Positions 1 through 49,870 of a stretch of 49,870 nt of DNA are shown one piece after another. A program made the position numbers and the translations under genes. The number at the start of each line of letters is the position of its first letter. Position 1 is the stretch's first letter. The notes below the pieces were generated by a model. It did no database searches. It was given only the letters and a program-made list of their open reading frames with translations, and was not told where the DNA came from. The stretch is from Gracilibacter sp. BRH_c7a (lineage in GTDB: Bacteria > Bacillota > Desulfitobacteriia > Desulfitobacteriales > Syntrophobotulaceae): contig LOEZ01000038.1 in the NCBI GenBank assembly GCA_001516055.1, positions 1 through 49,870 on the forward strand. The letters run 5' to 3'.

Positions 1-409
1 CTATTTCAACTCTTTCATCGTAAGTAGTTGCCCGTCCTCTAGTCATGATTGGTATTCCTCCTGTTCCGGAAGGATTTAACTTCTCATAACCATTATACTT
101 CAAAACCCAGTTACGCAACTGGCGAGTTGATTTAATACCATATTTCTTACATATAGCCATGTAGGACCCATCACCAGCCAGATAGTCCATGACAGCAGCA
201 TACTTCAATTCTGCTGAATAGGCAGTATTCTTAGGTGTAGTAAGCAGGCTACTTGGACCTAAGGATTGGTAATTTTGAAGCCACTGATGGATGGTTACAC
301 AGGCAACTCCTAGCTGTCTTGCCAAATGATTAAGCGAATCTTCTCCATGAAGATATTTTTCAATAGCTGCTATCTTTTCTGATCCTGATATTTTTGCTTT
401 ATGAGACAT
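1..409 (-). CDS. IS3-family transposase OrfA-like helix-turn-helix protein (partial, runs off the left edge)
   Basis: The minus strand is open from an ATG at 409 to the window edge, about 136 codons with no stop. The start MSHKAKISGSEKIAAIEKYL follows an AAGGAGGAGC ribosome site. Two successive helix-turn-helix segments are visible: one around DSLNHLARQLGVACVTIHQW and a second around SYMAICKKYGIKSTRQLRNW. This repeated HTH arrangement is usual for the OrfA DNA-binding subunit of IS150-like IS3 elements, which is joined to the DDE catalytic subunit by programmed frameshifting. The OrfB part lies beyond the edge. Whether the element is still active cannot be judged. Confidence 0.75.
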   Translation of the reverse strand, partial: MSHKAKISGSEKIAAIEKYLHGEDSLNHLARQLGVACVTIHQWLQNYQSLGPSSLLTTPKNTAYSAELKYAAVMDYLAGDGSYMAICKKYGIKSTRQLRNWVLKYNGYEKLNPSGTGGIPIMTRGRATTYDERVEI

Positions 410-477
410 AAAAAAGCTCCTCCTTATAATAAACAGTTTTTATTATTTAAACTGTCTACCACAAGGGGAGCATATCA
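1..477 (-). mobile_element. IS3-family insertion sequence, left terminal part
   Basis: The minus strand carries an element whose outer end appears to be at 477. Read on the minus strand it begins TGATATGCTCCCC and runs through a short AT-rich leader into an orfA-type transposase gene. The TG start, the run of Cs and the leader of about 70 bases fit the IS3 group, but the other end, the direct repeat and orfB lie outside the window. The boundary at 477 is inferred from the TG terminus, not from a matching second end. Confidence 0.6.
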
Positions 478-505
478 GTTTGATACTAGTGGCAGGGTTT
501 TTATT

Positions 506-650
506 GTGCACCAGACAGGGCGATTAACTAGGTGGTGAAAGTCCGATTATGTTGATACAATTAGATTGGGAATGGCAGTCTATTACGATAGAAGTAAATT
601 AGCCTATAAGCCTTTCTTACGGGGAATTCAGAGATCAATAAAACGAAGTT
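506..650 (+). mobile_element. Group II intron 5' end, truncated remnant
   Basis: From 506 the sequence GTGCACCAGACAGGGCGATT continues with a GGTGGTGAAAGTCCG segment. This closely follows the 5' end of bacterial group II introns, which start GUGCGCC(C)AGAYAGGGUG and continue into domain I. Some domain-I-like sequence may continue to about 650, but there is no intron-encoded reverse transcriptase and no domain V/VI, because the LysM gene ends at 661. It is best read as a dead 5' fragment left by deletion or incomplete insertion. The right limit is approximate. Confidence 0.55.
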
Positions 651-660
651 TGGACTGATT

Positions 661-1239
661 TTATAAAGAATTCCGGACAACAAGGACTTCATCGGATTTC
701 GCACAGCAACTATTAATGCATGCTACAACAAAAACACGGCCCAGAGTGCCTGGAGGTACCTGCCAAAGAATCTCAGCAACACCAGTAACAGCACTAGGAC
801 AATCAATACCGATGAGGCTGGCAAGTTCACAGGTTTCAGTACCGGTAGGCTCCAGGAAAAAGAAGACTCGGGAAACTGGACGATTGAATGTGGGACGTAC
901 AATTACACGGTCATTAAGCTGGACAGCTCCGCCAACTACGGGTAGCGGTTGGCCATCCTCTGTCAGGAATCTTAGTGTAAGCACACGAAGATCACAAATA
1001 GGTTTGGGTGCCCTGGTTGGGATACATATTACCTGACCTACAAATATAATATCACGGTTTACGATCTGTGGGTTCGCGTCAAGAATCTCCTCAACTGTTA
1101 CTCCGAATTTGCGAGCAATACTGAAGAGTGTATGGGTAGGTCTTACAGAATAAAGTTGACCGTTACATCTTTTGGGTGGTCGCGGGATTTCGTCTCCTTT
1201 GATAGGATGTTTCGCGCGTGTAAACATGTCATTACTCAA
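661..1239 (-). CDS. LysM-domain protein, probable spore coat or cell-wall-associated protein
   Basis: A 192-residue protein with one LysM domain at about residues 29-74 (LYSVRPTHTLFSIARKFGV, then EEILDANPQI and GQVICIP), a peptidoglycan- or chitin-like glycan-binding fold. The C-terminal 110 residues form a beta-rich, Cys-containing domain that I do not recognise. There is no signal peptide, which suits proteins deposited on the forespore from the mother cell as well as other LysM proteins of endospore formers. The TTG at 1239 is chosen because an AAGGAGAGG site lies six bases upstream, whereas the first internal ATG is 18 bases away. The gene stands alone between mobile-element debris. A spore role is inference. 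Confidence 0.7.
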   Translation of the reverse strand: MSNDMFTRAKHPIKGDEIPRPPKRCNGQLYSVRPTHTLFSIARKFGVTVEEILDANPQIVNRDIIFVGQVICIPTRAPKPICDLRVLTLRFLTEDGQPLPVVGGAVQLNDRVIVRPTFNRPVSRVFFFLEPTGTETCELASLIGIDCPSAVTGVAEILWQVPPGTLGRVFVVACINSCCAKSDEVLVVRNSL

Positions 1240-1286
1240 AGATATCCTCTCCTTACAAAAATTGCTAATGTATTATATGTTAAAAA

Positions 1287-1571
1287 TTGAATAAAGGTGA
1301 TTATAATTCTATTGAACATGTTAAATCTCGGTTTAAGTCACCCGAAAGCATATTGAGAAAAGTTTATCGTAAAGAACATGATCTTTCATTGCCCTCGATA
1401 ATAGAAAATGTTAAAGATATTGCTGGGCTTTGTATTAGTTGCTCATTCATCTCTGATATCTATGAATTAAGTGACATATTGCAAAATCAAAAAGATAAAA
1501 AAGTAGTTGAAGTTAAAGACTACCCCCGGGTTGAGCAGACTTTTTTTGCTGCTAGAGCTGTCCCCACATAG
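1287..1571 (+). pseudogene. Fragment of a small alarmone synthetase (RelQ/YjbM/YwaC-like)
   Basis: The open frame encodes the middle of a (p)ppGpp synthetase of the short RelA/SpoT-like class. IEHVKSRFKSPESI, then DIAGLCISCSFISDIYELSD, then VVEVKDY match the substrate-binding core of YjbM/YwaC-type enzymes in order and spacing. The N-terminal 40-50 residues are missing and homology stops at about 1525, before the catalytic G-Y-R-S-x-H segment and the C-terminal half. The last 15 residues are unrelated read-through. The TTG at 1287 is only the first possible codon and has no proper ribosome site. It cannot be a working synthetase. Confidence 0.7.
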
Positions 1572-1645
1572 CCTTTGCTCCAGTCAGGAATGCTGCTGGC
1601 ATCTTTAGTTACGTTAATCCTTTCTGGATTTCTGCAGCAAGAGAG
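1525..1645 (-). pseudogene. Scrap of an S-layer-homology (SLH) domain gene
   Basis: Read on the minus strand, this stretch translates without a stop into a segment containing DASSIPDWSKGYVGTALAAK. That is the central part of an SLH domain (Asp, Ile-Pro-x-Trp, Tyr-Val, then Ala). It begins directly where the alarmone-synthetase fragment loses homology, so the two broken genes abut at a junction near 1525. There is no start, and the reading continues on neither side. It is a relic, perhaps of a gene like the SLH genes at 6797 or 16883. Confidence 0.45.
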
Positions 1646-1793
1646 TATTAAAGGAGGTCAAGTATTAGGGCCATTTTGCTAAAGGCGACTAAGGAAAGTA
1701 ATAGAAAAACAACCCCAGAGAGTGCATAAATTTGTGCGCCATCTATGTATTGAAAGGGTATAAATAGATTGGCAGAAGTATAAAACTAAAAAT

Positions 1794-1816
1794 ATCATAG
1801 AGTGCTATGATTTTTA
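1794..1816 (+). terminator. Terminator-like hairpin upstream of selO
   Basis: ATCATAG, a loop AGTG and CTATGAT form a perfect seven-base stem followed by TTTTTATT. The hairpin covers the in-frame ATG at 1807, which argues that translation of selO starts later, at 1873. Its A-rich left flank could also make it work on the other strand. Confidence 0.5.
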
Positions 1817-1872
1817 TTCTGTGTGGAAGAAAAACTAGGATACAAAAATACAAAAGAAGTAAAGGAGATACG

Positions 1873-3348
1873 ATGACAAGCAGAAAATCAATAATAGAAA
1901 CAGGATGGAATTTAGACAACAGTTATGCCCGTTTACCGAAATCATTTTTTACCAGCCTCAAGCCAATTGCTGTAAGCTCACCTAAGTTGATTATTCTCAA
2001 TTATCAGTTGGCAACATCCCTGGGGTTGAATGTCAAGGCCTTGCAAAGCAAAGATGGCGTAGCGGTGCTTGCTGGTAATCAGATTCCTGAAGGTGGATTA
2101 CCTCTTGCTCAAGCTTATGCGGGGCATCAATTCGGGCATTTTAACATGTTAGGGGACGGCCGGGCTCTGCTGCTTGGCGAGCAGATCACTCCCCTAGGTG
2201 AGCGGGTTGATATTCAGCTTAAGGGTTCAGGTAAAACGCCATACTCCCGCGGGGGCGATGGTCGAGCAACACTTGGATCGATGCTACGAGAATACATTAT
2301 CAGCGAAGCAATACATGCGCTTGGTATTGCAACCACTCGTAGTCTAGCGGTGGTGACTACCGGTGAGTCAGTAATCCGCGAAACCGATCTGTCTGGTGCA
2401 ATTCTGACCCGTGTGGCTAGCAGTCATCTGCGCGTTGGCACCTTTCAATACATTGCAAAATGGGGCACCGTTGAGGAACTCAGGGTACTGGCTGACTATA
2501 CACTAAACCGCCATTTTCCAGACGTGGAAGCTGATGAGAGTTGCTATCTTTCGTTGCTTCAGGAAGTGATCAAGCGTCAGGCCGGGCTGGTTGCAAAATG
2601 GCAGATGGTTGGCTTTATCCATGGGGTGATGAACACCGACAACATGACTATTAGCGGAGAAACCATCGATTATGGCCCGTGTGCCTTTATGGACACTTAT
2701 GATCCGGCAACGGTGTTCAGTTCCATTGACCATCAAGGTCGCTATGCCTATGGCAATCAGCCGCATATTGCCGGTTGGAATCTCGCGCGATTTGCTGAAA
2801 CCCTATTGCCACTACTGCATGTCAATCAGGAGCAGGCTATCAAGCTAGCCCAGGATGCGGTTTCAAATTTTACAGAGTTGTATCACTATAATTGGCTTAC
2901 AGGAATGAGAGCAAAACTAGGAATATTTAACGAAGAGATAGAGGATGAATCTCTGATTAACAGCCTTCTCAAGATGATGCAGAAGTATCATGCGGACTAT
3001 ACCAATACCTTTCGTTCATTGACTTTTGATGCACTAGAGGACACGGTACTAGTTGGTAGCACAGAATTTGCTCAGTGGCATGAGCTGTGGCAGGCGAGAT
3101 TAGGCAGGCAAGAGAAACCGAAAACCTCCTCGCATCAGTTGATGCGGACTTCCAATCCTTCAATAATTCCTCGCAACCATCGGGTAGAAGCAGCATTAGA
3201 AGCCGCAGTAAAACAAGGGGACTACAGCGTGATGGAGCGGTTTTTGGATGTTCTTTCAAACCCCTATGCGCACTCACCTGAGCAAGATGAATACAGCACA
3301 CCTGCAGAGTCATCAACCCATCCTTACCAAACTTTTTGCGGTACCTAA
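1873..3348 (+). CDS. selO: Protein adenylyltransferase SelO (YdiU/UPF0061 family)
   Basis: A 491-residue SelO pseudokinase, close to the usual length of about 480. SelO transfers AMP from ATP to Ser, Thr or Tyr of target proteins in redox stress. Visible family motifs are [20 protein letters not shown] in the nucleotide-binding part, TTGESVIRE, the catalytic-loop-like HGVMNTDN, the metal-binding [10 protein letters not shown] and the C-terminal FCGT. The two cysteines in the last two motifs correspond to the disulfide pair described for E. coli SelO. The ATG at 1873 is chosen because AAAGGAG lies just upstream; the in-frame ATG at 1807 sits in a hairpin. The gene is monocistronic. Its codons look richer in G and C than its neighbours, so it may have been acquired. 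Confidence 0.9.
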
Positions 3349-3422
3349 TTTATATGTAATGTATATGTAACAACCAAACTATTGGCGGGAAGATGGCATT
3401 AAACTTTTATCATCCATTATGA

Positions 3423-3468
3423 AAACACCCAAGCAGCCAATAAAGAATTTTAGACTGCTTGGGTATAT
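3423..3468 (-). terminator. Terminator downstream of dps (possibly bidirectional)
   Basis: ACCCAAGCAG at 3427-3436 pairs with CTGCTTGGGT at 3455-3464, giving a ten-base stem. On the minus strand it is followed by GTTTTC, which suits termination of dps. On the plus strand the tail is AT-rich (ATATTATTTAT) and could help end selO, with which dps converges. Confidence 0.65.
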
Positions 3469-3507
3469 TATTTATGAGATTCCTGGTAATAGACTATGTT
3501 GACAAAT

Positions 3508-4254
3508 TTACTGTAATTTTGTATTGGGATCCATAGGTCTATCACCTGCTAAGTTATTTTCTGCGGAAATTAAATGCTGCATTCCTCTAACTAATGTATC
3601 ATCTTCGAGTACACTATATAAATGGTATCCAAGATCTTCACGATCCACTAATACCTCTTCAAGAACCTGAACTGTACCAAAATCCTTAAGCTCGTGAGCA
3701 CGGGATATGGTCTGCCTCATCATCTGTTGTAGTTTCAACTCTTGTTCAAGATCGTTTCTAAGGAAATCACGCATAGTATAACGACCTTCAACCTCATGTT
3801 TAATATAAGATAATTCATGCTGAGTAACTGGATGTGCTGTAGGCACAACCCCAAGTCTTGCTACTCTTTCTCCGACCATATCAATATGCTTTTGTGTTTT
3901 ATCAATGTGTTCGTCTAGGAGATGATGCAAGCTTAAAAACGACTCAGCACCCTCTGTTAGCCAATGATGCTTATTATATTGATGAAGAGCAATTGTTAAA
4001 GCACATTGATGATCATCTAACATAAGACCCATTTCTTGACGAACCTCTACGGGAAGAGAGATTCCAGAGCCTACTTTTTTTGCGGTCCTTGGTTGTTGGC
4101 GTAAAATCATAGTATGGTCAGTATTATGACCAGGTATTTTAGCATCAAAGCCGGTTTTAGTAAGGTTAAACTGACCCTGAAAATTGCTCATGTCAGTCAT
4201 TACTTTATTAATATCCATAGTTGGCTTGGTTGCTACTGGCTCCATATTTTCCAT
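3508..4254 (-). CDS. dpsA: Dps-family ferritin-like DNA-protection protein (cyanobacterial DpsA type)
   Basis: A 248-residue Dps/mini-ferritin. The four-helix core begins near residue 85 (QCALTIALHQYNKHHWLTEG) and includes the ferroxidase-type segment LHHLLDEHIDKTQKHIDMVG and a LGVVPTAH turn. Dps proteins form 12-subunit shells that oxidise and store Fe(II) using H2O2. This one is longer than the usual 150-180 residues: an N-terminal extension of about 80 residues and a C-terminal tail match the DpsA branch known from cyanobacteria and some anaerobes. The ATG has AAAGGAG nine bases upstream. A PerR-like palindrome lies between promoter space and ribosome site, in keeping with peroxide control. 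Confidence 0.8.
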   Translation of the reverse strand: MENMEPVATKPTMDINKVMTDMSNFQGQFNLTKTGFDAKIPGHNTDHTMILRQQPRTAKKVGSGISLPVEVRQEMGLMLDDHQCALTIALHQYNKHHWLTEGAESFLSLHHLLDEHIDKTQKHIDMVGERVARLGVVPTAHPVTQHELSYIKHEVEGRYTMRDFLRNDLEQELKLQQMMRQTISRAHELKDFGTVQVLEEVLVDREDLGYHLYSVLEDDTLVRGMQHLISAENNLAGDRPMDPNTKLQ

Positions 4255-4269
4255 TTCAAAATCACTCCT

Positions 4270-4284
4270 TTATTGTAATGATAA
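4270..4284 (-). promoter_or_regulatory. PerR-box-like palindrome upstream of dpsA
   Basis: On the minus strand the 15-mer is TTATCATTACAATAA. It agrees with the PerR consensus TTATAATnATTATAA at 11 of the 14 defined positions and lies 16-30 bases before the dpsA start. Peroxide-responsive PerR represses dps (mrgA) in Bacillus, so placement and identity fit. In an AT-rich genome such a match can also occur by chance. Confidence 0.35.
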
Positions 4285-4477
4285 CTTTATTAATATTATT
4301 TAATTTTGTGCTATATTATATGCATACTGTAAAGGGCTCTACTAAATAAAGAGTTACCCAAGAAATCTAGTAGAATGTATCTTCGATATAAAAGTAAAGG
4401 TTACTATACTACATAATTCTAATAATTGTTTTCCATACTAAAAAGAAAACTTGGTACTAAGCTAAGGAGGACAATTC

Positions 4478-5665
4478 ATGAAGGCAGTAGTCTACCAAAA
4501 GCCCTATGAGATTACTTTACAGAATGTGCCTGATCCAGAAATAAAAGATTCTCGGGAAATGATTGTAAGGGTTACTACAACGTGTATATGTGGTTCTGAT
4601 TTACACCTTTTACATGGACTATACCCTCATATGCCTGGGGGGACGTTAATAGGGCATGAGTTTATGGGTATAGTCGAGGAAACAGGCAAAAATGTAAAAA
4701 AATGGCAAAAGGGTGATAGAGTTTTAGTGCCTTTTCCCATTGCTTGTGGAGAGTGTGAAATGTGCCAAGCCAAATTATGGACACATTGTATTCGCTCAAA
4801 CGATAAAGGTGAAATTGGAGCAGCCTTTGGTCATGGTGAAAGCTATGGCGGTTATGCTGGTGGTCAAGCTGAGTATGTACGGGTACCTTATGCTGATGTT
4901 AGCCCCATACGAATACCGGATAGCCTAAGCGATGAACAAGTCATTTTTTTAACTGATATATTACCAACAGCTTATTGGATTACTGATGTCTGTGGTGTAA
5001 AGCCAGGAGATACAGTCGCAGTTTTTGGATGTGGTCCAGTAGGATTATTGGCTCAGCGATGTGCAGGTTTTAAGGGGGCAGAAAGAGTAATAGCTGTAGA
5101 TCAAATTCCTTACCGATTAGATTATGCAAAAAGGATTAATTCTGGGGTAGAAACCATTAACTTTCAAGAACTTGATCCAGGAGAAGTTATCCAAGAAATG
5201 ACAAAAGGTAGGGGTGCAAATGTGGTAATTGATGCAGTAGGGTTGGAAGCTGAACCTACTAATCCTCTTGTTGCTGCCACCGTATATGCTAAACGAATGG
5301 GAGCTCCCCCATTGCCAGGATTGAGGCCAGAAGATAATCCACCTGTAGCCTCAGTATCAGCTATAAATTGGGAAGTAGAAGCTATTCGACATGGTGGGAC
5401 GCTGGGACTAGCAGGAGCCTATGGGGCTAAAGCACATAGCTTTCCTATTGGAGATATCTTTGCTAAAGGAATCACTATCAAAGGTGGTCAAGCATTAGTT
5501 CAAACCTATCTTAAAGAGTTACTAGGCTATATTCAGAAAGGGAAATTAAGGGCAGATGATATTATTACTCATAGATTGTCCTTAAATGATGCTATGGACG
5601 GTTATCGGAAATTTGGTAGAAGAGAAGACAATTGTGTGAAGGTAATACTTCATCCAAATCATTAA
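4478..5665 (+). CDS. Zinc-dependent medium-chain alcohol dehydrogenase, formaldehyde-dehydrogenase-like
   Basis: A 395-residue MDR-family dehydrogenase. The catalytic zinc ligands are Cys38 (CICGSD), His60 and Glu61 (GHEFMG). The structural zinc lobe is Cys90, Cys93, Cys96 and Cys104 (CGECEMC then C). The Rossmann dinucleotide loop is VFGCGPVGLLAQ near residues 190-200. The long insert GHGESYGGYAGGQAEY and the late AVSAINWEVEA region resemble glutathione-independent formaldehyde dehydrogenases and related alcohol dehydrogenases, which oxidise small alcohols or aldehyde hydrates with NAD(P). It starts at an ATG after AAGGAGG and stands alone, ending at a strong terminator. The exact substrate cannot be read from the sequence. 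Confidence 0.8.
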   Translation: MKAVVYQKPYEITLQNVPDPEIKDSREMIVRVTTTCICGSDLHLLHGLYPHMPGGTLIGHEFMGIVEETGKNVKKWQKGDRVLVPFPIACGECEMCQAKLWTHCIRSNDKGEIGAAFGHGESYGGYAGGQAEYVRVPYADVSPIRIPDSLSDEQVIFLTDILPTAYWITDVCGVKPGDTVAVFGCGPVGLLAQRCAGFKGAERVIAVDQIPYRLDYAKRINSGVETINFQELDPGEVIQEMTKGRGANVVIDAVGLEAEPTNPLVAATVYAKRMGAPPLPGLRPEDNPPVASVSAINWEVEAIRHGGTLGLAGAYGAKAHSFPIGDIFAKGITIKGGQALVQTYLKELLGYIQKGKLRADDIITHRLSLNDAMDGYRKFGRREDNCVKVILHPNH

Positions 5666-5728
5666 ATGGATGATTAAAAATGAGATTGCAGATATTGATT
5701 AAGAATAGATAAGATTATTCCTTTACAC

Positions 5729-5757
5729 CTGAGGTCTAATTAGGTCTCAGTTTTTTT
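5729..5757 (+). terminator. Rho-independent terminator of the alcohol dehydrogenase gene
   Basis: CTGAGGTCT, loop AATT and AGGTCTCAG form a nine-base stem with two G-U pairs, followed by seven Ts. Confidence 0.85.
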
Positions 5758-5940
5758 ATGTGTGATTTATGGTAAATATGTATGTAGATAATGTTTGTGT
5801 GATACAGGAAGAATAAGGAAAAAATTAATATCAAATAAGAGACGTCTATTGTATAATGTAATTATATATAGTTAACTAAGACTGCTATAGGGAAATGGAC
5901 TGCCTGGAATTGTAAGAAACTGAAGGAAGGGGAATAAAAC

Positions 5941-6123
5941 ATGAGCAGAGAAATTCATGGAAGTGGTCCTGCAAGCGCTGTTTATGGTTTGGGTTTCATT
6001 GGAGCAGTAATCTATTTTATTTTTCAGGCTACCAGCTTTTGGATGGGTGTGCTAGGGTTCTTGAAAGCAATAGTATGGCCAGCCTTTCTGGTTTATGAGT
6101 TATTTAAATATTTAGGAATTTGA
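5941..6123 (+). CDS. Small conserved-looking membrane protein, function unknown
   Basis: A 60-residue protein starting MSREIHGSGPASAVYGLG, with two hydrophobic segments at about 15-30 and 33-55 separated by a short turn, so probably a two-pass or hairpin membrane protein. A good GGAAGGGGAA ribosome site precedes the ATG. The charged N-terminus followed by glycine-rich hydrophobic sequence recalls short membrane proteins common in Clostridia, but I know no function. The gene is monocistronic and bounded by its own terminator. Confidence 0.6.
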   Translation: MSREIHGSGPASAVYGLGFIGAVIYFIFQATSFWMGVLGFLKAIVWPAFLVYELFKYLGI

Positions 6124-6283
6124 CAGGTGTACAGGTGACAAAAATTTCCACCTTACCCCGATTTCGATTATTAACATTTATTTATGCCAAAATATAAAAT
6201 TTATCTCTGATTTAAGTAATTATAATGAAATTCTGAGAGATAATCTATGGGAGAATTAGTATATTATTAACCAAATCAAAAAA

Positions 6284-6310
6284 CTGAGGCCAATTCGGTC
6301 TCAGTTATTT
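6284..6310. terminator. Bidirectional terminator
   Basis: CTGAGGCC, loop AATTC, GGTCTCAG gives an eight-base stem with one G-U pair. On the plus strand TTATTTATTTTT follows, ending the small membrane-protein gene. On the minus strand TTTTTTGATT follows, placed right after the possible 28-residue reading frame. Confidence 0.75.
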
Positions 6311-6391
6311 ATTTTTATACCATGCTAATTTTACGAGCAGTCCATCAGATTTTAAAACGTAACATTTGTGTTTTGCAGTTCTATCACCCAT
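6305..6391 (-). CDS. Possible 28-residue small protein
   Basis: On the minus strand an ATG at 6391 follows AAAAAAGGAGCGTGAAC, an excellent ribosome site with ideal spacing. The frame encodes MGDRTAKHKCYVLKSDGLLV plus LAWYKNK-type residues before TAA, and a T-run terminator follows at once. Site, short frame and terminator together suggest a real small gene. I recognise no family. It lies just downstream of the structured repeat at 6482-6680. Confidence 0.35.
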   Translation of the reverse strand: MGDRTAKHKCYVLKSDGLLVKLAWYKNK

Positions 6392-6481
6392 GTTCACGCT
6401 CCTTTTTTGATGTTTTACACCATATTAATGCTATTTCGTAGCTAAATAAACAAAATTAGACAATATTTAAGTAAAATAATA

Positions 6482-6680
6482 TAAACAGGATTCTTAACTT
6501 CAGGTGGAGTTTTCCCACAGGATTAGTTCAACTACAGTTCAGGAAAAAACATCTGAACTAAGTTTTACTGAATTACTCCACCAGTACAGAGCCGCCAGTA
6601 GTTCTAGCATTGTGATTTTTGCAATGCGTAGAAATACCAGTGCAAGGCTAGAAGCTGGGAGTCTTGGAGTGAAACTTGTC
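6482..6680 (-). repeat. Structured repeat, copy A (IS200/IS605 right-end or guide-RNA-like)
   Basis: This stretch shares several blocks with the inverted copy at 45300-45558: the terminal TAAACAGGATTCTT, then TTCAGGTGGAGTTTT, and a 54-base hairpin unit at 6591-6644. The outer stem pairs AAGTTTTACT (6560-6569) with AGTGAAACTT, and ACTCC with GGAGT, around an internal loop containing GTCTTGG. Bases in the stem differ from copy B while pairing is kept, so the structure itself seems selected. A frame open at 6504-6695 is a by-product. The rest of the 6124-6796 gap, apart from the terminator and the small frame, shows nothing clear. Confidence 0.55.
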
Positions 6681-6796
6681 AACTTGTTGATATAGCTGAA
6701 CCCATGCAAGGCTAGCGGTGATGGTCCTCGGATAAATAATTTAAAATATATTTAGTAGCTTGAAAATTAACTAATGCACATTTAAGGGAGGTTAAC

Positions 6797-9700
6797 ATGT
6801 TGACAAAAGGATTTAGACAAAAACATATTTTGTTCGGATTTATACTAATAACAACAATAATTTTACTTGGTTCAGCAGGTGCTTTTGCATCAGTAACTAG
6901 TGATGTAGAAGAGCATTGGGCAGGTGATGTAATTTCTGAATGGATGGATAGTAGTTTAGCCACAGGATATCTGGATGGTACCTTTAAACCCAACAAGTCT
7001 ATAACCCGCGCAGAATTTATAACCATGGTAAACAGGGCAATGGGCTACACAGATAAAGCAGACATATATTTTCCAGATGTGAAAAAAGAAATCTGGTATT
7101 ATGATGAAATTGCAAGAGCTGTAGAGGCAGGATATATACAAGGCGATGCTGACGGTACCATGAGTCCTAACAGAGAAATAAGCCGCCAGGAAGTATCTAT
7201 AATTCTATTTAGGCTGCTAGAACTTGATGAAGAAAAAGAAAAACGACCAATAGATAGTTTTAATGATTATGAAGATATAGCCTCCTGGAGTAAAGAAGAG
7301 GTTAATGCAGTAGTAGAAGCTGGATATATTGAAGGCTATCCTGACAAAACTTTTAACCCAAGTAGAGCTACTACTAGAGCGGAAACGGTAGTTATTTTGG
7401 ACCGGGCAGTAGGAAAGCTTTATAATGAAGCCGGTGTTTTTGGAGCTTCAGAAGAAGTAATTGTAATAGATGGAAATACAACAGTATCAGTATCCGACGT
7501 AACCCTAAAAAACATGATAATAAATGGAGATCTCTTACTAACAGCCGGAATAGGTGACGGAGATGCCTACCTTATGAATATCACAGTTAATGGAAGAACT
7601 GTGATAAAAGGTGGTGGTGAGGACAGTATCGTTATTGATGACAGTACCTTAAATGAAGTTGTTGTAAATAAGAAAAATGGTAAAGTAAGAGTAGCGGCAC
7701 AGGGTAATACAATAATCCAGATTGTAAAAGTAAAAAATGGTGCCAAATTGGAATTAAATGTACTTACTGATGAGAGTACAGGCATTACAACTGTATTTAT
7801 AAGAGAAAATGAAGAAGTAGAACTATCAGGCGATTTTGGTAGTGTTAGTATAGAAAGCGAGGGTGCTAAAGTATCGCTTGTTAGCGGCAGTATAGAGAAT
7901 TTAAAGATCTCTGAAACAGCCAGCAACGCAAATATATCGGTTTCAGAAAATACTGCAATAACAAAAATGGAAATCAATGCACTAACTTCAGTAACAGGGC
8001 AGGGAAATATTGGAACCGCTCTGATTGGTGAAGGAGCAGAAAATTCATCATTTGAAAAAGAACCAGAGAACACACAAAGAAGCAACCAAACAGGTAATGT
8101 AGAAGAAGCAGAAAAGCAAGATACTTCTTTAGATGATTCCTCTTCAAGTTCAGGAACTACGGGTGGAGGAGGCGGTACAAGACCGACAGTATCTTTAAAT
8201 AGTATAAACGACCTTGTCATTTCCCCCGATGCTACTATGGAAATAGATGTTACAACTAATGCTGCTTCTGTAGCGGCTAGTTCTACCAATACAGATGTAG
8301 TAACTGTAACAGTAGATAATAATAAGTTAATTCTTACTGCTGAAGGTTCAGGAACTGCAGAAATTATAGTGATAGGTACTAGAAGCAGGTATAATGATAG
8401 AACTAGAGCTTTTACTGTAATAGTGCCTACTTTATTAACAGGATTTACTACATCTGTGCCGGCCAATGTGGTGGCAGATGAAGATTTTTATGTAACAGTA
8501 ACAAATGCGGTATATGAAAATACAAGCTTGGAAGGAACATATCAAGTAAAAATAGACAGTAATAAAGATGGACAAAGATATAATGGTCCAGTAACATTTA
8601 CTGAAGGAAACGCAGAAATTGGAATATACTTACTAACAATAGGAGAGCATGAACTATCAGTAGAAATACCATACCTAAGTGTAACCAGCAAAGTATATAT
8701 TGAAGTAGAAGAAGAGATAATTCCTGTAAATGCTCTTAATGTTAATCCTGAAACTATGACTCTAACAGCTGGTGGACCTACAGGTACACTAACGGCAACA
8801 ATAACTCCTATCAATGCCACAAACAAAAGTGTTACCTGGACCTCAAGTGATGAAGGTGTAGTAACAATAGATGGCGGTATAGTAACCCCGATAGCGGAAG
8901 GCTCGGCCGCTATTACCGTAACAACAGAGGACGGAAATTTTATGGCGACATGTATAGTTACTGTAGATCCAGCCCCGAATCAAGAGCAGGATGCCCCTGC
9001 AGGGCTTGCCGTTGTTGCTCCCAGCAGATTTGAAGAAAGTGATGGGAAGATTACAGGTGTAGATGATAGCATGGAATATAAATTATCTACTGATACAGAA
9101 TGGACTCCTGTAATCGGTATAGAAATTATTGGCTTGTCAGCAGGTACTTATCTGGTCAGATATGTTGAAAGATCAGGATATAATGCAGGAGCAGCAGTTG
9201 AGGTGGCAGTTCCTGATGGAGAAAAAAGCAGTAATCTAAGCTTAAGTGTTTTCACCATTGGTGGGATGGATGCAATTGGACTGGAAGGTATGGCTATAGG
9301 TTTTCCTCCCGATGGTAATTATAATGGAGCTAATTTGTATGTTGATGACTTTACTGATTTTTATGGTATTGTTGTAGAAACCAATGACCCTAAAGCAATA
9401 GTAAACAAAATATTTCTAAATAATATTGAAGTGGAAGATTCTGCAACGGTAAGTATTAATGAGAATGATAGGATTTTAGTATGGGTGACTGCTGAGAATG
9501 GTTTTGAGCAAATATATAGTGTATATGCTCGTGCTGTTCCAACCTATGGCATTGAATTGAGTGCAGCTAATCCAACGAACCTAGGAACTGTACCATTTGG
9601 TTATTCATCTCAAACCCCAGCAAATGTTACCATTATTAGAACAGGAACAGGTAATATTACCAACCTAGCGGTAGCATTAAGTGGAACCAATGGAGATAGT

Positions 9701-11728
9701 TTCACAGTAACCCAACTGACAGCAACAACATTAGATGAAAATACATCATCAACAACCTTTACAATTGTACCGATAGATGGACTAAGTGTTGGAACTTATA
9801 CGGCAAATGTAGACGTAACGGCTGAAAATGAAGTAAGTGAATCGTTTGTAGTTAATTTTGAAGTAGAAGCACCCAGATACAACATTACAACTAATATAAT
9901 CGGAGGTACAGCTACTATAACTACTGAGCCAGTTGGTGAGGCAGAAGAAGGTGCGGACATAACTGTTTCTATTACTGACATTGAAGCGGGCAAGCATTTT
10001 AAATCAATCACTATTACAGATGTGGAAAGTGGAACAGTAGAGACAACTGAAGAAACAGCTGGAGAAAGCTATACATTTACAATGCCTGCCAAGGCAGTAA
10101 CCATAGATGTTGAAATAAAAGACATTACTGTAACTGGAATTTCAGTAAAAACACCCCCAACAAAAGCTGCATATAAAGATGGAGAAAATTTAAATCTAAG
10201 CGGGCTAGTAGTAACTCTGACTAAATCAGATGAAAGTACACAGGATGTTGCATTAACAGATTTTGAAGCAGAAGGTATCACAACAATACCTGTAAATGGG
10301 GAGGTATTAATTTATGACATCACAGAGGTACTAATTAATCATACAACTGGCGACGTAAGTACAACCCAGCCAATTACCGTAAATGCAAATCCATCAGCAG
10401 TAGATGATACAGCAACAGTAAATGAAGACGATAGTGTGCTAATAAATGTACTAGATAATGACACAGACCTAGATGGTGACACATTATCTATAGCAAGCTT
10501 TACCCAGGGTAGTCATGGATCGGTAAATCAAGACGGAAATACATTAAGATACAGACCAGCTGCCAATTACAATGGAGCAGATAGTTTTGAATATGGAATA
10601 AGTGATGACAATGGAGGTACCGCAACAGGAATAGTATCTATCACCATTAATCCAGTAAATGATCTACCGGTAGCAATAGATGACAATGTAGAAGTAAATG
10701 AAGATGGTACAATTCTAATAGATGTATTTGTAAACGATTATGATGTAGATGGAGACACTCTGTCAACAACAACAGAGTATACCCAAGGTAGTAATGGAGT
10801 GGTAAGTAAAGAAGGAGATAGTCTAAGATATGACCCGAATGCTGATTACAATGGAGCAGATAGCTTTACCTATGATATATCTGACGGTAATGGAGGCACA
10901 GCAACAGCGACAGTAAATGTGACAATCAACCCAATAAATGATCAGCCGGTAGCGCTAAATGATACTGTAGAAGTAGATGCAAATGGTTCAGTAGTAGTTG
11001 ATGTATTAGCAAACGATTATGATATAGACGGCGATACACTAACTATTACAGGTGTTACCCAGGAGATGAACGGTGCTACAAATGTCAATGATGAAAGAAC
11101 TATAATAATTTACACACCAAATGCAGGTTATACTGGAGCAGATAGCTTCATGTATGAAATAAGTGATGGTAATGGGGGCATAGCAACAGCAACAGTAAAC
11201 GTTACTGTAGTACCTGTGCCTGTAACAGGAGTATCCTTACTGGCGGGACCGGAAATTTATATGGAAAAGGGACAAACCTTACAAATGGAAGCAGTAATAC
11301 AACCATCAAATGCCACAAATCAAGCAGTAGCATGGAGTTCTGATCCTAACCATTATGATACAGCTACAATAGAGGCAAATGGTTCAGTAACCGCTCATTC
11401 AGTTGGGAGTACTACCATAACTGTAACTACTGATGAAGGGAGTTTTGAAGATAGTGTTATATTATCTGTAAGAATAACACCAACTAGTGTTGCTATTCAA
11501 GAAGAAGACCAAACAATTGCAGTAGATGAAACCGCACAATTAACAGCAGTTGTATTACCAGCAGATGCGTCAGATCCTAGTCTAGTGTGGTTTTCAGACA
11601 ATGAAACTATAGCTTCGGTAGACCTGGCTACTGGGTTAGTAACAGGAAAAAGTGTGGGAGTAACCACTATAAGGGCAGAAACAGCGTTAGGTGGAATTGT
11701 AGACACAGTAACAATTACAGTTGAGTAG
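6797..11728 (+). CDS. Giant S-layer-homology surface protein with bacterial Ig-like and cadherin-like repeats
   Basis: A 1643-residue secreted protein. A signal peptide (residues 1-31, ending SAGAFAS) is followed by three SLH domains at about 35-84, 92-140 and 155-205 (for example GYLDGTFKPNKSITRAEF), which bind pyruvylated secondary wall polymer. Residues 215-430 look beta-helical, then comes an Asn/Ser/Gly-rich linker ending TTGGGGGTRP. Next are several Big_2-type Ig domains (VTWTSSDEGVVTI) and a GGTATI-like module. From about 1197 to 1473 three tandem cadherin-like units repeat the pattern VLDNDTDLDGDTL with NGADSFEY. Two more Big_2 domains end the protein. There is no sortase motif. AGGGAGG precedes the ATG. 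It is probably an adhesin or S-layer-associated protein. Confidence 0.88.
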   Translation: MLTKGFRQKHILFGFILITTIILLGSAGAFASVTSDVEEHWAGDVISEWMDSSLATGYLDGTFKPNKSITRAEFITMVNRAMGYTDKADIYFPDVKKEIWYYDEIARAVEAGYIQGDADGTMSPNREISRQEVSIILFRLLELDEEKEKRPIDSFNDYEDIASWSKEEVNAVVEAGYIEGYPDKTFNPSRATTRAETVVILDRAVGKLYNEAGVFGASEEVIVIDGNTTVSVSDVTLKNMIINGDLLLTAGIGDGDAYLMNITVNGRTVIKGGGEDSIVIDDSTLNEVVVNKKNGKVRVAAQGNTIIQIVKVKNGAKLELNVLTDESTGITTVFIRENEEVELSGDFGSVSIESEGAKVSLVSGSIENLKISETASNANISVSENTAITKMEINALTSVTGQGNIGTALIGEGAENSSFEKEPENTQRSNQTGNVEEAEKQDTSLDDSSSSSGTTGGGGGTRPTVSLNSINDLVISPDATMEIDVTTNAASVAASSTNTDVVTVTVDNNKLILTAEGSGTAEIIVIGTRSRYNDRTRAFTVIVPTLLTGFTTSVPANVVADEDFYVTVTNAVYENTSLEGTYQVKIDSNKDGQRYNGPVTFTEGNAEIGIYLLTIGEHELSVEIPYLSVTSKVYIEVEEEIIPVNALNVNPETMTLTAGGPTGTLTATITPINATNKSVTWTSSDEGVVTIDGGIVTPIAEGSAAITVTTEDGNFMATCIVTVDPAPNQEQDAPAGLAVVAPSRFEESDGKITGVDDSMEYKLSTDTEWTPVIGIEIIGLSAGTYLVRYVERSGYNAGAAVEVAVPDGEKSSNLSLSVFTIGGMDAIGLEGMAIGFPPDGNYNGANLYVDDFTDFYGIVVETNDPKAIVNKIFLNNIEVEDSATVSINENDRILVWVTAENGFEQIYSVYARAVPTYGIELSAANPTNLGTVPFGYSSQTPANVTIIRTGTGNITNLAVALSGTNGDSFTVTQLTATTLDENTSSTTFTIVPIDGLSVGTYTANVDVTAENEVSESFVVNFEVEAPRYNITTNIIGGTATITTEPVGEAEEGADITVSITDIEAGKHFKSITITDVESGTVETTEETAGESYTFTMPAKAVTIDVEIKDITVTGISVKTPPTKAAYKDGENLNLSGLVVTLTKSDESTQDVALTDFEAEGITTIPVNGEVLIYDITEVLINHTTGDVSTTQPITVNANPSAVDDTATVNEDDSVLINVLDNDTDLDGDTLSIASFTQGSHGSVNQDGNTLRYRPAANYNGADSFEYGISDDNGGTATGIVSITINPVNDLPVAIDDNVEVNEDGTILIDVFVNDYDVDGDTLSTTTEYTQGSNGVVSKEGDSLRYDPNADYNGADSFTYDISDGNGGTATATVNVTINPINDQPVALNDTVEVDANGSVVVDVLANDYDIDGDTLTITGVTQEMNGATNVNDERTIIIYTPNAGYTGADSFMYEISDGNGGIATATVNVTVVPVPVTGVSLLAGPEIYMEKGQTLQMEAVIQPSNATNQAVAWSSDPNHYDTATIEANGSVTAHSVGSTTITVTTDEGSFEDSVILSVRITPTSVAIQEEDQTIAVDETAQLTAVVLPADASDPSLVWFSDNETIASVDLATGLVTGKSVGVTTIRAETALGGIVDTVTITVE

Positions 11729-11741
11729 TTTCAATGAAATT

Positions 11742-11783
11742 CCCATGGGATTAGACAAACTAGTCTCATCCCATGGGTTTTTT
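11742..11783. terminator. Strong terminator between convergent genes
   Basis: CCCATGGGAT and ATCCCATGGG form a ten-base stem, extended by AGAC/GTCT nearer the loop, followed by six Ts. It ends the SLH gene and may also serve the response-regulator gene coming from the other side. Confidence 0.85.
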
Positions 11784-11793
11784 ATAAAAAGCA

Positions 11794-12537
11794 TTATATC
11801 TCCAGCAATTCCTTCAGCAGCTTGACATTGGCTCTGCTGACTGGAATTAAATCATCAATATCAGCCAGCTTTATATCAAAGGAATAATTTATTTTGGGTA
11901 TGATTTTAGCAACCTTTTCGAGATTGACCAGATAGCCCCTATGGGGACGAAAAAAATTAAGATTTTTTAACTTGGTTTCATAATAATTAAGAGGGTGATT
12001 GGAGTTGTATAATCTGTCTTTAGTGCGAATGCGAACAGATTTATTGAGTGCTTCAATATAATAAATATCTTTAAAACTTAGTAGTATAATATTTTCTTCT
12101 TCATAAATAAAAAACTTTCTAACGGACTCTTCGTATTGATTACTTAAGGAACAGATATCTGTAGCTATGTTTTTCTTCATTTTTTCTTCGAGTTTGAAAA
12201 TGGTTCTTTGAATTCTTTCTAAAGTAACAGGCTTGAGAATATAGTCTACAGCATTGATCTCAAAGGCATTTATTGCATATTTATCAAAGGCTGTGACAAA
12301 AATGATTTCTACCTCAGGATGGGTGGTCATGATTTGCTCAGCTAGGTATATGCCGCTGATTTCTGGCATGTCAATATCTAAAAAAATTACATCAGGATTT
12401 AGAACAGATATATTATAGAAGCCTTCAAAGGGACTTGTAAATGTACCTACTATTTTAATATTGGGGAGGTTTTCTAGTTGTAACTGTAGTTCTTTTAAGG
12501 AAAATATCTCATCGTCAACTAGCATTGCTTTTAACAT
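11794..12537 (-). CDS. LytTR-type response regulator
   Basis: About 247 residues: a receiver domain with the acidic pair in LVDDE, the phospho-acceptor Asp in VIFLDIDMPE, the conserved Thr in FVTAFDKY and the Lys in YILKPV, then a C-terminal LytTR DNA-binding domain (FFRPHRGYLVNLEKVAKI). Such proteins bind direct repeats upstream of targets when phosphorylated by a LytS-like kinase. The ATG at 12537 is preferred: AAGGAG sits 11 bases upstream, whereas it touches the upstream GTG at 12549. The gene overlaps the end of the kinase gene by over 20 bases, so the two are co-translated. A role in control of the neighbouring surface proteins is an inference from position. Confidence 0.88.
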   Translation of the reverse strand: MLKAMLVDDEIFSLKELQLQLENLPNIKIVGTFTSPFEGFYNISVLNPDVIFLDIDMPEISGIYLAEQIMTTHPEVEIIFVTAFDKYAINAFEINAVDYILKPVTLERIQRTIFKLEEKMKKNIATDICSLSNQYEESVRKFFIYEEENIILLSFKDIYYIEALNKSVRIRTKDRLYNSNHPLNYYETKLKNLNFFRPHRGYLVNLEKVAKIIPKINYSFDIKLADIDDLIPVSRANVKLLKELLEI

Positions 12538-14443
12538 TGCTTTTGTCACTCCTTAATGGGATTTTAATACTCATGGTGGTACCCATATTTATAGTATTGG
12601 TAATACTTAAGCTGGTTCTATAAATGGCACTCAGACGTTGATTTATATTATAAAGTCCTGTTCCAAGCTCATTAGAATCACCTTTCGTTAATGCCAGTAT
12701 TTTATCCTTGGGCATACCCATTCCATTATCAGCAACTGAGAGAAATAGGCCGTTTTGTTGAAACAAAGCTGAAATAACTATAATGCATTCCTCTTCAGGG
12801 TTATTTTTAAATCCATGTCTTATAGCATTTTCTACTAGCGGCTGCAGGAGAAAGGGTAATATTTTGCAACTTAATGCCTGTTCATCTACCTGGTAGTTTA
12901 CCTTTAATCGGTCATTAAACCGTACTGACTCAATTGCCAGATAGGATTTTACAATACCCAACTCATATTCCAGAGAGACAAATGTATTTTTGTTATATAA
13001 GTCAAAATCAAATTTTCCATGCAAATAATTGCTTAATTCCATAAGTAAATTGCGGGCCTTTTCTGATGATTCTCTGGTTAGATGAATGACAGTATTAAGG
13101 GTGTTATACAAAAAATGTGGGACGATCTGTGCTTGTAAAAAGGCCATTTCTGCTTTGGCCAATCGCTGTGATCTTTGAAAAACATCGGCTATATATAAAG
13201 ATAATGAGTGCATTTGACAAAGAATAAAAATAATAAGTCCAATGGAAAATGTATAGGCAAGGTCATAATTATTATGGAACTTATATACATAACCCATATC
13301 TATCAAAGCAGTTAAAAGCAGGGAAAAGGTGCCAAATAGTAGCGTGCCCGCACCGGGTCTCTTTTTTTTGGTTGCTGCGGCAGTAACAAAAATCAAATAA
13401 ATAAAGGCAATTATAAAAAAAATCAAATATAAATGCATCAAAGGGCCAAATATTTTTAAGGGAGTGAAAATGATTATAATTATGTAAATCGAAAAAACAG
13501 TCACAATAGTAAGCAAGAATTTCTTGGGGAATTCTGCCTGGTATAGACTGTACAATGATAATGCCAGTAGAATAGGCCCAGAGGGGACTGTTATGTATTC
13601 GAGCTTTGACATGAGACTAAAGGGGATATTTGGAAATAGCAGAAAAATGACAGCCTCTCTTATTAAAAGCTCCCTTAAACCGGCCATAAAAGAAAACATC
13701 GCTAAATATAAGCTGGCTATATTGCTTTGCATTACTGAAAAAATTACTAAGTAATAAAAAACTGAAATGAATAAAACGCCAACTAAAATAAAGCTGAGCA
13801 AGAGGTTTAATTCCCTGTTTTTATAGATGGCTTCTTCAGTTCCTAGTACAATAGACTCCCAGATTCCACCTTTTACATGGTGAAAGTTAGAAACGTGAAT
13901 GATAATATCCAGTTGGTCAGAATTAGTGTTTAAAGTCTTAATCAAAGGCTTCCATTGGGGTAGTTCTTCTGTTTGTGATGTTCCTATAGTGCCGTTGGAG
14001 GATATTTCTTCGCCGTTTATATAAAGACGATAGCTGCTGGACATATCAGGGACTTTTACGGCTAATTTTTCTTTATGATCGGGAGGAAGTAAAACTTTAA
14101 GTTTATAAGTACCGTAGCCTGATGAACCAATTTTTTCGTCTTGATACTGAAAGGAATTCCATAAACCAGGCACGTCTATAAGTCCGTGGGCAGAATGGTT
14201 TTTGGTGTCGGGGTTATCGGGCAATACAAACTGTTGATAGAAAAATAACCATTCACCGTTAAGCGAGTGTAATGGGTTGTTAACAGAATCCCAATTAGAT
14301 AAATCAAGTATTCCTTGTTGGGCTTTAAGTTCAGTTCTTACTACACCTCTGTTATTTTTGAAGCTGTTGTATTCAATTACAATAATCAGGGAAATCAGGG
14401 AGATTATTAATAGATATATTATGTAACCTTTATAATTCTTCAT
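12515..14443 (-). CDS. LytS-like sensor histidine kinase with 7TM-DISM sensor
   Basis: A 642-residue membrane kinase. One N-terminal membrane helix (8-24) is followed by an extracellular jelly-roll-like domain at about 45-205 of the 7TMR-DISMED2 type (LNGEWLFFY, VPGLWNS, GYGTYKLKV, YRLYINGEE). Seven membrane helices cover about 212-415. The cytoplasmic part has the His_kinase segment with His443 in QAQIVPHFLYNTLN and a GHKL ATPase (LVENAIRHG, VADNGMGMP, GTGLYNINQRL). DISMED2 domains often bind carbohydrate-like ligands. The partner is the overlapping LytTR regulator. The ribosome site is weak (GGGTGAG). No defect is visible. Confidence 0.88.
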   Translation of the reverse strand: MKNYKGYIIYLLIISLISLIIVIEYNSFKNNRGVVRTELKAQQGILDLSNWDSVNNPLHSLNGEWLFFYQQFVLPDNPDTKNHSAHGLIDVPGLWNSFQYQDEKIGSSGYGTYKLKVLLPPDHKEKLAVKVPDMSSSYRLYINGEEISSNGTIGTSQTEELPQWKPLIKTLNTNSDQLDIIIHVSNFHHVKGGIWESIVLGTEEAIYKNRELNLLLSFILVGVLFISVFYYLVIFSVMQSNIASLYLAMFSFMAGLRELLIREAVIFLLFPNIPFSLMSKLEYITVPSGPILLALSLYSLYQAEFPKKFLLTIVTVFSIYIIIIIFTPLKIFGPLMHLYLIFFIIAFIYLIFVTAAATKKKRPGAGTLLFGTFSLLLTALIDMGYVYKFHNNYDLAYTFSIGLIIFILCQMHSLSLYIADVFQRSQRLAKAEMAFLQAQIVPHFLYNTLNTVIHLTRESSEKARNLLMELSNYLHGKFDFDLYNKNTFVSLEYELGIVKSYLAIESVRFNDRLKVNYQVDEQALSCKILPFLLQPLVENAIRHGFKNNPEEECIIVISALFQQNGLFLSVADNGMGMPKDKILALTKGDSNELGTGLYNINQRLSAIYRTSLSITNTINMGTTMSIKIPLRSDKSNVKSNAS

Positions 14444-14477
14444 TTTTTCTCACCCATTATCCATAATCTGAACTAGA

Positions 14478-14492
14478 TTATAATGATTATAT
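14478..14492. promoter_or_regulatory. PerR-box-like palindrome / double -10 element in front of the kinase gene
   Basis: TTATAATGATTATAT matches the PerR consensus TTATAATnATTATAA at all but the last defined position. It lies 35-49 bases upstream of the kinase start. The same bases include TATAAT elements on the minus strand, so the match may simply reflect the -10 region of the kinase promoter. Confidence 0.3.
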
Positions 14493-14585
14493 TTAGAGAA
14501 GATCTCTCTTGGGGATTCTCTTATCACACATTTTAGCATAATTCGACATAATAAGTAGTTAAAAATTTTAATATAAGTGAACTTA

Positions 14586-14614
14586 TTGACGCTCTTTATT
14601 TGAACGCATATAAT
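14586..14614 (+). promoter_or_regulatory. Sigma-A-type promoter of the LuxR/MFS-like gene
   Basis: TTGACG, a 17-base spacer and TATAAT form a nearly ideal housekeeping promoter about 59 bases upstream of the start at 14673. Confidence 0.75.
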
Positions 14615-14672
14615 TATAAGATGAAAGTCAGAAAAATCAAAATCTACAAATTAGGGGGAGGGCAGCTTAAAA

Positions 14673-16094
14673 ATGAGAACAATTACTACATGGAAAAATG
14701 ATTTAACTCAGCACAAGCTGTCTATCATAAGCTTTTCCTTGTTCTTTGCCTGGCTTTTGGCATTTCCCTTTGAAGGACAGGTTTTATATGCCCTTGCAGA
14801 GAATGCAAAAACAGATGGGGCTGATCTTAGCTTAATGGTAGTGTTTGGACATTTTATTGGCCTTTTCATTAGTGGTACCTTTATTAAAAAGCAAGTTGTA
14901 GCAAAGATGGCAATGATTACGGCAGCAGTAGTATGTATTGCTGGAAGCCTGGTTTTTTTCCTTCCATTTTCTATACTCTGGTATATATCTATTATTTCCA
15001 TAGCCTTTTTTGCCGGGCTTTATGTGGCCAGTTGGGGCTTTTACTATAAAATGTATTCCGACCCGGATAGCCGATTGAAAACAGCTGCAAGTGTCTTGAT
15101 TTATTCCAATATTGTAATGATATCTATTCATGTAATGACAGTACATACAACGGCTTCCATAGGTCTGGGGCTTTCAATTATTACGCTTTTAGGTGCCTTG
15201 CTTATGACATTTAGATTAGAAGCCAATTGCGTTAAAAGGGAACTTCCTAAAACTTATTATCCCATATCCAGTCCTCTGATTTTCCTATGTGTATTTATTC
15301 TTATCATCACAATCAATTCAGGACTCATGTATCAGGTAGTTAATCCGTCTTTTGCTAATTTTGAATTGCTGACAAGCTATTACTGGGCTGTTCCGTATAT
15401 TGCAGCCTTGCTGATACTTAGAAGGATGTCCGGAAGAATTAACATAGCGTATATTTTTTATATTGCTATGGCTATGATCGGTCTATCTTATATCTTGTTC
15501 ATGTGGCTTGATATTTCAGTTACAAGCTATTTGCTTATTGATACTCTTATGCTGGGGGCTTTTGGAGTATGTGATTTGTTCTGGTGGAGTATTCTTGGAG
15601 GCTTTTTGGATTACTCGGATAATCCTGCACAAATATTGGGAATAGGTTTGTCAATGAATGTTCTTGGTATACTGATTGGAGGCTTTATGGGAAGTGTAAT
15701 AACTTCTTTAGAAAACCCTTATTTTATTACCTCTATAATAGCTTTAATTGTTATCTTTTCTGTATTAGTTATGTTTCCTGTCTTGAATAATCAGCTTATC
15801 CGACTGCTCAAAAGTCATGTTTTTCTAATAAGATTTGCAAAATTGAATGAGAGTGAGCAAGAAGAGGCTTTCTTGAAATTTAAGGAGAATAAAGATTTAA
15901 CTGAAAAGGAAATTGAAATAGTCAAGTTGTTGCTTCGAGGATATACCTATAAAATTATTTCAGAAAATCTCTTTATAAGTGAAAATACTGTGAAATTTCA
16001 TGTGAAAAACATCTACCAGAAACTAAATATTAACAGCAAAAAGGAATTAGTCAAAATATTTATGACAATAGAAAATAATAGCATGAATTTGTAA
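14673..16094 (+). CDS. Membrane-bound LuxR-family regulator with an MFS-like multi-helix sensor
   Basis: A 473-residue fusion. Residues 18-395 contain about twelve hydrophobic helices arranged like a major facilitator fold, and residues 408-466 form a LuxR/GerE helix-turn-helix (LTEKEIEIVKLLLRGYTYK, then ISENTVKFHVKNIYQKL). Proteins of this architecture are known in some anaerobic Actinobacteria and Firmicutes and are thought to sense a ligand in the membrane domain and act on DNA from the membrane. An AGGGGGAGGG site lies upstream, somewhat far from the ATG. It diverges from the kinase gene and precedes the LemA/SLH pair. Ligand and targets are unknown. Confidence 0.82.
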   Translation: MRTITTWKNDLTQHKLSIISFSLFFAWLLAFPFEGQVLYALAENAKTDGADLSLMVVFGHFIGLFISGTFIKKQVVAKMAMITAAVVCIAGSLVFFLPFSILWYISIISIAFFAGLYVASWGFYYKMYSDPDSRLKTAASVLIYSNIVMISIHVMTVHTTASIGLGLSIITLLGALLMTFRLEANCVKRELPKTYYPISSPLIFLCVFILIITINSGLMYQVVNPSFANFELLTSYYWAVPYIAALLILRRMSGRINIAYIFYIAMAMIGLSYILFMWLDISVTSYLLIDTLMLGAFGVCDLFWWSILGGFLDYSDNPAQILGIGLSMNVLGILIGGFMGSVITSLENPYFITSIIALIVIFSVLVMFPVLNNQLIRLLKSHVFLIRFAKLNESEQEEAFLKFKENKDLTEKEIEIVKLLLRGYTYKIISENLFISENTVKFHVKNIYQKLNINSKKELVKIFMTIENNSMNL

Positions 16095-16095
16095 G

Positions 16096-16192
16096 CCTAT
16101 GGTTTTTACCGTAGGTTTTCATATTTTTAAGGGTGTAAATAGACCCTACCCATTTTGTGTAGGTAGTATTTTTTAAAAATACTACCTTTTTT
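16096..16192 (+). terminator. Tandem hairpin terminators after the LuxR/MFS-like gene
   Basis: First, CCTATGGT and ACCGTAGG (about 16097-16117) make an eight-base stem. Second, GGTAGTATTTTT and AAAAATACTACC (16162-16186) make a perfect twelve-base stem followed by six Ts. The second is strong. The remainder of the gap up to 16374 shows no other gene or signal. Confidence 0.8.
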
Positions 16193-16373
16193 GTGTGTTT
16201 GCAAATATAGAAATTTGTCATATTTTATTCACGTAGATTACTATTTTAAAGGAAGGTGAGTGAAATAATGCAAAAGAAAAAATGAACACTATATCTACGA
16301 ATGAAAAAAAGTTGCACGTCTAAATCACAGCTTCAAATATGTTTTTAGATAGGTAATTGCTGGAGGGAAAAAT

Positions 16374-16853
16374 ATGGAGCATATAGTTGTAGGAAGCCTT
16401 TTCGTAGCAATTGTAGTTATTGCGGGATGGCTAATAGTATTTTACAGCAATATGGTAAACAAAAAAACATTGGTAGAAAAAAGCTGGAGATTACTAGGCT
16501 GTCATATTCAAAAAAGAAATGAAGTAATAAAAAAAATTATTGAATCGTCTTCAGATTCTATAAGTCCTGAGCTGGAATATTTAAATCAGCTCATTCAGGA
16601 AAATGGAATAAATCTAAATAGGGAGTCACCCTGCGATGTTATGGGAGTTTCACTAAAAATAAGCAATCAAGTTGCTCAATTAAAGATAGATAATCTGCAA
16701 ATAATGCATGAAATAACTGACCTAGAGCAGCAAATTGAAAAAAGTTATGATTTATATAATGAAGAGGTGCAAAGCTTCAATAAATTTTTATCTAAATTCC
16801 CTAACAACTTTGCGGGCCAGATTTTAGGATCGGAGAAGTTTCCCATGTTTTAA
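16374..16853 (+). CDS. LemA-family membrane-anchored protein
   Basis: A 159-residue protein with one N-terminal membrane helix (4-24) followed by FYSNMVNKKTLVEKSWRLLG and HIQKRNEVI. This corresponds to the LemA signature (Y-N-x-L-V, W, then L-x-R-R-x-x-L-I). The end, LYNEEVQSFNKFLSKFPNN, also matches the LemA C-terminus. LemA proteins are helical coiled bundles of unknown biochemical role with a periplasmic or extracellular domain. It is slightly shorter than typical (180-190) and divergent in the middle. It lies 29 bases before the second SLH gene and is probably co-transcribed with it. Confidence 0.65.
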   Translation: MEHIVVGSLFVAIVVIAGWLIVFYSNMVNKKTLVEKSWRLLGCHIQKRNEVIKKIIESSSDSISPELEYLNQLIQENGINLNRESPCDVMGVSLKISNQVAQLKIDNLQIMHEITDLEQQIEKSYDLYNEEVQSFNKFLSKFPNNFAGQILGSEKFPMF

Positions 16854-16882
16854 GGCAAATAGTATTTAAGGGAGGAATTAAG

Positions 16883-19800
16883 GTGTATAAAAAATCTTTA
16901 CGGTTGTTTTTTATGGTTGTTTTCGTGCTATTGATTATGCTTATACCATCTTTGGCAGGGGCAGAAGGAGAAAACGTCTGTAGAATAAATGAAATCGACT
17001 ATACGTCATTAACTGAAGCACTTGATGAAGCAGGTGACGGAGATACTATTACATTACTTGATAATATCGACTATACAGGCAGTATAAATATTATTGGTAA
17101 GACAATTACTTTTGACCTTAATGGTTTCACGTTAAATGTCACTAATACTGGTGGCGCAGTAATTGAGGTAGGTACTGGTGGAGAAATAAATCTATATGGT
17201 GATGGTGAACTTAACGTCATTGGAAGCGGAAATTACGCACATGGTGTATACGCCCATGATGGTGGTAAGGCTACTATAACGAATGCCACAACATCAGGAT
17301 ATCAAGGTCATGGTGCATATGCACTAAATGGTGGCACTATAATTATTGTAGGCGATACTACTGCGAGTGGTGCGCAACCCGCTCGCGGCGCTCAGGCTGA
17401 AGGGGAAGGTTCTTCCATAGCAGTACAAGGTAACGTTTCATCTGTTAACAGCCAGGGGGTATTTGCATATGAAGGTGGGCTTATCACAGTCGAAGGAAAT
17501 GTCTCCGGACGTTTTCATGCTATCTATTCAGAAAATGCAACAGTTATTGTGGGCGGTAATGCTGTTTCAGCAGGAAATGGTACTTATGCCATTAGTGGTG
17601 GTACTATTACACTCGGAGGTGATGCCATATCTACTGGGTCTAACGGTTATGGAGCCTATGCTGTACATTCTGGTTCTTCTATCACGGTAGCTGGCAATGC
17701 TATATCCCAAGGCCTTGCTGGGAAGGGAGTATATGCGGGTTATGGAGCAGCAGTAACAATTGATGGAGATGCAATCTCTGAGGGAACTGATGGTTACGGT
17801 GTTTATGGTGGTGGTGCTGATGCTCCTGATGCTGTAATTGAAATTGGTGGTAATATATCTGCCGAAAATGGTACGGGTGCACGGATTTGGGGAGATATTA
17901 CTGTTACTGTAAATGGAACAATAACAGCAGAGGATTATCTGAATTTTGATGGTCAGATAAAGAATATTGATGATTTTGAAGCAAGTACCACTAAGGAAGG
18001 ATATTTTACCTATAGTGATGGAACCATTACTGTGTGGGTCATTTATCCTATGATCTGGGGTATCGGGATTGGTTCGACAAACGATTATCCCTTTGACGGC
18101 GGTGATGGCACTTCGATGGAAGAGGCCTATGAAATCTCTACTGCCAATCAACTTGCCCAATTGGCATATAATGTTAATAATGGTGACTCATATACGGGAA
18201 AGTATTTTAAGCTAATGAACGATATTGATCTTTCCGAAAAAGAATGGGTACCTATAGGGGTGGGTTACAACAAAGCTTTCAATGGAACTTTTGATGGTAA
18301 AGGTTACACAATAGAAGGCCTAACCATCACTCTTCCCCATAGTGGTAATGGATATGGACTATTTGGTTATGTACAGGAAAACGGTGTTATCTCTAATGTG
18401 AATATGGGAAATGGCCTAATAACCTTTAATGAGTCTCCAGGTTCATCTAAGGGGTTTGGTGGTATAGCTGGCTACAGTGATGGCTTCATTACAAACTGTA
18501 CCAATAAGGTAGATATCATTTTGAATTATAATGATTGGAGCTATGCCGGAGGCATAGTTGGTATGGGAAACTCTGATATCAATTCCTACAATTGGTCTGG
18601 CAGCATAGATGGATGTTACAATGAGGGCAGTATAACCATTGGAGATAGGGGTTCAGCTGGGGGAATTATCGGAGACCAGCTCAATGCAAATCAATACACA
18701 TATTTCAATAACTGCGGTAATAGTGGTGAAATCATCGGCGGTAGAAGTGCCAACATTGGGGGCATAGCGGGACATGTCGCTAATGCTAACTATTACGGAA
18801 TATCAAACTGCTATAATACAGGTAATCTTATCACAGGCTCTCCAAGTGATCGATATGGATATATAGGAGGTATAGTTGGAGATTTATATGGGGGACCAGT
18901 CCGAAACTGTTACAATACAGGTAATGTTACCGTATTGTATGACTCTAGCTTAAATACTAGTGGAATATTTGCAGGAGGCATCATTGGTTATACTAATTAT
19001 TCATCTGTGCATAATTCCTATAATACAGGAACTATCAACGGTCCTGATGGCAGGGCAGGAGCATTTTCTGGAGCAAATGTAAACTACACAAGTCATGATA
19101 ATTGTTATTATCTAGAAAACACACTTCCTTCTGAAACTTCAACAAGTGGAGGAATGAGTCTGAGTGCTGACCAAATGAAAGGACTTGCTGTATCGGAAAT
19201 AAACTATACGGATTTCAATGATAGCCTTGCTACATGGGGGCCGAATACTGGCACATTCTTGTATGCTCTAAATGATGGGCGCCCCGCAGGATGGAATCTA
19301 TTAAGCTGGATGAGCGACGTGGCCGATGTAAATGGCGGCTATCCAATTCTCAGGAATGTAGAAGAAGCACCTTATATCATTTCCTTTGATACCGGTGAAG
19401 GAAGCGCTGTAGCAGCCCAAAGCGTGGCTGATGGAGATAATATTGCAGCCTCTCCTGTGAGCTCACAAAGCGGTTATTCTTTAACAGGATGGTATACAGC
19501 TCCAAGCGACGGAAGTCAGATCAGCTTTCCGTATACTCCAAACGATGATATTACACTTTATGCTCGGTGGAGCGTAGAATTATTAGATGCTGATAAAGTA
19601 TCATCAGACAAGGATGCACTAATATGGGATGTGATTAGTGGCAGAAACATAACACAGGATGAAGTAACCGCAGACTTAGAATTAGTTACTGAAGGTACAG
19701 AGTACGGCTCAATTATTAGTTGGGTATCCTCTGACACAGATACCGTAACCGTTACAGGGCGAGTATACAGGCCAAGTTTCGATACTGGTGATAAAGAAGT

Positions 19801-21436
19801 CATCTTGACTGCGACTATCACAAAAAATGAAGTAAGTGATACAAAAACATTTCAGGTAACTGTCTTAAAACAGCCAGCTACAGATGAAGAAGCTGTTGCA
19901 CAGGATACAGAGGATCTGGTCATAGGCTATGCTTCTGGAGATAGTGCAAATGCAGTAACACAAAACCTCACTTTTCCTACTTCTGGAGCAAATGGCTCTA
20001 CGGTCACATGGACATCTGATAAGACAGCTATAATTAGTAATTCAGGACTTGTTACACGCCCATCCTATGAAAGTGGAGATGCAGATGTAACAGTAACAGC
20101 TAGTGTTTATAAAAATGGAATAAGCGACTCAAAAGAGTTTACTGTGACCGTATTGAAGTTGGAACGCTCCGGAGGCAGTAGCGGTGGGAGCTCAAGTTCT
20201 AAGCCTGCAACACCAATTGAAACTGAAGAGGAAATATCTGTTTATCAGATAACTCAAGAACAAAATACTACCACAGGTGTTGAGGTCACCCCAACCACAA
20301 GCGATAGCGTATCAATGGCAGTAGTTTCAACAGACGTGATGGATGCACTTATTGCAAAGACGTTAACTGAACAGGCAGCAGCCAAAAATGACACCATAGA
20401 AATAAAAATAACGGCACCAGAATCAGCAACGGTAAACGTGACAATACCACAGTCATCTTTTGAACAAGTTGCAGATGATACTAATGCAGGCGTACAAATA
20501 ACTGCACCCATTGCTACAATTCGATTTGACGAAAGAGCAGTTGAAACAATCAATGAGGCGGCAAAGGGAAGCAGCAGCATAAGCATTTCAGCTGGAATGG
20601 TAGATATAGCAAAACTTTCAGAGAGTGACAGGGCAAAAGTTGCAGGCAGACCGGTATATGAATTTGCTGTAACAGCGGGTGATACTAAAGTAACCTATTT
20701 TGGTGGCGGTAAAGCGATGGTGAATATACCATATACTTTGAAACAAGGAGAAAACCCAAATTCAGTAGTGATTTACTATCTTGGAGATGATGGTATTCTC
20801 AAGACTGTTCGAGGACACTTTGACAGTACAACAAATACCATGAAATTCAGAACAACTCATTTTTCCAAGTTTGTAATTGGATATAGTCCGATCAGTTTCA
20901 ATGATGTTTCAGGCGATGCGTGGTATGCGGATGCAGTACAATTTATAGCAGCAAGGGAGATAACTACAGGTACAGGGAATGGAAATTATAACCCAGGAGA
21001 TCAGCTAACCCGGGGACAGTTTCTTGTGATGATGATGCGAGCTTATGATATAGAACCGGATGGTAACCCAACAGATAACTTTGTAGATGCAGGAAACACT
21101 TACTATACCAACTATCTTGCGGCAGCAAAATTTTTGGAGATATCTGACGGTATTGGCAGCAATAAATTTGCACCTAATCAGAGTATTACGCGACAGGAGA
21201 TGTTTGCCTTATTGTATAATGCTTTAAATGAAATAGGTGAATTACCTGAAGTTGCATCAGAAAAACAACTAGCAGATTTTAGCGATGCAGATCGAATTGC
21301 ACCCTGGGCTAAAAATCCAATGGAGTATTTTGTGAAAGTGGAAGTTCTCAGCGGTTATGATGGCAAATTGGCACCAATTGAGGTTTCTACCAGAGCCCAA
21401 ATGTCTCAGATAATGTACAATCTTTTAATAAAGTAA
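16883..21436 (+). CDS. Giant surface protein with beta-helix, GLUG repeats, Ig-like domains and C-terminal SLH domains
   Basis: A 1517-residue protein starting at a GTG after AGGGAGG. A signal peptide (1-28, SLAGAEG) is followed by a pectate-lyase-like beta-helix to about 360 with many short GG-turn repeats (GVYAHDGG, GAYALNGG, GTYAISGG). Residues about 405-770 contain GLUG-type repeats (GGIAGYSDG, NCYNTGN). A Flg_new/InlB repeat follows at 830-892 (LTGWYTAPSDGSQ, LYARW), then two atrophied Ig domains (to about 1095), a Gly/Ser linker, a domain of unknown type, and three SLH domains at about 1338-1517 (YNPGDQLTRGQFLVMMMRA). The anchor is thus C-terminal, opposite to the 1643-residue protein. 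It is likely an adhesive or matrix protein. Confidence 0.87.
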   Translation: MYKKSLRLFFMVVFVLLIMLIPSLAGAEGENVCRINEIDYTSLTEALDEAGDGDTITLLDNIDYTGSINIIGKTITFDLNGFTLNVTNTGGAVIEVGTGGEINLYGDGELNVIGSGNYAHGVYAHDGGKATITNATTSGYQGHGAYALNGGTIIIVGDTTASGAQPARGAQAEGEGSSIAVQGNVSSVNSQGVFAYEGGLITVEGNVSGRFHAIYSENATVIVGGNAVSAGNGTYAISGGTITLGGDAISTGSNGYGAYAVHSGSSITVAGNAISQGLAGKGVYAGYGAAVTIDGDAISEGTDGYGVYGGGADAPDAVIEIGGNISAENGTGARIWGDITVTVNGTITAEDYLNFDGQIKNIDDFEASTTKEGYFTYSDGTITVWVIYPMIWGIGIGSTNDYPFDGGDGTSMEEAYEISTANQLAQLAYNVNNGDSYTGKYFKLMNDIDLSEKEWVPIGVGYNKAFNGTFDGKGYTIEGLTITLPHSGNGYGLFGYVQENGVISNVNMGNGLITFNESPGSSKGFGGIAGYSDGFITNCTNKVDIILNYNDWSYAGGIVGMGNSDINSYNWSGSIDGCYNEGSITIGDRGSAGGIIGDQLNANQYTYFNNCGNSGEIIGGRSANIGGIAGHVANANYYGISNCYNTGNLITGSPSDRYGYIGGIVGDLYGGPVRNCYNTGNVTVLYDSSLNTSGIFAGGIIGYTNYSSVHNSYNTGTINGPDGRAGAFSGANVNYTSHDNCYYLENTLPSETSTSGGMSLSADQMKGLAVSEINYTDFNDSLATWGPNTGTFLYALNDGRPAGWNLLSWMSDVADVNGGYPILRNVEEAPYIISFDTGEGSAVAAQSVADGDNIAASPVSSQSGYSLTGWYTAPSDGSQISFPYTPNDDITLYARWSVELLDADKVSSDKDALIWDVISGRNITQDEVTADLELVTEGTEYGSIISWVSSDTDTVTVTGRVYRPSFDTGDKEVILTATITKNEVSDTKTFQVTVLKQPATDEEAVAQDTEDLVIGYASGDSANAVTQNLTFPTSGANGSTVTWTSDKTAIISNSGLVTRPSYESGDADVTVTASVYKNGISDSKEFTVTVLKLERSGGSSGGSSSSKPATPIETEEEISVYQITQEQNTTTGVEVTPTTSDSVSMAVVSTDVMDALIAKTLTEQAAAKNDTIEIKITAPESATVNVTIPQSSFEQVADDTNAGVQITAPIATIRFDERAVETINEAAKGSSSISISAGMVDIAKLSESDRAKVAGRPVYEFAVTAGDTKVTYFGGGKAMVNIPYTLKQGENPNSVVIYYLGDDGILKTVRGHFDSTTNTMKFRTTHFSKFVIGYSPISFNDVSGDAWYADAVQFIAAREITTGTGNGNYNPGDQLTRGQFLVMMMRAYDIEPDGNPTDNFVDAGNTYYTNYLAAAKFLEISDGIGSNKFAPNQSITRQEMFALLYNALNEIGELPEVASEKQLADFSDADRIAPWAKNPMEYFVKVEVLSGYDGKLAPIEVSTRAQMSQIMYNLLIK

Positions 21437-21453
21437 GTTAGAAAGAATTTGGA

Positions 21454-21487
21454 GCGTCATACGGTTTAAACCGTATGACGCTTTTTT
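21454..21487 (+). terminator. Terminator of the second SLH gene
   Basis: GCGTCATACGGTTT and AAACCGTATGACGC form a perfect fourteen-base palindrome followed by six Ts. Confidence 0.92.
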
Positions 21488-21552
21488 GCAGTATCAGAAA
21501 CTATAACTTTTGTCGTGCATACCCAATACTATTAACGGTAATTATATAATAC

Positions 21553-21581
21553 TTGCTAACATAATTGTTATATAATATAAT
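21553..21581 (+). promoter_or_regulatory. Candidate promoter of the Fe-S scaffold operon
   Basis: TTGCTA, a 17-base spacer and TATAAT lie about 39 bases upstream of the IscU-like gene. The -10 is perfect and the -35 moderate. Confidence 0.5.
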
Positions 21582-21619
21582 AAAAGCATACATAGGCAAA
21601 CAAAAAGCGAGGGTATTTA

Positions 21620-22036
21620 ATGATTATTGATCATTTAGAAGATAATCAGGTTTTTGAGTCTACTAAATTAGTTGACCACTTCTTGAATCCAAGAAATGTT
21701 GGAATTATTGAAGGAACTAGTTATCAGGCCATAGTTGGGGACCCAAAATGTGGTGACTATATTGAATTGTATATAAAAATAGATGATGAGAAGCTGACTG
21801 ATATAAAGTACTTGGTTTATGGCTGTATGGGTGCCATAGCAACAAGTTCTGCTTTAACCGAGATTGCAAAAAATAAGACTATTACAGAAGCTCTAAAAAT
21901 TACCGACAATGATGTAATAAGTTTTTTGGGAGGAATTCCTGAACATAAGAAACATTGTTCTTTACTCGGAGTGTTAGCATTACAACTAGCTTTGAAAAAA
22001 TACATTGAAGTAAAATCTAACGAGGAAGGGGTATAA
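21620..22036 (+). CDS. IscU/NifU-like iron-sulfur cluster scaffold protein
   Basis: A 138-residue NifU-N-terminal/IscU-type protein. The three cluster ligands are at Cys44 (DPKCGDYIELY), Cys69 (GCMGAIATSSALTE) and Cys113 (KHCSLLGVLA), in the right order and spacing. The FLNPRNVGII segment is the family's N-terminal hallmark. IscU holds a nascent [2Fe-2S] or [4Fe-4S] cluster before transfer. No cysteine desulfurase is next to it. The partner is instead the Mrp-type ATPase gene that follows after five bases, suggesting a scaffold plus carrier pair. Start ATG after GCGAGGG, a modest site. Confidence 0.82.
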   Translation: MIIDHLEDNQVFESTKLVDHFLNPRNVGIIEGTSYQAIVGDPKCGDYIELYIKIDDEKLTDIKYLVYGCMGAIATSSALTEIAKNKTITEALKITDNDVISFLGGIPEHKKHCSLLGVLALQLALKKYIEVKSNEEGV

Positions 22037-22041
22037 ATATA

Positions 22042-22845
22042 GTGGCAAAGGAACAATGTAAAGTAAATGAAAACCAAAAGATATCTAATCCCTATGGAAG
22101 CATCAAGAAAGTAGTTGCGGTTATGAGTGGTAAAGGAGGGGTTGGAAAGTCATCTGTAACAGCTATGCTAGCTGCATCTGTAAAAAATAGCAGCAATGAA
22201 GTAGGGATATTGGATGCAGATATAACAGGACCGAGTATTCCTAAATTGTATGGTTTAAAAAGCAGAGCAGCGATGTCAGACAAAGCGTTGCTTCCTGTTG
22301 AAACAGTTAATGGGATAAAGGTCATGTCCATCAATTTATTACTAGACAGAGAGGATGAACCTGTGATATGGCGGGGGCCTATTCTTTCTAATGTGGTAAA
22401 GCAGTTTTATGAAGAGGTTAACTGGGGAAACTTGGATTATTTATTTGTTGATTTACCACCTGGTACTGGCGATGTACCTTTAACAGTCATGCAATCATTA
22501 CCAATAGATAGTTTAATAATAGTCACATCCCCACAAGAGCTAGTGAGTATGATTGTTAAAAAGGCAATTCACATGGCTAAATATATTGGTGTGGATATAC
22601 TTGGTTTTGTAGAAAACATGAGTTATGTACAATGCCCAGGATGTGCTGAAAAAATCGAATTGTTTGGACATAGCAATGCTGAGAAGGTAGCATCCGAAAC
22701 CGGAATAACAATCCTAGGGAAGTTACCACTAGTCCCAGGTGTGAGCAAATTAAGTGATGATGGTAAAATTGAATTGATTAACGAAACATATCCAGGTTTT
22801 TTTGAAGAAGTAACCAGAACGTTTCTGAGAGAAATAAACTCTTAA
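22042..22845 (+). CDS. Mrp/Nbp35-family ATP-binding Fe-S cluster carrier
   Basis: A 267-residue P-loop ATPase of the MinD/Mrp class. The deviant Walker A is MSGKGGVGKSS at residues 28-38; ILDADITGPSIP and FVDLPPGTGD are the Mrp signatures; the C-terminal cluster-binding pair is Cys198 and Cys201 (VQCPGC). Such dimers bind a bridging [4Fe-4S] cluster and pass it to target proteins. The start is a GTG with GAGGAAGGGG upstream, almost touching the scaffold gene, so the two are one operon. No N-terminal DUF59 domain is present, as in shorter anaerobe homologues. Confidence 0.88.
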   Translation: MAKEQCKVNENQKISNPYGSIKKVVAVMSGKGGVGKSSVTAMLAASVKNSSNEVGILDADITGPSIPKLYGLKSRAAMSDKALLPVETVNGIKVMSINLLLDREDEPVIWRGPILSNVVKQFYEEVNWGNLDYLFVDLPPGTGDVPLTVMQSLPIDSLIIVTSPQELVSMIVKKAIHMAKYIGVDILGFVENMSYVQCPGCAEKIELFGHSNAEKVASETGITILGKLPLVPGVSKLSDDGKIELINETYPGFFEEVTRTFLREINS

Positions 22846-22871
22846 AAATTCCAGAAAATTTTCATATCATT

Positions 22872-22904
22872 AAAAAACGCAATGCTTGTCGCATAGCGTT
22901 TTTT
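22872..22904 (+). terminator. Terminator of the scaffold/Mrp operon
   Basis: AACGC-A-ATGC, loop TTGTC, GCAT-A-GCGTT forms a stem with one A-A mismatch, flanked by an A-run and a T-run. Confidence 0.75.
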
Positions 22905-22938
22905 ATTTTAAAAGGGTTTTCATAATTTTTACTAGAAA

Positions 22939-22988
22939 GATACTATTACTAAGCATTGTTAATTATTATCTAGGAATATAATAGTATC
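22939..22988. promoter_or_regulatory. Inverted repeat overlapping the rubredoxin promoter
   Basis: GATACTATTA (22939-22948) and TAATAGTATC (22979-22988) are a perfect ten-base inverted repeat separated by 30 bases. The right arm overlaps TATAAT at 22977-22982, which sits about 25 bases before the rubredoxin start. It could be a pair of operator half sites or a 5' hairpin. No regulator can be named. Confidence 0.4.
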
Positions 22989-23007
22989 AAAAAGGAGGCA
23001 ATACTAG

Positions 23008-23187
23008 ATGAGGGAAAAACCGAAAGAGATGTATCAATGTCAAATGCAAAGCTGTGGCTATATTTACAATCCTGAGAAAGGTTGTAAAAAGGGTAAGATT
23101 CCAAAGGATGTACGCTTTGAAGATTTACCTGATACATATAGATGCCCATTGTGTAAAGCTAGAAAGCAGGCTTTTAAGCTCATATAA
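23008..23187 (+). CDS. Rubredoxin with a C-X4-C first knuckle
   Basis: A short frame of 59 residues after AAAGGAGG. Iron ligands are Cys11 and Cys16 (YQCQMQSCGYIYNPEKG) and Cys46 and Cys49 (YRCPLCK), with the aromatic core and the K-I-P-x-x-x-x-F-E-D-L-P segment of rubredoxins. Rubredoxins carry single electrons in anaerobes, for example to rubrerythrin, superoxide reductase or flavodiiron proteins. The first knuckle has four residues between cysteines instead of two, as in the Rd-2-type rubredoxins of some Desulfovibrio. The otherwise usual Gly after the second pair is Lys50. It lies alone between two terminators. Confidence 0.8.
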   Translation: MREKPKEMYQCQMQSCGYIYNPEKGCKKGKIPKDVRFEDLPDTYRCPLCKARKQAFKLI

Positions 23188-23220
23188 AGACTATCAAAAT
23201 CTTCTTTTGTAATTTCTATA

Positions 23221-23258
23221 AAACCACAGGGCTTCATTTCTGAATAGCCTTGTGGTTT
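23221..23258. terminator. Bidirectional terminator
   Basis: AAACCACAGGGCT and AGCCTTGTGGTTT pair over thirteen bases with one G-U. It lies between the converging rubredoxin and XRE-regulator genes. Confidence 0.7.
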
Positions 23259-23264
23259 CTTACA

Positions 23265-24746
23265 TCAAAGCGTTTGAGTGGTTTCTATGATGTTTGAAAT
23301 AATAGAGGCAACTTCATTTCTATCAATTATGCTGTTATTAGTTGTGAAACTTGAATGCATGAAATCGGTGAAGCTTTCGACAATCCCCTTGTTTCTAATT
23401 ATTATGTTGTCCGTTATTTTAAAATCAGTATATGACGGGACAATGTAAAGCAGTTGGCTTCCTATGGTATAGACGGCAAAGTCTGAATCATAAAAAGGGT
23501 TATCTTCTTTCATGAGGTAAAGAGAATAGTTTTCCTGCTCTTCTAAAAACTTTAAGAGATGTTTTAATACCTCAATTCGTTCACTTTTACTGAACTTGAT
23601 ATTTCTATATATTTGCAGCTGCCCGGTTACAGCAAAGTTTCTAAGGCCTGCAAGAGAAATGATTTCAAGAGCTTTGCTCTTCTTCAATCTCTCACAAAAA
23701 ATCTCCGTTCTTTTTATAAGTAGTTGAGCATGTTCTTTTGCAAGAGCGTGCTCTTTCACTTTTTTATTGATTATATCAGCAGGAAAAGTATAGAAACCAT
23801 TTTCTGGATGTAATAGCGAAGTGGCCGCTTGTACCATTCGCTCGTATTCATACATATAAAGCGACTGCTTTTCATAGGTTTCAAGGTTAATAAATAGTGG
23901 CAGACAGTCGTCGCAGATTTTGGTAAATTCTGCGTTCATCAGCTCAATTGTTTCTTGGCATTCTGAAGTATAAAGAATGCCGTTTTCATAGTCCTCGGAA
24001 AAGACAAAAGCAGTTTTGGAATCAATGCTGATAAAATTCGGGAAAAATGTTTCGTAGGCTTCAGTTGTCAAATTCTCCGTTGCATAATATATTCCATATA
24101 TGTTTTCGAAAGACGATAGAGGAAGCAAGGAGTCGAGTAATTCCAAATTATGAAGCCTATTTTTTTTCAGTAGAGTGTCCTTAAAACGAATTATGTGGTC
24201 TATTGATATATCCCTTTTACTATCGGTTATTTCATTTAATATTTTAGTAAGTATGCTGATAAAGTCCTGCAGGTCTGGCTGCAGAATTATTTTGACAGTC
24301 GAAATATCAGGATTCTGTCTGACTGAATCCAGCAGAGACAAAACCATATTCATTACATTTGTTTTATTTGTTACAGGTACGACACCGGCATTTTCATCGA
24401 CTGGTGTCCAGCTTTTAAGGGTATATTCATAAGTTATACCCTTTTCGTGTATTTTATTGTTTAACCTGCCAAGCATGTCCGTTATCAGTTTCCTGCCTTT
24501 GACAATTTCCCAGCCATATTGAGTGCACTCGTAGCTTTCCCAAAGCTTTCTTTGTTCAGATACTCTCAAATTGAGTTTAAGAGATATTTCATTTAACTGA
24601 TCCTGGTCAGGCAATTGTTCACTACTTAGAAAACGGTAAAGTAGTGAACGGTTTATATTCATGGAAGCAGCGAAGTGTTTCTTATCGATACCCCGTAGAG
24701 TTAATAATTCATTCAGGTAAGAGCCGAAGTTGGTTATTTCATTCAT
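23265..24746 (-). CDS. XRE-type helix-turn-helix regulator with a long unknown C-terminal domain
   Basis: A 493-residue protein. Residues 8-65 form a Cro/cI-like helix-turn-helix (FGSYLNELLTLRGIDKKHFA, then NINRSLLYRFLSSEQLPDQD). The remaining 420 residues are helical, without transmembrane segments or motifs I can place; similar large single-HTH regulators occur in Clostridia. The gene diverges from the NHLM export operon with about 200 bases between, so local control of export or of the linked pathway is a fair inference. The ATG has GGAGGAAG upstream. A sensor function for the C-terminal part is possible but not shown. Confidence 0.6.
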   Translation of the reverse strand: MNEITNFGSYLNELLTLRGIDKKHFAASMNINRSLLYRFLSSEQLPDQDQLNEISLKLNLRVSEQRKLWESYECTQYGWEIVKGRKLITDMLGRLNNKIHEKGITYEYTLKSWTPVDENAGVVPVTNKTNVMNMVLSLLDSVRQNPDISTVKIILQPDLQDFISILTKILNEITDSKRDISIDHIIRFKDTLLKKNRLHNLELLDSLLPLSSFENIYGIYYATENLTTEAYETFFPNFISIDSKTAFVFSEDYENGILYTSECQETIELMNAEFTKICDDCLPLFINLETYEKQSLYMYEYERMVQAATSLLHPENGFYTFPADIINKKVKEHALAKEHAQLLIKRTEIFCERLKKSKALEIISLAGLRNFAVTGQLQIYRNIKFSKSERIEVLKHLLKFLEEQENYSLYLMKEDNPFYDSDFAVYTIGSQLLYIVPSYTDFKITDNIIIRNKGIVESFTDFMHSSFTTNNSIIDRNEVASIISNIIETTQTL

Positions 24747-24868
24747 AAGTTTCTTCCTCCAGTAAATAATCTTTGTCTATTATACATTATTCAGTTGTAA
24801 AATGACAATGGTCAATAAAATTACGAAATAAATATGCACTTATTAGTACTAATTTGTCGAAATAAAGA

Positions 24869-24897
24869 TTGTAAATACAATAAACATCATATATAGT
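24869..24897 (+). promoter_or_regulatory. Candidate promoter of the NHLM export operon
   Basis: TTGTAA, a 17-base spacer and TATAGT lie about 56 bases before the lipoprotein gene. TTTGTCGAAA at 24853-24862, just upstream, resembles a Spo0A box. Both are moderate matches. Confidence 0.4.
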
Positions 24898-24952
24898 AGA
24901 AATATAAATTAGTATATTTTTCTAAACAAAAGCCTTTAGGAGGTTAACATAT

Positions 24953-26119
24953 ATGAGTATGAAAAAAATGAGTGTATTGTTATGTGTATTGTTAGTGTCA
25001 CAAATATGGATGTCTGGATGTGGATTTCAAAAAGATGTTTCTAAAGAACGAGAGGCCTGGGCTAATGAGGCGGATAATAAGATAGTCATTGCAGTTGTAG
25101 GGCCAATCGTTACAGAAGATACATTTGGATACCTAGATGGTATTATGCTAGCTGCTGAGGAGATAAATGAAAATGGAGGCATCGACAACAGGCAAATTAA
25201 AATTTTAAAATTTGATGATAAGGATCTCACAATGGAAGGTATCAATATAGCACAGGACTTAGCTGAAAATCCTGAAATAATGGCTGTGATAGGTCATTGG
25301 AGTTCTAATGTAACTCTTCCGGTTGCAAGTATTTATGAAACTTCTGAGCTGTTAATGATAACTGCTGAAACTACAAGTCCAAAACTGACTCAAAGTGGAT
25401 ATAATTATATTTTTCGTAACATTCCAAATGATGAAAAAATGGGTGAAGAAATGGCTCAATTTGCCAAGCTTCAGGGTCATAAACGTATGGCAATTTATTA
25501 TGCTGATACTGATTATGGAAAAGGGCTTGCAAATTCTTTTGAAAATAGTGCTGAGAGTATTGGTGTAAAGATTGTGGATAGGACTACCTACTGCGTTGAT
25601 GAATATATGTTTGATAGGACAATGAAAAGATGGAAGGCACTTGATTTTGATGGGGTATTTATAGCTGATTCCATGCCTTCAGTAGGTGAATTTATTCTCG
25701 GACTGAAAGAAGTATATCCTGAGATACCTATTCTGGGTACGGATGGTCTTGATCATCCAGACTTTATAGATGTACTGGGATCGGCTGCAGAGGGTGTAGT
25801 AATAGCTACATTATATGATCCTAATAATCAAAATCCAAAGCTTAAGCAGTTTGAGGAGGAATTCAAAGAGTATTATGGTAGAGTTCCTAACGTGTATTCA
25901 GTCCAAGGATATGAGACATTACAGCTGCTTGCTAGTGCAATGGAGCTTACAGATAAGCAACTTCCTCGTGAGACTGCAGAAGCATTAAGGTCTATGAGGC
26001 AATGGCCTGGTCTAACCGGAGCATTGAATATAGAAGAAAATGGTGATGTGACTGGGAAAGTAATTCACAAGAAAATTGTAAAGAATGGTGAATTTGAATA
26101 TTGGCCTGTCATACAGTAG
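24953..26119 (+). CDS. Branched-chain-amino-acid-type substrate-binding lipoprotein
   Basis: A 388-residue Peripla_BP_6 (LivJ-like) receptor. The lipoprotein signal ends WMSGCGF with Cys23 as lipidation site. The mature part begins KIVIAVVGPIVTEDTFGYLDG-like (ligand-binding lobe I) and has VIGHWSSNVTLPVA and IPILGTDG in the hinge region. Family members bind amino acids, amides or related small molecules. No LivHMGF-type permease genes follow. Instead the next gene starts 16 bases on and belongs to an NHLM secretion system, so this receptor may sense or hold an exported product or a precursor. A strong TTAGGAGG site precedes the ATG. Confidence 0.8.
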   Translation: MSMKKMSVLLCVLLVSQIWMSGCGFQKDVSKEREAWANEADNKIVIAVVGPIVTEDTFGYLDGIMLAAEEINENGGIDNRQIKILKFDDKDLTMEGINIAQDLAENPEIMAVIGHWSSNVTLPVASIYETSELLMITAETTSPKLTQSGYNYIFRNIPNDEKMGEEMAQFAKLQGHKRMAIYYADTDYGKGLANSFENSAESIGVKIVDRTTYCVDEYMFDRTMKRWKALDFDGVFIADSMPSVGEFILGLKEVYPEIPILGTDGLDHPDFIDVLGSAAEGVVIATLYDPNNQNPKLKQFEEEFKEYYGRVPNVYSVQGYETLQLLASAMELTDKQLPRETAEALRSMRQWPGLTGALNIEENGDVTGKVIHKKIVKNGEFEYWPVIQ

Positions 26120-26134
26120 AGAGGAGTTTTGTCC

Positions 26135-27109
26135 ATGAAAAAGGGAGTATTTCGTGAAGTATCATTACAACGTCTTTCTTCTCCTGAGCAGCTTGACCAA
26201 TTGATGTCTGTTACATCTCCAAGAGCTTGGTTAGCCTTGCTTGGAGTAGCAGCTATATTGTTAACCGCACTTATGTGGGGAATTTTCGGTAGCATTCCAA
26301 ATACAACTAGTGGTGAAGGTATCCTTATTAAAAGTGGTGGAGTACTTAATATTACCCACTCTAGCGGCGGGCAGATAAGAGATATTAAAGTTGAAGCGGG
26401 AGATATCGTAAAAAGAGGCGATGTTGTTGCCAGGATTGACCGACATGAACTAGTTGAGCAGATAACAGCTTTGGAGGAGCAGTTGGAACAGGTCAGAATT
26501 TCAGAGGTTGAAAGTGAAGTAAAACAAATAAAAGATAAAGAACTGAATGATCAGATTAATAAATTAAGGACAGAATTAGAAATTGAGTCAACTATAGTTG
26601 CACCTGAAGACGGAAGGGTTATAGAGGTTGATATTAGCATGGGAGAGATTGTCCAGCCAGGGATGCACCTAATATCTATAGAACGTGAAGGAGATACCGT
26701 AAGGGATCTAGAGGTTGTTATGTATGTCCCAGCGGAAGAGGGCAAACAGATATTGCCTGGAATGACAGCTCATATATCTCCTACAACTGTAAAAAAAGAA
26801 GAATATGGTTTTATGATAGGTAGGGTTATTTCAGTTTCTGAGTTTCCAGAAACTGCTCAAGGAATGATGGTTACATTGGGCAGCCAGGAATTAGTGGCAA
26901 GACTTTCAAGAAATAGTGCACCGATAGAGGTGCGAGTTGAATTAATTACTGATAGGAGTACTGTTAGTGGCTATAAATGGTCTTCTCTTTATGGTCCACC
27001 AATTACAATTGATACTGGAACCCTTTGTACTGGGACAGTTACAATAAGCTCCCAGCCACCTATAAGGCTAGTTATTCCAGATGTTAAGAAATACCTTATG
27101 GGCAATTAA
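26135..27109 (+). CDS. NHLM bacteriocin system secretion protein (HlyD/membrane-fusion family)
   Basis: About 324 residues. The N-terminus (FREVSLQRLSSPEQLDQLM, then TSPRAWLALLG) is the hallmark of the NHLM secretion protein. One membrane helix at about 33-50 is followed by biotinyl-lipoyl-like halves (GGQIRDIKVEAGDIVKRGD and IVAPEDGRVIEVDI) around a short coiled coil. The ATG at 26135 is chosen because GAGGAG is eight bases upstream; the TTG six bases earlier is too close. The protein links the two ABC transporters that follow to the envelope. The coiled coil is short, as expected in a Gram-positive cell without an outer membrane. Confidence 0.88.
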   Translation: MKKGVFREVSLQRLSSPEQLDQLMSVTSPRAWLALLGVAAILLTALMWGIFGSIPNTTSGEGILIKSGGVLNITHSSGGQIRDIKVEAGDIVKRGDVVARIDRHELVEQITALEEQLEQVRISEVESEVKQIKDKELNDQINKLRTELEIESTIVAPEDGRVIEVDISMGEIVQPGMHLISIEREGDTVRDLEVVMYVPAEEGKQILPGMTAHISPTTVKKEEYGFMIGRVISVSEFPETAQGMMVTLGSQELVARLSRNSAPIEVRVELITDRSTVSGYKWSSLYGPPITIDTGTLCTGTVTISSQPPIRLVIPDVKKYLMGN

Positions 27110-27144
27110 TACATACTGTCTCCTGATTGGAAAGGAGTAATCTT

Positions 27145-29301
27145 ATGGGAAAATCTATTCATATAAAGAGGACTAAAACACCAACTGTTTTACAGATGGA
27201 AGCTGTCGAATGTGGAGCAGCATCTTTAGCAATGGTTTTGGGTTATTATGGTAAGTTTGTTCCTCTTGAAGAGCTAAGAATAGCATGTGGTGTATCAAGG
27301 GATGGTAGTAAGGCAAGTAATCTTATCAAGGCAGCTAGAGCCTATGGTTTAAAAGCAAAGGGTTTTAAAAAGGAGCCAGATGGATTAAAAAAAATGCAGG
27401 TGCCAATGATTATTCATTGGAATTTCAATCATTTTTTAGTTGTTGAGGGATTCAAAGGTGGTAAAGTTTACCTTAACGACCCTGCTAATGGACCTAGAAT
27501 AGTATCAGAAGAGGAATTTGATCATTCCTTTACTGGAGTAGTCCTTACCTTTGAAGAAGGCGAGCTCTTTGAAAAAAGTGGCAGCAGGCCTAGTATTTTT
27601 ACAGGTTTAAAGAAGCGCTTGAAAGGCTCTGAGATGGCAATTGCTTTTACAATACTTCTTGGTCTGGCAATGGTAATTCCAGGATTAGTAATTCCTGTGT
27701 TCACTAAAATATATATAGATGACATATTACTTGCAAACAGGGATAATTGGCTCAGTCCATTACTGATAGGCATGGGTATTACTGCCTTGTTGAGGGGTAT
27801 AATGACCTGGCTTCAGCAGCATTATCTTTTGAGGCTTGATACAAAGGTTCGTGTAAGTACTTCTAGTCAGTTCTTGTGGCATATATTGAGACTTCCTGCA
27901 GAGTTTTTTTCCCAGCGTCAAAGTGGAGATATTTGCTCTCGTTTACAGAGTAATGACAGGGTGGCAACTCTCTTATCAGGACAGCTAGCCACTACTGCAA
28001 TTGATATAGTTATGATTGTATTCTACTTTGCTTTAATGACACATTATAATCTGACTCTAGCTCTAGTAGGTGTAGCTGCTGCGGCAATCAATGTTCTTTA
28101 TCTAAAGTATGCAGCAGCAAAAAGAGTTGACCAGAATCGAAAGCTTTTGCAGGACAGGGGTAAGTTGCAGGGAAATGCAATGTCAGGCTTGCAGGTGATT
28201 GAGACTTTAAAAGCCACAGGTTCTGAGGGAGATTTTTTCGCTAAATGGTCAGGAAGTCAAACAAAGGTCCTAAATACTGAACAAAAAATGGGTGTTACAA
28301 CACAAGTTCTTTCTGCAATTCCCGTATTTTTAACTGCTTTAACAAATGCTGTCGTTCTTGTATTGGGTGGTTTTTATATACTAAATGGTCAGTTGACTAT
28401 AGGAATGCTGGTTGCATTTCAGAGCCTAATGACAAGCTTCATGACACCTGTTAATAATCTGGTGAGTCTGGGTAGTCAGCTGCAGGAATTAGAAGGGGAT
28501 ATGAATCGTTTAGATGATGTTTTTAAATATCAGGTTGATGATGAGCATAATAATGAATTTGATGATGGATTTCAGGGAAAATTATCTGGAAATATTGAGC
28601 TAAAGAATCTTTGCTTTGGTTACAGTAAGCTAGAGCCAGCTCTTATAGATAATTTTAATCTTTCCTTGAAGCCAGGTTCAAGAGTTGCCCTAATTGGTGG
28701 ATCTGGATGTGGGAAATCTACCATTGCAAAGCTTATTTCTGGGATTAACACACCATGGTCAGGAAAAATACTCTTTGACGGTGTTGAAAAGAACAAGCTT
28801 CCTAAACGAGTTATCGCTAATTCATTGTCAGTTGTTGATCAGGATATATGTATGTTTAGTGGAACAATAAGAGATAATCTTACCCTATGGGATGAATGTA
28901 TCTCAGATTTTGAAGTAGTTCGGGCTGCAAAGGATGCATGCATACATGATGATATTACTGCTAGGGCAGGTGGATATGAGCACAAGCTTGATGAGGGTGG
29001 TAGTAACTTTAGTGGTGGTCAAAGACAAAGATTGGAAATTGCTAGAGCTCTAGTAACAAATCCAACTATTATGATTTTGGATGAAGCTACAAGCGCTTTA
29101 GATCCATTAACAGAAAAAACTGTAGACGAAAGCATAAGGCGTCGTGGATGCACCTGTATTATAGTTGCTCACAGGTTAAGTACAATTCGGGACTGTGATG
29201 AAATTATTGTTTTGGATAAGGGTAAGATCATTCAAAGAGGTACCCACGATGAGTTGCTTAGTGTTGAGGGCCATTATGCTAATCTTATTAGTGCAAGTTA
29301 G
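27145..29301 (+). CDS. NHLM-type peptide export ABC transporter with C39 leader peptidase
   Basis: About 718 residues: C39 cysteine peptidase at 10-145, with Gln17 and catalytic Cys23 (LQMEAVECGAASLAM), His in IIHWNFNHFLVVEG and Asp in NDPANGP; six membrane helices; and an ATPase with Walker A GGSGCGKST, signature NFSGGQRQRLEIARAL and Walker B IMILDEATSALD. These transporters cut precursor peptides after Gly-Gly and export the core in one step. The ATG at 27145 follows AAAGGAG; the TTG at 27127 is less likely. The two Gly-Gly candidates in this window (32706 and 38533) are the obvious substrates. Confidence 0.92.
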   Translation: MGKSIHIKRTKTPTVLQMEAVECGAASLAMVLGYYGKFVPLEELRIACGVSRDGSKASNLIKAARAYGLKAKGFKKEPDGLKKMQVPMIIHWNFNHFLVVEGFKGGKVYLNDPANGPRIVSEEEFDHSFTGVVLTFEEGELFEKSGSRPSIFTGLKKRLKGSEMAIAFTILLGLAMVIPGLVIPVFTKIYIDDILLANRDNWLSPLLIGMGITALLRGIMTWLQQHYLLRLDTKVRVSTSSQFLWHILRLPAEFFSQRQSGDICSRLQSNDRVATLLSGQLATTAIDIVMIVFYFALMTHYNLTLALVGVAAAAINVLYLKYAAAKRVDQNRKLLQDRGKLQGNAMSGLQVIETLKATGSEGDFFAKWSGSQTKVLNTEQKMGVTTQVLSAIPVFLTALTNAVVLVLGGFYILNGQLTIGMLVAFQSLMTSFMTPVNNLVSLGSQLQELEGDMNRLDDVFKYQVDDEHNNEFDDGFQGKLSGNIELKNLCFGYSKLEPALIDNFNLSLKPGSRVALIGGSGCGKSTIAKLISGINTPWSGKILFDGVEKNKLPKRVIANSLSVVDQDICMFSGTIRDNLTLWDECISDFEVVRAAKDACIHDDITARAGGYEHKLDEGGSNFSGGQRQRLEIARALVTNPTIMILDEATSALDPLTEKTVDESIRRRGCTCIIVAHRLSTIRDCDEIIVLDKGKIIQRGTHDELLSVEGHYANLISAS

Positions 29302-29326
29302 AAGTCTTGACCAGGGAGGTGCGTAA

Positions 29327-32047
29327 ATGAAGGACAGAGACCTATTCAATAAAGAGGGCACACCGATTATCGTCGAAGGAAATAAACCATTGTTATTAAT
29401 TAATCCTCAGAGTACATATATGATTGATAAGGGCAAGGTAGCAGTATTTTTGACAAAAATAAAAGATTCTAAGGCAATTGGCAGAAGACATTTTTTGTTT
29501 GAATTAAATAGAAATGATATTTTATTTGGTCTTAAACCCATAAGTGTTGAAACTGGTGAGTATGCTCTGCTGGTTTCAGGCTGGGTTGGCACCAGATTGC
29601 TGCAGCTTGACAAGTCCAAGGTTTTTAAAGCAATGACTACCGACAAAGATAATGTAGACATATTTTTTAAAACAGAGAACTGGATTAAAATTTTGTGGAA
29701 GAGCATTAAAAGGGCTGGTCTTCCTAAGGTGTTTTTGAAGCCTGATGAAATAGAAGCTGTTTCTATAAAGATTGACTCTAGTGAAAAATATATGGACTTA
29801 GATGGATATGAAAAATTTATCCTTGAAGGTGCTGTAGAAAAAACCCTTCAAAGTCTTGAATCAGAGAAGTCAAGGTTTAAAGATAAGGTAGTAAGTGATA
29901 TTGAGTTTATGGAAAATTCAATAAGAAAGCTTGCTAATGTCAATGAGAAAAGCAAGGAAATTGTACCTGATATAGTAACAGACGATCCACTTCTCACAGC
30001 TTGTGGAATAGTTGGAAAAGCTGCAAAAATAATAATCAAGCATCCACCTAAATCTGCATCAGGTAAGGTAAGCAGGGACCCTTTGGATGACATTGCTAGG
30101 GCATCTCAAATAAAGCATCGCCGGGTGGTCTTGAAGGGAGAGTGGTGGGCGCAGGATAGTGGGCCACTTTTGGCATACATGGAAGATGATGATAGACCAG
30201 TAGCCCTAGTTCCTGTTTCTCCTAATAAATATAGGCTCTATGATTCTGTAAACAAGACAAATATATTAGTAGATAATCATATTGCTGAAGGAATAAAGCC
30301 TTTTGCTACTGCCTTTTATAGACCATTTTCTAATGCAAAGATAAGTGCCAAGGATCTACTTATTTTTGGTATGGAAAGCACCTGGAAGCGTGACTTAGTT
30401 ACAGTATTGCTTTTGGGAATACTAGGTGGTCTGTTAGGCATGCTAATCCCAGTTGCAACAGGGATAATTTTTGATAGTGTTATTCCCGCAGGAGATCGCT
30501 TACAGCTGTTACAGATTGGTTTTTTTCTAGTAGCTAGTGCTTTGACTACTATGTTATTTCAACTTACAAGATCTTTCGCTGTACTGCGTGTAGAAGGAAA
30601 AATAGAAGGATCTGTTCAGGCCGCTGTCTGGGATAGGTTATTAGGTCTGCCAGTACCTTTTTTTAAGAACTATACTTCAGGTGAGCTGGCTATGAGGGCC
30701 ATGGGAATAAGTCAGATACGTCGGGCTCTTTCTGGGGTGACCATAACTACTCTTATCACAAGTATTTTTTCAATTTTTCAATTTATTTTATTGTTTTATT
30801 TCAGCTGGAAGCTGGCCATAATCGCTTTCGTCTTGGTTCTTTTTGCAATGCTTCTAACCCTAGTCTTAGGCTTTATCCAAACATCCAGGGAGCGACAAAT
30901 GGTTGAGTTTATAGATAAGATTGCTGGGATAACATTGGAGCTAATAAATGGTGTTAATAAGTTTCGTGCAGCAGGAGCAGAAAGCAGAGCTTTTTATCTC
31001 TGGTCAAAGGAATTTGGTAAGGGTGCAGTAATAAATATAAAAAAAGAAAAACTTGCAAATTTATTGACTACATTCAATTCTGTTTTTCCTGTATTTAGTG
31101 CAATGATTATATTCTTTGTTCTTCAACATTATAGTGATATAAATCTAGACCCAGGGAAGTTCATAGCATTTAATGCAGCATTTATTGCTTTTTCAACTAC
31201 AATGATAGCAATGTCTGAGGCTCTATTAACTATTAATAATATAATACCATTATATCAAAGATCAAAGCCAATCTTACAAAGCCTTCCCGAATATGATGAA
31301 GCCAAAGGTGATCCTGGAGAGCTTACCGGTGAAATAGAAGTAAGTCATCTTTCATTCAGATATAAGGAGGATGGCCCTCTAATTCTTAAGGATATTTCGC
31401 TTAGTATTAAGAAAGGTGAGTATGTTGCTTTAATAGGACCCTCAGGTAGTGGTAAATCCACACTTTTTAGAATTCTATTAGGCTTTGAAAAGCCTGAAAG
31501 TGGTCAAATTTTTTATAATGGTCATGATCTTAATAATATTGATATCAAGGCAGTTCGTAAACAGCTTGGTGTTGTTCTTCAAAATGGAAAACTCATGCAG
31601 GGGGATATTTATTCGAATATTATTGGATCCAACCCTTACCTGAACCTAGGGGATGCAATTGAGGCAAGCAAAAGGGTAGGGTTGTATGACGATATTAAAG
31701 ACATGCCCATGGGAATGCATACAGTAGTAAGTGATGGCGGCAGCACCTTATCTGGAGGACAAAGGCAACGAATGCTTATTGCTAGGGCAATTGTAAATAA
31801 GCCAAGAATATTATTCTTTGATGAGGCAACTAGTGCCCTGGACAATAAAACCCAAGCAATTGTTAGTGAAAGCCTTGATAATCTAAATGCTACACGGATA
31901 GTTATTGCCCATAGATTAAGTACAATTATAAATTGTCAAAGAATTATTGTCCTCGACCAGGGAAAGATTGTTGAGGTTGGTACATATGATGAACTTATGG
32001 ATAAAAAAGGAGTATTTTATGAACTTGCAAGAAGGCAGCTAGCGTAG
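29327..32047 (+). CDS. NHLM-type export ABC transporter, permease/ATPase subunit without peptidase
   Basis: A 906-residue second half of the NHLM pair. The first 340 residues lack the C39 Cys and include a cyclic-nucleotide-like beta region (LLINPQSTYMIDKGKVAVFL) and a degenerate peptidase-like part (VVLKGEWWAQDSGPLLAY). Six membrane helices follow, then the ATPase: GPSGSGKST, LSGGQRQRMLIARAIV and ILFFDEATSALD. In NHLM loci it forms a heterodimer with the peptidase transporter. The ATG has CAGGGAGG upstream, 25 bases after the preceding stop, so it is in the same operon. Confidence 0.9.
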   Translation: MKDRDLFNKEGTPIIVEGNKPLLLINPQSTYMIDKGKVAVFLTKIKDSKAIGRRHFLFELNRNDILFGLKPISVETGEYALLVSGWVGTRLLQLDKSKVFKAMTTDKDNVDIFFKTENWIKILWKSIKRAGLPKVFLKPDEIEAVSIKIDSSEKYMDLDGYEKFILEGAVEKTLQSLESEKSRFKDKVVSDIEFMENSIRKLANVNEKSKEIVPDIVTDDPLLTACGIVGKAAKIIIKHPPKSASGKVSRDPLDDIARASQIKHRRVVLKGEWWAQDSGPLLAYMEDDDRPVALVPVSPNKYRLYDSVNKTNILVDNHIAEGIKPFATAFYRPFSNAKISAKDLLIFGMESTWKRDLVTVLLLGILGGLLGMLIPVATGIIFDSVIPAGDRLQLLQIGFFLVASALTTMLFQLTRSFAVLRVEGKIEGSVQAAVWDRLLGLPVPFFKNYTSGELAMRAMGISQIRRALSGVTITTLITSIFSIFQFILLFYFSWKLAIIAFVLVLFAMLLTLVLGFIQTSRERQMVEFIDKIAGITLELINGVNKFRAAGAESRAFYLWSKEFGKGAVINIKKEKLANLLTTFNSVFPVFSAMIIFFVLQHYSDINLDPGKFIAFNAAFIAFSTTMIAMSEALLTINNIIPLYQRSKPILQSLPEYDEAKGDPGELTGEIEVSHLSFRYKEDGPLILKDISLSIKKGEYVALIGPSGSGKSTLFRILLGFEKPESGQIFYNGHDLNNIDIKAVRKQLGVVLQNGKLMQGDIYSNIIGSNPYLNLGDAIEASKRVGLYDDIKDMPMGMHTVVSDGGSTLSGGQRQRMLIARAIVNKPRILFFDEATSALDNKTQAIVSESLDNLNATRIVIAHRLSTIINCQRIIVLDQGKIVEVGTYDELMDKKGVFYELARRQLA

Positions 32048-32074
32048 TAAAGCAATGGTTAGAAAAAATTCGGA

Positions 32075-32104
32075 AAAAAGCATGTAATACTTTTCATGCT
32101 TTTT
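32075..32104 (+). terminator. Terminator or attenuator at the end of the export operon
   Basis: AAAAAGCATG and CATGCTTTTT form a ten-base stem with a ten-base loop. Only 36 bases separate it from the sigma-factor start, and no clear promoter is seen there, so partial read-through is likely. Confidence 0.7.
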
Positions 32105-32140
32105 CGTATTTCACTATGAAAGGAGAAAACGGTAAAGCAT

Positions 32141-32713
32141 ATGAAGCATATGGAGCTTTTTAATGAAGAATCACTAGTAGCTGATACTGTTGCTGATGCT
32201 GACGCTGATACTTTTGAAAAAATATATGATTATTATTTTCCCCGAATTTACAAATATATTAGATTTAGAGTGGGAGATCCTCACTTAACTGATGATTTAA
32301 CTAGCCAAGTTTTTGAGAATGCATTAAATAAGCTTGATAAATATAATTCCCAAAAGGGTAAGTTTGCAGCCTGGTTATTTGCTATAGCTCATAATACTGT
32401 TGTTGATTATTTCCGTAAAAAGAAAAATAATTTATGTACTTATGAAGATATTGAAAAACTGATAGACACTACATTTGATGTAGAGAAAGCTTGTATAGCT
32501 AAAGAATTTAGAACTAAGCTTTTTCAAGCCTTAAATAGTCTAAGTGAAAGGGAAAGAAATATTATTGGCTTGAAATTCTGGGCAGGTTTAACAAATCGCA
32601 AAATAGCTTCACTAATGGGTCTTAGTGAAAACAATATAGGTATAATTATATATCGGTCAATTATACGATTGAGAGTTGCTTTGCAGGATCTGGGGGTAAA
32701 TACCTATGAGTGA
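32141..32713 (+). CDS. ECF-like RNA polymerase sigma factor
   Basis: A 190-residue sigma-70-family protein with region 2 at about 20-90 (FEKIYDYYFPRIYKYIRFRV, then KFAAWLFAIAHNTVVDYFRK) and region 4 at about 130-180 (LSERERNIIGLKFWAGLTNR, then MGLSENNIGIIIYRSIIRL). Regions 1 and 3 are absent, as in the ECF group. It sits between the export and the biosynthesis genes and overlaps the next gene by eight bases, so it is likely a pathway-specific activator whose partner is the 137-residue protein. AAAGGAG lies upstream of the first ATG, and ATG at 32150 is an alternative. Confidence 0.87.
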   Translation: MKHMELFNEESLVADTVADADADTFEKIYDYYFPRIYKYIRFRVGDPHLTDDLTSQVFENALNKLDKYNSQKGKFAAWLFAIAHNTVVDYFRKKKNNLCTYEDIEKLIDTTFDVEKACIAKEFRTKLFQALNSLSERERNIIGLKFWAGLTNRKIASLMGLSENNIGIIIYRSIIRLRVALQDLGVNTYE

Positions 32714-33119
32714 AAAATATAAAGTGGAAAGCTTTCAAAAAGAATTAGATGCTTTACTCAAAGGTGTTTACAGGGTAGATCAGACTAGAGGTGGAGATGA
32801 AAATATACATCATAGAGGTGAATTGAAGCTTGTAGAAAAGATTTTAAAAGAAGATTTTAGTGATGAAAGTCAGCTAAAACAAGAAACAAAGAAAAGATTA
32901 CTGGACAAGCTTAATGCAAAAAAGTGCACTAGACAAGAACAAGACCACAGTTTTCTTGAGGAAGATGAACTTAGTGTGGAAGAACTGGATTATGCATCTG
33001 GTGGTCTTGCAATAAGAGAAGAGGGAGCTTGCTCAAAATGTGGCTGCAAAAGAAGTAGAGTATCGATAAATACAGCAAAATGCCCAGCTTGTGGACACTC
33101 TCGTGATGAGCATATGTAA
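32706..33119 (+). CDS. Leader-like protein with a double-glycine motif and Cys-rich tail (anti-sigma or second precursor)
   Basis: A 137-residue protein not recognised as a whole. Residues 1-80 are charged and helical (FQKELDALLKGVY), similar in feel to small sigma-partner proteins. Residues 88-100 read ELSVEELDYASGG, a typical Gly-Gly leader ending for C39 peptidases. The last 37 residues hold five cysteines (109, 112, 114, 126, 129) as CSKCGCK and KCPACGH plus His131, resembling a zinc ribbon. Overlap with the sigma gene (ATGAGTGA) implies co-translation. It could be an anti-sigma factor, a precursor peptide, or both: a regulator whose C-terminal piece is cut and exported. No direct proof. 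Confidence 0.55.
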   Translation: MSEKYKVESFQKELDALLKGVYRVDQTRGGDENIHHRGELKLVEKILKEDFSDESQLKQETKKRLLDKLNAKKCTRQEQDHSFLEEDELSVEELDYASGGLAIREEGACSKCGCKRSRVSINTAKCPACGHSRDEHM

Positions 33120-33168
33120 TTTGGTTATAACTGCATGCGACTTAGATTGACAAAGGAAGTGATATTAG

Positions 33169-33912
33169 ATGCTGCTAAAGGGGAAGGTTGCCATAGTTAC
33201 TGGAGCTACTGGGGGTTTAGGAAAGGCTATTATTCATAAGCTGTGCAAAGAAGGTGCAAGAGTAATCGGTATATATCGGAGTCAAAGCTTAAGCGCAGAA
33301 AAATTGCAGGCAGTATTAGCTGAAAGTGGCTTTGAGGTATCTTTTTATAAAGGCTCTGTTTATGATGAAGTATTCGTTGCTAATACAGTAAATAAGATTA
33401 TAGAAAAATATAATAGGATAGATATACTTGTTAATAATGCAGGAATTACCAGAGATGCTTTTCTACCACAGATGGCAAGCAAGGATTGGAAGGATGTTTT
33501 TGAAACGAATTTTGAAGGAGCATATATTTGTACTAGAGAAGTGTTGCCCCATATGCTTAAAAGAGAGTTTGGTAGAGTTATAAATATTATTTCTATATCA
33601 GGGATTATAGGTAAAGAGGCTCAAACAAATTACTGTGCATCAAAGGGTGCCGTCATTGGACTTACACGTTTGTTATCCAGAAAGTATTCTCAGAAAGGTA
33701 TCTACTTCAACGCAATAGCACCAGGATTAATTGAAACAGATATGATTGACCATTTGCCTGATAATAAAAGGACAGGAATTATAAATTCGACAAATCTAAA
33801 ACGGGTAGGTAAAGCAGAAGAAGTAGCTGGGGCTGTTCTATTTCTATCTAGTAGTTTGTCTGATTACTGCAATAATACTATTTTAACAATTGACGGTGGG
33901 ATGCTAAGGTAA
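33169..33912 (+). CDS. 3-oxoacyl-ACP reductase (FabG-type SDR)
   Basis: A 247-residue short-chain dehydrogenase with the NADP-binding loop TGATGGLG (11-18), the NNAG motif (89-92), a catalytic Ser in IISISG (142 or 144), Tyr155 and Lys159 (NYCASKG). The C-terminus ILTIDGGM is also FabG-like. It reduces beta-ketoacyl-ACP to beta-hydroxyacyl-ACP. It is the first dedicated chain-building gene after the sigma/leader pair and lies 50 bases upstream of the ketosynthase fusion. GGAAGTGA precedes the ATG. Intact. Confidence 0.85.
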   Translation: MLLKGKVAIVTGATGGLGKAIIHKLCKEGARVIGIYRSQSLSAEKLQAVLAESGFEVSFYKGSVYDEVFVANTVNKIIEKYNRIDILVNNAGITRDAFLPQMASKDWKDVFETNFEGAYICTREVLPHMLKREFGRVINIISISGIIGKEAQTNYCASKGAVIGLTRLLSRKYSQKGIYFNAIAPGLIETDMIDHLPDNKRTGIINSTNLKRVGKAEEVAGAVLFLSSSLSDYCNNTILTIDGGMLR

Positions 33913-33962
33913 AAGAAATATCCATAACTTGAGCAATAGGTAAAGGTAAAGGGGGGTTAGCA

Positions 33963-36221
33963 TTGACTAGACGAAAAAGGATTGTAGTAACAGGAGTAGG
34001 AATATTTTCATCCATGGGACAAGATCAATACCAGGTCCTTAGTAATATGAAAAGAAATATTACTGGTATTGGCAACATTGCTAATTTTCCCACTAATCAG
34101 ATGATCAGTAACTTTGGAGCAGAAATCAAGGAGTATGTTCCAGAACCTGATACAACTAAGTATAATATGTGTACTCAATTTGGAATACGAGCTGCTAAGG
34201 AAGCACTCAAAGACAGTAAACTAGATATAACTTCCCAAAATGCTGATAAATTAGCTCTTTGCTTTGGGACATGTAGTGGAGGGCTAACGGAACTTGAAAA
34301 AAGAAGAAAGGTAAAAAATCTGGACTATGATGCTACTCTTTACTTTCCCTGGTTTCAGCAAGGAGATTGCATAGCGGAACATTTAGGAATAAATGGACCG
34401 GTAATTTCTAATGTAACTGCTTGTGTAGCTAGTGGTCATTCCCTGATTGTTGGGTGTGAAATACTTTCTCAGGGAAAGTTGGAGGCTGTTTTGGTAGGTG
34501 GTTCTGATACAATATCTGAGTCAGTCTATGCTGGTTTTAATAGCTTACAAGCATTAAGTGGACAACCCTGTGCACCCTTTGGTTACCCTAGTGGATTAAG
34601 CTTGGGGGAAGGTGCAGCATTTATTGTTCTAGAGTCTCTAGAAAGAGCTTTAGAAAGAAAAGCATTTATCTATGCCGAAATATGTGGCTTTGGATTAGAC
34701 CAGGATGCCCATCACATAACAGCTCCACATCCTGGTGGAGATGGAGTCGCTCGGACTGTTACTTCAGCCCTTAAACAGGCAAAGGTAAAGCCTGAGCAAA
34801 TTGGTTACATAAATGTACATGGAACTGGTACAGAAGCAAATGATGCATGTGAGCTAACTGGACTAAGAAAGGCACTAGGGGATGAGTTATTTTCTAAAAT
34901 ACCTTTGAATTCAAGTAAAGCATACTTTGGCCATACCCTAGGACCAGCTGCAGTTATTGAAATAGTTAGCACCTTAATTGCTATTAAGGATGGAAAGCTG
35001 CCTGCTACATTACATACTACGAATTTGAGGGAAGGCTGCCAGGAAGCAAACCATATTTTAAATAATATGCCTGAAGGAAATCCACAATATTTTTTATGCA
35101 ATAACTCGGCTTTTGGGGGACATAATTCTTCAGTATTATTTAAAAGTTGGAAGGAAAAGCAAGGTAGCTTGAAAGAGGAATATAAAACTGAAGAGGATTT
35201 TCCGCCTAAAAGAGTTGGTATTTTTGGAATTTCGATGGCAAATCAATTTGGATGTATATCTGGCTCAGCTGATACTGGGATAAGTAATAAACAACACATG
35301 GATATAGAGAAAGCTAGGATAGAGACAAAGAAATATATTGGTTCTCTTTATTCAAGGAGAATGAATTATATAACCCAGTACTGTATAGCTGCAGCTCACC
35401 TATCCATAAAGGATGCCAATCTTGAAGTAAATCAGGATAATAATACTGATATTGGCTTAGTATTCGGTAGCACCTATGGTGCTTTAGATAGATTTAGTAG
35501 TTACCTTAAGGGGATTTTTGATAATGGTGTAACCCATGCAAGTCCATTATATTTTCCAGACACTACAATTAATACCATACCTGGAAGGGCTGCAATAAAA
35601 CTAGGAATAAAGGGCTATGGTACTACCATATCAACTGGTGGAAATGAAGGTGTTTTAGCCTCTCATATTGCTTATCAGCTAATAAGAAGTGGTTATCAGA
35701 GCTTTTGCCTTGTGGGAGCGGGGGATGAGATATGTGACTTTAGCAATGAGGTGAGTAGTATCTTAGGCTATGATAAGAGCAAATATCCACTAACAGAGGG
35801 AAGCTCTTTTATGGTCCTGGGAAGCCTTGAAGGCGTAGCCGTTAAAAATACAAGGTGTTATGGGGAAATAAAAGGTTTTGGTTGTGGGTTTGGTAGTGAC
35901 AATTATCATGAAGCTATAGCTAAGGCTTTAGATGAGGCAAGTCTGCATGCAGATAATATAGACTTTGTATTTTATAATGATGAAGGATTTGAAGAAAAAG
36001 GATTGTATCAGAAAAAAGTTCTGGAAGGTCTTTTCACAAATAGAAGAATTCCTATTAAAACCTTCAATGATCTATTTGGCTATGCGTTCTCTGTAAGCTC
36101 CATGTATCATATTTACCAAGCAGCATTATGGCTCTTTAATAACAAGATATATCAAAATGGATTAGTAGTTAGCTCTTCACTTAATGGTGGAAACGTGGCC
36201 ATTGCAATTTCTAGAGTCTAG
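33963..36221 (+). CDS. Fused beta-ketoacyl synthase / chain-length-factor-like protein
   Basis: A 752-residue protein with two thiolase-fold halves. The first (1-400) is a KAS II/FabF-type ketosynthase with a full triad: Cys154 (VTACVASGHS), His286 (NVHGTGTEAND) and His324 (YFGHTLGPAA). The second (415-752) keeps the fold (IGLVFGSTYGALDRF, TTISTGGNEGVLAS) but has Gly where the active Cys should be, like the chain-length factors of type II polyketide systems. The TTG start at 33963 is backed by AAAGGGGGG. A KS-CLF heterodimer, here fused, elongates a chain on ACP and sets its length. No acyltransferase domain is present; malonyl units are presumably from FabD. Confidence 0.82.
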   Translation: MTRRKRIVVTGVGIFSSMGQDQYQVLSNMKRNITGIGNIANFPTNQMISNFGAEIKEYVPEPDTTKYNMCTQFGIRAAKEALKDSKLDITSQNADKLALCFGTCSGGLTELEKRRKVKNLDYDATLYFPWFQQGDCIAEHLGINGPVISNVTACVASGHSLIVGCEILSQGKLEAVLVGGSDTISESVYAGFNSLQALSGQPCAPFGYPSGLSLGEGAAFIVLESLERALERKAFIYAEICGFGLDQDAHHITAPHPGGDGVARTVTSALKQAKVKPEQIGYINVHGTGTEANDACELTGLRKALGDELFSKIPLNSSKAYFGHTLGPAAVIEIVSTLIAIKDGKLPATLHTTNLREGCQEANHILNNMPEGNPQYFLCNNSAFGGHNSSVLFKSWKEKQGSLKEEYKTEEDFPPKRVGIFGISMANQFGCISGSADTGISNKQHMDIEKARIETKKYIGSLYSRRMNYITQYCIAAAHLSIKDANLEVNQDNNTDIGLVFGSTYGALDRFSSYLKGIFDNGVTHASPLYFPDTTINTIPGRAAIKLGIKGYGTTISTGGNEGVLASHIAYQLIRSGYQSFCLVGAGDEICDFSNEVSSILGYDKSKYPLTEGSSFMVLGSLEGVAVKNTRCYGEIKGFGCGFGSDNYHEAIAKALDEASLHADNIDFVFYNDEGFEEKGLYQKKVLEGLFTNRRIPIKTFNDLFGYAFSVSSMYHIYQAALWLFNNKIYQNGLVVSSSLNGGNVAIAISRV

Positions 36222-36236
36222 ACGGAGGGGAAGTAA

Positions 36237-36986
36237 ATGCAAGAAAAAGCTCAAAAAAAAATATTACTATCGGAAGCTCATCAAAAAGAAAATCTGAATA
36301 TAGCACACTACCTATTAAAGGATGGCCACCTTGTAGCTCTACTTTCAGATGAAAGCAAGCTAGTCAATGATTTTATCGAGGGCCTTGATCCAGAATACAA
36401 ACATAATTGTTTTAGGCAGTGCTTGGACCTCTATACGGAAGAAAAGATAACTGGAGTTGTTGATAGGGTTACAGAAAAATTAAAAGGCCTTGATATTTTA
36501 ATAAATGGACTGCCAGGAGGGGCAAATGAAGCTGTTCTAGTGGAAACTTCACCTGAAACTTTTGGCACGGATATAACCTCTGATTTTAATAAAGTCTTTC
36601 TATTAAACAGAGAAATTGTGCGCCATATGATAAGAGAAAAAGCAGGTAATATAATATTTTTGCTAATCGACGATGTTCTTGATTTTGCAGATTACCCTGT
36701 GAGCCCTGTTCATAATCATGGAAGAATCGCTATGATGAAAAGTATGGCAAAAGAATTGGCTCCATTTAAAATTAGGGTAAATTCCCTAACCTTTGGAATT
36801 TATAATCGTGGTTTTAGTCCTTCTGAAAAACGCGAGATGCGTAGGAAGTTAGAGTTTTGTACTTTAAAGCCTCCAATACCTACATGGGAGGATTTACTTC
36901 CAGCACTCGATGCACTTATATATCCTTCTTTTAAATACATGACAGGACAGAACTACCCCGCATGTATTGGAACTAGCAACACTTAA
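36237..36986 (+). CDS. SDR-fold protein lacking the catalytic Tyr/Lys
   Basis: A 249-residue protein with an SDR fold: LDILINGLPGGANE corresponds to the NNAG strand, FKIRVNSLTFGIYNRG to the strand after the active site, and the N-terminus to the dinucleotide site. But IDDVLDFADYPVSPVHNHGR replaces the region S...Y-x-x-x-K, so Tyr and Lys are absent, and the glycine-rich loop is also poor. It is probably non-catalytic, perhaps a partner of the ketoreductase or ketosynthase. It follows the ketosynthase fusion by 15 bases after GGAGGGGAAG. Related pseudo-enzymes in fatty-acid-like clusters are uncommon. Confidence 0.65.
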   Translation: MQEKAQKKILLSEAHQKENLNIAHYLLKDGHLVALLSDESKLVNDFIEGLDPEYKHNCFRQCLDLYTEEKITGVVDRVTEKLKGLDILINGLPGGANEAVLVETSPETFGTDITSDFNKVFLLNREIVRHMIREKAGNIIFLLIDDVLDFADYPVSPVHNHGRIAMMKSMAKELAPFKIRVNSLTFGIYNRGFSPSEKREMRRKLEFCTLKPPIPTWEDLLPALDALIYPSFKYMTGQNYPACIGTSNT

Positions 36987-36994
36987 TGTGACAC

Positions 36995-37061
36995 GGGTGA
37001 CATGGGGACGTTTCGTCTGTCACCTTAGGGGTGACACGGGGACGTTTCGTCTGTCACCTTA
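36995..37061 (+). repeat. Two tandem REP-like palindromic units
   Basis: Two 33-34-base units follow each other, GGTGACATGGGGACGTTTCG then TCTGTCACCTTA, with one base difference between them. Each unit folds as GGTGACA...TGTCACC. Such GTGACACGGGGACG palindromes recur in many Clostridia and related genomes between genes. They lie inside an otherwise continuous gene series and may form stable mRNA hairpins. Confidence 0.75.
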
Positions 37062-37109
37062 GCACACAAAGATCAACTACATTTAGACTATAGAAGGGAA
37101 GAATGCAAA

Positions 37110-37574
37110 ATGGCTAAGGATTTAAGAGCTGATGAAAAAAATATAATTTTTTCTAAAAGGCCTCATCAATTATTAAAAACAGCACCTCCCTTTTTATTTA
37201 TTGATAAAGTGCATGAATTTGATAGTGAGCAAAAGATATTGCTGTGCTCAAAGCAGGTTGGTTACAATGAACCTTATCTAGCAGGTCATTTTCCTGGAGA
37301 GCCTATAGTACCTGGAGTTCTACTAATTGAGATGGCTGCCCAGGCAAGCGCACTTCTTTTGATAGCCCTGAACAATACAGGCTTTGAAGAGGGTTATCTG
37401 GTTCGCACCAAAGATTTTAGCTTCTATAATGCGGCTATACCTGGCAGTTGTTTGATGATAAAAGTGCAATTACAGGAGCATACTGGCAACTTTCTTACAA
37501 CAAAAGCTATAATAACTTTCAAGGGTGAAAAAAAGAAAGCTGCGAAAGGAGAGGTGGTGCTGTTCCTACGTTGA
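37110..37574 (+). CDS. 3-hydroxyacyl-ACP dehydratase (FabZ-like hot-dog protein)
   Basis: A 154-residue hot-dog-fold protein. The helix segment YLAGHFPGEPIVPGVLLIEM carries catalytic His60 and Glu74, the FabZ pair, and PPFLFIDKV is the family N-terminal strand. It would remove water from beta-hydroxyacyl-ACP to give a trans-2-enoyl chain. The usual FabZ E-A-M-A-Q is E-M-A-A-Q here. It follows the REP-like units and overlaps the next start by four bases (TTGA). With two ketoreductases and no enoyl reductase seen, repeated cycles could yield a polyene. Confidence 0.83.
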   Translation: MAKDLRADEKNIIFSKRPHQLLKTAPPFLFIDKVHEFDSEQKILLCSKQVGYNEPYLAGHFPGEPIVPGVLLIEMAAQASALLLIALNNTGFEEGYLVRTKDFSFYNAAIPGSCLMIKVQLQEHTGNFLTTKAIITFKGEKKKAAKGEVVLFLR

Positions 37575-38527
37575 CTAAAATTGAGCGAAAGATAGGAGCA
37601 ACTAGAGTAACCATAGATTTGCCCCTATGGATTGACACCATTAATTGCTTTTTGTTTAAAGGTGAAGACGGCTGGGATATTGTTGATGCTGGCACTTACA
37701 CACCTAAAGCAATGGAAAAATGGAGACAGACCTTTCGCGAGTTTGATATAAACCCGTTGGATGTAAAAAAAATCATTATTACTCATGACCATGTAGACCA
37801 TTTTGGGGCAGCAGGTGAATTGCACAAGTTGACCCAAGCACCAGTTAAAATGGTACATAAAGATAATACTTTGCTAAACTGGAAGGATTGGTTAAAGAAA
37901 ATTCTTCATGAGGAGACTGTATTTCACTACTTCGGTCTCCCAGAAGAACTAGAAAGAAAAATTATCAGCGAAAAAATTGGTCAGTTCCAAAGCTGGGCTC
38001 CTAGTATTCCAAAAATAGAGGATCTAAGAGGCAGCAATACAATCCAGCTGGGATCTGAGCAGTATAGCCTATTAAAGTTTTCGGGGCATTGTGATGAACA
38101 GGTATGTTTTTATAATCAGGATATGAAAGTGCTCTTTGCGGGGGATGTTCTGGTAACGCCTAATCATATTAATATGGCCAGTCAAGACCCATTGGGCTTG
38201 TACTTTGAAACATTAGAGCTTCTCAAAAATATGGAGATTTCCTATCTAATTCCATCTCATGGCAAACCCTTTGGTAGAGTTGGAATTCGGATAGGGCTTA
38301 TATCAGAATACAGAAAACAACAGCTTATAGATTTAACAGAGCATTTGTCACAAGCAACTACTGTATATCAAGCATATCTTTTCCTTTTAACCAGGGGGGC
38401 ATTAACTGATTTATTTTTTGGAGTAACTGAGGTTTATTATTTTTTAGAACACCTGGTTAAAACTGGTCATTTAAAAAAAGAGACCAGAAAGGATTGCTTA
38501 TATTATATGAATTATGAAAGGAGGTGA
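37571..38527 (+). CDS. Metallo-beta-lactamase-fold hydrolase, possible thioesterase
   Basis: A 318-residue MBL-fold protein with the metal site THDHVDHFGAAG (His72, His74, Asp76, His77), later His in FSGHCDEQVCFY, Asp in LFAGDVL and His in IPSHGKPFG. The C-terminal 90 residues are helical, as in glyoxalase-II-like and LACTB2-like members. In some polyketide pathways MBL-fold proteins act as thioesterases that free chains from ACP, so editing or release is a reasonable guess. The TTG start overlaps the dehydratase stop; AAAGGAGAGG lies about 18 bases upstream. The stop lies within the ribosome site of the precursor gene. Confidence 0.78.
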   Translation: MTKIERKIGATRVTIDLPLWIDTINCFLFKGEDGWDIVDAGTYTPKAMEKWRQTFREFDINPLDVKKIIITHDHVDHFGAAGELHKLTQAPVKMVHKDNTLLNWKDWLKKILHEETVFHYFGLPEELERKIISEKIGQFQSWAPSIPKIEDLRGSNTIQLGSEQYSLLKFSGHCDEQVCFYNQDMKVLFAGDVLVTPNHINMASQDPLGLYFETLELLKNMEISYLIPSHGKPFGRVGIRIGLISEYRKQQLIDLTEHLSQATTVYQAYLFLLTRGALTDLFFGVTEVYYFLEHLVKTGHLKKETRKDCLYYMNYERR

Positions 38528-38532
38528 AAAAG

Positions 38533-38799
38533 ATGAAATGGACTAAGGAAGAAATTAATAGTGCACAGGCAAAGGTTGAGGCGTTAGCAACTAAAGATAA
38601 TGAATTTAGAAAGCTATGCCTAAGTGATCCTCATGCAGCAATTAAACAAGCAACAGGTCAGGATGTAGAACCTAGTTACAAGCTTAAATTTGTAGAAAAT
38701 GAAGGTGGATACGATACTTTTGTATTACCTGATTTCCAAGGATCAGGAGATGAGCTTTCAGATGCTGATTTGGATACTGTAGCAGGTGGATCAAAGTAA
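38533..38799 (+). CDS. NHLP-type precursor peptide whose core after Gly-Gly is only Ser-Lys
   Basis: An 88-residue protein with a nitrile-hydratase-like leader (NHLP, TOMM-propeptide-like): FRKLCLSDPHAAIKQATGQ near 25-43, LKFVENEGGYDTFVLPDF at 51-68, then ELSDADLDTVAGG. The Gly-Gly is 85-86 and only Ser87-Lys88 follow before TAA. ATG 38533 is chosen because AAAGGAGG lies eight bases upstream; the GTG at 38524 overlaps that site. Neighbours are a GNAT just downstream and C39/NHLM exporters upstream. I infer that Lys88 (or Ser87) is acylated and the piece after Gly-Gly released. It is a credible RiPP precursor, but so short a core is unusual; a scaffold role is an alternative. Confidence 0.8.
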   Translation: MKWTKEEINSAQAKVEALATKDNEFRKLCLSDPHAAIKQATGQDVEPSYKLKFVENEGGYDTFVLPDFQGSGDELSDADLDTVAGGSK

Positions 38800-38814
38800 G
38801 TTAAGGTATTTGTT

Positions 38815-38846
38815 AAAGCAAGAGGTATTACGTTGCCTCTTGCTTT
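38815..38846 (+). terminator. Hairpin just after the precursor gene (attenuator or mRNA stabiliser)
   Basis: AAAGCAAGAGG and CCTCTTGCTTT form a perfect eleven-base stem with a ten-base loop, but only ACTTCC follows instead of a T-run. It probably reduces transcription of later genes only partly, or protects the precursor mRNA. Confidence 0.65.
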
Positions 38847-38885
38847 ACTTCCTTATCGTTCTATCTGATAGGAGGAGTTTGTTAG

Positions 38886-39770
38886 ATGTTTTATATTGAG
38901 CAAATAGACAAATCAACGGTAGAAAAATTTGAAAAACTAACCTATACCGAATATAGGCCTTTCCTTTATAAAATAGGTGACTCATCCCAGGTAGTAGCAT
39001 TTGGTGCATTAAACTTTTCCTCACAGCCTGTAGGTCTCATACTTGCGGAATTAAAAAATGACGGCAATATACAAATACATACCTTGTTTGTCAAACAAAA
39101 GTATCGTAGACGTGGCATAGCGACAGCTTTGATTAGAGAAATGGAACAAGCTGGAGAAATAAATCAGTATCAAGGTATTTATTTAGAGTTTACCCATGAT
39201 AATCCATTATATGATATTTTTCAAAAACTGCTGCAAAAGTGTGATTGGAGCTTCCCTGCAACAATTGAAATGCTGCTTTATAAATTGGATATGGAGGAGA
39301 TTGATGAAAAGGATGCACCTCTATTTACACGCATGGAGCTTCCTTCTTGTTTTACAATTAGCAGCTGGGATGAGCTTCAAATTCAAGAATTTGAATATAT
39401 TAAAAACGGTCAGGGTATCTGGTATCCTGAGAAGTCCTCACCATTTTCAGAGGAGGAACGAGTTGACTCTCTAAATTCAATTTTCTTAAGAGATGAAAAC
39501 CATCAAATAATTGGATGGGCAATTACCCATCAACTGGATTCAGAAACCATGCTTTATCGAAATGTATTTGTGAAAGAGGAATATCAGCTTATGGGATATG
39601 CAATGCTCCTTATGGGAGAAGCAATTTGGCGTCAATATGACAGGGGTATCTACAAGCTAATGTTTTGTGTTAACGTCAGTAATAAGAGCATGGTCAAAAT
39701 AATTAATCGTTTTATGAAACCTTTTAATTATACAGTTAAAAAAAAGATGCGATTAAGTAAGTCCTTATAA
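38886..39770 (+). CDS. Tandem GNAT acyltransferase, candidate N-acylating maturase
   Basis: A 294-residue protein. The N-terminal GNAT domain has the pyrophosphate-binding motif VKQKYRRRGIATALI (70-84) after the strand NIQIHTLF. A second, weaker copy lies at about 140-294 (MLYRNVFVKEEYQLMGYAML). GNAT enzymes transfer acyl groups from CoA or ACP to amines. In selidamide-type RiPP pathways GNATs attach fatty acids to Lys or Orn side chains of NHLP/Nif11-type precursors, and this gene is the immediate neighbour of such a precursor and of an ACP. GGAGGAG precedes the ATG. Function inferred, not shown; a plain acetyltransferase is the alternative. Confidence 0.75.
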   Translation: MFYIEQIDKSTVEKFEKLTYTEYRPFLYKIGDSSQVVAFGALNFSSQPVGLILAELKNDGNIQIHTLFVKQKYRRRGIATALIREMEQAGEINQYQGIYLEFTHDNPLYDIFQKLLQKCDWSFPATIEMLLYKLDMEEIDEKDAPLFTRMELPSCFTISSWDELQIQEFEYIKNGQGIWYPEKSSPFSEEERVDSLNSIFLRDENHQIIGWAITHQLDSETMLYRNVFVKEEYQLMGYAMLLMGEAIWRQYDRGIYKLMFCVNVSNKSMVKIINRFMKPFNYTVKKKMRLSKSL

Positions 39771-39808
39771 TTTATAAATTAATATATATTATAGGAGGTG
39801 TAACCATT

Positions 39809-40096
39809 ATGATTGATATAGCAAGGGTTAAGGCGGTTATTAAAGAGGATATTCTCATTAAACGCTTAGAGTTAGAGGATATTACTCCAGAGGAAATTGA
39901 AGATAATACACCTTTATTTGGTGAAGGCTTGGGGTTAGATTCTGTGGAGGCCCTCGATGTTGTGGCTGGAATAGAACAGATCTTTGGTGTAAAGCTCCAA
40001 GGAATATCACCTGAAGAATTTAAAAAGCACTTATATTCTGTAGAAACCCTAGCTCAATTTGTAGTTCATAAGGGTGACAATCAGGAGGCAAGCTGA
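39809..40096 (+). CDS. Acyl carrier protein
   Basis: A 95-residue ACP. The phosphopantetheine attachment site is Ser45 in GLGLDSVEALDVVAGIEQ, with acidic helix II following and PLFGEGLG before it. It shuttles the growing or finished acyl chain as a thioester. AGGAGG lies ten bases upstream. It is set between the GNAT and a phosphopantetheinyl transferase, which suggests it is the donor for the GNAT. About 15 residues longer than a minimal ACP. Confidence 0.87.
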   Translation: MIDIARVKAVIKEDILIKRLELEDITPEEIEDNTPLFGEGLGLDSVEALDVVAGIEQIFGVKLQGISPEEFKKHLYSVETLAQFVVHKGDNQEAS

Positions 40097-40103
40097 AAGT
40101 AAA

Positions 40104-40748
40104 ATGCTAAAAATCTTTGCTTTAAAGCACAGCACAAAACTTGACAGCTTGGTATTTCAGGAAATTCTTTCTTATCTAGATAAGGGTGAACAAGAAAGAA
40201 TATTAAAATTTTATAGGTGGCAGGATGCAGAAAGAAGCTTGCTGGGAAACTTAATCATACGGGCAACAATTTGTGATTTGTTTCAGGTTAAGAATTCTGA
40301 TTTTGAGGTTTTCCGCAATGAAATGGGAAAACCTTATATAAATAATATGCCACAAGTATTTTTTAATATTTCTCATTCTGGTCATTGGATTATGGGAGCT
40401 TTTGATAGCTTTCCTGTAGGTATTGATATAGAGCAAATTAAACCGTTGGACCTTAATATGGGCAAATCAATACTTGCTGCAAATGATTATGAAGAGATGT
40501 TAAAAATGAAAGCACCAGATCGGCTAAAGCATTTTTATAAGTGCTGGACATTGAGTGAGAGCTATCAAAAAATGCTTGGAAGCGGAGTGACACTTCCATT
40601 ATCATCAACTAATAATCTGTATGATTCAGCTTTTTTCACCAACCATATTATTGATGATTATATATTATCAATATGTTCAAGCCATGGGTTATTTTCGGAA
40701 CGTATTATTTATACCGATACTGAGCAATTACTTAATCTTATTAGATAA
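40104..40748 (+). CDS. Sfp-type 4'-phosphopantetheinyl transferase, divergent
   Basis: About 214 residues. VFFNISHSGHWIMGAF and VGIDIEQIKPLD are the Sfp-type CoA and Mg sites, and CWTLSESYQKMLGSGV is the third motif, in which the usual W-T-x-K-E has Ser for Lys. It transfers phosphopantetheine from CoA to apo-ACP. ATG at 40104 gives the family N-terminus, but the AGGAGG site (40083-40088) is 15 bases away. A GTG at 40074 would overlap the ACP gene end. The second such gene at 44362 has an intact K-E motif, so this one may be specialised or weakened. Confidence 0.78.
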   Translation: MLKIFALKHSTKLDSLVFQEILSYLDKGEQERILKFYRWQDAERSLLGNLIIRATICDLFQVKNSDFEVFRNEMGKPYINNMPQVFFNISHSGHWIMGAFDSFPVGIDIEQIKPLDLNMGKSILAANDYEEMLKMKAPDRLKHFYKCWTLSESYQKMLGSGVTLPLSSTNNLYDSAFFTNHIIDDYILSICSSHGLFSERIIYTDTEQLLNLIR

Positions 40749-40861
40749 ACATAGACTGGCCATGCATTGTGGAATATGGCTCCAGACTCCCATGATTATG
40801 GTAAAATATGAATGGATTTAATACACAAGACACAAACGGAGCTGGCAGGGAGGCAATGATT

Positions 40862-41080
40862 ATGACAAATTTCGAGAAGATTGCGTTACTAGAAGAGATG
40901 ATGGAATTAGGCGAGGGTTCACTTTCTGAAGAAACAGTATTGGCAGATATTGAAGAATGGGATTCAATGGCTGCTCTTTCTCTAATATTTCTAATGAGTG
41001 AGAACTTTGGTAAAGAATTAAAAGGACCGCAAATTAGAAAACTTAAAACAATAAAAGATATTATAGACATTATGGTGTAA
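40862..41080 (+). CDS. Acyl-carrier-protein-like protein
   Basis: A 72-residue carrier protein beginning MTNFEKIALLEEMMELGEGS. The carrier Ser is Ser35 in DIEEWDSMAALS, where the usual D-S-L is D-S-M, followed by helix II LIFLMSENFGKEL and a TIKDIIDIMV end. ATG 40862 is chosen because GGGAGG lies eight bases upstream; the frame is open from 40808. It begins the second set of genes (to 44874) and precedes the KAS III by 19 bases. Likely holds the starter or a first intermediate. Confidence 0.75.
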   Translation: MTNFEKIALLEEMMELGEGSLSEETVLADIEEWDSMAALSLIFLMSENFGKELKGPQIRKLKTIKDIIDIMV

Positions 41081-41099
41081 GAGCCAACTGGAGGTTTTC

Positions 41100-42161
41100 A
41101 TGTCTAGAGCAAAGTTTAACAATGCAAAAATAAAGGGTATATGCTGTGCTGTGCCTAACAACCCAATTTCTATAGAAGAAATGGTAAAACCTTATTTTGA
41201 TGAAAATTACGTTAAAAAGACGATAAATATTATAGGGGCCAAGCAACTGTACTATGCCAAAGAAGGCCAAACTACGTCTGATCTTGGATATGCTGCTGCA
41301 GAAAAATTAATTGCAGACATAGGTTGGAAGAAACAAAGTATAGATGGACTTATTTTCATTTCTCAAACACCTGATTATATCTTGCCTGCTACCTCTTGCA
41401 TATTACAGGATAGACTTAGATTACCAATAACAACTTTGACATTAGATATCAATTTAGGTTGTTCAGCTTACATATACGGCTTATTTTTAGCTAAACAGTT
41501 TATATCAGCTAGAACGTGTAAAAGGATTATATTAATAGTAGGTGACACTATCAGTAGAAAGGTATCTCCTAAGGATAAGTCGTCAGTTTTAATATTTGGT
41601 GATGGTGTGTCTGCTACAGCGGTAGAATTTTCTGATAAAAATAGTTTAAGTTCATTTATATTAAAAACCGATGGATCAGGTGCAACTAGTTTAATCATAC
41701 CTGCTGGTTTAAATAGATATCCAAGCACGAAAGAAACTAGAAGCGAAAAGAAGGACCAAGATGGTAATATCAGAACTGACGAACATATTCATATGGATGG
41801 AATGGAAATCTTTGGTTTTTCACTTAGGGAAGTACCCAAAATATTAGAAGAAGTAATTGAATTAAATGGTTGGACTTCAATGGATGTAGACAAATTACTT
41901 CTCCACCAAGCGAATAATTTTATGTTAAAACACATAGCACAAAAGGCTAAAATTCCTATGGATAAAGTGCCTCTAAATATGGATAGCTTCGGAAATACTG
42001 GTGGTGCAACTATCCCATTTTTAATTTGTGATAAATTGAAAGATGAAATTAAAATAAATAAATTAAGGGTAGTAATGTCTGGTTTCGGTGTCGGACTGTC
42101 CTGGGGGGCTGCCGCGATGGAATTATCAGATGTATTTTGTTCAGAAATAATATACGTCTAG
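41100..42161 (+). CDS. 3-oxoacyl-ACP synthase III (KAS III / FabH-like)
   Basis: A 353-residue condensing enzyme of the KAS III type, with Cys121 (DINLGCSAYIYGL), His269 (LLLHQANNFM) and Asn299 (SFGNTGGATIP) forming the FabH triad. FabH-like enzymes make the first condensation from an acyl-CoA or acyl-ACP starter and malonyl-ACP. A C-terminal GFGVGLSWGA is also typical. AACTGGAGG lies upstream. In this gene set the starter could come from the AMP-ligase (42426) and a carrier (40862 or 42205). It has no obvious defect. Confidence 0.88.
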   Translation: MSRAKFNNAKIKGICCAVPNNPISIEEMVKPYFDENYVKKTINIIGAKQLYYAKEGQTTSDLGYAAAEKLIADIGWKKQSIDGLIFISQTPDYILPATSCILQDRLRLPITTLTLDINLGCSAYIYGLFLAKQFISARTCKRIILIVGDTISRKVSPKDKSSVLIFGDGVSATAVEFSDKNSLSSFILKTDGSGATSLIIPAGLNRYPSTKETRSEKKDQDGNIRTDEHIHMDGMEIFGFSLREVPKILEEVIELNGWTSMDVDKLLLHQANNFMLKHIAQKAKIPMDKVPLNMDSFGNTGGATIPFLICDKLKDEIKINKLRVVMSGFGVGLSWGAAAMELSDVFCSEIIYV

Positions 42162-42204
42162 TCTAGAGGCAAAAATTTATATATTACTTTAAGTGGAGGA
42201 AAAC

Positions 42205-42429
42205 ATGAAAAACAATCTATTAGAATTAATTAATGAAATATTGGCTAATTCAGATAGGGAACCGATACGTACATTAGATGAAGAAGTATCCTTAAGACAT
42301 GATATTGGGTTTGACTCCATAGATTTAGCGGTTTTTACAGTCAACATTGAAAACATATTTGAAGTCGATATCTTTGAGACAGGCAATATAGATACTATTA
42401 AGGATGTATTAGAAAGGCTAAACAAATGA
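42205..42429 (+). CDS. Acyl carrier protein, second of the downstream set
   Basis: A 74-residue ACP with Ser38 in RHDIGFDSIDLAVFTVNIEN. ATG 42205 has GTGGAGG upstream; a GTG at 42193 in the same frame is part of that site. It ends at 42429, overlapping the AMP-ligase start by four bases (ATGA), which suggests the ligase loads this carrier. A start segment MKNNLLELINEILANS is helical as expected. Confidence 0.87.
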   Translation: MKNNLLELINEILANSDREPIRTLDEEVSLRHDIGFDSIDLAVFTVNIENIFEVDIFETGNIDTIKDVLERLNK

Positions 42430-43649
42430 AAGTATTTATAATTGATATTTTAAGAGAGTATAACATTTCTTATACTGAATTCATAAATGAAATGAACACC
42501 ACAGATTTAAAGAAATATATTTACTGCAAAGATCCAAAGGATGTATTTCTTCACATAGCAAAATCCATTGCTTTTGGTAAAGAGGTAGTGCTGCTGGATG
42601 GAGACTGGACGATTACTGAGCTTGAATATCAAGGATTAGACCATGATGAAATCAAGAAAGTCTATTCTATAAATACCAAAATCAATGATATAGAAGATTT
42701 ATATAGTAAAATTGATGAAAACAAGAATAATTGGAGTGTTTCTTTATTTACCTCCGGCACGACAGGAAAACCAAAGAAGGTTAAGCATAGTTTTGCAAGT
42801 GCTTCGCGAGCTGTACGGCAAAGCACAAAATATGCAGATAATGTATGGCTGTTTAGTTATAACCCTACCCATTTTGCAGGACTTCAAGTTTTTCTACAAG
42901 CTTTTTTGAATAGAAACACAGTAGTTATCGGTAATGATCCAAGCAAGTATAATATAGATCTCCTGCTAAAAAATTATAATATAACACATGTTTCTGCTAC
43001 ACCAACATTTTATAGATTTATTTTGCCTACTCTTAATAGTGAATATAATTCTATAAAAAACATCACTTTAGGTGGTGAAAAAATGGATGAAAATCTTAAG
43101 TCATTATTATCAAAGAAGTTTCCTTCTGCGAAGGTGACTAATGTATACGCATCTACTGAAGCAGGAAACCTGTTCGCCTCAGATGGCGTGTACTTTCATA
43201 TAGAAGATTATATGGCTGATATGATAAAAATTGAAGATGGTGAATTACTTATTCATCGTAAAATTATGGGAGAATTCAACTTTGATGATAATAAACAGTG
43301 GTATAAAACAGGGGATATTGTAGAGTATTTAGATGGGAAAATAAGATTTCTTCAAAGAGAAAGTGACTTTATTAATGTTGGCGGATACATAGTTAATCCT
43401 ATAGAAGTCGAGGAAGAGATATTAAAGATAGAAAATATAATGGATGTTCTCGTTTATGGTATGGATAACAAGATATTAGGCAAAATCTTAGCTGCAGATG
43501 TTGTGGTAGATTCCAAGGAAGAGAATATAAATAAGAAGATATTTATCTATTTAAATAATAAGCTTCAGAAATGGAAAATACCTAGAATTATCAATATCAA
43601 AGAAACGATTAAAAAAACGAATACTGGAAAAAAGGTGAGAAAAGGATGA
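42426..43649 (+). CDS. AMP-dependent acyl/aryl-acid ligase (ANL family, short form)
   Basis: A 407-residue adenylate-forming enzyme with P-loop-like SLFTSGTTGKPKKVKHSF, ATPTFYRF, VYASTEAGNL, the hinge YKTGDI, FINVGGYIVNPIEVEE and Lys in KKTNTGKKV near the end. It activates a carboxylic acid as AMP ester and passes it to a thiol of CoA or ACP. It is about 100 residues shorter than usual because the N-terminal lobe is reduced. Overlap with the ACP gene and with the reductase that follows (ATGA) marks a tightly coupled operon. The acid substrate is unknown. Confidence 0.82.
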   Translation: MKVFIIDILREYNISYTEFINEMNTTDLKKYIYCKDPKDVFLHIAKSIAFGKEVVLLDGDWTITELEYQGLDHDEIKKVYSINTKINDIEDLYSKIDENKNNWSVSLFTSGTTGKPKKVKHSFASASRAVRQSTKYADNVWLFSYNPTHFAGLQVFLQAFLNRNTVVIGNDPSKYNIDLLLKNYNITHVSATPTFYRFILPTLNSEYNSIKNITLGGEKMDENLKSLLSKKFPSAKVTNVYASTEAGNLFASDGVYFHIEDYMADMIKIEDGELLIHRKIMGEFNFDDNKQWYKTGDIVEYLDGKIRFLQRESDFINVGGYIVNPIEVEEEILKIENIMDVLVYGMDNKILGKILAADVVVDSKEENINKKIFIYLNNKLQKWKIPRIINIKETIKKTNTGKKVRKG

Positions 43650-44362
43650 AAACAGTTTTGGTTACTGGAACATCTGGAGATTTAGGGTACGCTATTGCCA
43701 AGACCTTGCTTGCAAAATCATACAGGGTTATAGGACTCAGCAGAAAAGTAAATAGTTATATTTTTGTTTTGGAGTCAAATCCAAATTATTTACACAAAGA
43801 GTTTGACTTAATTCAAACAGACCAGATTAAAGACCTTATATTGGATTTTCAAAAAAGTGGGGAAAAGTTTCACGGGTTAGTTAATAATGCCGCAATTGCA
43901 TATGATGAAATAGTAACTAACGCTAATCTTAACCAACTAAATACCTCTTTTAGTATAAATGTATTTTCACCTATAATGCTGACGAAGTATATTATTAGGA
44001 ATATGCTTTTAAATAAGATTAAAGGTAGTATAGTTCATATTTCTTCTGTATCGGCTCATACAGGATACAAAGGCCTAAGCATGTATGCATCTACAAAAGG
44101 TGCATTGGAAGCATTTTCAAAGAATACAGCAAGAGAATGGGGAGAGATAGGTATACGGTCGAATTGTGTAGTTCCAGGCTTCATGGAAACCAAGATGAGC
44201 GGTGCATTAACATCAAATCAAAAGAATAGGATATATAAACGCACTTCCATGAAAAAAGATACAAGCATAGAATCTGTTGCTGAAACAGTAGCCTTTTTAA
44301 TATCTGACAAATCAATTTCAATAACGGGTCAAAATATACATGTGGATAATGGTACAATTTAA
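43646..44362 (+). CDS. Second 3-oxoacyl-ACP reductase (SDR)
   Basis: A 238-residue SDR with TGTSGDLG near the N-terminus (dinucleotide site), NNAAIAYDE, Ser in HISSVSA, Tyr147 and Lys151 (MYASTKGALEAF), and C-terminal ITGQNIHVDNG. FabG-like. It likely reduces the beta-keto product of the KAS III. Overlaps the ligase stop by four bases, and its own stop shares a base with the next start. It differs clearly from the 33169 copy, so the two sets were not made by recent duplication. Confidence 0.83.
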   Translation: MKTVLVTGTSGDLGYAIAKTLLAKSYRVIGLSRKVNSYIFVLESNPNYLHKEFDLIQTDQIKDLILDFQKSGEKFHGLVNNAAIAYDEIVTNANLNQLNTSFSINVFSPIMLTKYIIRNMLLNKIKGSIVHISSVSAHTGYKGLSMYASTKGALEAFSKNTAREWGEIGIRSNCVVPGFMETKMSGALTSNQKNRIYKRTSMKKDTSIESVAETVAFLISDKSISITGQNIHVDNGTI

Positions 44363-44874
44363 TGATAAAACTGTACCTTGCAGAGATAGACAATGCAAAA
44401 TCTTATTCAAAGAGCTTTGCCAAAAATATTTTAGGGGAAAGCTTGAATGTGGATGAAAAGAGCCTCGTGGTACAAGAGAATGCATTTGGCAAGCCTCATC
44501 TAAGAGATTATACGGATGTACACTATAATATATCTCACACAAAAGGTGCTATAGTTTGCGCTGTGACTGATAAACCGGTTGGAGTTGACATTGAGAGAAT
44601 AAGAAAAGTTAACGAGCGTATTGTAGAGCGTTATTTTACGCGAAATGAGCAAAATTATATTTTTTCTAGGATAGAGAACCAAGATGAAAGATTCACAGAA
44701 ATATGGACTAAGAAAGAAGCTTATGTTAAATGGCGGGGCAAGGGCATGACAATTCCTTTTGGTTCGTTTGATGTGCTTCAAAAAGCAATACATTCTTTTT
44801 CGTATGGAATATATTACATTTCGATATATAAAAAAAATGGTGCAGTTGATGTCTGCACCAAGATTGTTCAATAA
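44362..44874 (+). CDS. Sfp-type 4'-phosphopantetheinyl transferase
   Basis: A 170-residue enzyme with YNISHTKGAIVCAV, VGVDIERIRKV and WTKKEAYVKWRGKGM, all three Sfp motifs intact. It starts in the TAATG overlap with the reductase gene and is the last gene of the series. It would activate the two carriers at 40862 and 42205, perhaps also the one at 39809. Shorter than Sfp itself (about 220), as in compact two-domain forms. Confidence 0.85.
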   Translation: MIKLYLAEIDNAKSYSKSFAKNILGESLNVDEKSLVVQENAFGKPHLRDYTDVHYNISHTKGAIVCAVTDKPVGVDIERIRKVNERIVERYFTRNEQNYIFSRIENQDERFTEIWTKKEAYVKWRGKGMTIPFGSFDVLQKAIHSFSYGIYYISIYKKNGAVDVCTKIVQ

Positions 44875-44894
44875 AAATCCATTATACAAATTCA

Positions 44895-45143
44895 CTATTT
44901 CATTTTTTTAACTCCATCGGCAGCTATATTTTGTGAATTCTTGGGAATATAAGATTTACAGCAAGTTTGCATACAAGTGCCAGCTGATTCTGGAGTGATC
45001 TGTGATGACATGTGAGCATCTATTTGTTCTGGCTGGCTAGCTCCAAACTGATCTGTTGCTACCAGGATCTCATTTGCCACGCACTTATTTCCCGGTTGAT
45101 AGTAGTGACAGTCTTCAACAATACAATGAATGTGTTGTTGCAT
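44895..45143 (-). CDS. DUF1540-domain protein
   Basis: An 82-residue protein with the DUF1540 pattern: IHCIVEDCHYYQPGNKCVAN (Cys7, Cys12, Cys21) and a second Cys group, CMQTCC (57, 61, 62). The spacing suggests a small metal-binding or disulfide fold. DUF1540 proteins are common in spore-forming Firmicutes and have no settled function. The gene converges with the cluster. The ATG at 45143 is preceded by GAAAGGA, a fair site. About 430 bases follow up to the YhaM gene, holding the structured repeat copy B. Confidence 0.78.
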   Translation of the reverse strand: MQQHIHCIVEDCHYYQPGNKCVANEILVATDQFGASQPEQIDAHMSSQITPESAGTCMQTCCKSYIPKNSQNIAADGVKKMK

Positions 45144-45299
45144 TTAATTCAATCCTTTCGTAAGATATAGTTTCTCTCTACTATATTTTGTGTTAACAAT
45201 GAATTATCTATGTAATTAAAAATCAAATAGCAATCAAAACATGTTCTGTCAAAAAATTCAAGGAATTAATTTGTTTTTGTAGAATTTCAAAGATATTAG

Positions 45300-45558
45300 G
45301 TGCTGGTACCATTTCACTTGGATTTTATCCGATGGCTAACTACCACTAAGACGCCCACCTCTTGCTCTGCACTGGTATTTCTACGCATTGCAAAAATCAC
45401 AATGCTAGAACTACTGGCGGCTCTGCACTGGTATTTCTACGCATTGCAAAAATCACAATGCTAGAACTACTGGCGTAGGTGGGAGATAAGTGGTACTAAG
45501 CCCCTGGATAACGGTTTCTAATATTCAAAACTCCACCTGAATAAAGAATCCTGTTTAT
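45300..45558 (+). repeat. Structured repeat, copy B (IS200/IS605 right-end or guide-RNA-like)
   Basis: Inverted homologue of 6482-6680. TACCACT pairs with AGTGGTA and CGCCCACCT with AGGTGGG, around an internal loop with AAGAC on one side. The apical part holds two tandem 56-base units (45368-45423 and 45424-45475), each a hairpin with arms ATTTCTACGCATTG and CAATGCTAGAA. The right part ends AAAACTCCACCTGAA then AAGAATCCTGTTTAT, as in copy A. The end lies 16 bases before the YhaM start and almost touches its AGGAGG site. The first half of the 45144-45574 gap (45144-45299) shows nothing else. Confidence 0.55.
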
Positions 45559-45574
45559 AGGAGGTCAAGGACAA

Positions 45575-46510
45575 ATGGCAGTATTAAATTGGAAAAGTGA
45601 CAGTATGGATGAAATAGTAAAAGGCTGTCTTCTGATAAGCGAAGCAAAAAAAGGTACTACTAGAAATGAAAAACCGTTTTTAGGTATGAAATTATCAAAT
45701 GGAACAGATGTTATTGATGCAAAGAAATGGGATTATAATGATGAAGTTCCACTAGTGGGCGATATAATATATATAGAAGGTAAGACGAATGAGTATTTAA
45801 ACAACCGTCAGTTAATTATACATAAGTTTAGAACTGCTTTAGAAAACGAATATAACATTTCAGATTTTTTACCCTCTTTGAGTGTAGAAAAAATAAAAGA
45901 TTTAAAAAATGAGCTTCAAGGTTTTCAAGCTGCTATTGGAGAAAAATATAGAAACTTCATCCAAGAAATTATGAAAAATACTCAAGAAGAATTCTATAAA
46001 GCACCTGCTGCTAAAATGCATCACCATGCCTACATTGGTGGATTATTGGAGCATTCAATTGCTGTATGTAAAAGATCAATAGCATTGGCTGAATTGTCAA
46101 TGGTGACAGTTAATAAAGACCTACTTATTACAGGAAGCGTCTTACATGATGTTGGTAAGATTTATTCATATGAATATACCAGACCACCAATTCAAATGAG
46201 TTCAGAAGGAAAGCTTCTAGACCATATAGTAATTGGATTAAATATGATTAATGATGCTTACAGAAATAATATGCATCTAATCACCAAAGAAGATTATTTG
46301 CATTTACAACATATGATAGCCTCTCATCATGGAAAACTCGAATGGGGTTCACCAATAGTTCCTAAAACTATTGAAGCTGAGATACTACATACAGCAGATA
46401 ATTTGGATGCAGTAGACTTTAAATATAATACGGCTATGCAGGATAAATCGGAAGACCAGGAATGGTCTGAATGGATAAGAGGACTTGGCAAGGAAGTGTG
46501 GGTAAAATAG
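45575..46510 (+). CDS. yhaM: 3'-5' exoribonuclease YhaM-family protein (OB fold + HD domain)
   Basis: A 311-residue YhaM-type enzyme. Residues 12-88 form an OB fold (GCLLISEAKKGTTRNEKPFL), then an HD phosphohydrolase domain with HHHAYIGGLLEHS (His149-151, His160), His191-Asp192 in LHDVGKIYSY, ASHHGKLEWG and LHTADNLDAVD. YhaM cleaves RNA and single-stranded DNA 3' to 5' with Mn. About the usual length (314). The ATG follows AGGAGGTCAAGG. It has no operon partner here. The only oddity is the structured repeat that ends just before its ribosome site. Confidence 0.9.
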   Translation: MAVLNWKSDSMDEIVKGCLLISEAKKGTTRNEKPFLGMKLSNGTDVIDAKKWDYNDEVPLVGDIIYIEGKTNEYLNNRQLIIHKFRTALENEYNISDFLPSLSVEKIKDLKNELQGFQAAIGEKYRNFIQEIMKNTQEEFYKAPAAKMHHHAYIGGLLEHSIAVCKRSIALAELSMVTVNKDLLITGSVLHDVGKIYSYEYTRPPIQMSSEGKLLDHIVIGLNMINDAYRNNMHLITKEDYLHLQHMIASHHGKLEWGSPIVPKTIEAEILHTADNLDAVDFKYNTAMQDKSEDQEWSEWIRGLGKEVWVK

Positions 46511-46701
46511 ACACTATTTTTCATAGAAAACTATTTAATTATGGTTAGATATGTCTCAGATTTAATATTTGTAAAGTATTTTATGAAATTATTGTGAATT
46601 TTTGTAAATAAATGAATATCTAAGCAGGATTTTGAGTTTTATTACATAATATATCTTACACAGTTCAATTTTTTTTATATATTCAGAGGAGATTTTCAAT
46701 T

Positions 46702-47916
46702 ATGGAAGAAACCAGGCAAGCAAACTCAACAAAACTCGAAATTTTTACCTTTGGGCGTTTTTTGGTGAAACGTGGAGATAAGGCATTATCAGAAGATGCC
46801 AATCGATCTTACAAATTATGGGAGCTCTTTAAATACCTTGTAACAAATAGAGGCAAATGTATTCTTCCAGAGGTAATCTTCGAAAACCTATGGCCCGATA
46901 AAGATTATAATGATTCTAAACGTGCGTTACGTACATTAGTTTATCGCCTTAGGCTATTGCTTGATAAAGATTCAACTTCAAATAATAACTGTATTATGTT
47001 TTCACATGGTGGCTATATATGGAGACCAGATTCAGAAGCCTGGTTAGATTTGGATGAGATTGAGGATCTATATAAGAAAGCACAAGAAGTTAGGGACTCA
47101 AATCCAACTGAAGCTATGAAGGTATACAAAGAGGCTATCACTCTATATAAGGGTGACTTCCTCCCTGAAAGTTCTTATAGCGAATGGGTAATACCCACAA
47201 GGAATCATTTTCAACATCTTTATATAAAATGTGTTAATGAGCTATTAGAGTTACTTGAGGAGCAATCATTGTATTCAGAAATTGTGGATATATGTGAGAG
47301 TGTTTTCATAGTAGAACCATATGAAGAAGATTTTCATCTTTATTATATGGAAGCTCTTGTTAAAGAAAAAAAGGTAAAACAGGCCAGAAGTCACTATGAG
47401 TATATAACTGCTGCTTTGTATAGGGAATTAGGTGTAAAGCCTTCACCTGAAATGCGTGAAATATATCGTGTTATGCATTCTAATGGTGATAATGTAGAAT
47501 ATGACCTGACTTCTATTCAAGAAAGCCTAGGGGAAAAGAAAGAAGACCAAAAAGCTTTTATATGCGACGCTGATGTATTTAGATACATATATAAGTTGGA
47601 AAGAAGAAGACTGGAAAGAAGTGGACAGAGTGTTTTCCTAGCATTATTAACAATAGGGAACTCAGATTACGGAGTACCTCCAAAACCAGTTTTAAAGGAT
47701 GCCACAGAAAAATTACTACATGTTTTGCAGGAAACCCTACGTAAGGGCGATACCATCACGCAATGGAATGATGCACAGATACTATTAATGCTCCCAGGGT
47801 TAACCTTGGAGCAGGGGGATAGTGTTCTAGCTAGAATACAGAAAAACTTTAAGAAATATTATAACCTAGGAGAGATTGTAATTAGAAGTAAGATTGAACC
47901 TGTTATACCACTATAA
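46702..47916 (+). CDS. BTAD/SARP-like transcriptional regulator with a GGDEF-like degenerate tail
   Basis: A 404-residue regulator: OmpR-type winged helix at about 12-100 (FTFGRFLVKRGDKAL, RALRTLVYRLRLLL), bacterial transcriptional activator (TPR) domain at 110-255 (EAMKVYKEAITLYKGDFLPE, ELGVKPSPEM), and a C-terminal part (275-404) whose sequence VFRYIYKLERRRLERSGQS and LRKGDTITQWNDAQILLMLP follows the frame of a GGDEF cyclase fold without its catalytic GG(D/E)EF. It may sense something through that tail. It lies upstream of two small paralogues and a SpaA-type surface protein, which could be its targets. AGAGGAG precedes the ATG. Confidence 0.8.
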   Translation: MEETRQANSTKLEIFTFGRFLVKRGDKALSEDANRSYKLWELFKYLVTNRGKCILPEVIFENLWPDKDYNDSKRALRTLVYRLRLLLDKDSTSNNNCIMFSHGGYIWRPDSEAWLDLDEIEDLYKKAQEVRDSNPTEAMKVYKEAITLYKGDFLPESSYSEWVIPTRNHFQHLYIKCVNELLELLEEQSLYSEIVDICESVFIVEPYEEDFHLYYMEALVKEKKVKQARSHYEYITAALYRELGVKPSPEMREIYRVMHSNGDNVEYDLTSIQESLGEKKEDQKAFICDADVFRYIYKLERRRLERSGQSVFLALLTIGNSDYGVPPKPVLKDATEKLLHVLQETLRKGDTITQWNDAQILLMLPGLTLEQGDSVLARIQKNFKKYYNLGEIVIRSKIEPVIPL

Positions 47917-47931
47917 TCCTATATTACTATA

Positions 47932-47968
47932 AGCCGTTGAGATTGTAAAACGGTTTTAATTTTGCCAT
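47932..47968 (+). terminator. Weak terminator after the BTAD gene
   Basis: GCCGTT and AACGGT pair across an intervening loop, and TTTTAATTTTG follows. The stem is short, so read-through into the small genes is possible. Confidence 0.45.
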
Positions 47969-48122
47969 AAACTTACTAATATTTACATAAATGGATATAA
48001 TTGCTGTAGATGTGCCTCATATATAACTGCAATGTAATTCAAATGTGACAGCCGTGTGACTAGACTGTTACTTTCCTATGATATGCTTGTCCCAACAGGA
48101 AGGCTTAAAGGAGACTTATATA

Positions 48123-48347
48123 ATGCTTCCACAGAAGATACATAAGCTTGAACAAAAATCATCAGATTTTATCATCCGGGTGGTTTCTCAGGACAATTCT
48201 TCAATACAAGGCCACTTAGAACATATTAAGTCAGGCCAAGTAGCATCCTTTGATAGTTGTATTGAAATGATTCTACAAATACATAGAAAACTTGAAGAAT
48301 TAAAACATCCACAGTCTACAACCACCTTACGCACATGGAAAGATTAA
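48123..48347 (+). CDS. Small protein, first of a paralogous pair
   Basis: About 74 residues starting MLPQKIHKLEQKSSDFIIRV. ATG 48123 follows AAAGGAG; the frame is open from 48078 but lacks a site there. It shares a pattern with the next gene: F-x-x-R-V, a Q-G strand, F-x-S/S at the middle, E-M, and a final R-T-W. I recognise no function. Such pairs occur near BTAD regulators and surface proteins in Clostridia. No signal peptide or membrane helix is visible. Confidence 0.6.
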   Translation: MLPQKIHKLEQKSSDFIIRVVSQDNSSIQGHLEHIKSGQVASFDSCIEMILQIHRKLEELKHPQSTTTLRTWKD

Positions 48348-48378
48348 TGTCAAAATTACTGAAAGAAGGAGGAATACA

Positions 48379-48624
48379 ATGAGACAAGGAAAAGATCAGA
48401 GTTCTCCTCGTCAATCTGGTGGAAGTGCTTTTATGGTAAGAGTCCAATACAGACAAAACAGTAGCTGGCAGGGGACCATTCAATGGTTAGATGAAAAAAA
48501 GACCGTTCATTTTAGAAGCTTGCTAGAAATGACAATGCTAATGAACGAAGCCCTAGAAAAATCAGGGCTTACGGATGAAAGCAAAGAAGTTAGAACATGG
48601 GAAGAGAAGGAGGGAGTTTCGTAG
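48379..48624 (+). CDS. Small protein, second of a paralogous pair
   Basis: An 81-residue protein with a polar start (MRQGKDQSSPRQSGGSAFMV), then the same body as the preceding gene: FMVRVQYRQNSSWQGTIQWL, HFRSLLEMTMLMNEALEKSG, and EVRTWE. The shared beta strands, aligned Glu-Met and terminal Arg-Thr-Trp make common ancestry likely. GAAGGAGG precedes the ATG. Function unknown. Confidence 0.62.
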   Translation: MRQGKDQSSPRQSGGSAFMVRVQYRQNSSWQGTIQWLDEKKTVHFRSLLEMTMLMNEALEKSGLTDESKEVRTWEEKEGVS

Positions 48625-48669
48625 TAACGTAGGTTTTTAGTGCAGTACTGATAAATGGAAGCTATGATA

Positions 48670-48746
48670 TGCTATTAGAAATTTGGGCACCTATTAATAG
48701 CATGGAGCAAGTGGTGCAACCGACCATTGAACTTAATGCTTAATGG
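48670..48746 (+). promoter_or_regulatory. Pseudoknot-like structured leader upstream of the SpaA-type gene
   Basis: TGCTATTA (48670-48677) pairs with TAATAGCA (48695-48702). Its loop contains GCACC (48687-48691), complementary to GGTGC at 48713-48717, which would make an H-type pseudoknot. A further hairpin CCATT/AATGG follows at 48724-48746. The start codon lies about 80 bases downstream. I could not match it to a named riboswitch class. Confidence 0.35.
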
Positions 48747-48828
48747 CTTTCAATATATTCTCGTAAAGTTCTTATGCATTTACAATATATTAAAGCTAAA
48801 TAATTAGTAAAATGGGAGGTATAGTATT

Positions 48829-49870
48829 TTGAAAATGTCAACATTACACAAACAAAAGTTATTAGCAATTCTAATTATTTTTGCAATGTTATTTACGTAT
48901 TCTTCAGTATTTGCTGCATCAGGTTCACAAAAACCAGTATGTGGAGGAAAAGATCCAGAATTTACTGGGTATGAAGCTTTAAAAATTGATCCGCCTGACG
49001 ATGGAGATTATACCCAAGATGATTTTGAAGTGTCTGTATGGTTTTCAGTATACGAGAATACGAAAGCATATCTCGAATGGGAATCTAACTTGCCGGTGAA
49101 ATATGTTTATGTAAAAGGTGGCAGTCATGACGAAGAACCAGAAAACTGTATAAAGACAGGAAACGGTAATAGTGGTGGCTATCTATACACTTATGGAAAT
49201 AATGCCACAAGCGATTCAGGTCTTACAGCCTTACTTAATAAGGGTAATCCACAAGAAATTAGCCATGTAACATTTTATTATAAAATACCAGATATTGTTA
49301 CAAAAGGAAGCGTTAAAGTAACGAAAACATTTACTGATGGAAATACTAACCTATCAGGAATAACCTTTACATTATATGATGACGGAGTACAAGTAGGACA
49401 AGATACTACAGATAGTAATGGAGAAGTAACTTTTACAAACTTGACTCCAGGAACAGCTTATACAGTAGTAGAAAGTGGAGGACCATCTAACTACACAGCT
49501 ACTTACAATCCAGCAGGAGCATTTGAAGTAGTAGCAGATCAAACAACTAATATAGGCGTATCAAACGCACCAGATACAGTTGTTACAAAAGGAAGCGTTA
49601 AAGTAACGAAAACATTTACTGATGGAAATACTAACCTATCAGGAATAACCTTTACATTATATGATGACGGAGTACAAGTAGGACAAGATACTACAGATAG
49701 TAATGGAGAAGTAACTTTTACAAACTTGACTCCAGGAACAGCTTATACAGTAGTAGAAAGTGGAGGACCATCTAACTACACAGCTACTTACAATCCAGCA
49801 GGAGCATTTGAAGTAGTAGCAGATCAAACAACTAATATAGGCGTATCAAACGCACCAGATACAGTTGTTA
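48829..49870 (+). CDS. Surface protein with SpaA/Cna-B-type repeat domains (partial, runs off the right edge)
   Basis: At least 347 residues with no stop before the window end. The TTG at 48829 has GGGAGG nine bases upstream, while ATG 48835 is 15 away. The signal peptide is LLAILIIFAMLFTYSSVFAA. A unique N-terminal domain (31-155) is followed by tandem 95-residue prealbumin-like (SpaA/Cna-B) domains, each with VTKTFTDGNTNLSGITFTLY, a D-S-N-G-E-V-T-F turn and NLTPGTAYTVVE, ending VSNAP. Lys, Glu and Asn positions suit intramolecular isopeptide bonds. It may be a pilin- or adhesin-like protein. The anchor, if any, lies outside. Confidence 0.85.
   Translation, partial: MKMSTLHKQKLLAILIIFAMLFTYSSVFAASGSQKPVCGGKDPEFTGYEALKIDPPDDGDYTQDDFEVSVWFSVYENTKAYLEWESNLPVKYVYVKGGSHDEEPENCIKTGNGNSGGYLYTYGNNATSDSGLTALLNKGNPQEISHVTFYYKIPDIVTKGSVKVTKTFTDGNTNLSGITFTLYDDGVQVGQDTTDSNGEVTFTNLTPGTAYTVVESGGPSNYTATYNPAGAFEVVADQTTNIGVSNAPDTVVTKGSVKVTKTFTDGNTNLSGITFTLYDDGVQVGQDTTDSNGEVTFTNLTPGTAYTVVESGGPSNYTATYNPAGAFEVVADQTTNIGVSNAPDTVV
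49297..49866 (+). repeat. Perfect tandem repeats of 285 bp in the SpaA-type gene
   Basis: Units begin at GTTACAAAAGGAAGCG (49297, 49582) and a third starts at 49867. The first two are the same base for base as far as I can compare, except for the bases right at the unit edge. Each unit codes for one 95-residue domain. Identity at synonymous sites points to recent expansion or gene conversion. Confidence 0.85.

Follow-up and report, generated by a model that had tools for sequence, protein, structure and literature searches.

A putative lipidated RiPP cluster with a two-residue Ser-Lys core in Gracilibacter sp. BRH_c7a

Results

An operon of NHLM export genes, chain-building enzymes, and an NHLP-like precursor

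We analyzed positions 1–49,870 of contig LOEZ01000038.1 of Gracilibacter sp. BRH_c7a, forward strand (hereafter the window, meaning this whole stretch of 49,870 nucleotides). From 24953 to 40748, that is, from a substrate-binding protein gene through a phosphopantetheinyl transferase (PPTase) gene, all genes run in one direction (Table 1). The same order is found in three other genomes as far as their contigs reach; one of these syntenic loci (L007) came from the genome collection and two (G474 and G483) from whole-genome searches. Window proteins are 54–84% identical to their counterparts in these relatives, except for the zinc-ribbon protein (about 50%). Outside this region, positions 49295–49870 hold two identical 285-base repeats that extend to the contig end and read in frame with a surface protein that looks exported; the repeats may be real or an assembly effect.

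Table 1. Features of the window, in order of position
Feature	Position	Strand	Evidence
Substrate-binding protein of the branched-chain amino acid type; opens the conserved operon	24953..26119	+	60–65% identical in G474, G483
NHLM HlyD-like secretion protein	26129..27109	+	TIGR03794, 368.3 bits (cut-off 156.2)
NHLM ABC transporter 1 with N-terminal peptidase	27127..29301	+	TIGR03796, 1139.8 bits (cut-off 853.3)
NHLM ABC transporter 2	29327..32047	+	TIGR03797, 979.6 bits (cut-off 709.4)
ECF-type sigma factor	32141..32713	+	58–59% identical in relatives
Zinc-ribbon protein with leader-like ELSVEELDYASGG motif	32706..33119	+	Conserved in G474, G483
FabG-like ketoreductase	33169..33912	+	Pfam adh_short, E 2.2e-56
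Fused ketosynthase and chain-length-factor-like protein	33963..36221	+	Pfam; FabF-like first half
SDR-like protein without YxxxK motif	36237..36986	+	Pfam; motif read by eye
FabA/FabZ-like dehydratase	37110..37574	+	Pfam FabA, E 9.3e-17
Metallo-beta-lactamase-fold hydrolase	37571..38527	+	Pfam Lactamase_B, E 3.4e-25
NHLP-like precursor: leader of 86 aa with VAGG at its end, then the Ser-Lys core	38533..38799	+	Translation, TIGR03793, seven homologues
Core codons TCA AAG (Ser-Lys); stop TAA, 38797–38799	38791..38796	+	Sequence
Stem-loop between precursor and GNAT genes, terminator/attenuator-like	38814..38847	+	14-pair stem
Tandem GNAT N-acyltransferase, 294 aa	38886..39770	+	Pfam Acetyltransf_1, two stretches
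Acyl carrier protein (ACP)	39809..40096	+	Pfam PP-binding; 73–80% identical in relatives
Phosphopantetheinyl transferase (PPTase)	40107..40748	+	Pfam
Second acyl gene set: ACP-like, KAS III, ACP, AMP-ligase, SDR, second PPTase	40808..44874	+	Pfam

Within the export and regulatory part of the operon, the HlyD-like protein has lost, in frame, more than 100 aa of its coiled-coil hairpin, as judged from alignment with G474 and G483. The zinc-ribbon protein gene overlaps that of the ECF-type sigma factor, and its product has no match in Pfam or NCBIfam. A leader-like EL..EELD..GG motif occurs in it, with residues −7 and −12 hydrophobic, and is also present in two relatives (L036 10927–11331 and L038 10640–11047). 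The zinc-ribbon protein may be a regulator that the GG-peptidase transporter of this operon cuts or exports.

In PDB entry 9s5h, chains B and C are partners, and each is the best match of one half of the fused ketosynthase protein. By our reading of the alignment, the first half retains Cys-His-His (TAC) and the second half has lost these residues (STGG). An active ketosynthase (KS) half, a chain-length-factor (CLF)-like half without the active Cys, a ketoreductase, a dehydratase, and an ACP are thus all present, as in type II PKS/FAS (KS-CLF) systems. An enoyl reductase was not evident in the window cluster and could come from primary metabolism. That the chain builders are dedicated hints at a special acyl chain, which may be unsaturated because such a reductase is not evident. 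The SDR-fold protein without a YxxxK motif is kept in all relatives and may serve the chain builders as a structural partner. No lanthionine synthetase was found among the listed frames between 24953 and 44874.

The gene content of this region differs from that of the relatives. In all three of them, an A-PCP-TE gene lies between the ACP and PPTase genes (L007 6745–9243; the starts of L037 and L039), and it is absent from the window. No orthologue of it was found elsewhere in the window genome: the top hit has 41% identity and spans query residues 5–594 only. Because this gene is absent and the HlyD hairpin is lost, the predicted pathway of the window genome is changed relative to its relatives. 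Orthologues of the second acyl gene set were not found in any of the three syntenic clusters.

A precursor that ends two residues after Gly-Gly

The precursor gene translates to MKWTKEEIN...GDELSDADLDTVAGGSK*, an 88-aa product that ends DLDTVAGG-SK-stop. The initial annotation had described a frame ending TVAGGSK-stop with only Ser-Lys past the Gly-Gly, which the translation confirms, and its numbering of Gly86 and Lys88 is correct; the lysine is position 2 after GG and the final residue of the precursor. The ATG at 38533 follows AAAGGAGGTGAAAAAG and lies behind a GGAGG. This strong ribosome-binding site shares sequence with the 3′ end of the metallo-hydrolase gene, and a GTG at 38524 is an alternative start. 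Against TIGR03793 (NHLP leader) the precursor aligns to model positions 6–77 of 77 with an E value of 1.1e-11 and a score of 44.4 bits, which is below the curated cut-off of 50.9 bits (a whole-protein score). The L007 precursors also fall below this cut-off. We call the window precursor "NHLP-like" because of this score; it is the sole TIGR03793-type match in its genome. The gene is well beyond a chance resemblance, as seven precursors from three other genomes share its leader (see below). Its leader ends in Gly-Gly and NHLM export genes are nearby, as is expected in an NHLP context. Double-glycine peptidases have been described to act on leaders with hydrophobic residues at −4/−7/−12 (PMC10885120), and V-4, L-7, and L-12 of the window leader match this rule. 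Between the precursor stop and the GNAT start (38797–38885), the folding z-score is −5.06. The stem-loop found there would be expected where a precursor must exceed its enzymes in amount.

The tandem GNAT gene starts 86 bases past the precursor stop, and a tandem GNAT that adjoins a precursor of the NHLP or Nif11 kind is characteristic of selidamide clusters. GNATs that act with such precursors and acylate Lys or Orn side chains are established from the selidamides (PMC9505594, PMC13060382). P-loop motifs are present in both halves of the window GNAT (RRRGIA and QLMGYA); NpuN has been reported without a clear P-loop motif in its C-terminal half. The window GNAT is 61–66% identical to the GNATs that adjoin the homologous precursors. 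A distant GNAT relative on a plasmid in Mesorhizobium has a precursor of the Nif11 type and radical SAM genes of the RiPP kind beside it.

Homologous precursors have seven-residue cores with a conserved lysine

We aligned the window precursor with seven homologues from the three other genomes, which have two to three precursors in tandem, compared with one in the window genome. The homologous leaders are 72–74% identical to the window leader and align without gaps to the GG. All seven cores are exactly seven residues long and fall into two types, GTKWDIG/GTKHKIG (type one) and HSAPKNF/HSADKSF/GSSTKSF (type two, or type B). Hence, a two-residue core is not supported as a trait of the family. 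The initial annotation had regarded longer, variable cores in homologues as evidence against its interpretation: the cores are indeed longer, at seven residues, and are not variable, in that they are of two conserved types. A lysine is present in 8/8 related cores (the window and its seven homologues) at a distance of 2, 3, or 5 from GG. In the relatives it occupies position 3 or 5, and GTKHKIG has both. The first core residue varies (G, H, or S), and these short cores contain no Cys.

Other NHLP and Nif11 precursors met in the genomes sampled have 8–48 residues past the GG, which puts the window family at the short end of the range and the window itself at the extreme. Short predicted cores with a lysine are the rule in this family, and a core of two residues is unique to the window genome among the precursors compared. 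Since close relatives have seven residues at this place, always with lysine, the Ser-Lys core looks like an extreme shortening within a little-known kind of ribosomal lipopeptide. The DNA beside the stop, too short a stretch for proof, suggests that SK is derived from a type B core (S..K.. then TAA). Other searched genomes of the same genus and family had no such GNAT or close precursor, viral contigs held no relative of either, a plasmid search with a precursor as query returned just one distant NHLP gene, and a second draw of genomes from the phylum gave no further close relatives.

The short core is probably real rather than an artifact

We considered whether a longer core is hidden by a frame shift or by stop read-through, and rejected this possibility. 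Computed single-base insertions in the core give cores of at most four residues, single-base deletions there give an unrelated 35-residue tail or none, and alteration of the stop gives an unrelated 25-residue tail; no one-base change yields a seven-residue core like those of the relatives. The earlier failure to see a coding frame shift after GG is therefore upheld. A sequencing or assembly error, such as collapsed tandem precursor copies, is also very unlikely. The genome is in 98 contigs, and short-read assembly could merge tandem copies of the kind seen two to three times in relatives, but a merger would leave one copy with its genuine 3′ end, a seven-residue core is out of reach of a one-base change, and the frame and its flanks are clean.

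Another possibility is that the gene is a relic, in which an ancestral heptapeptide core was recently lost or truncated and the product is no longer made or relevant. Several differences from the relatives speak for it, namely the seven-residue cores in all seven homologues, the single precursor where relatives have two to three, the loss of the HlyD hairpin, and the absence of the A-PCP-TE gene, for which the closest sequence elsewhere in this genome belongs to a different NRPS (a stretch with 41% identity). A recent loss would also explain why the leader still appears constrained. The leader, however, is ungapped and its divergence is not accelerated: its dN/dS is 0.13–0.16 against all homologues, compared with 0.05–0.17 among the homologues themselves. 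Its identity to the relatives (72–74%) exceeds that of the GNAT (61–66%), the metallo-hydrolase (63–68%), and the ketosynthase (67–71%), so the leader cannot have been free of constraint for long. Moreover, the remaining operon genes are all intact and conserved, the stem-loop is still present 3′ of the precursor gene, the core was lost in frame with Lys retained, and the stop cannot be derived from a core like those of the relatives by a simple nonsense mutation or frame shift. We consider a relic doubtful, yet it is the main rival to an acyl-Ser-Lys product. Together, the constrained, ungapped leader and the failure of one-base explanations favor a real, shortened core.

Discussion

A proposed route to an acylated Ser-Lys dipeptide

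We suggest, with a rough probability of 0.5, that the window cluster directs a lipidated-RiPP pathway with selidamide-like logic and its own discrete fatty-acid/polyketide enzymes, and that its product is acyl-Ser-Lys. In this proposal, the ketosynthase/chain-length-factor-like pair, ketoreductase, dehydratase, and ACP would make an acyl chain, which the tandem GNAT would move to the lysine of the very short core while the leader is still attached. The NHLM peptidase-transporter would then cleave after Gly-Gly and export the lipopeptide. Cleavage at this site would free acyl-Ser-Lys, given that the leader matches the −4/−7/−12 rule. The relatives' products would be acylated heptapeptides of two types; in the window genome, the core would have shrunk in frame to Ser-Lys and the product would consequently be an acylated dipeptide.

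Transfer to the lysine is our best reading of the acylation, because the Lys is conserved, the core is short, and the GNAT is adjacent. In the main alternative chemistry, the leader is removed first and the acyl chain then joins the N-terminal amine, as reported for lipolanthines, goadvionins, and lipoavitides, to give an N-acyl dipeptide with a free Lys. GNAT-made N-terminal acyl groups are known on lipidated RiPPs (PMC13060382), and distant type I PKS clusters with GNAT and NHLP genes (G482 and G047) have cores that all start with Ala, not every one of which has a Lys. In the close family, however, it is the lysine that is constant (8/8 cores) and the first residue that varies, and we judge N-terminal acylation improbable.

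For lysine acylation, it is a possible, if tentative, reading that the pathway works with Ser-Lys as its whole ribosomal part, the 86-residue leader carrying one lysine for a dedicated fatty or polyene chain. With the leader as carrier of one acylated lysine, the product would in effect be a lipid whose encoded head group is two residues long. The earlier proposal of a lysine-carrying leader gains from the adjoining lipid gene set and tandem GNAT, the upstream GG-peptidase exporter, and the invariant Lys; conservation of the Ser-Lys core itself did not hold. If true, the system would show how short a ribosomal sequence can suffice for a RiPP, and the leader would become a carrier protein for lipid chemistry. 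The cores SK, GTKWDIG, GTKHKIG, HSAPKNF, HSADKSF, and GSSTKSF, on leaders closely related to one another, would suit a test of leader-plus-lysine recognition by the GNAT.

Comparison with known systems

The selidamides phaeornamide, kamptornamide, and nostolysamides, in which Lys or Orn is acylated, share with the window a long NHLP or Nif11 leader and a GNAT adjoining the precursor, and the phaeornamide cluster also has export genes (phaT1/T2/T3) (PMC9505594, PMC13060382). The window family differs in having no lanthionine enzyme, cores of two or seven residues, and dedicated chain-building genes, whereas known selidamides are lanthipeptides with LanM whose cores are longer and whose acyl chains come from primary metabolism. 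Lipoavitides, goadvionins, and lipolanthines likewise combine a RiPP with a fatty-acid or polyketide chain through an acyltransferase, and lipoavitides reportedly have dedicated non-modular fatty acid synthases. Unlike the product proposed for the window, all three are N-terminally acylated class III lanthipeptides, with other leaders and transporters (PMC13060382). Discrete ketosynthase/chain-length-factor enzymes coupled to NHLP-like precursors were not found in the largely open-access literature searched. We suggest that the window system represents a novel form of lipidated RiPP, its product being putative.

With respect to core length, PQQ is a product that derives from only two residues of its precursor. 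In mycofactocin, too, just two precursor residues enter the product, as a Val-Tyr cross-link (PMC5682303). Both differ from the window in their radical SAM chemistry and have neither a GG exporter nor a lipid.

The distant G047 and G482 clusters resemble the window in an NHLP leader (about 50% identical), a GNAT (25–27%), a PPTase, and a substrate-binding protein, and an NHLM exporter was seen in G482. They differ in that a type I PKS replaces the discrete enzymes and the cores are 15–32 residues long. Type I PKS, GNAT, PPTase, and NHLP-like precursors apparently make up another polyketide-linked RiPP group. The cores at L008 (G047) and L040/L041 (G482), such as AAQDITKPVGFQSNFGW, ATTNPPGYRPSSFGY, and AAQNPNPTRPPNYTKAFGW, all end in Gly-Trp or Gly-Tyr.
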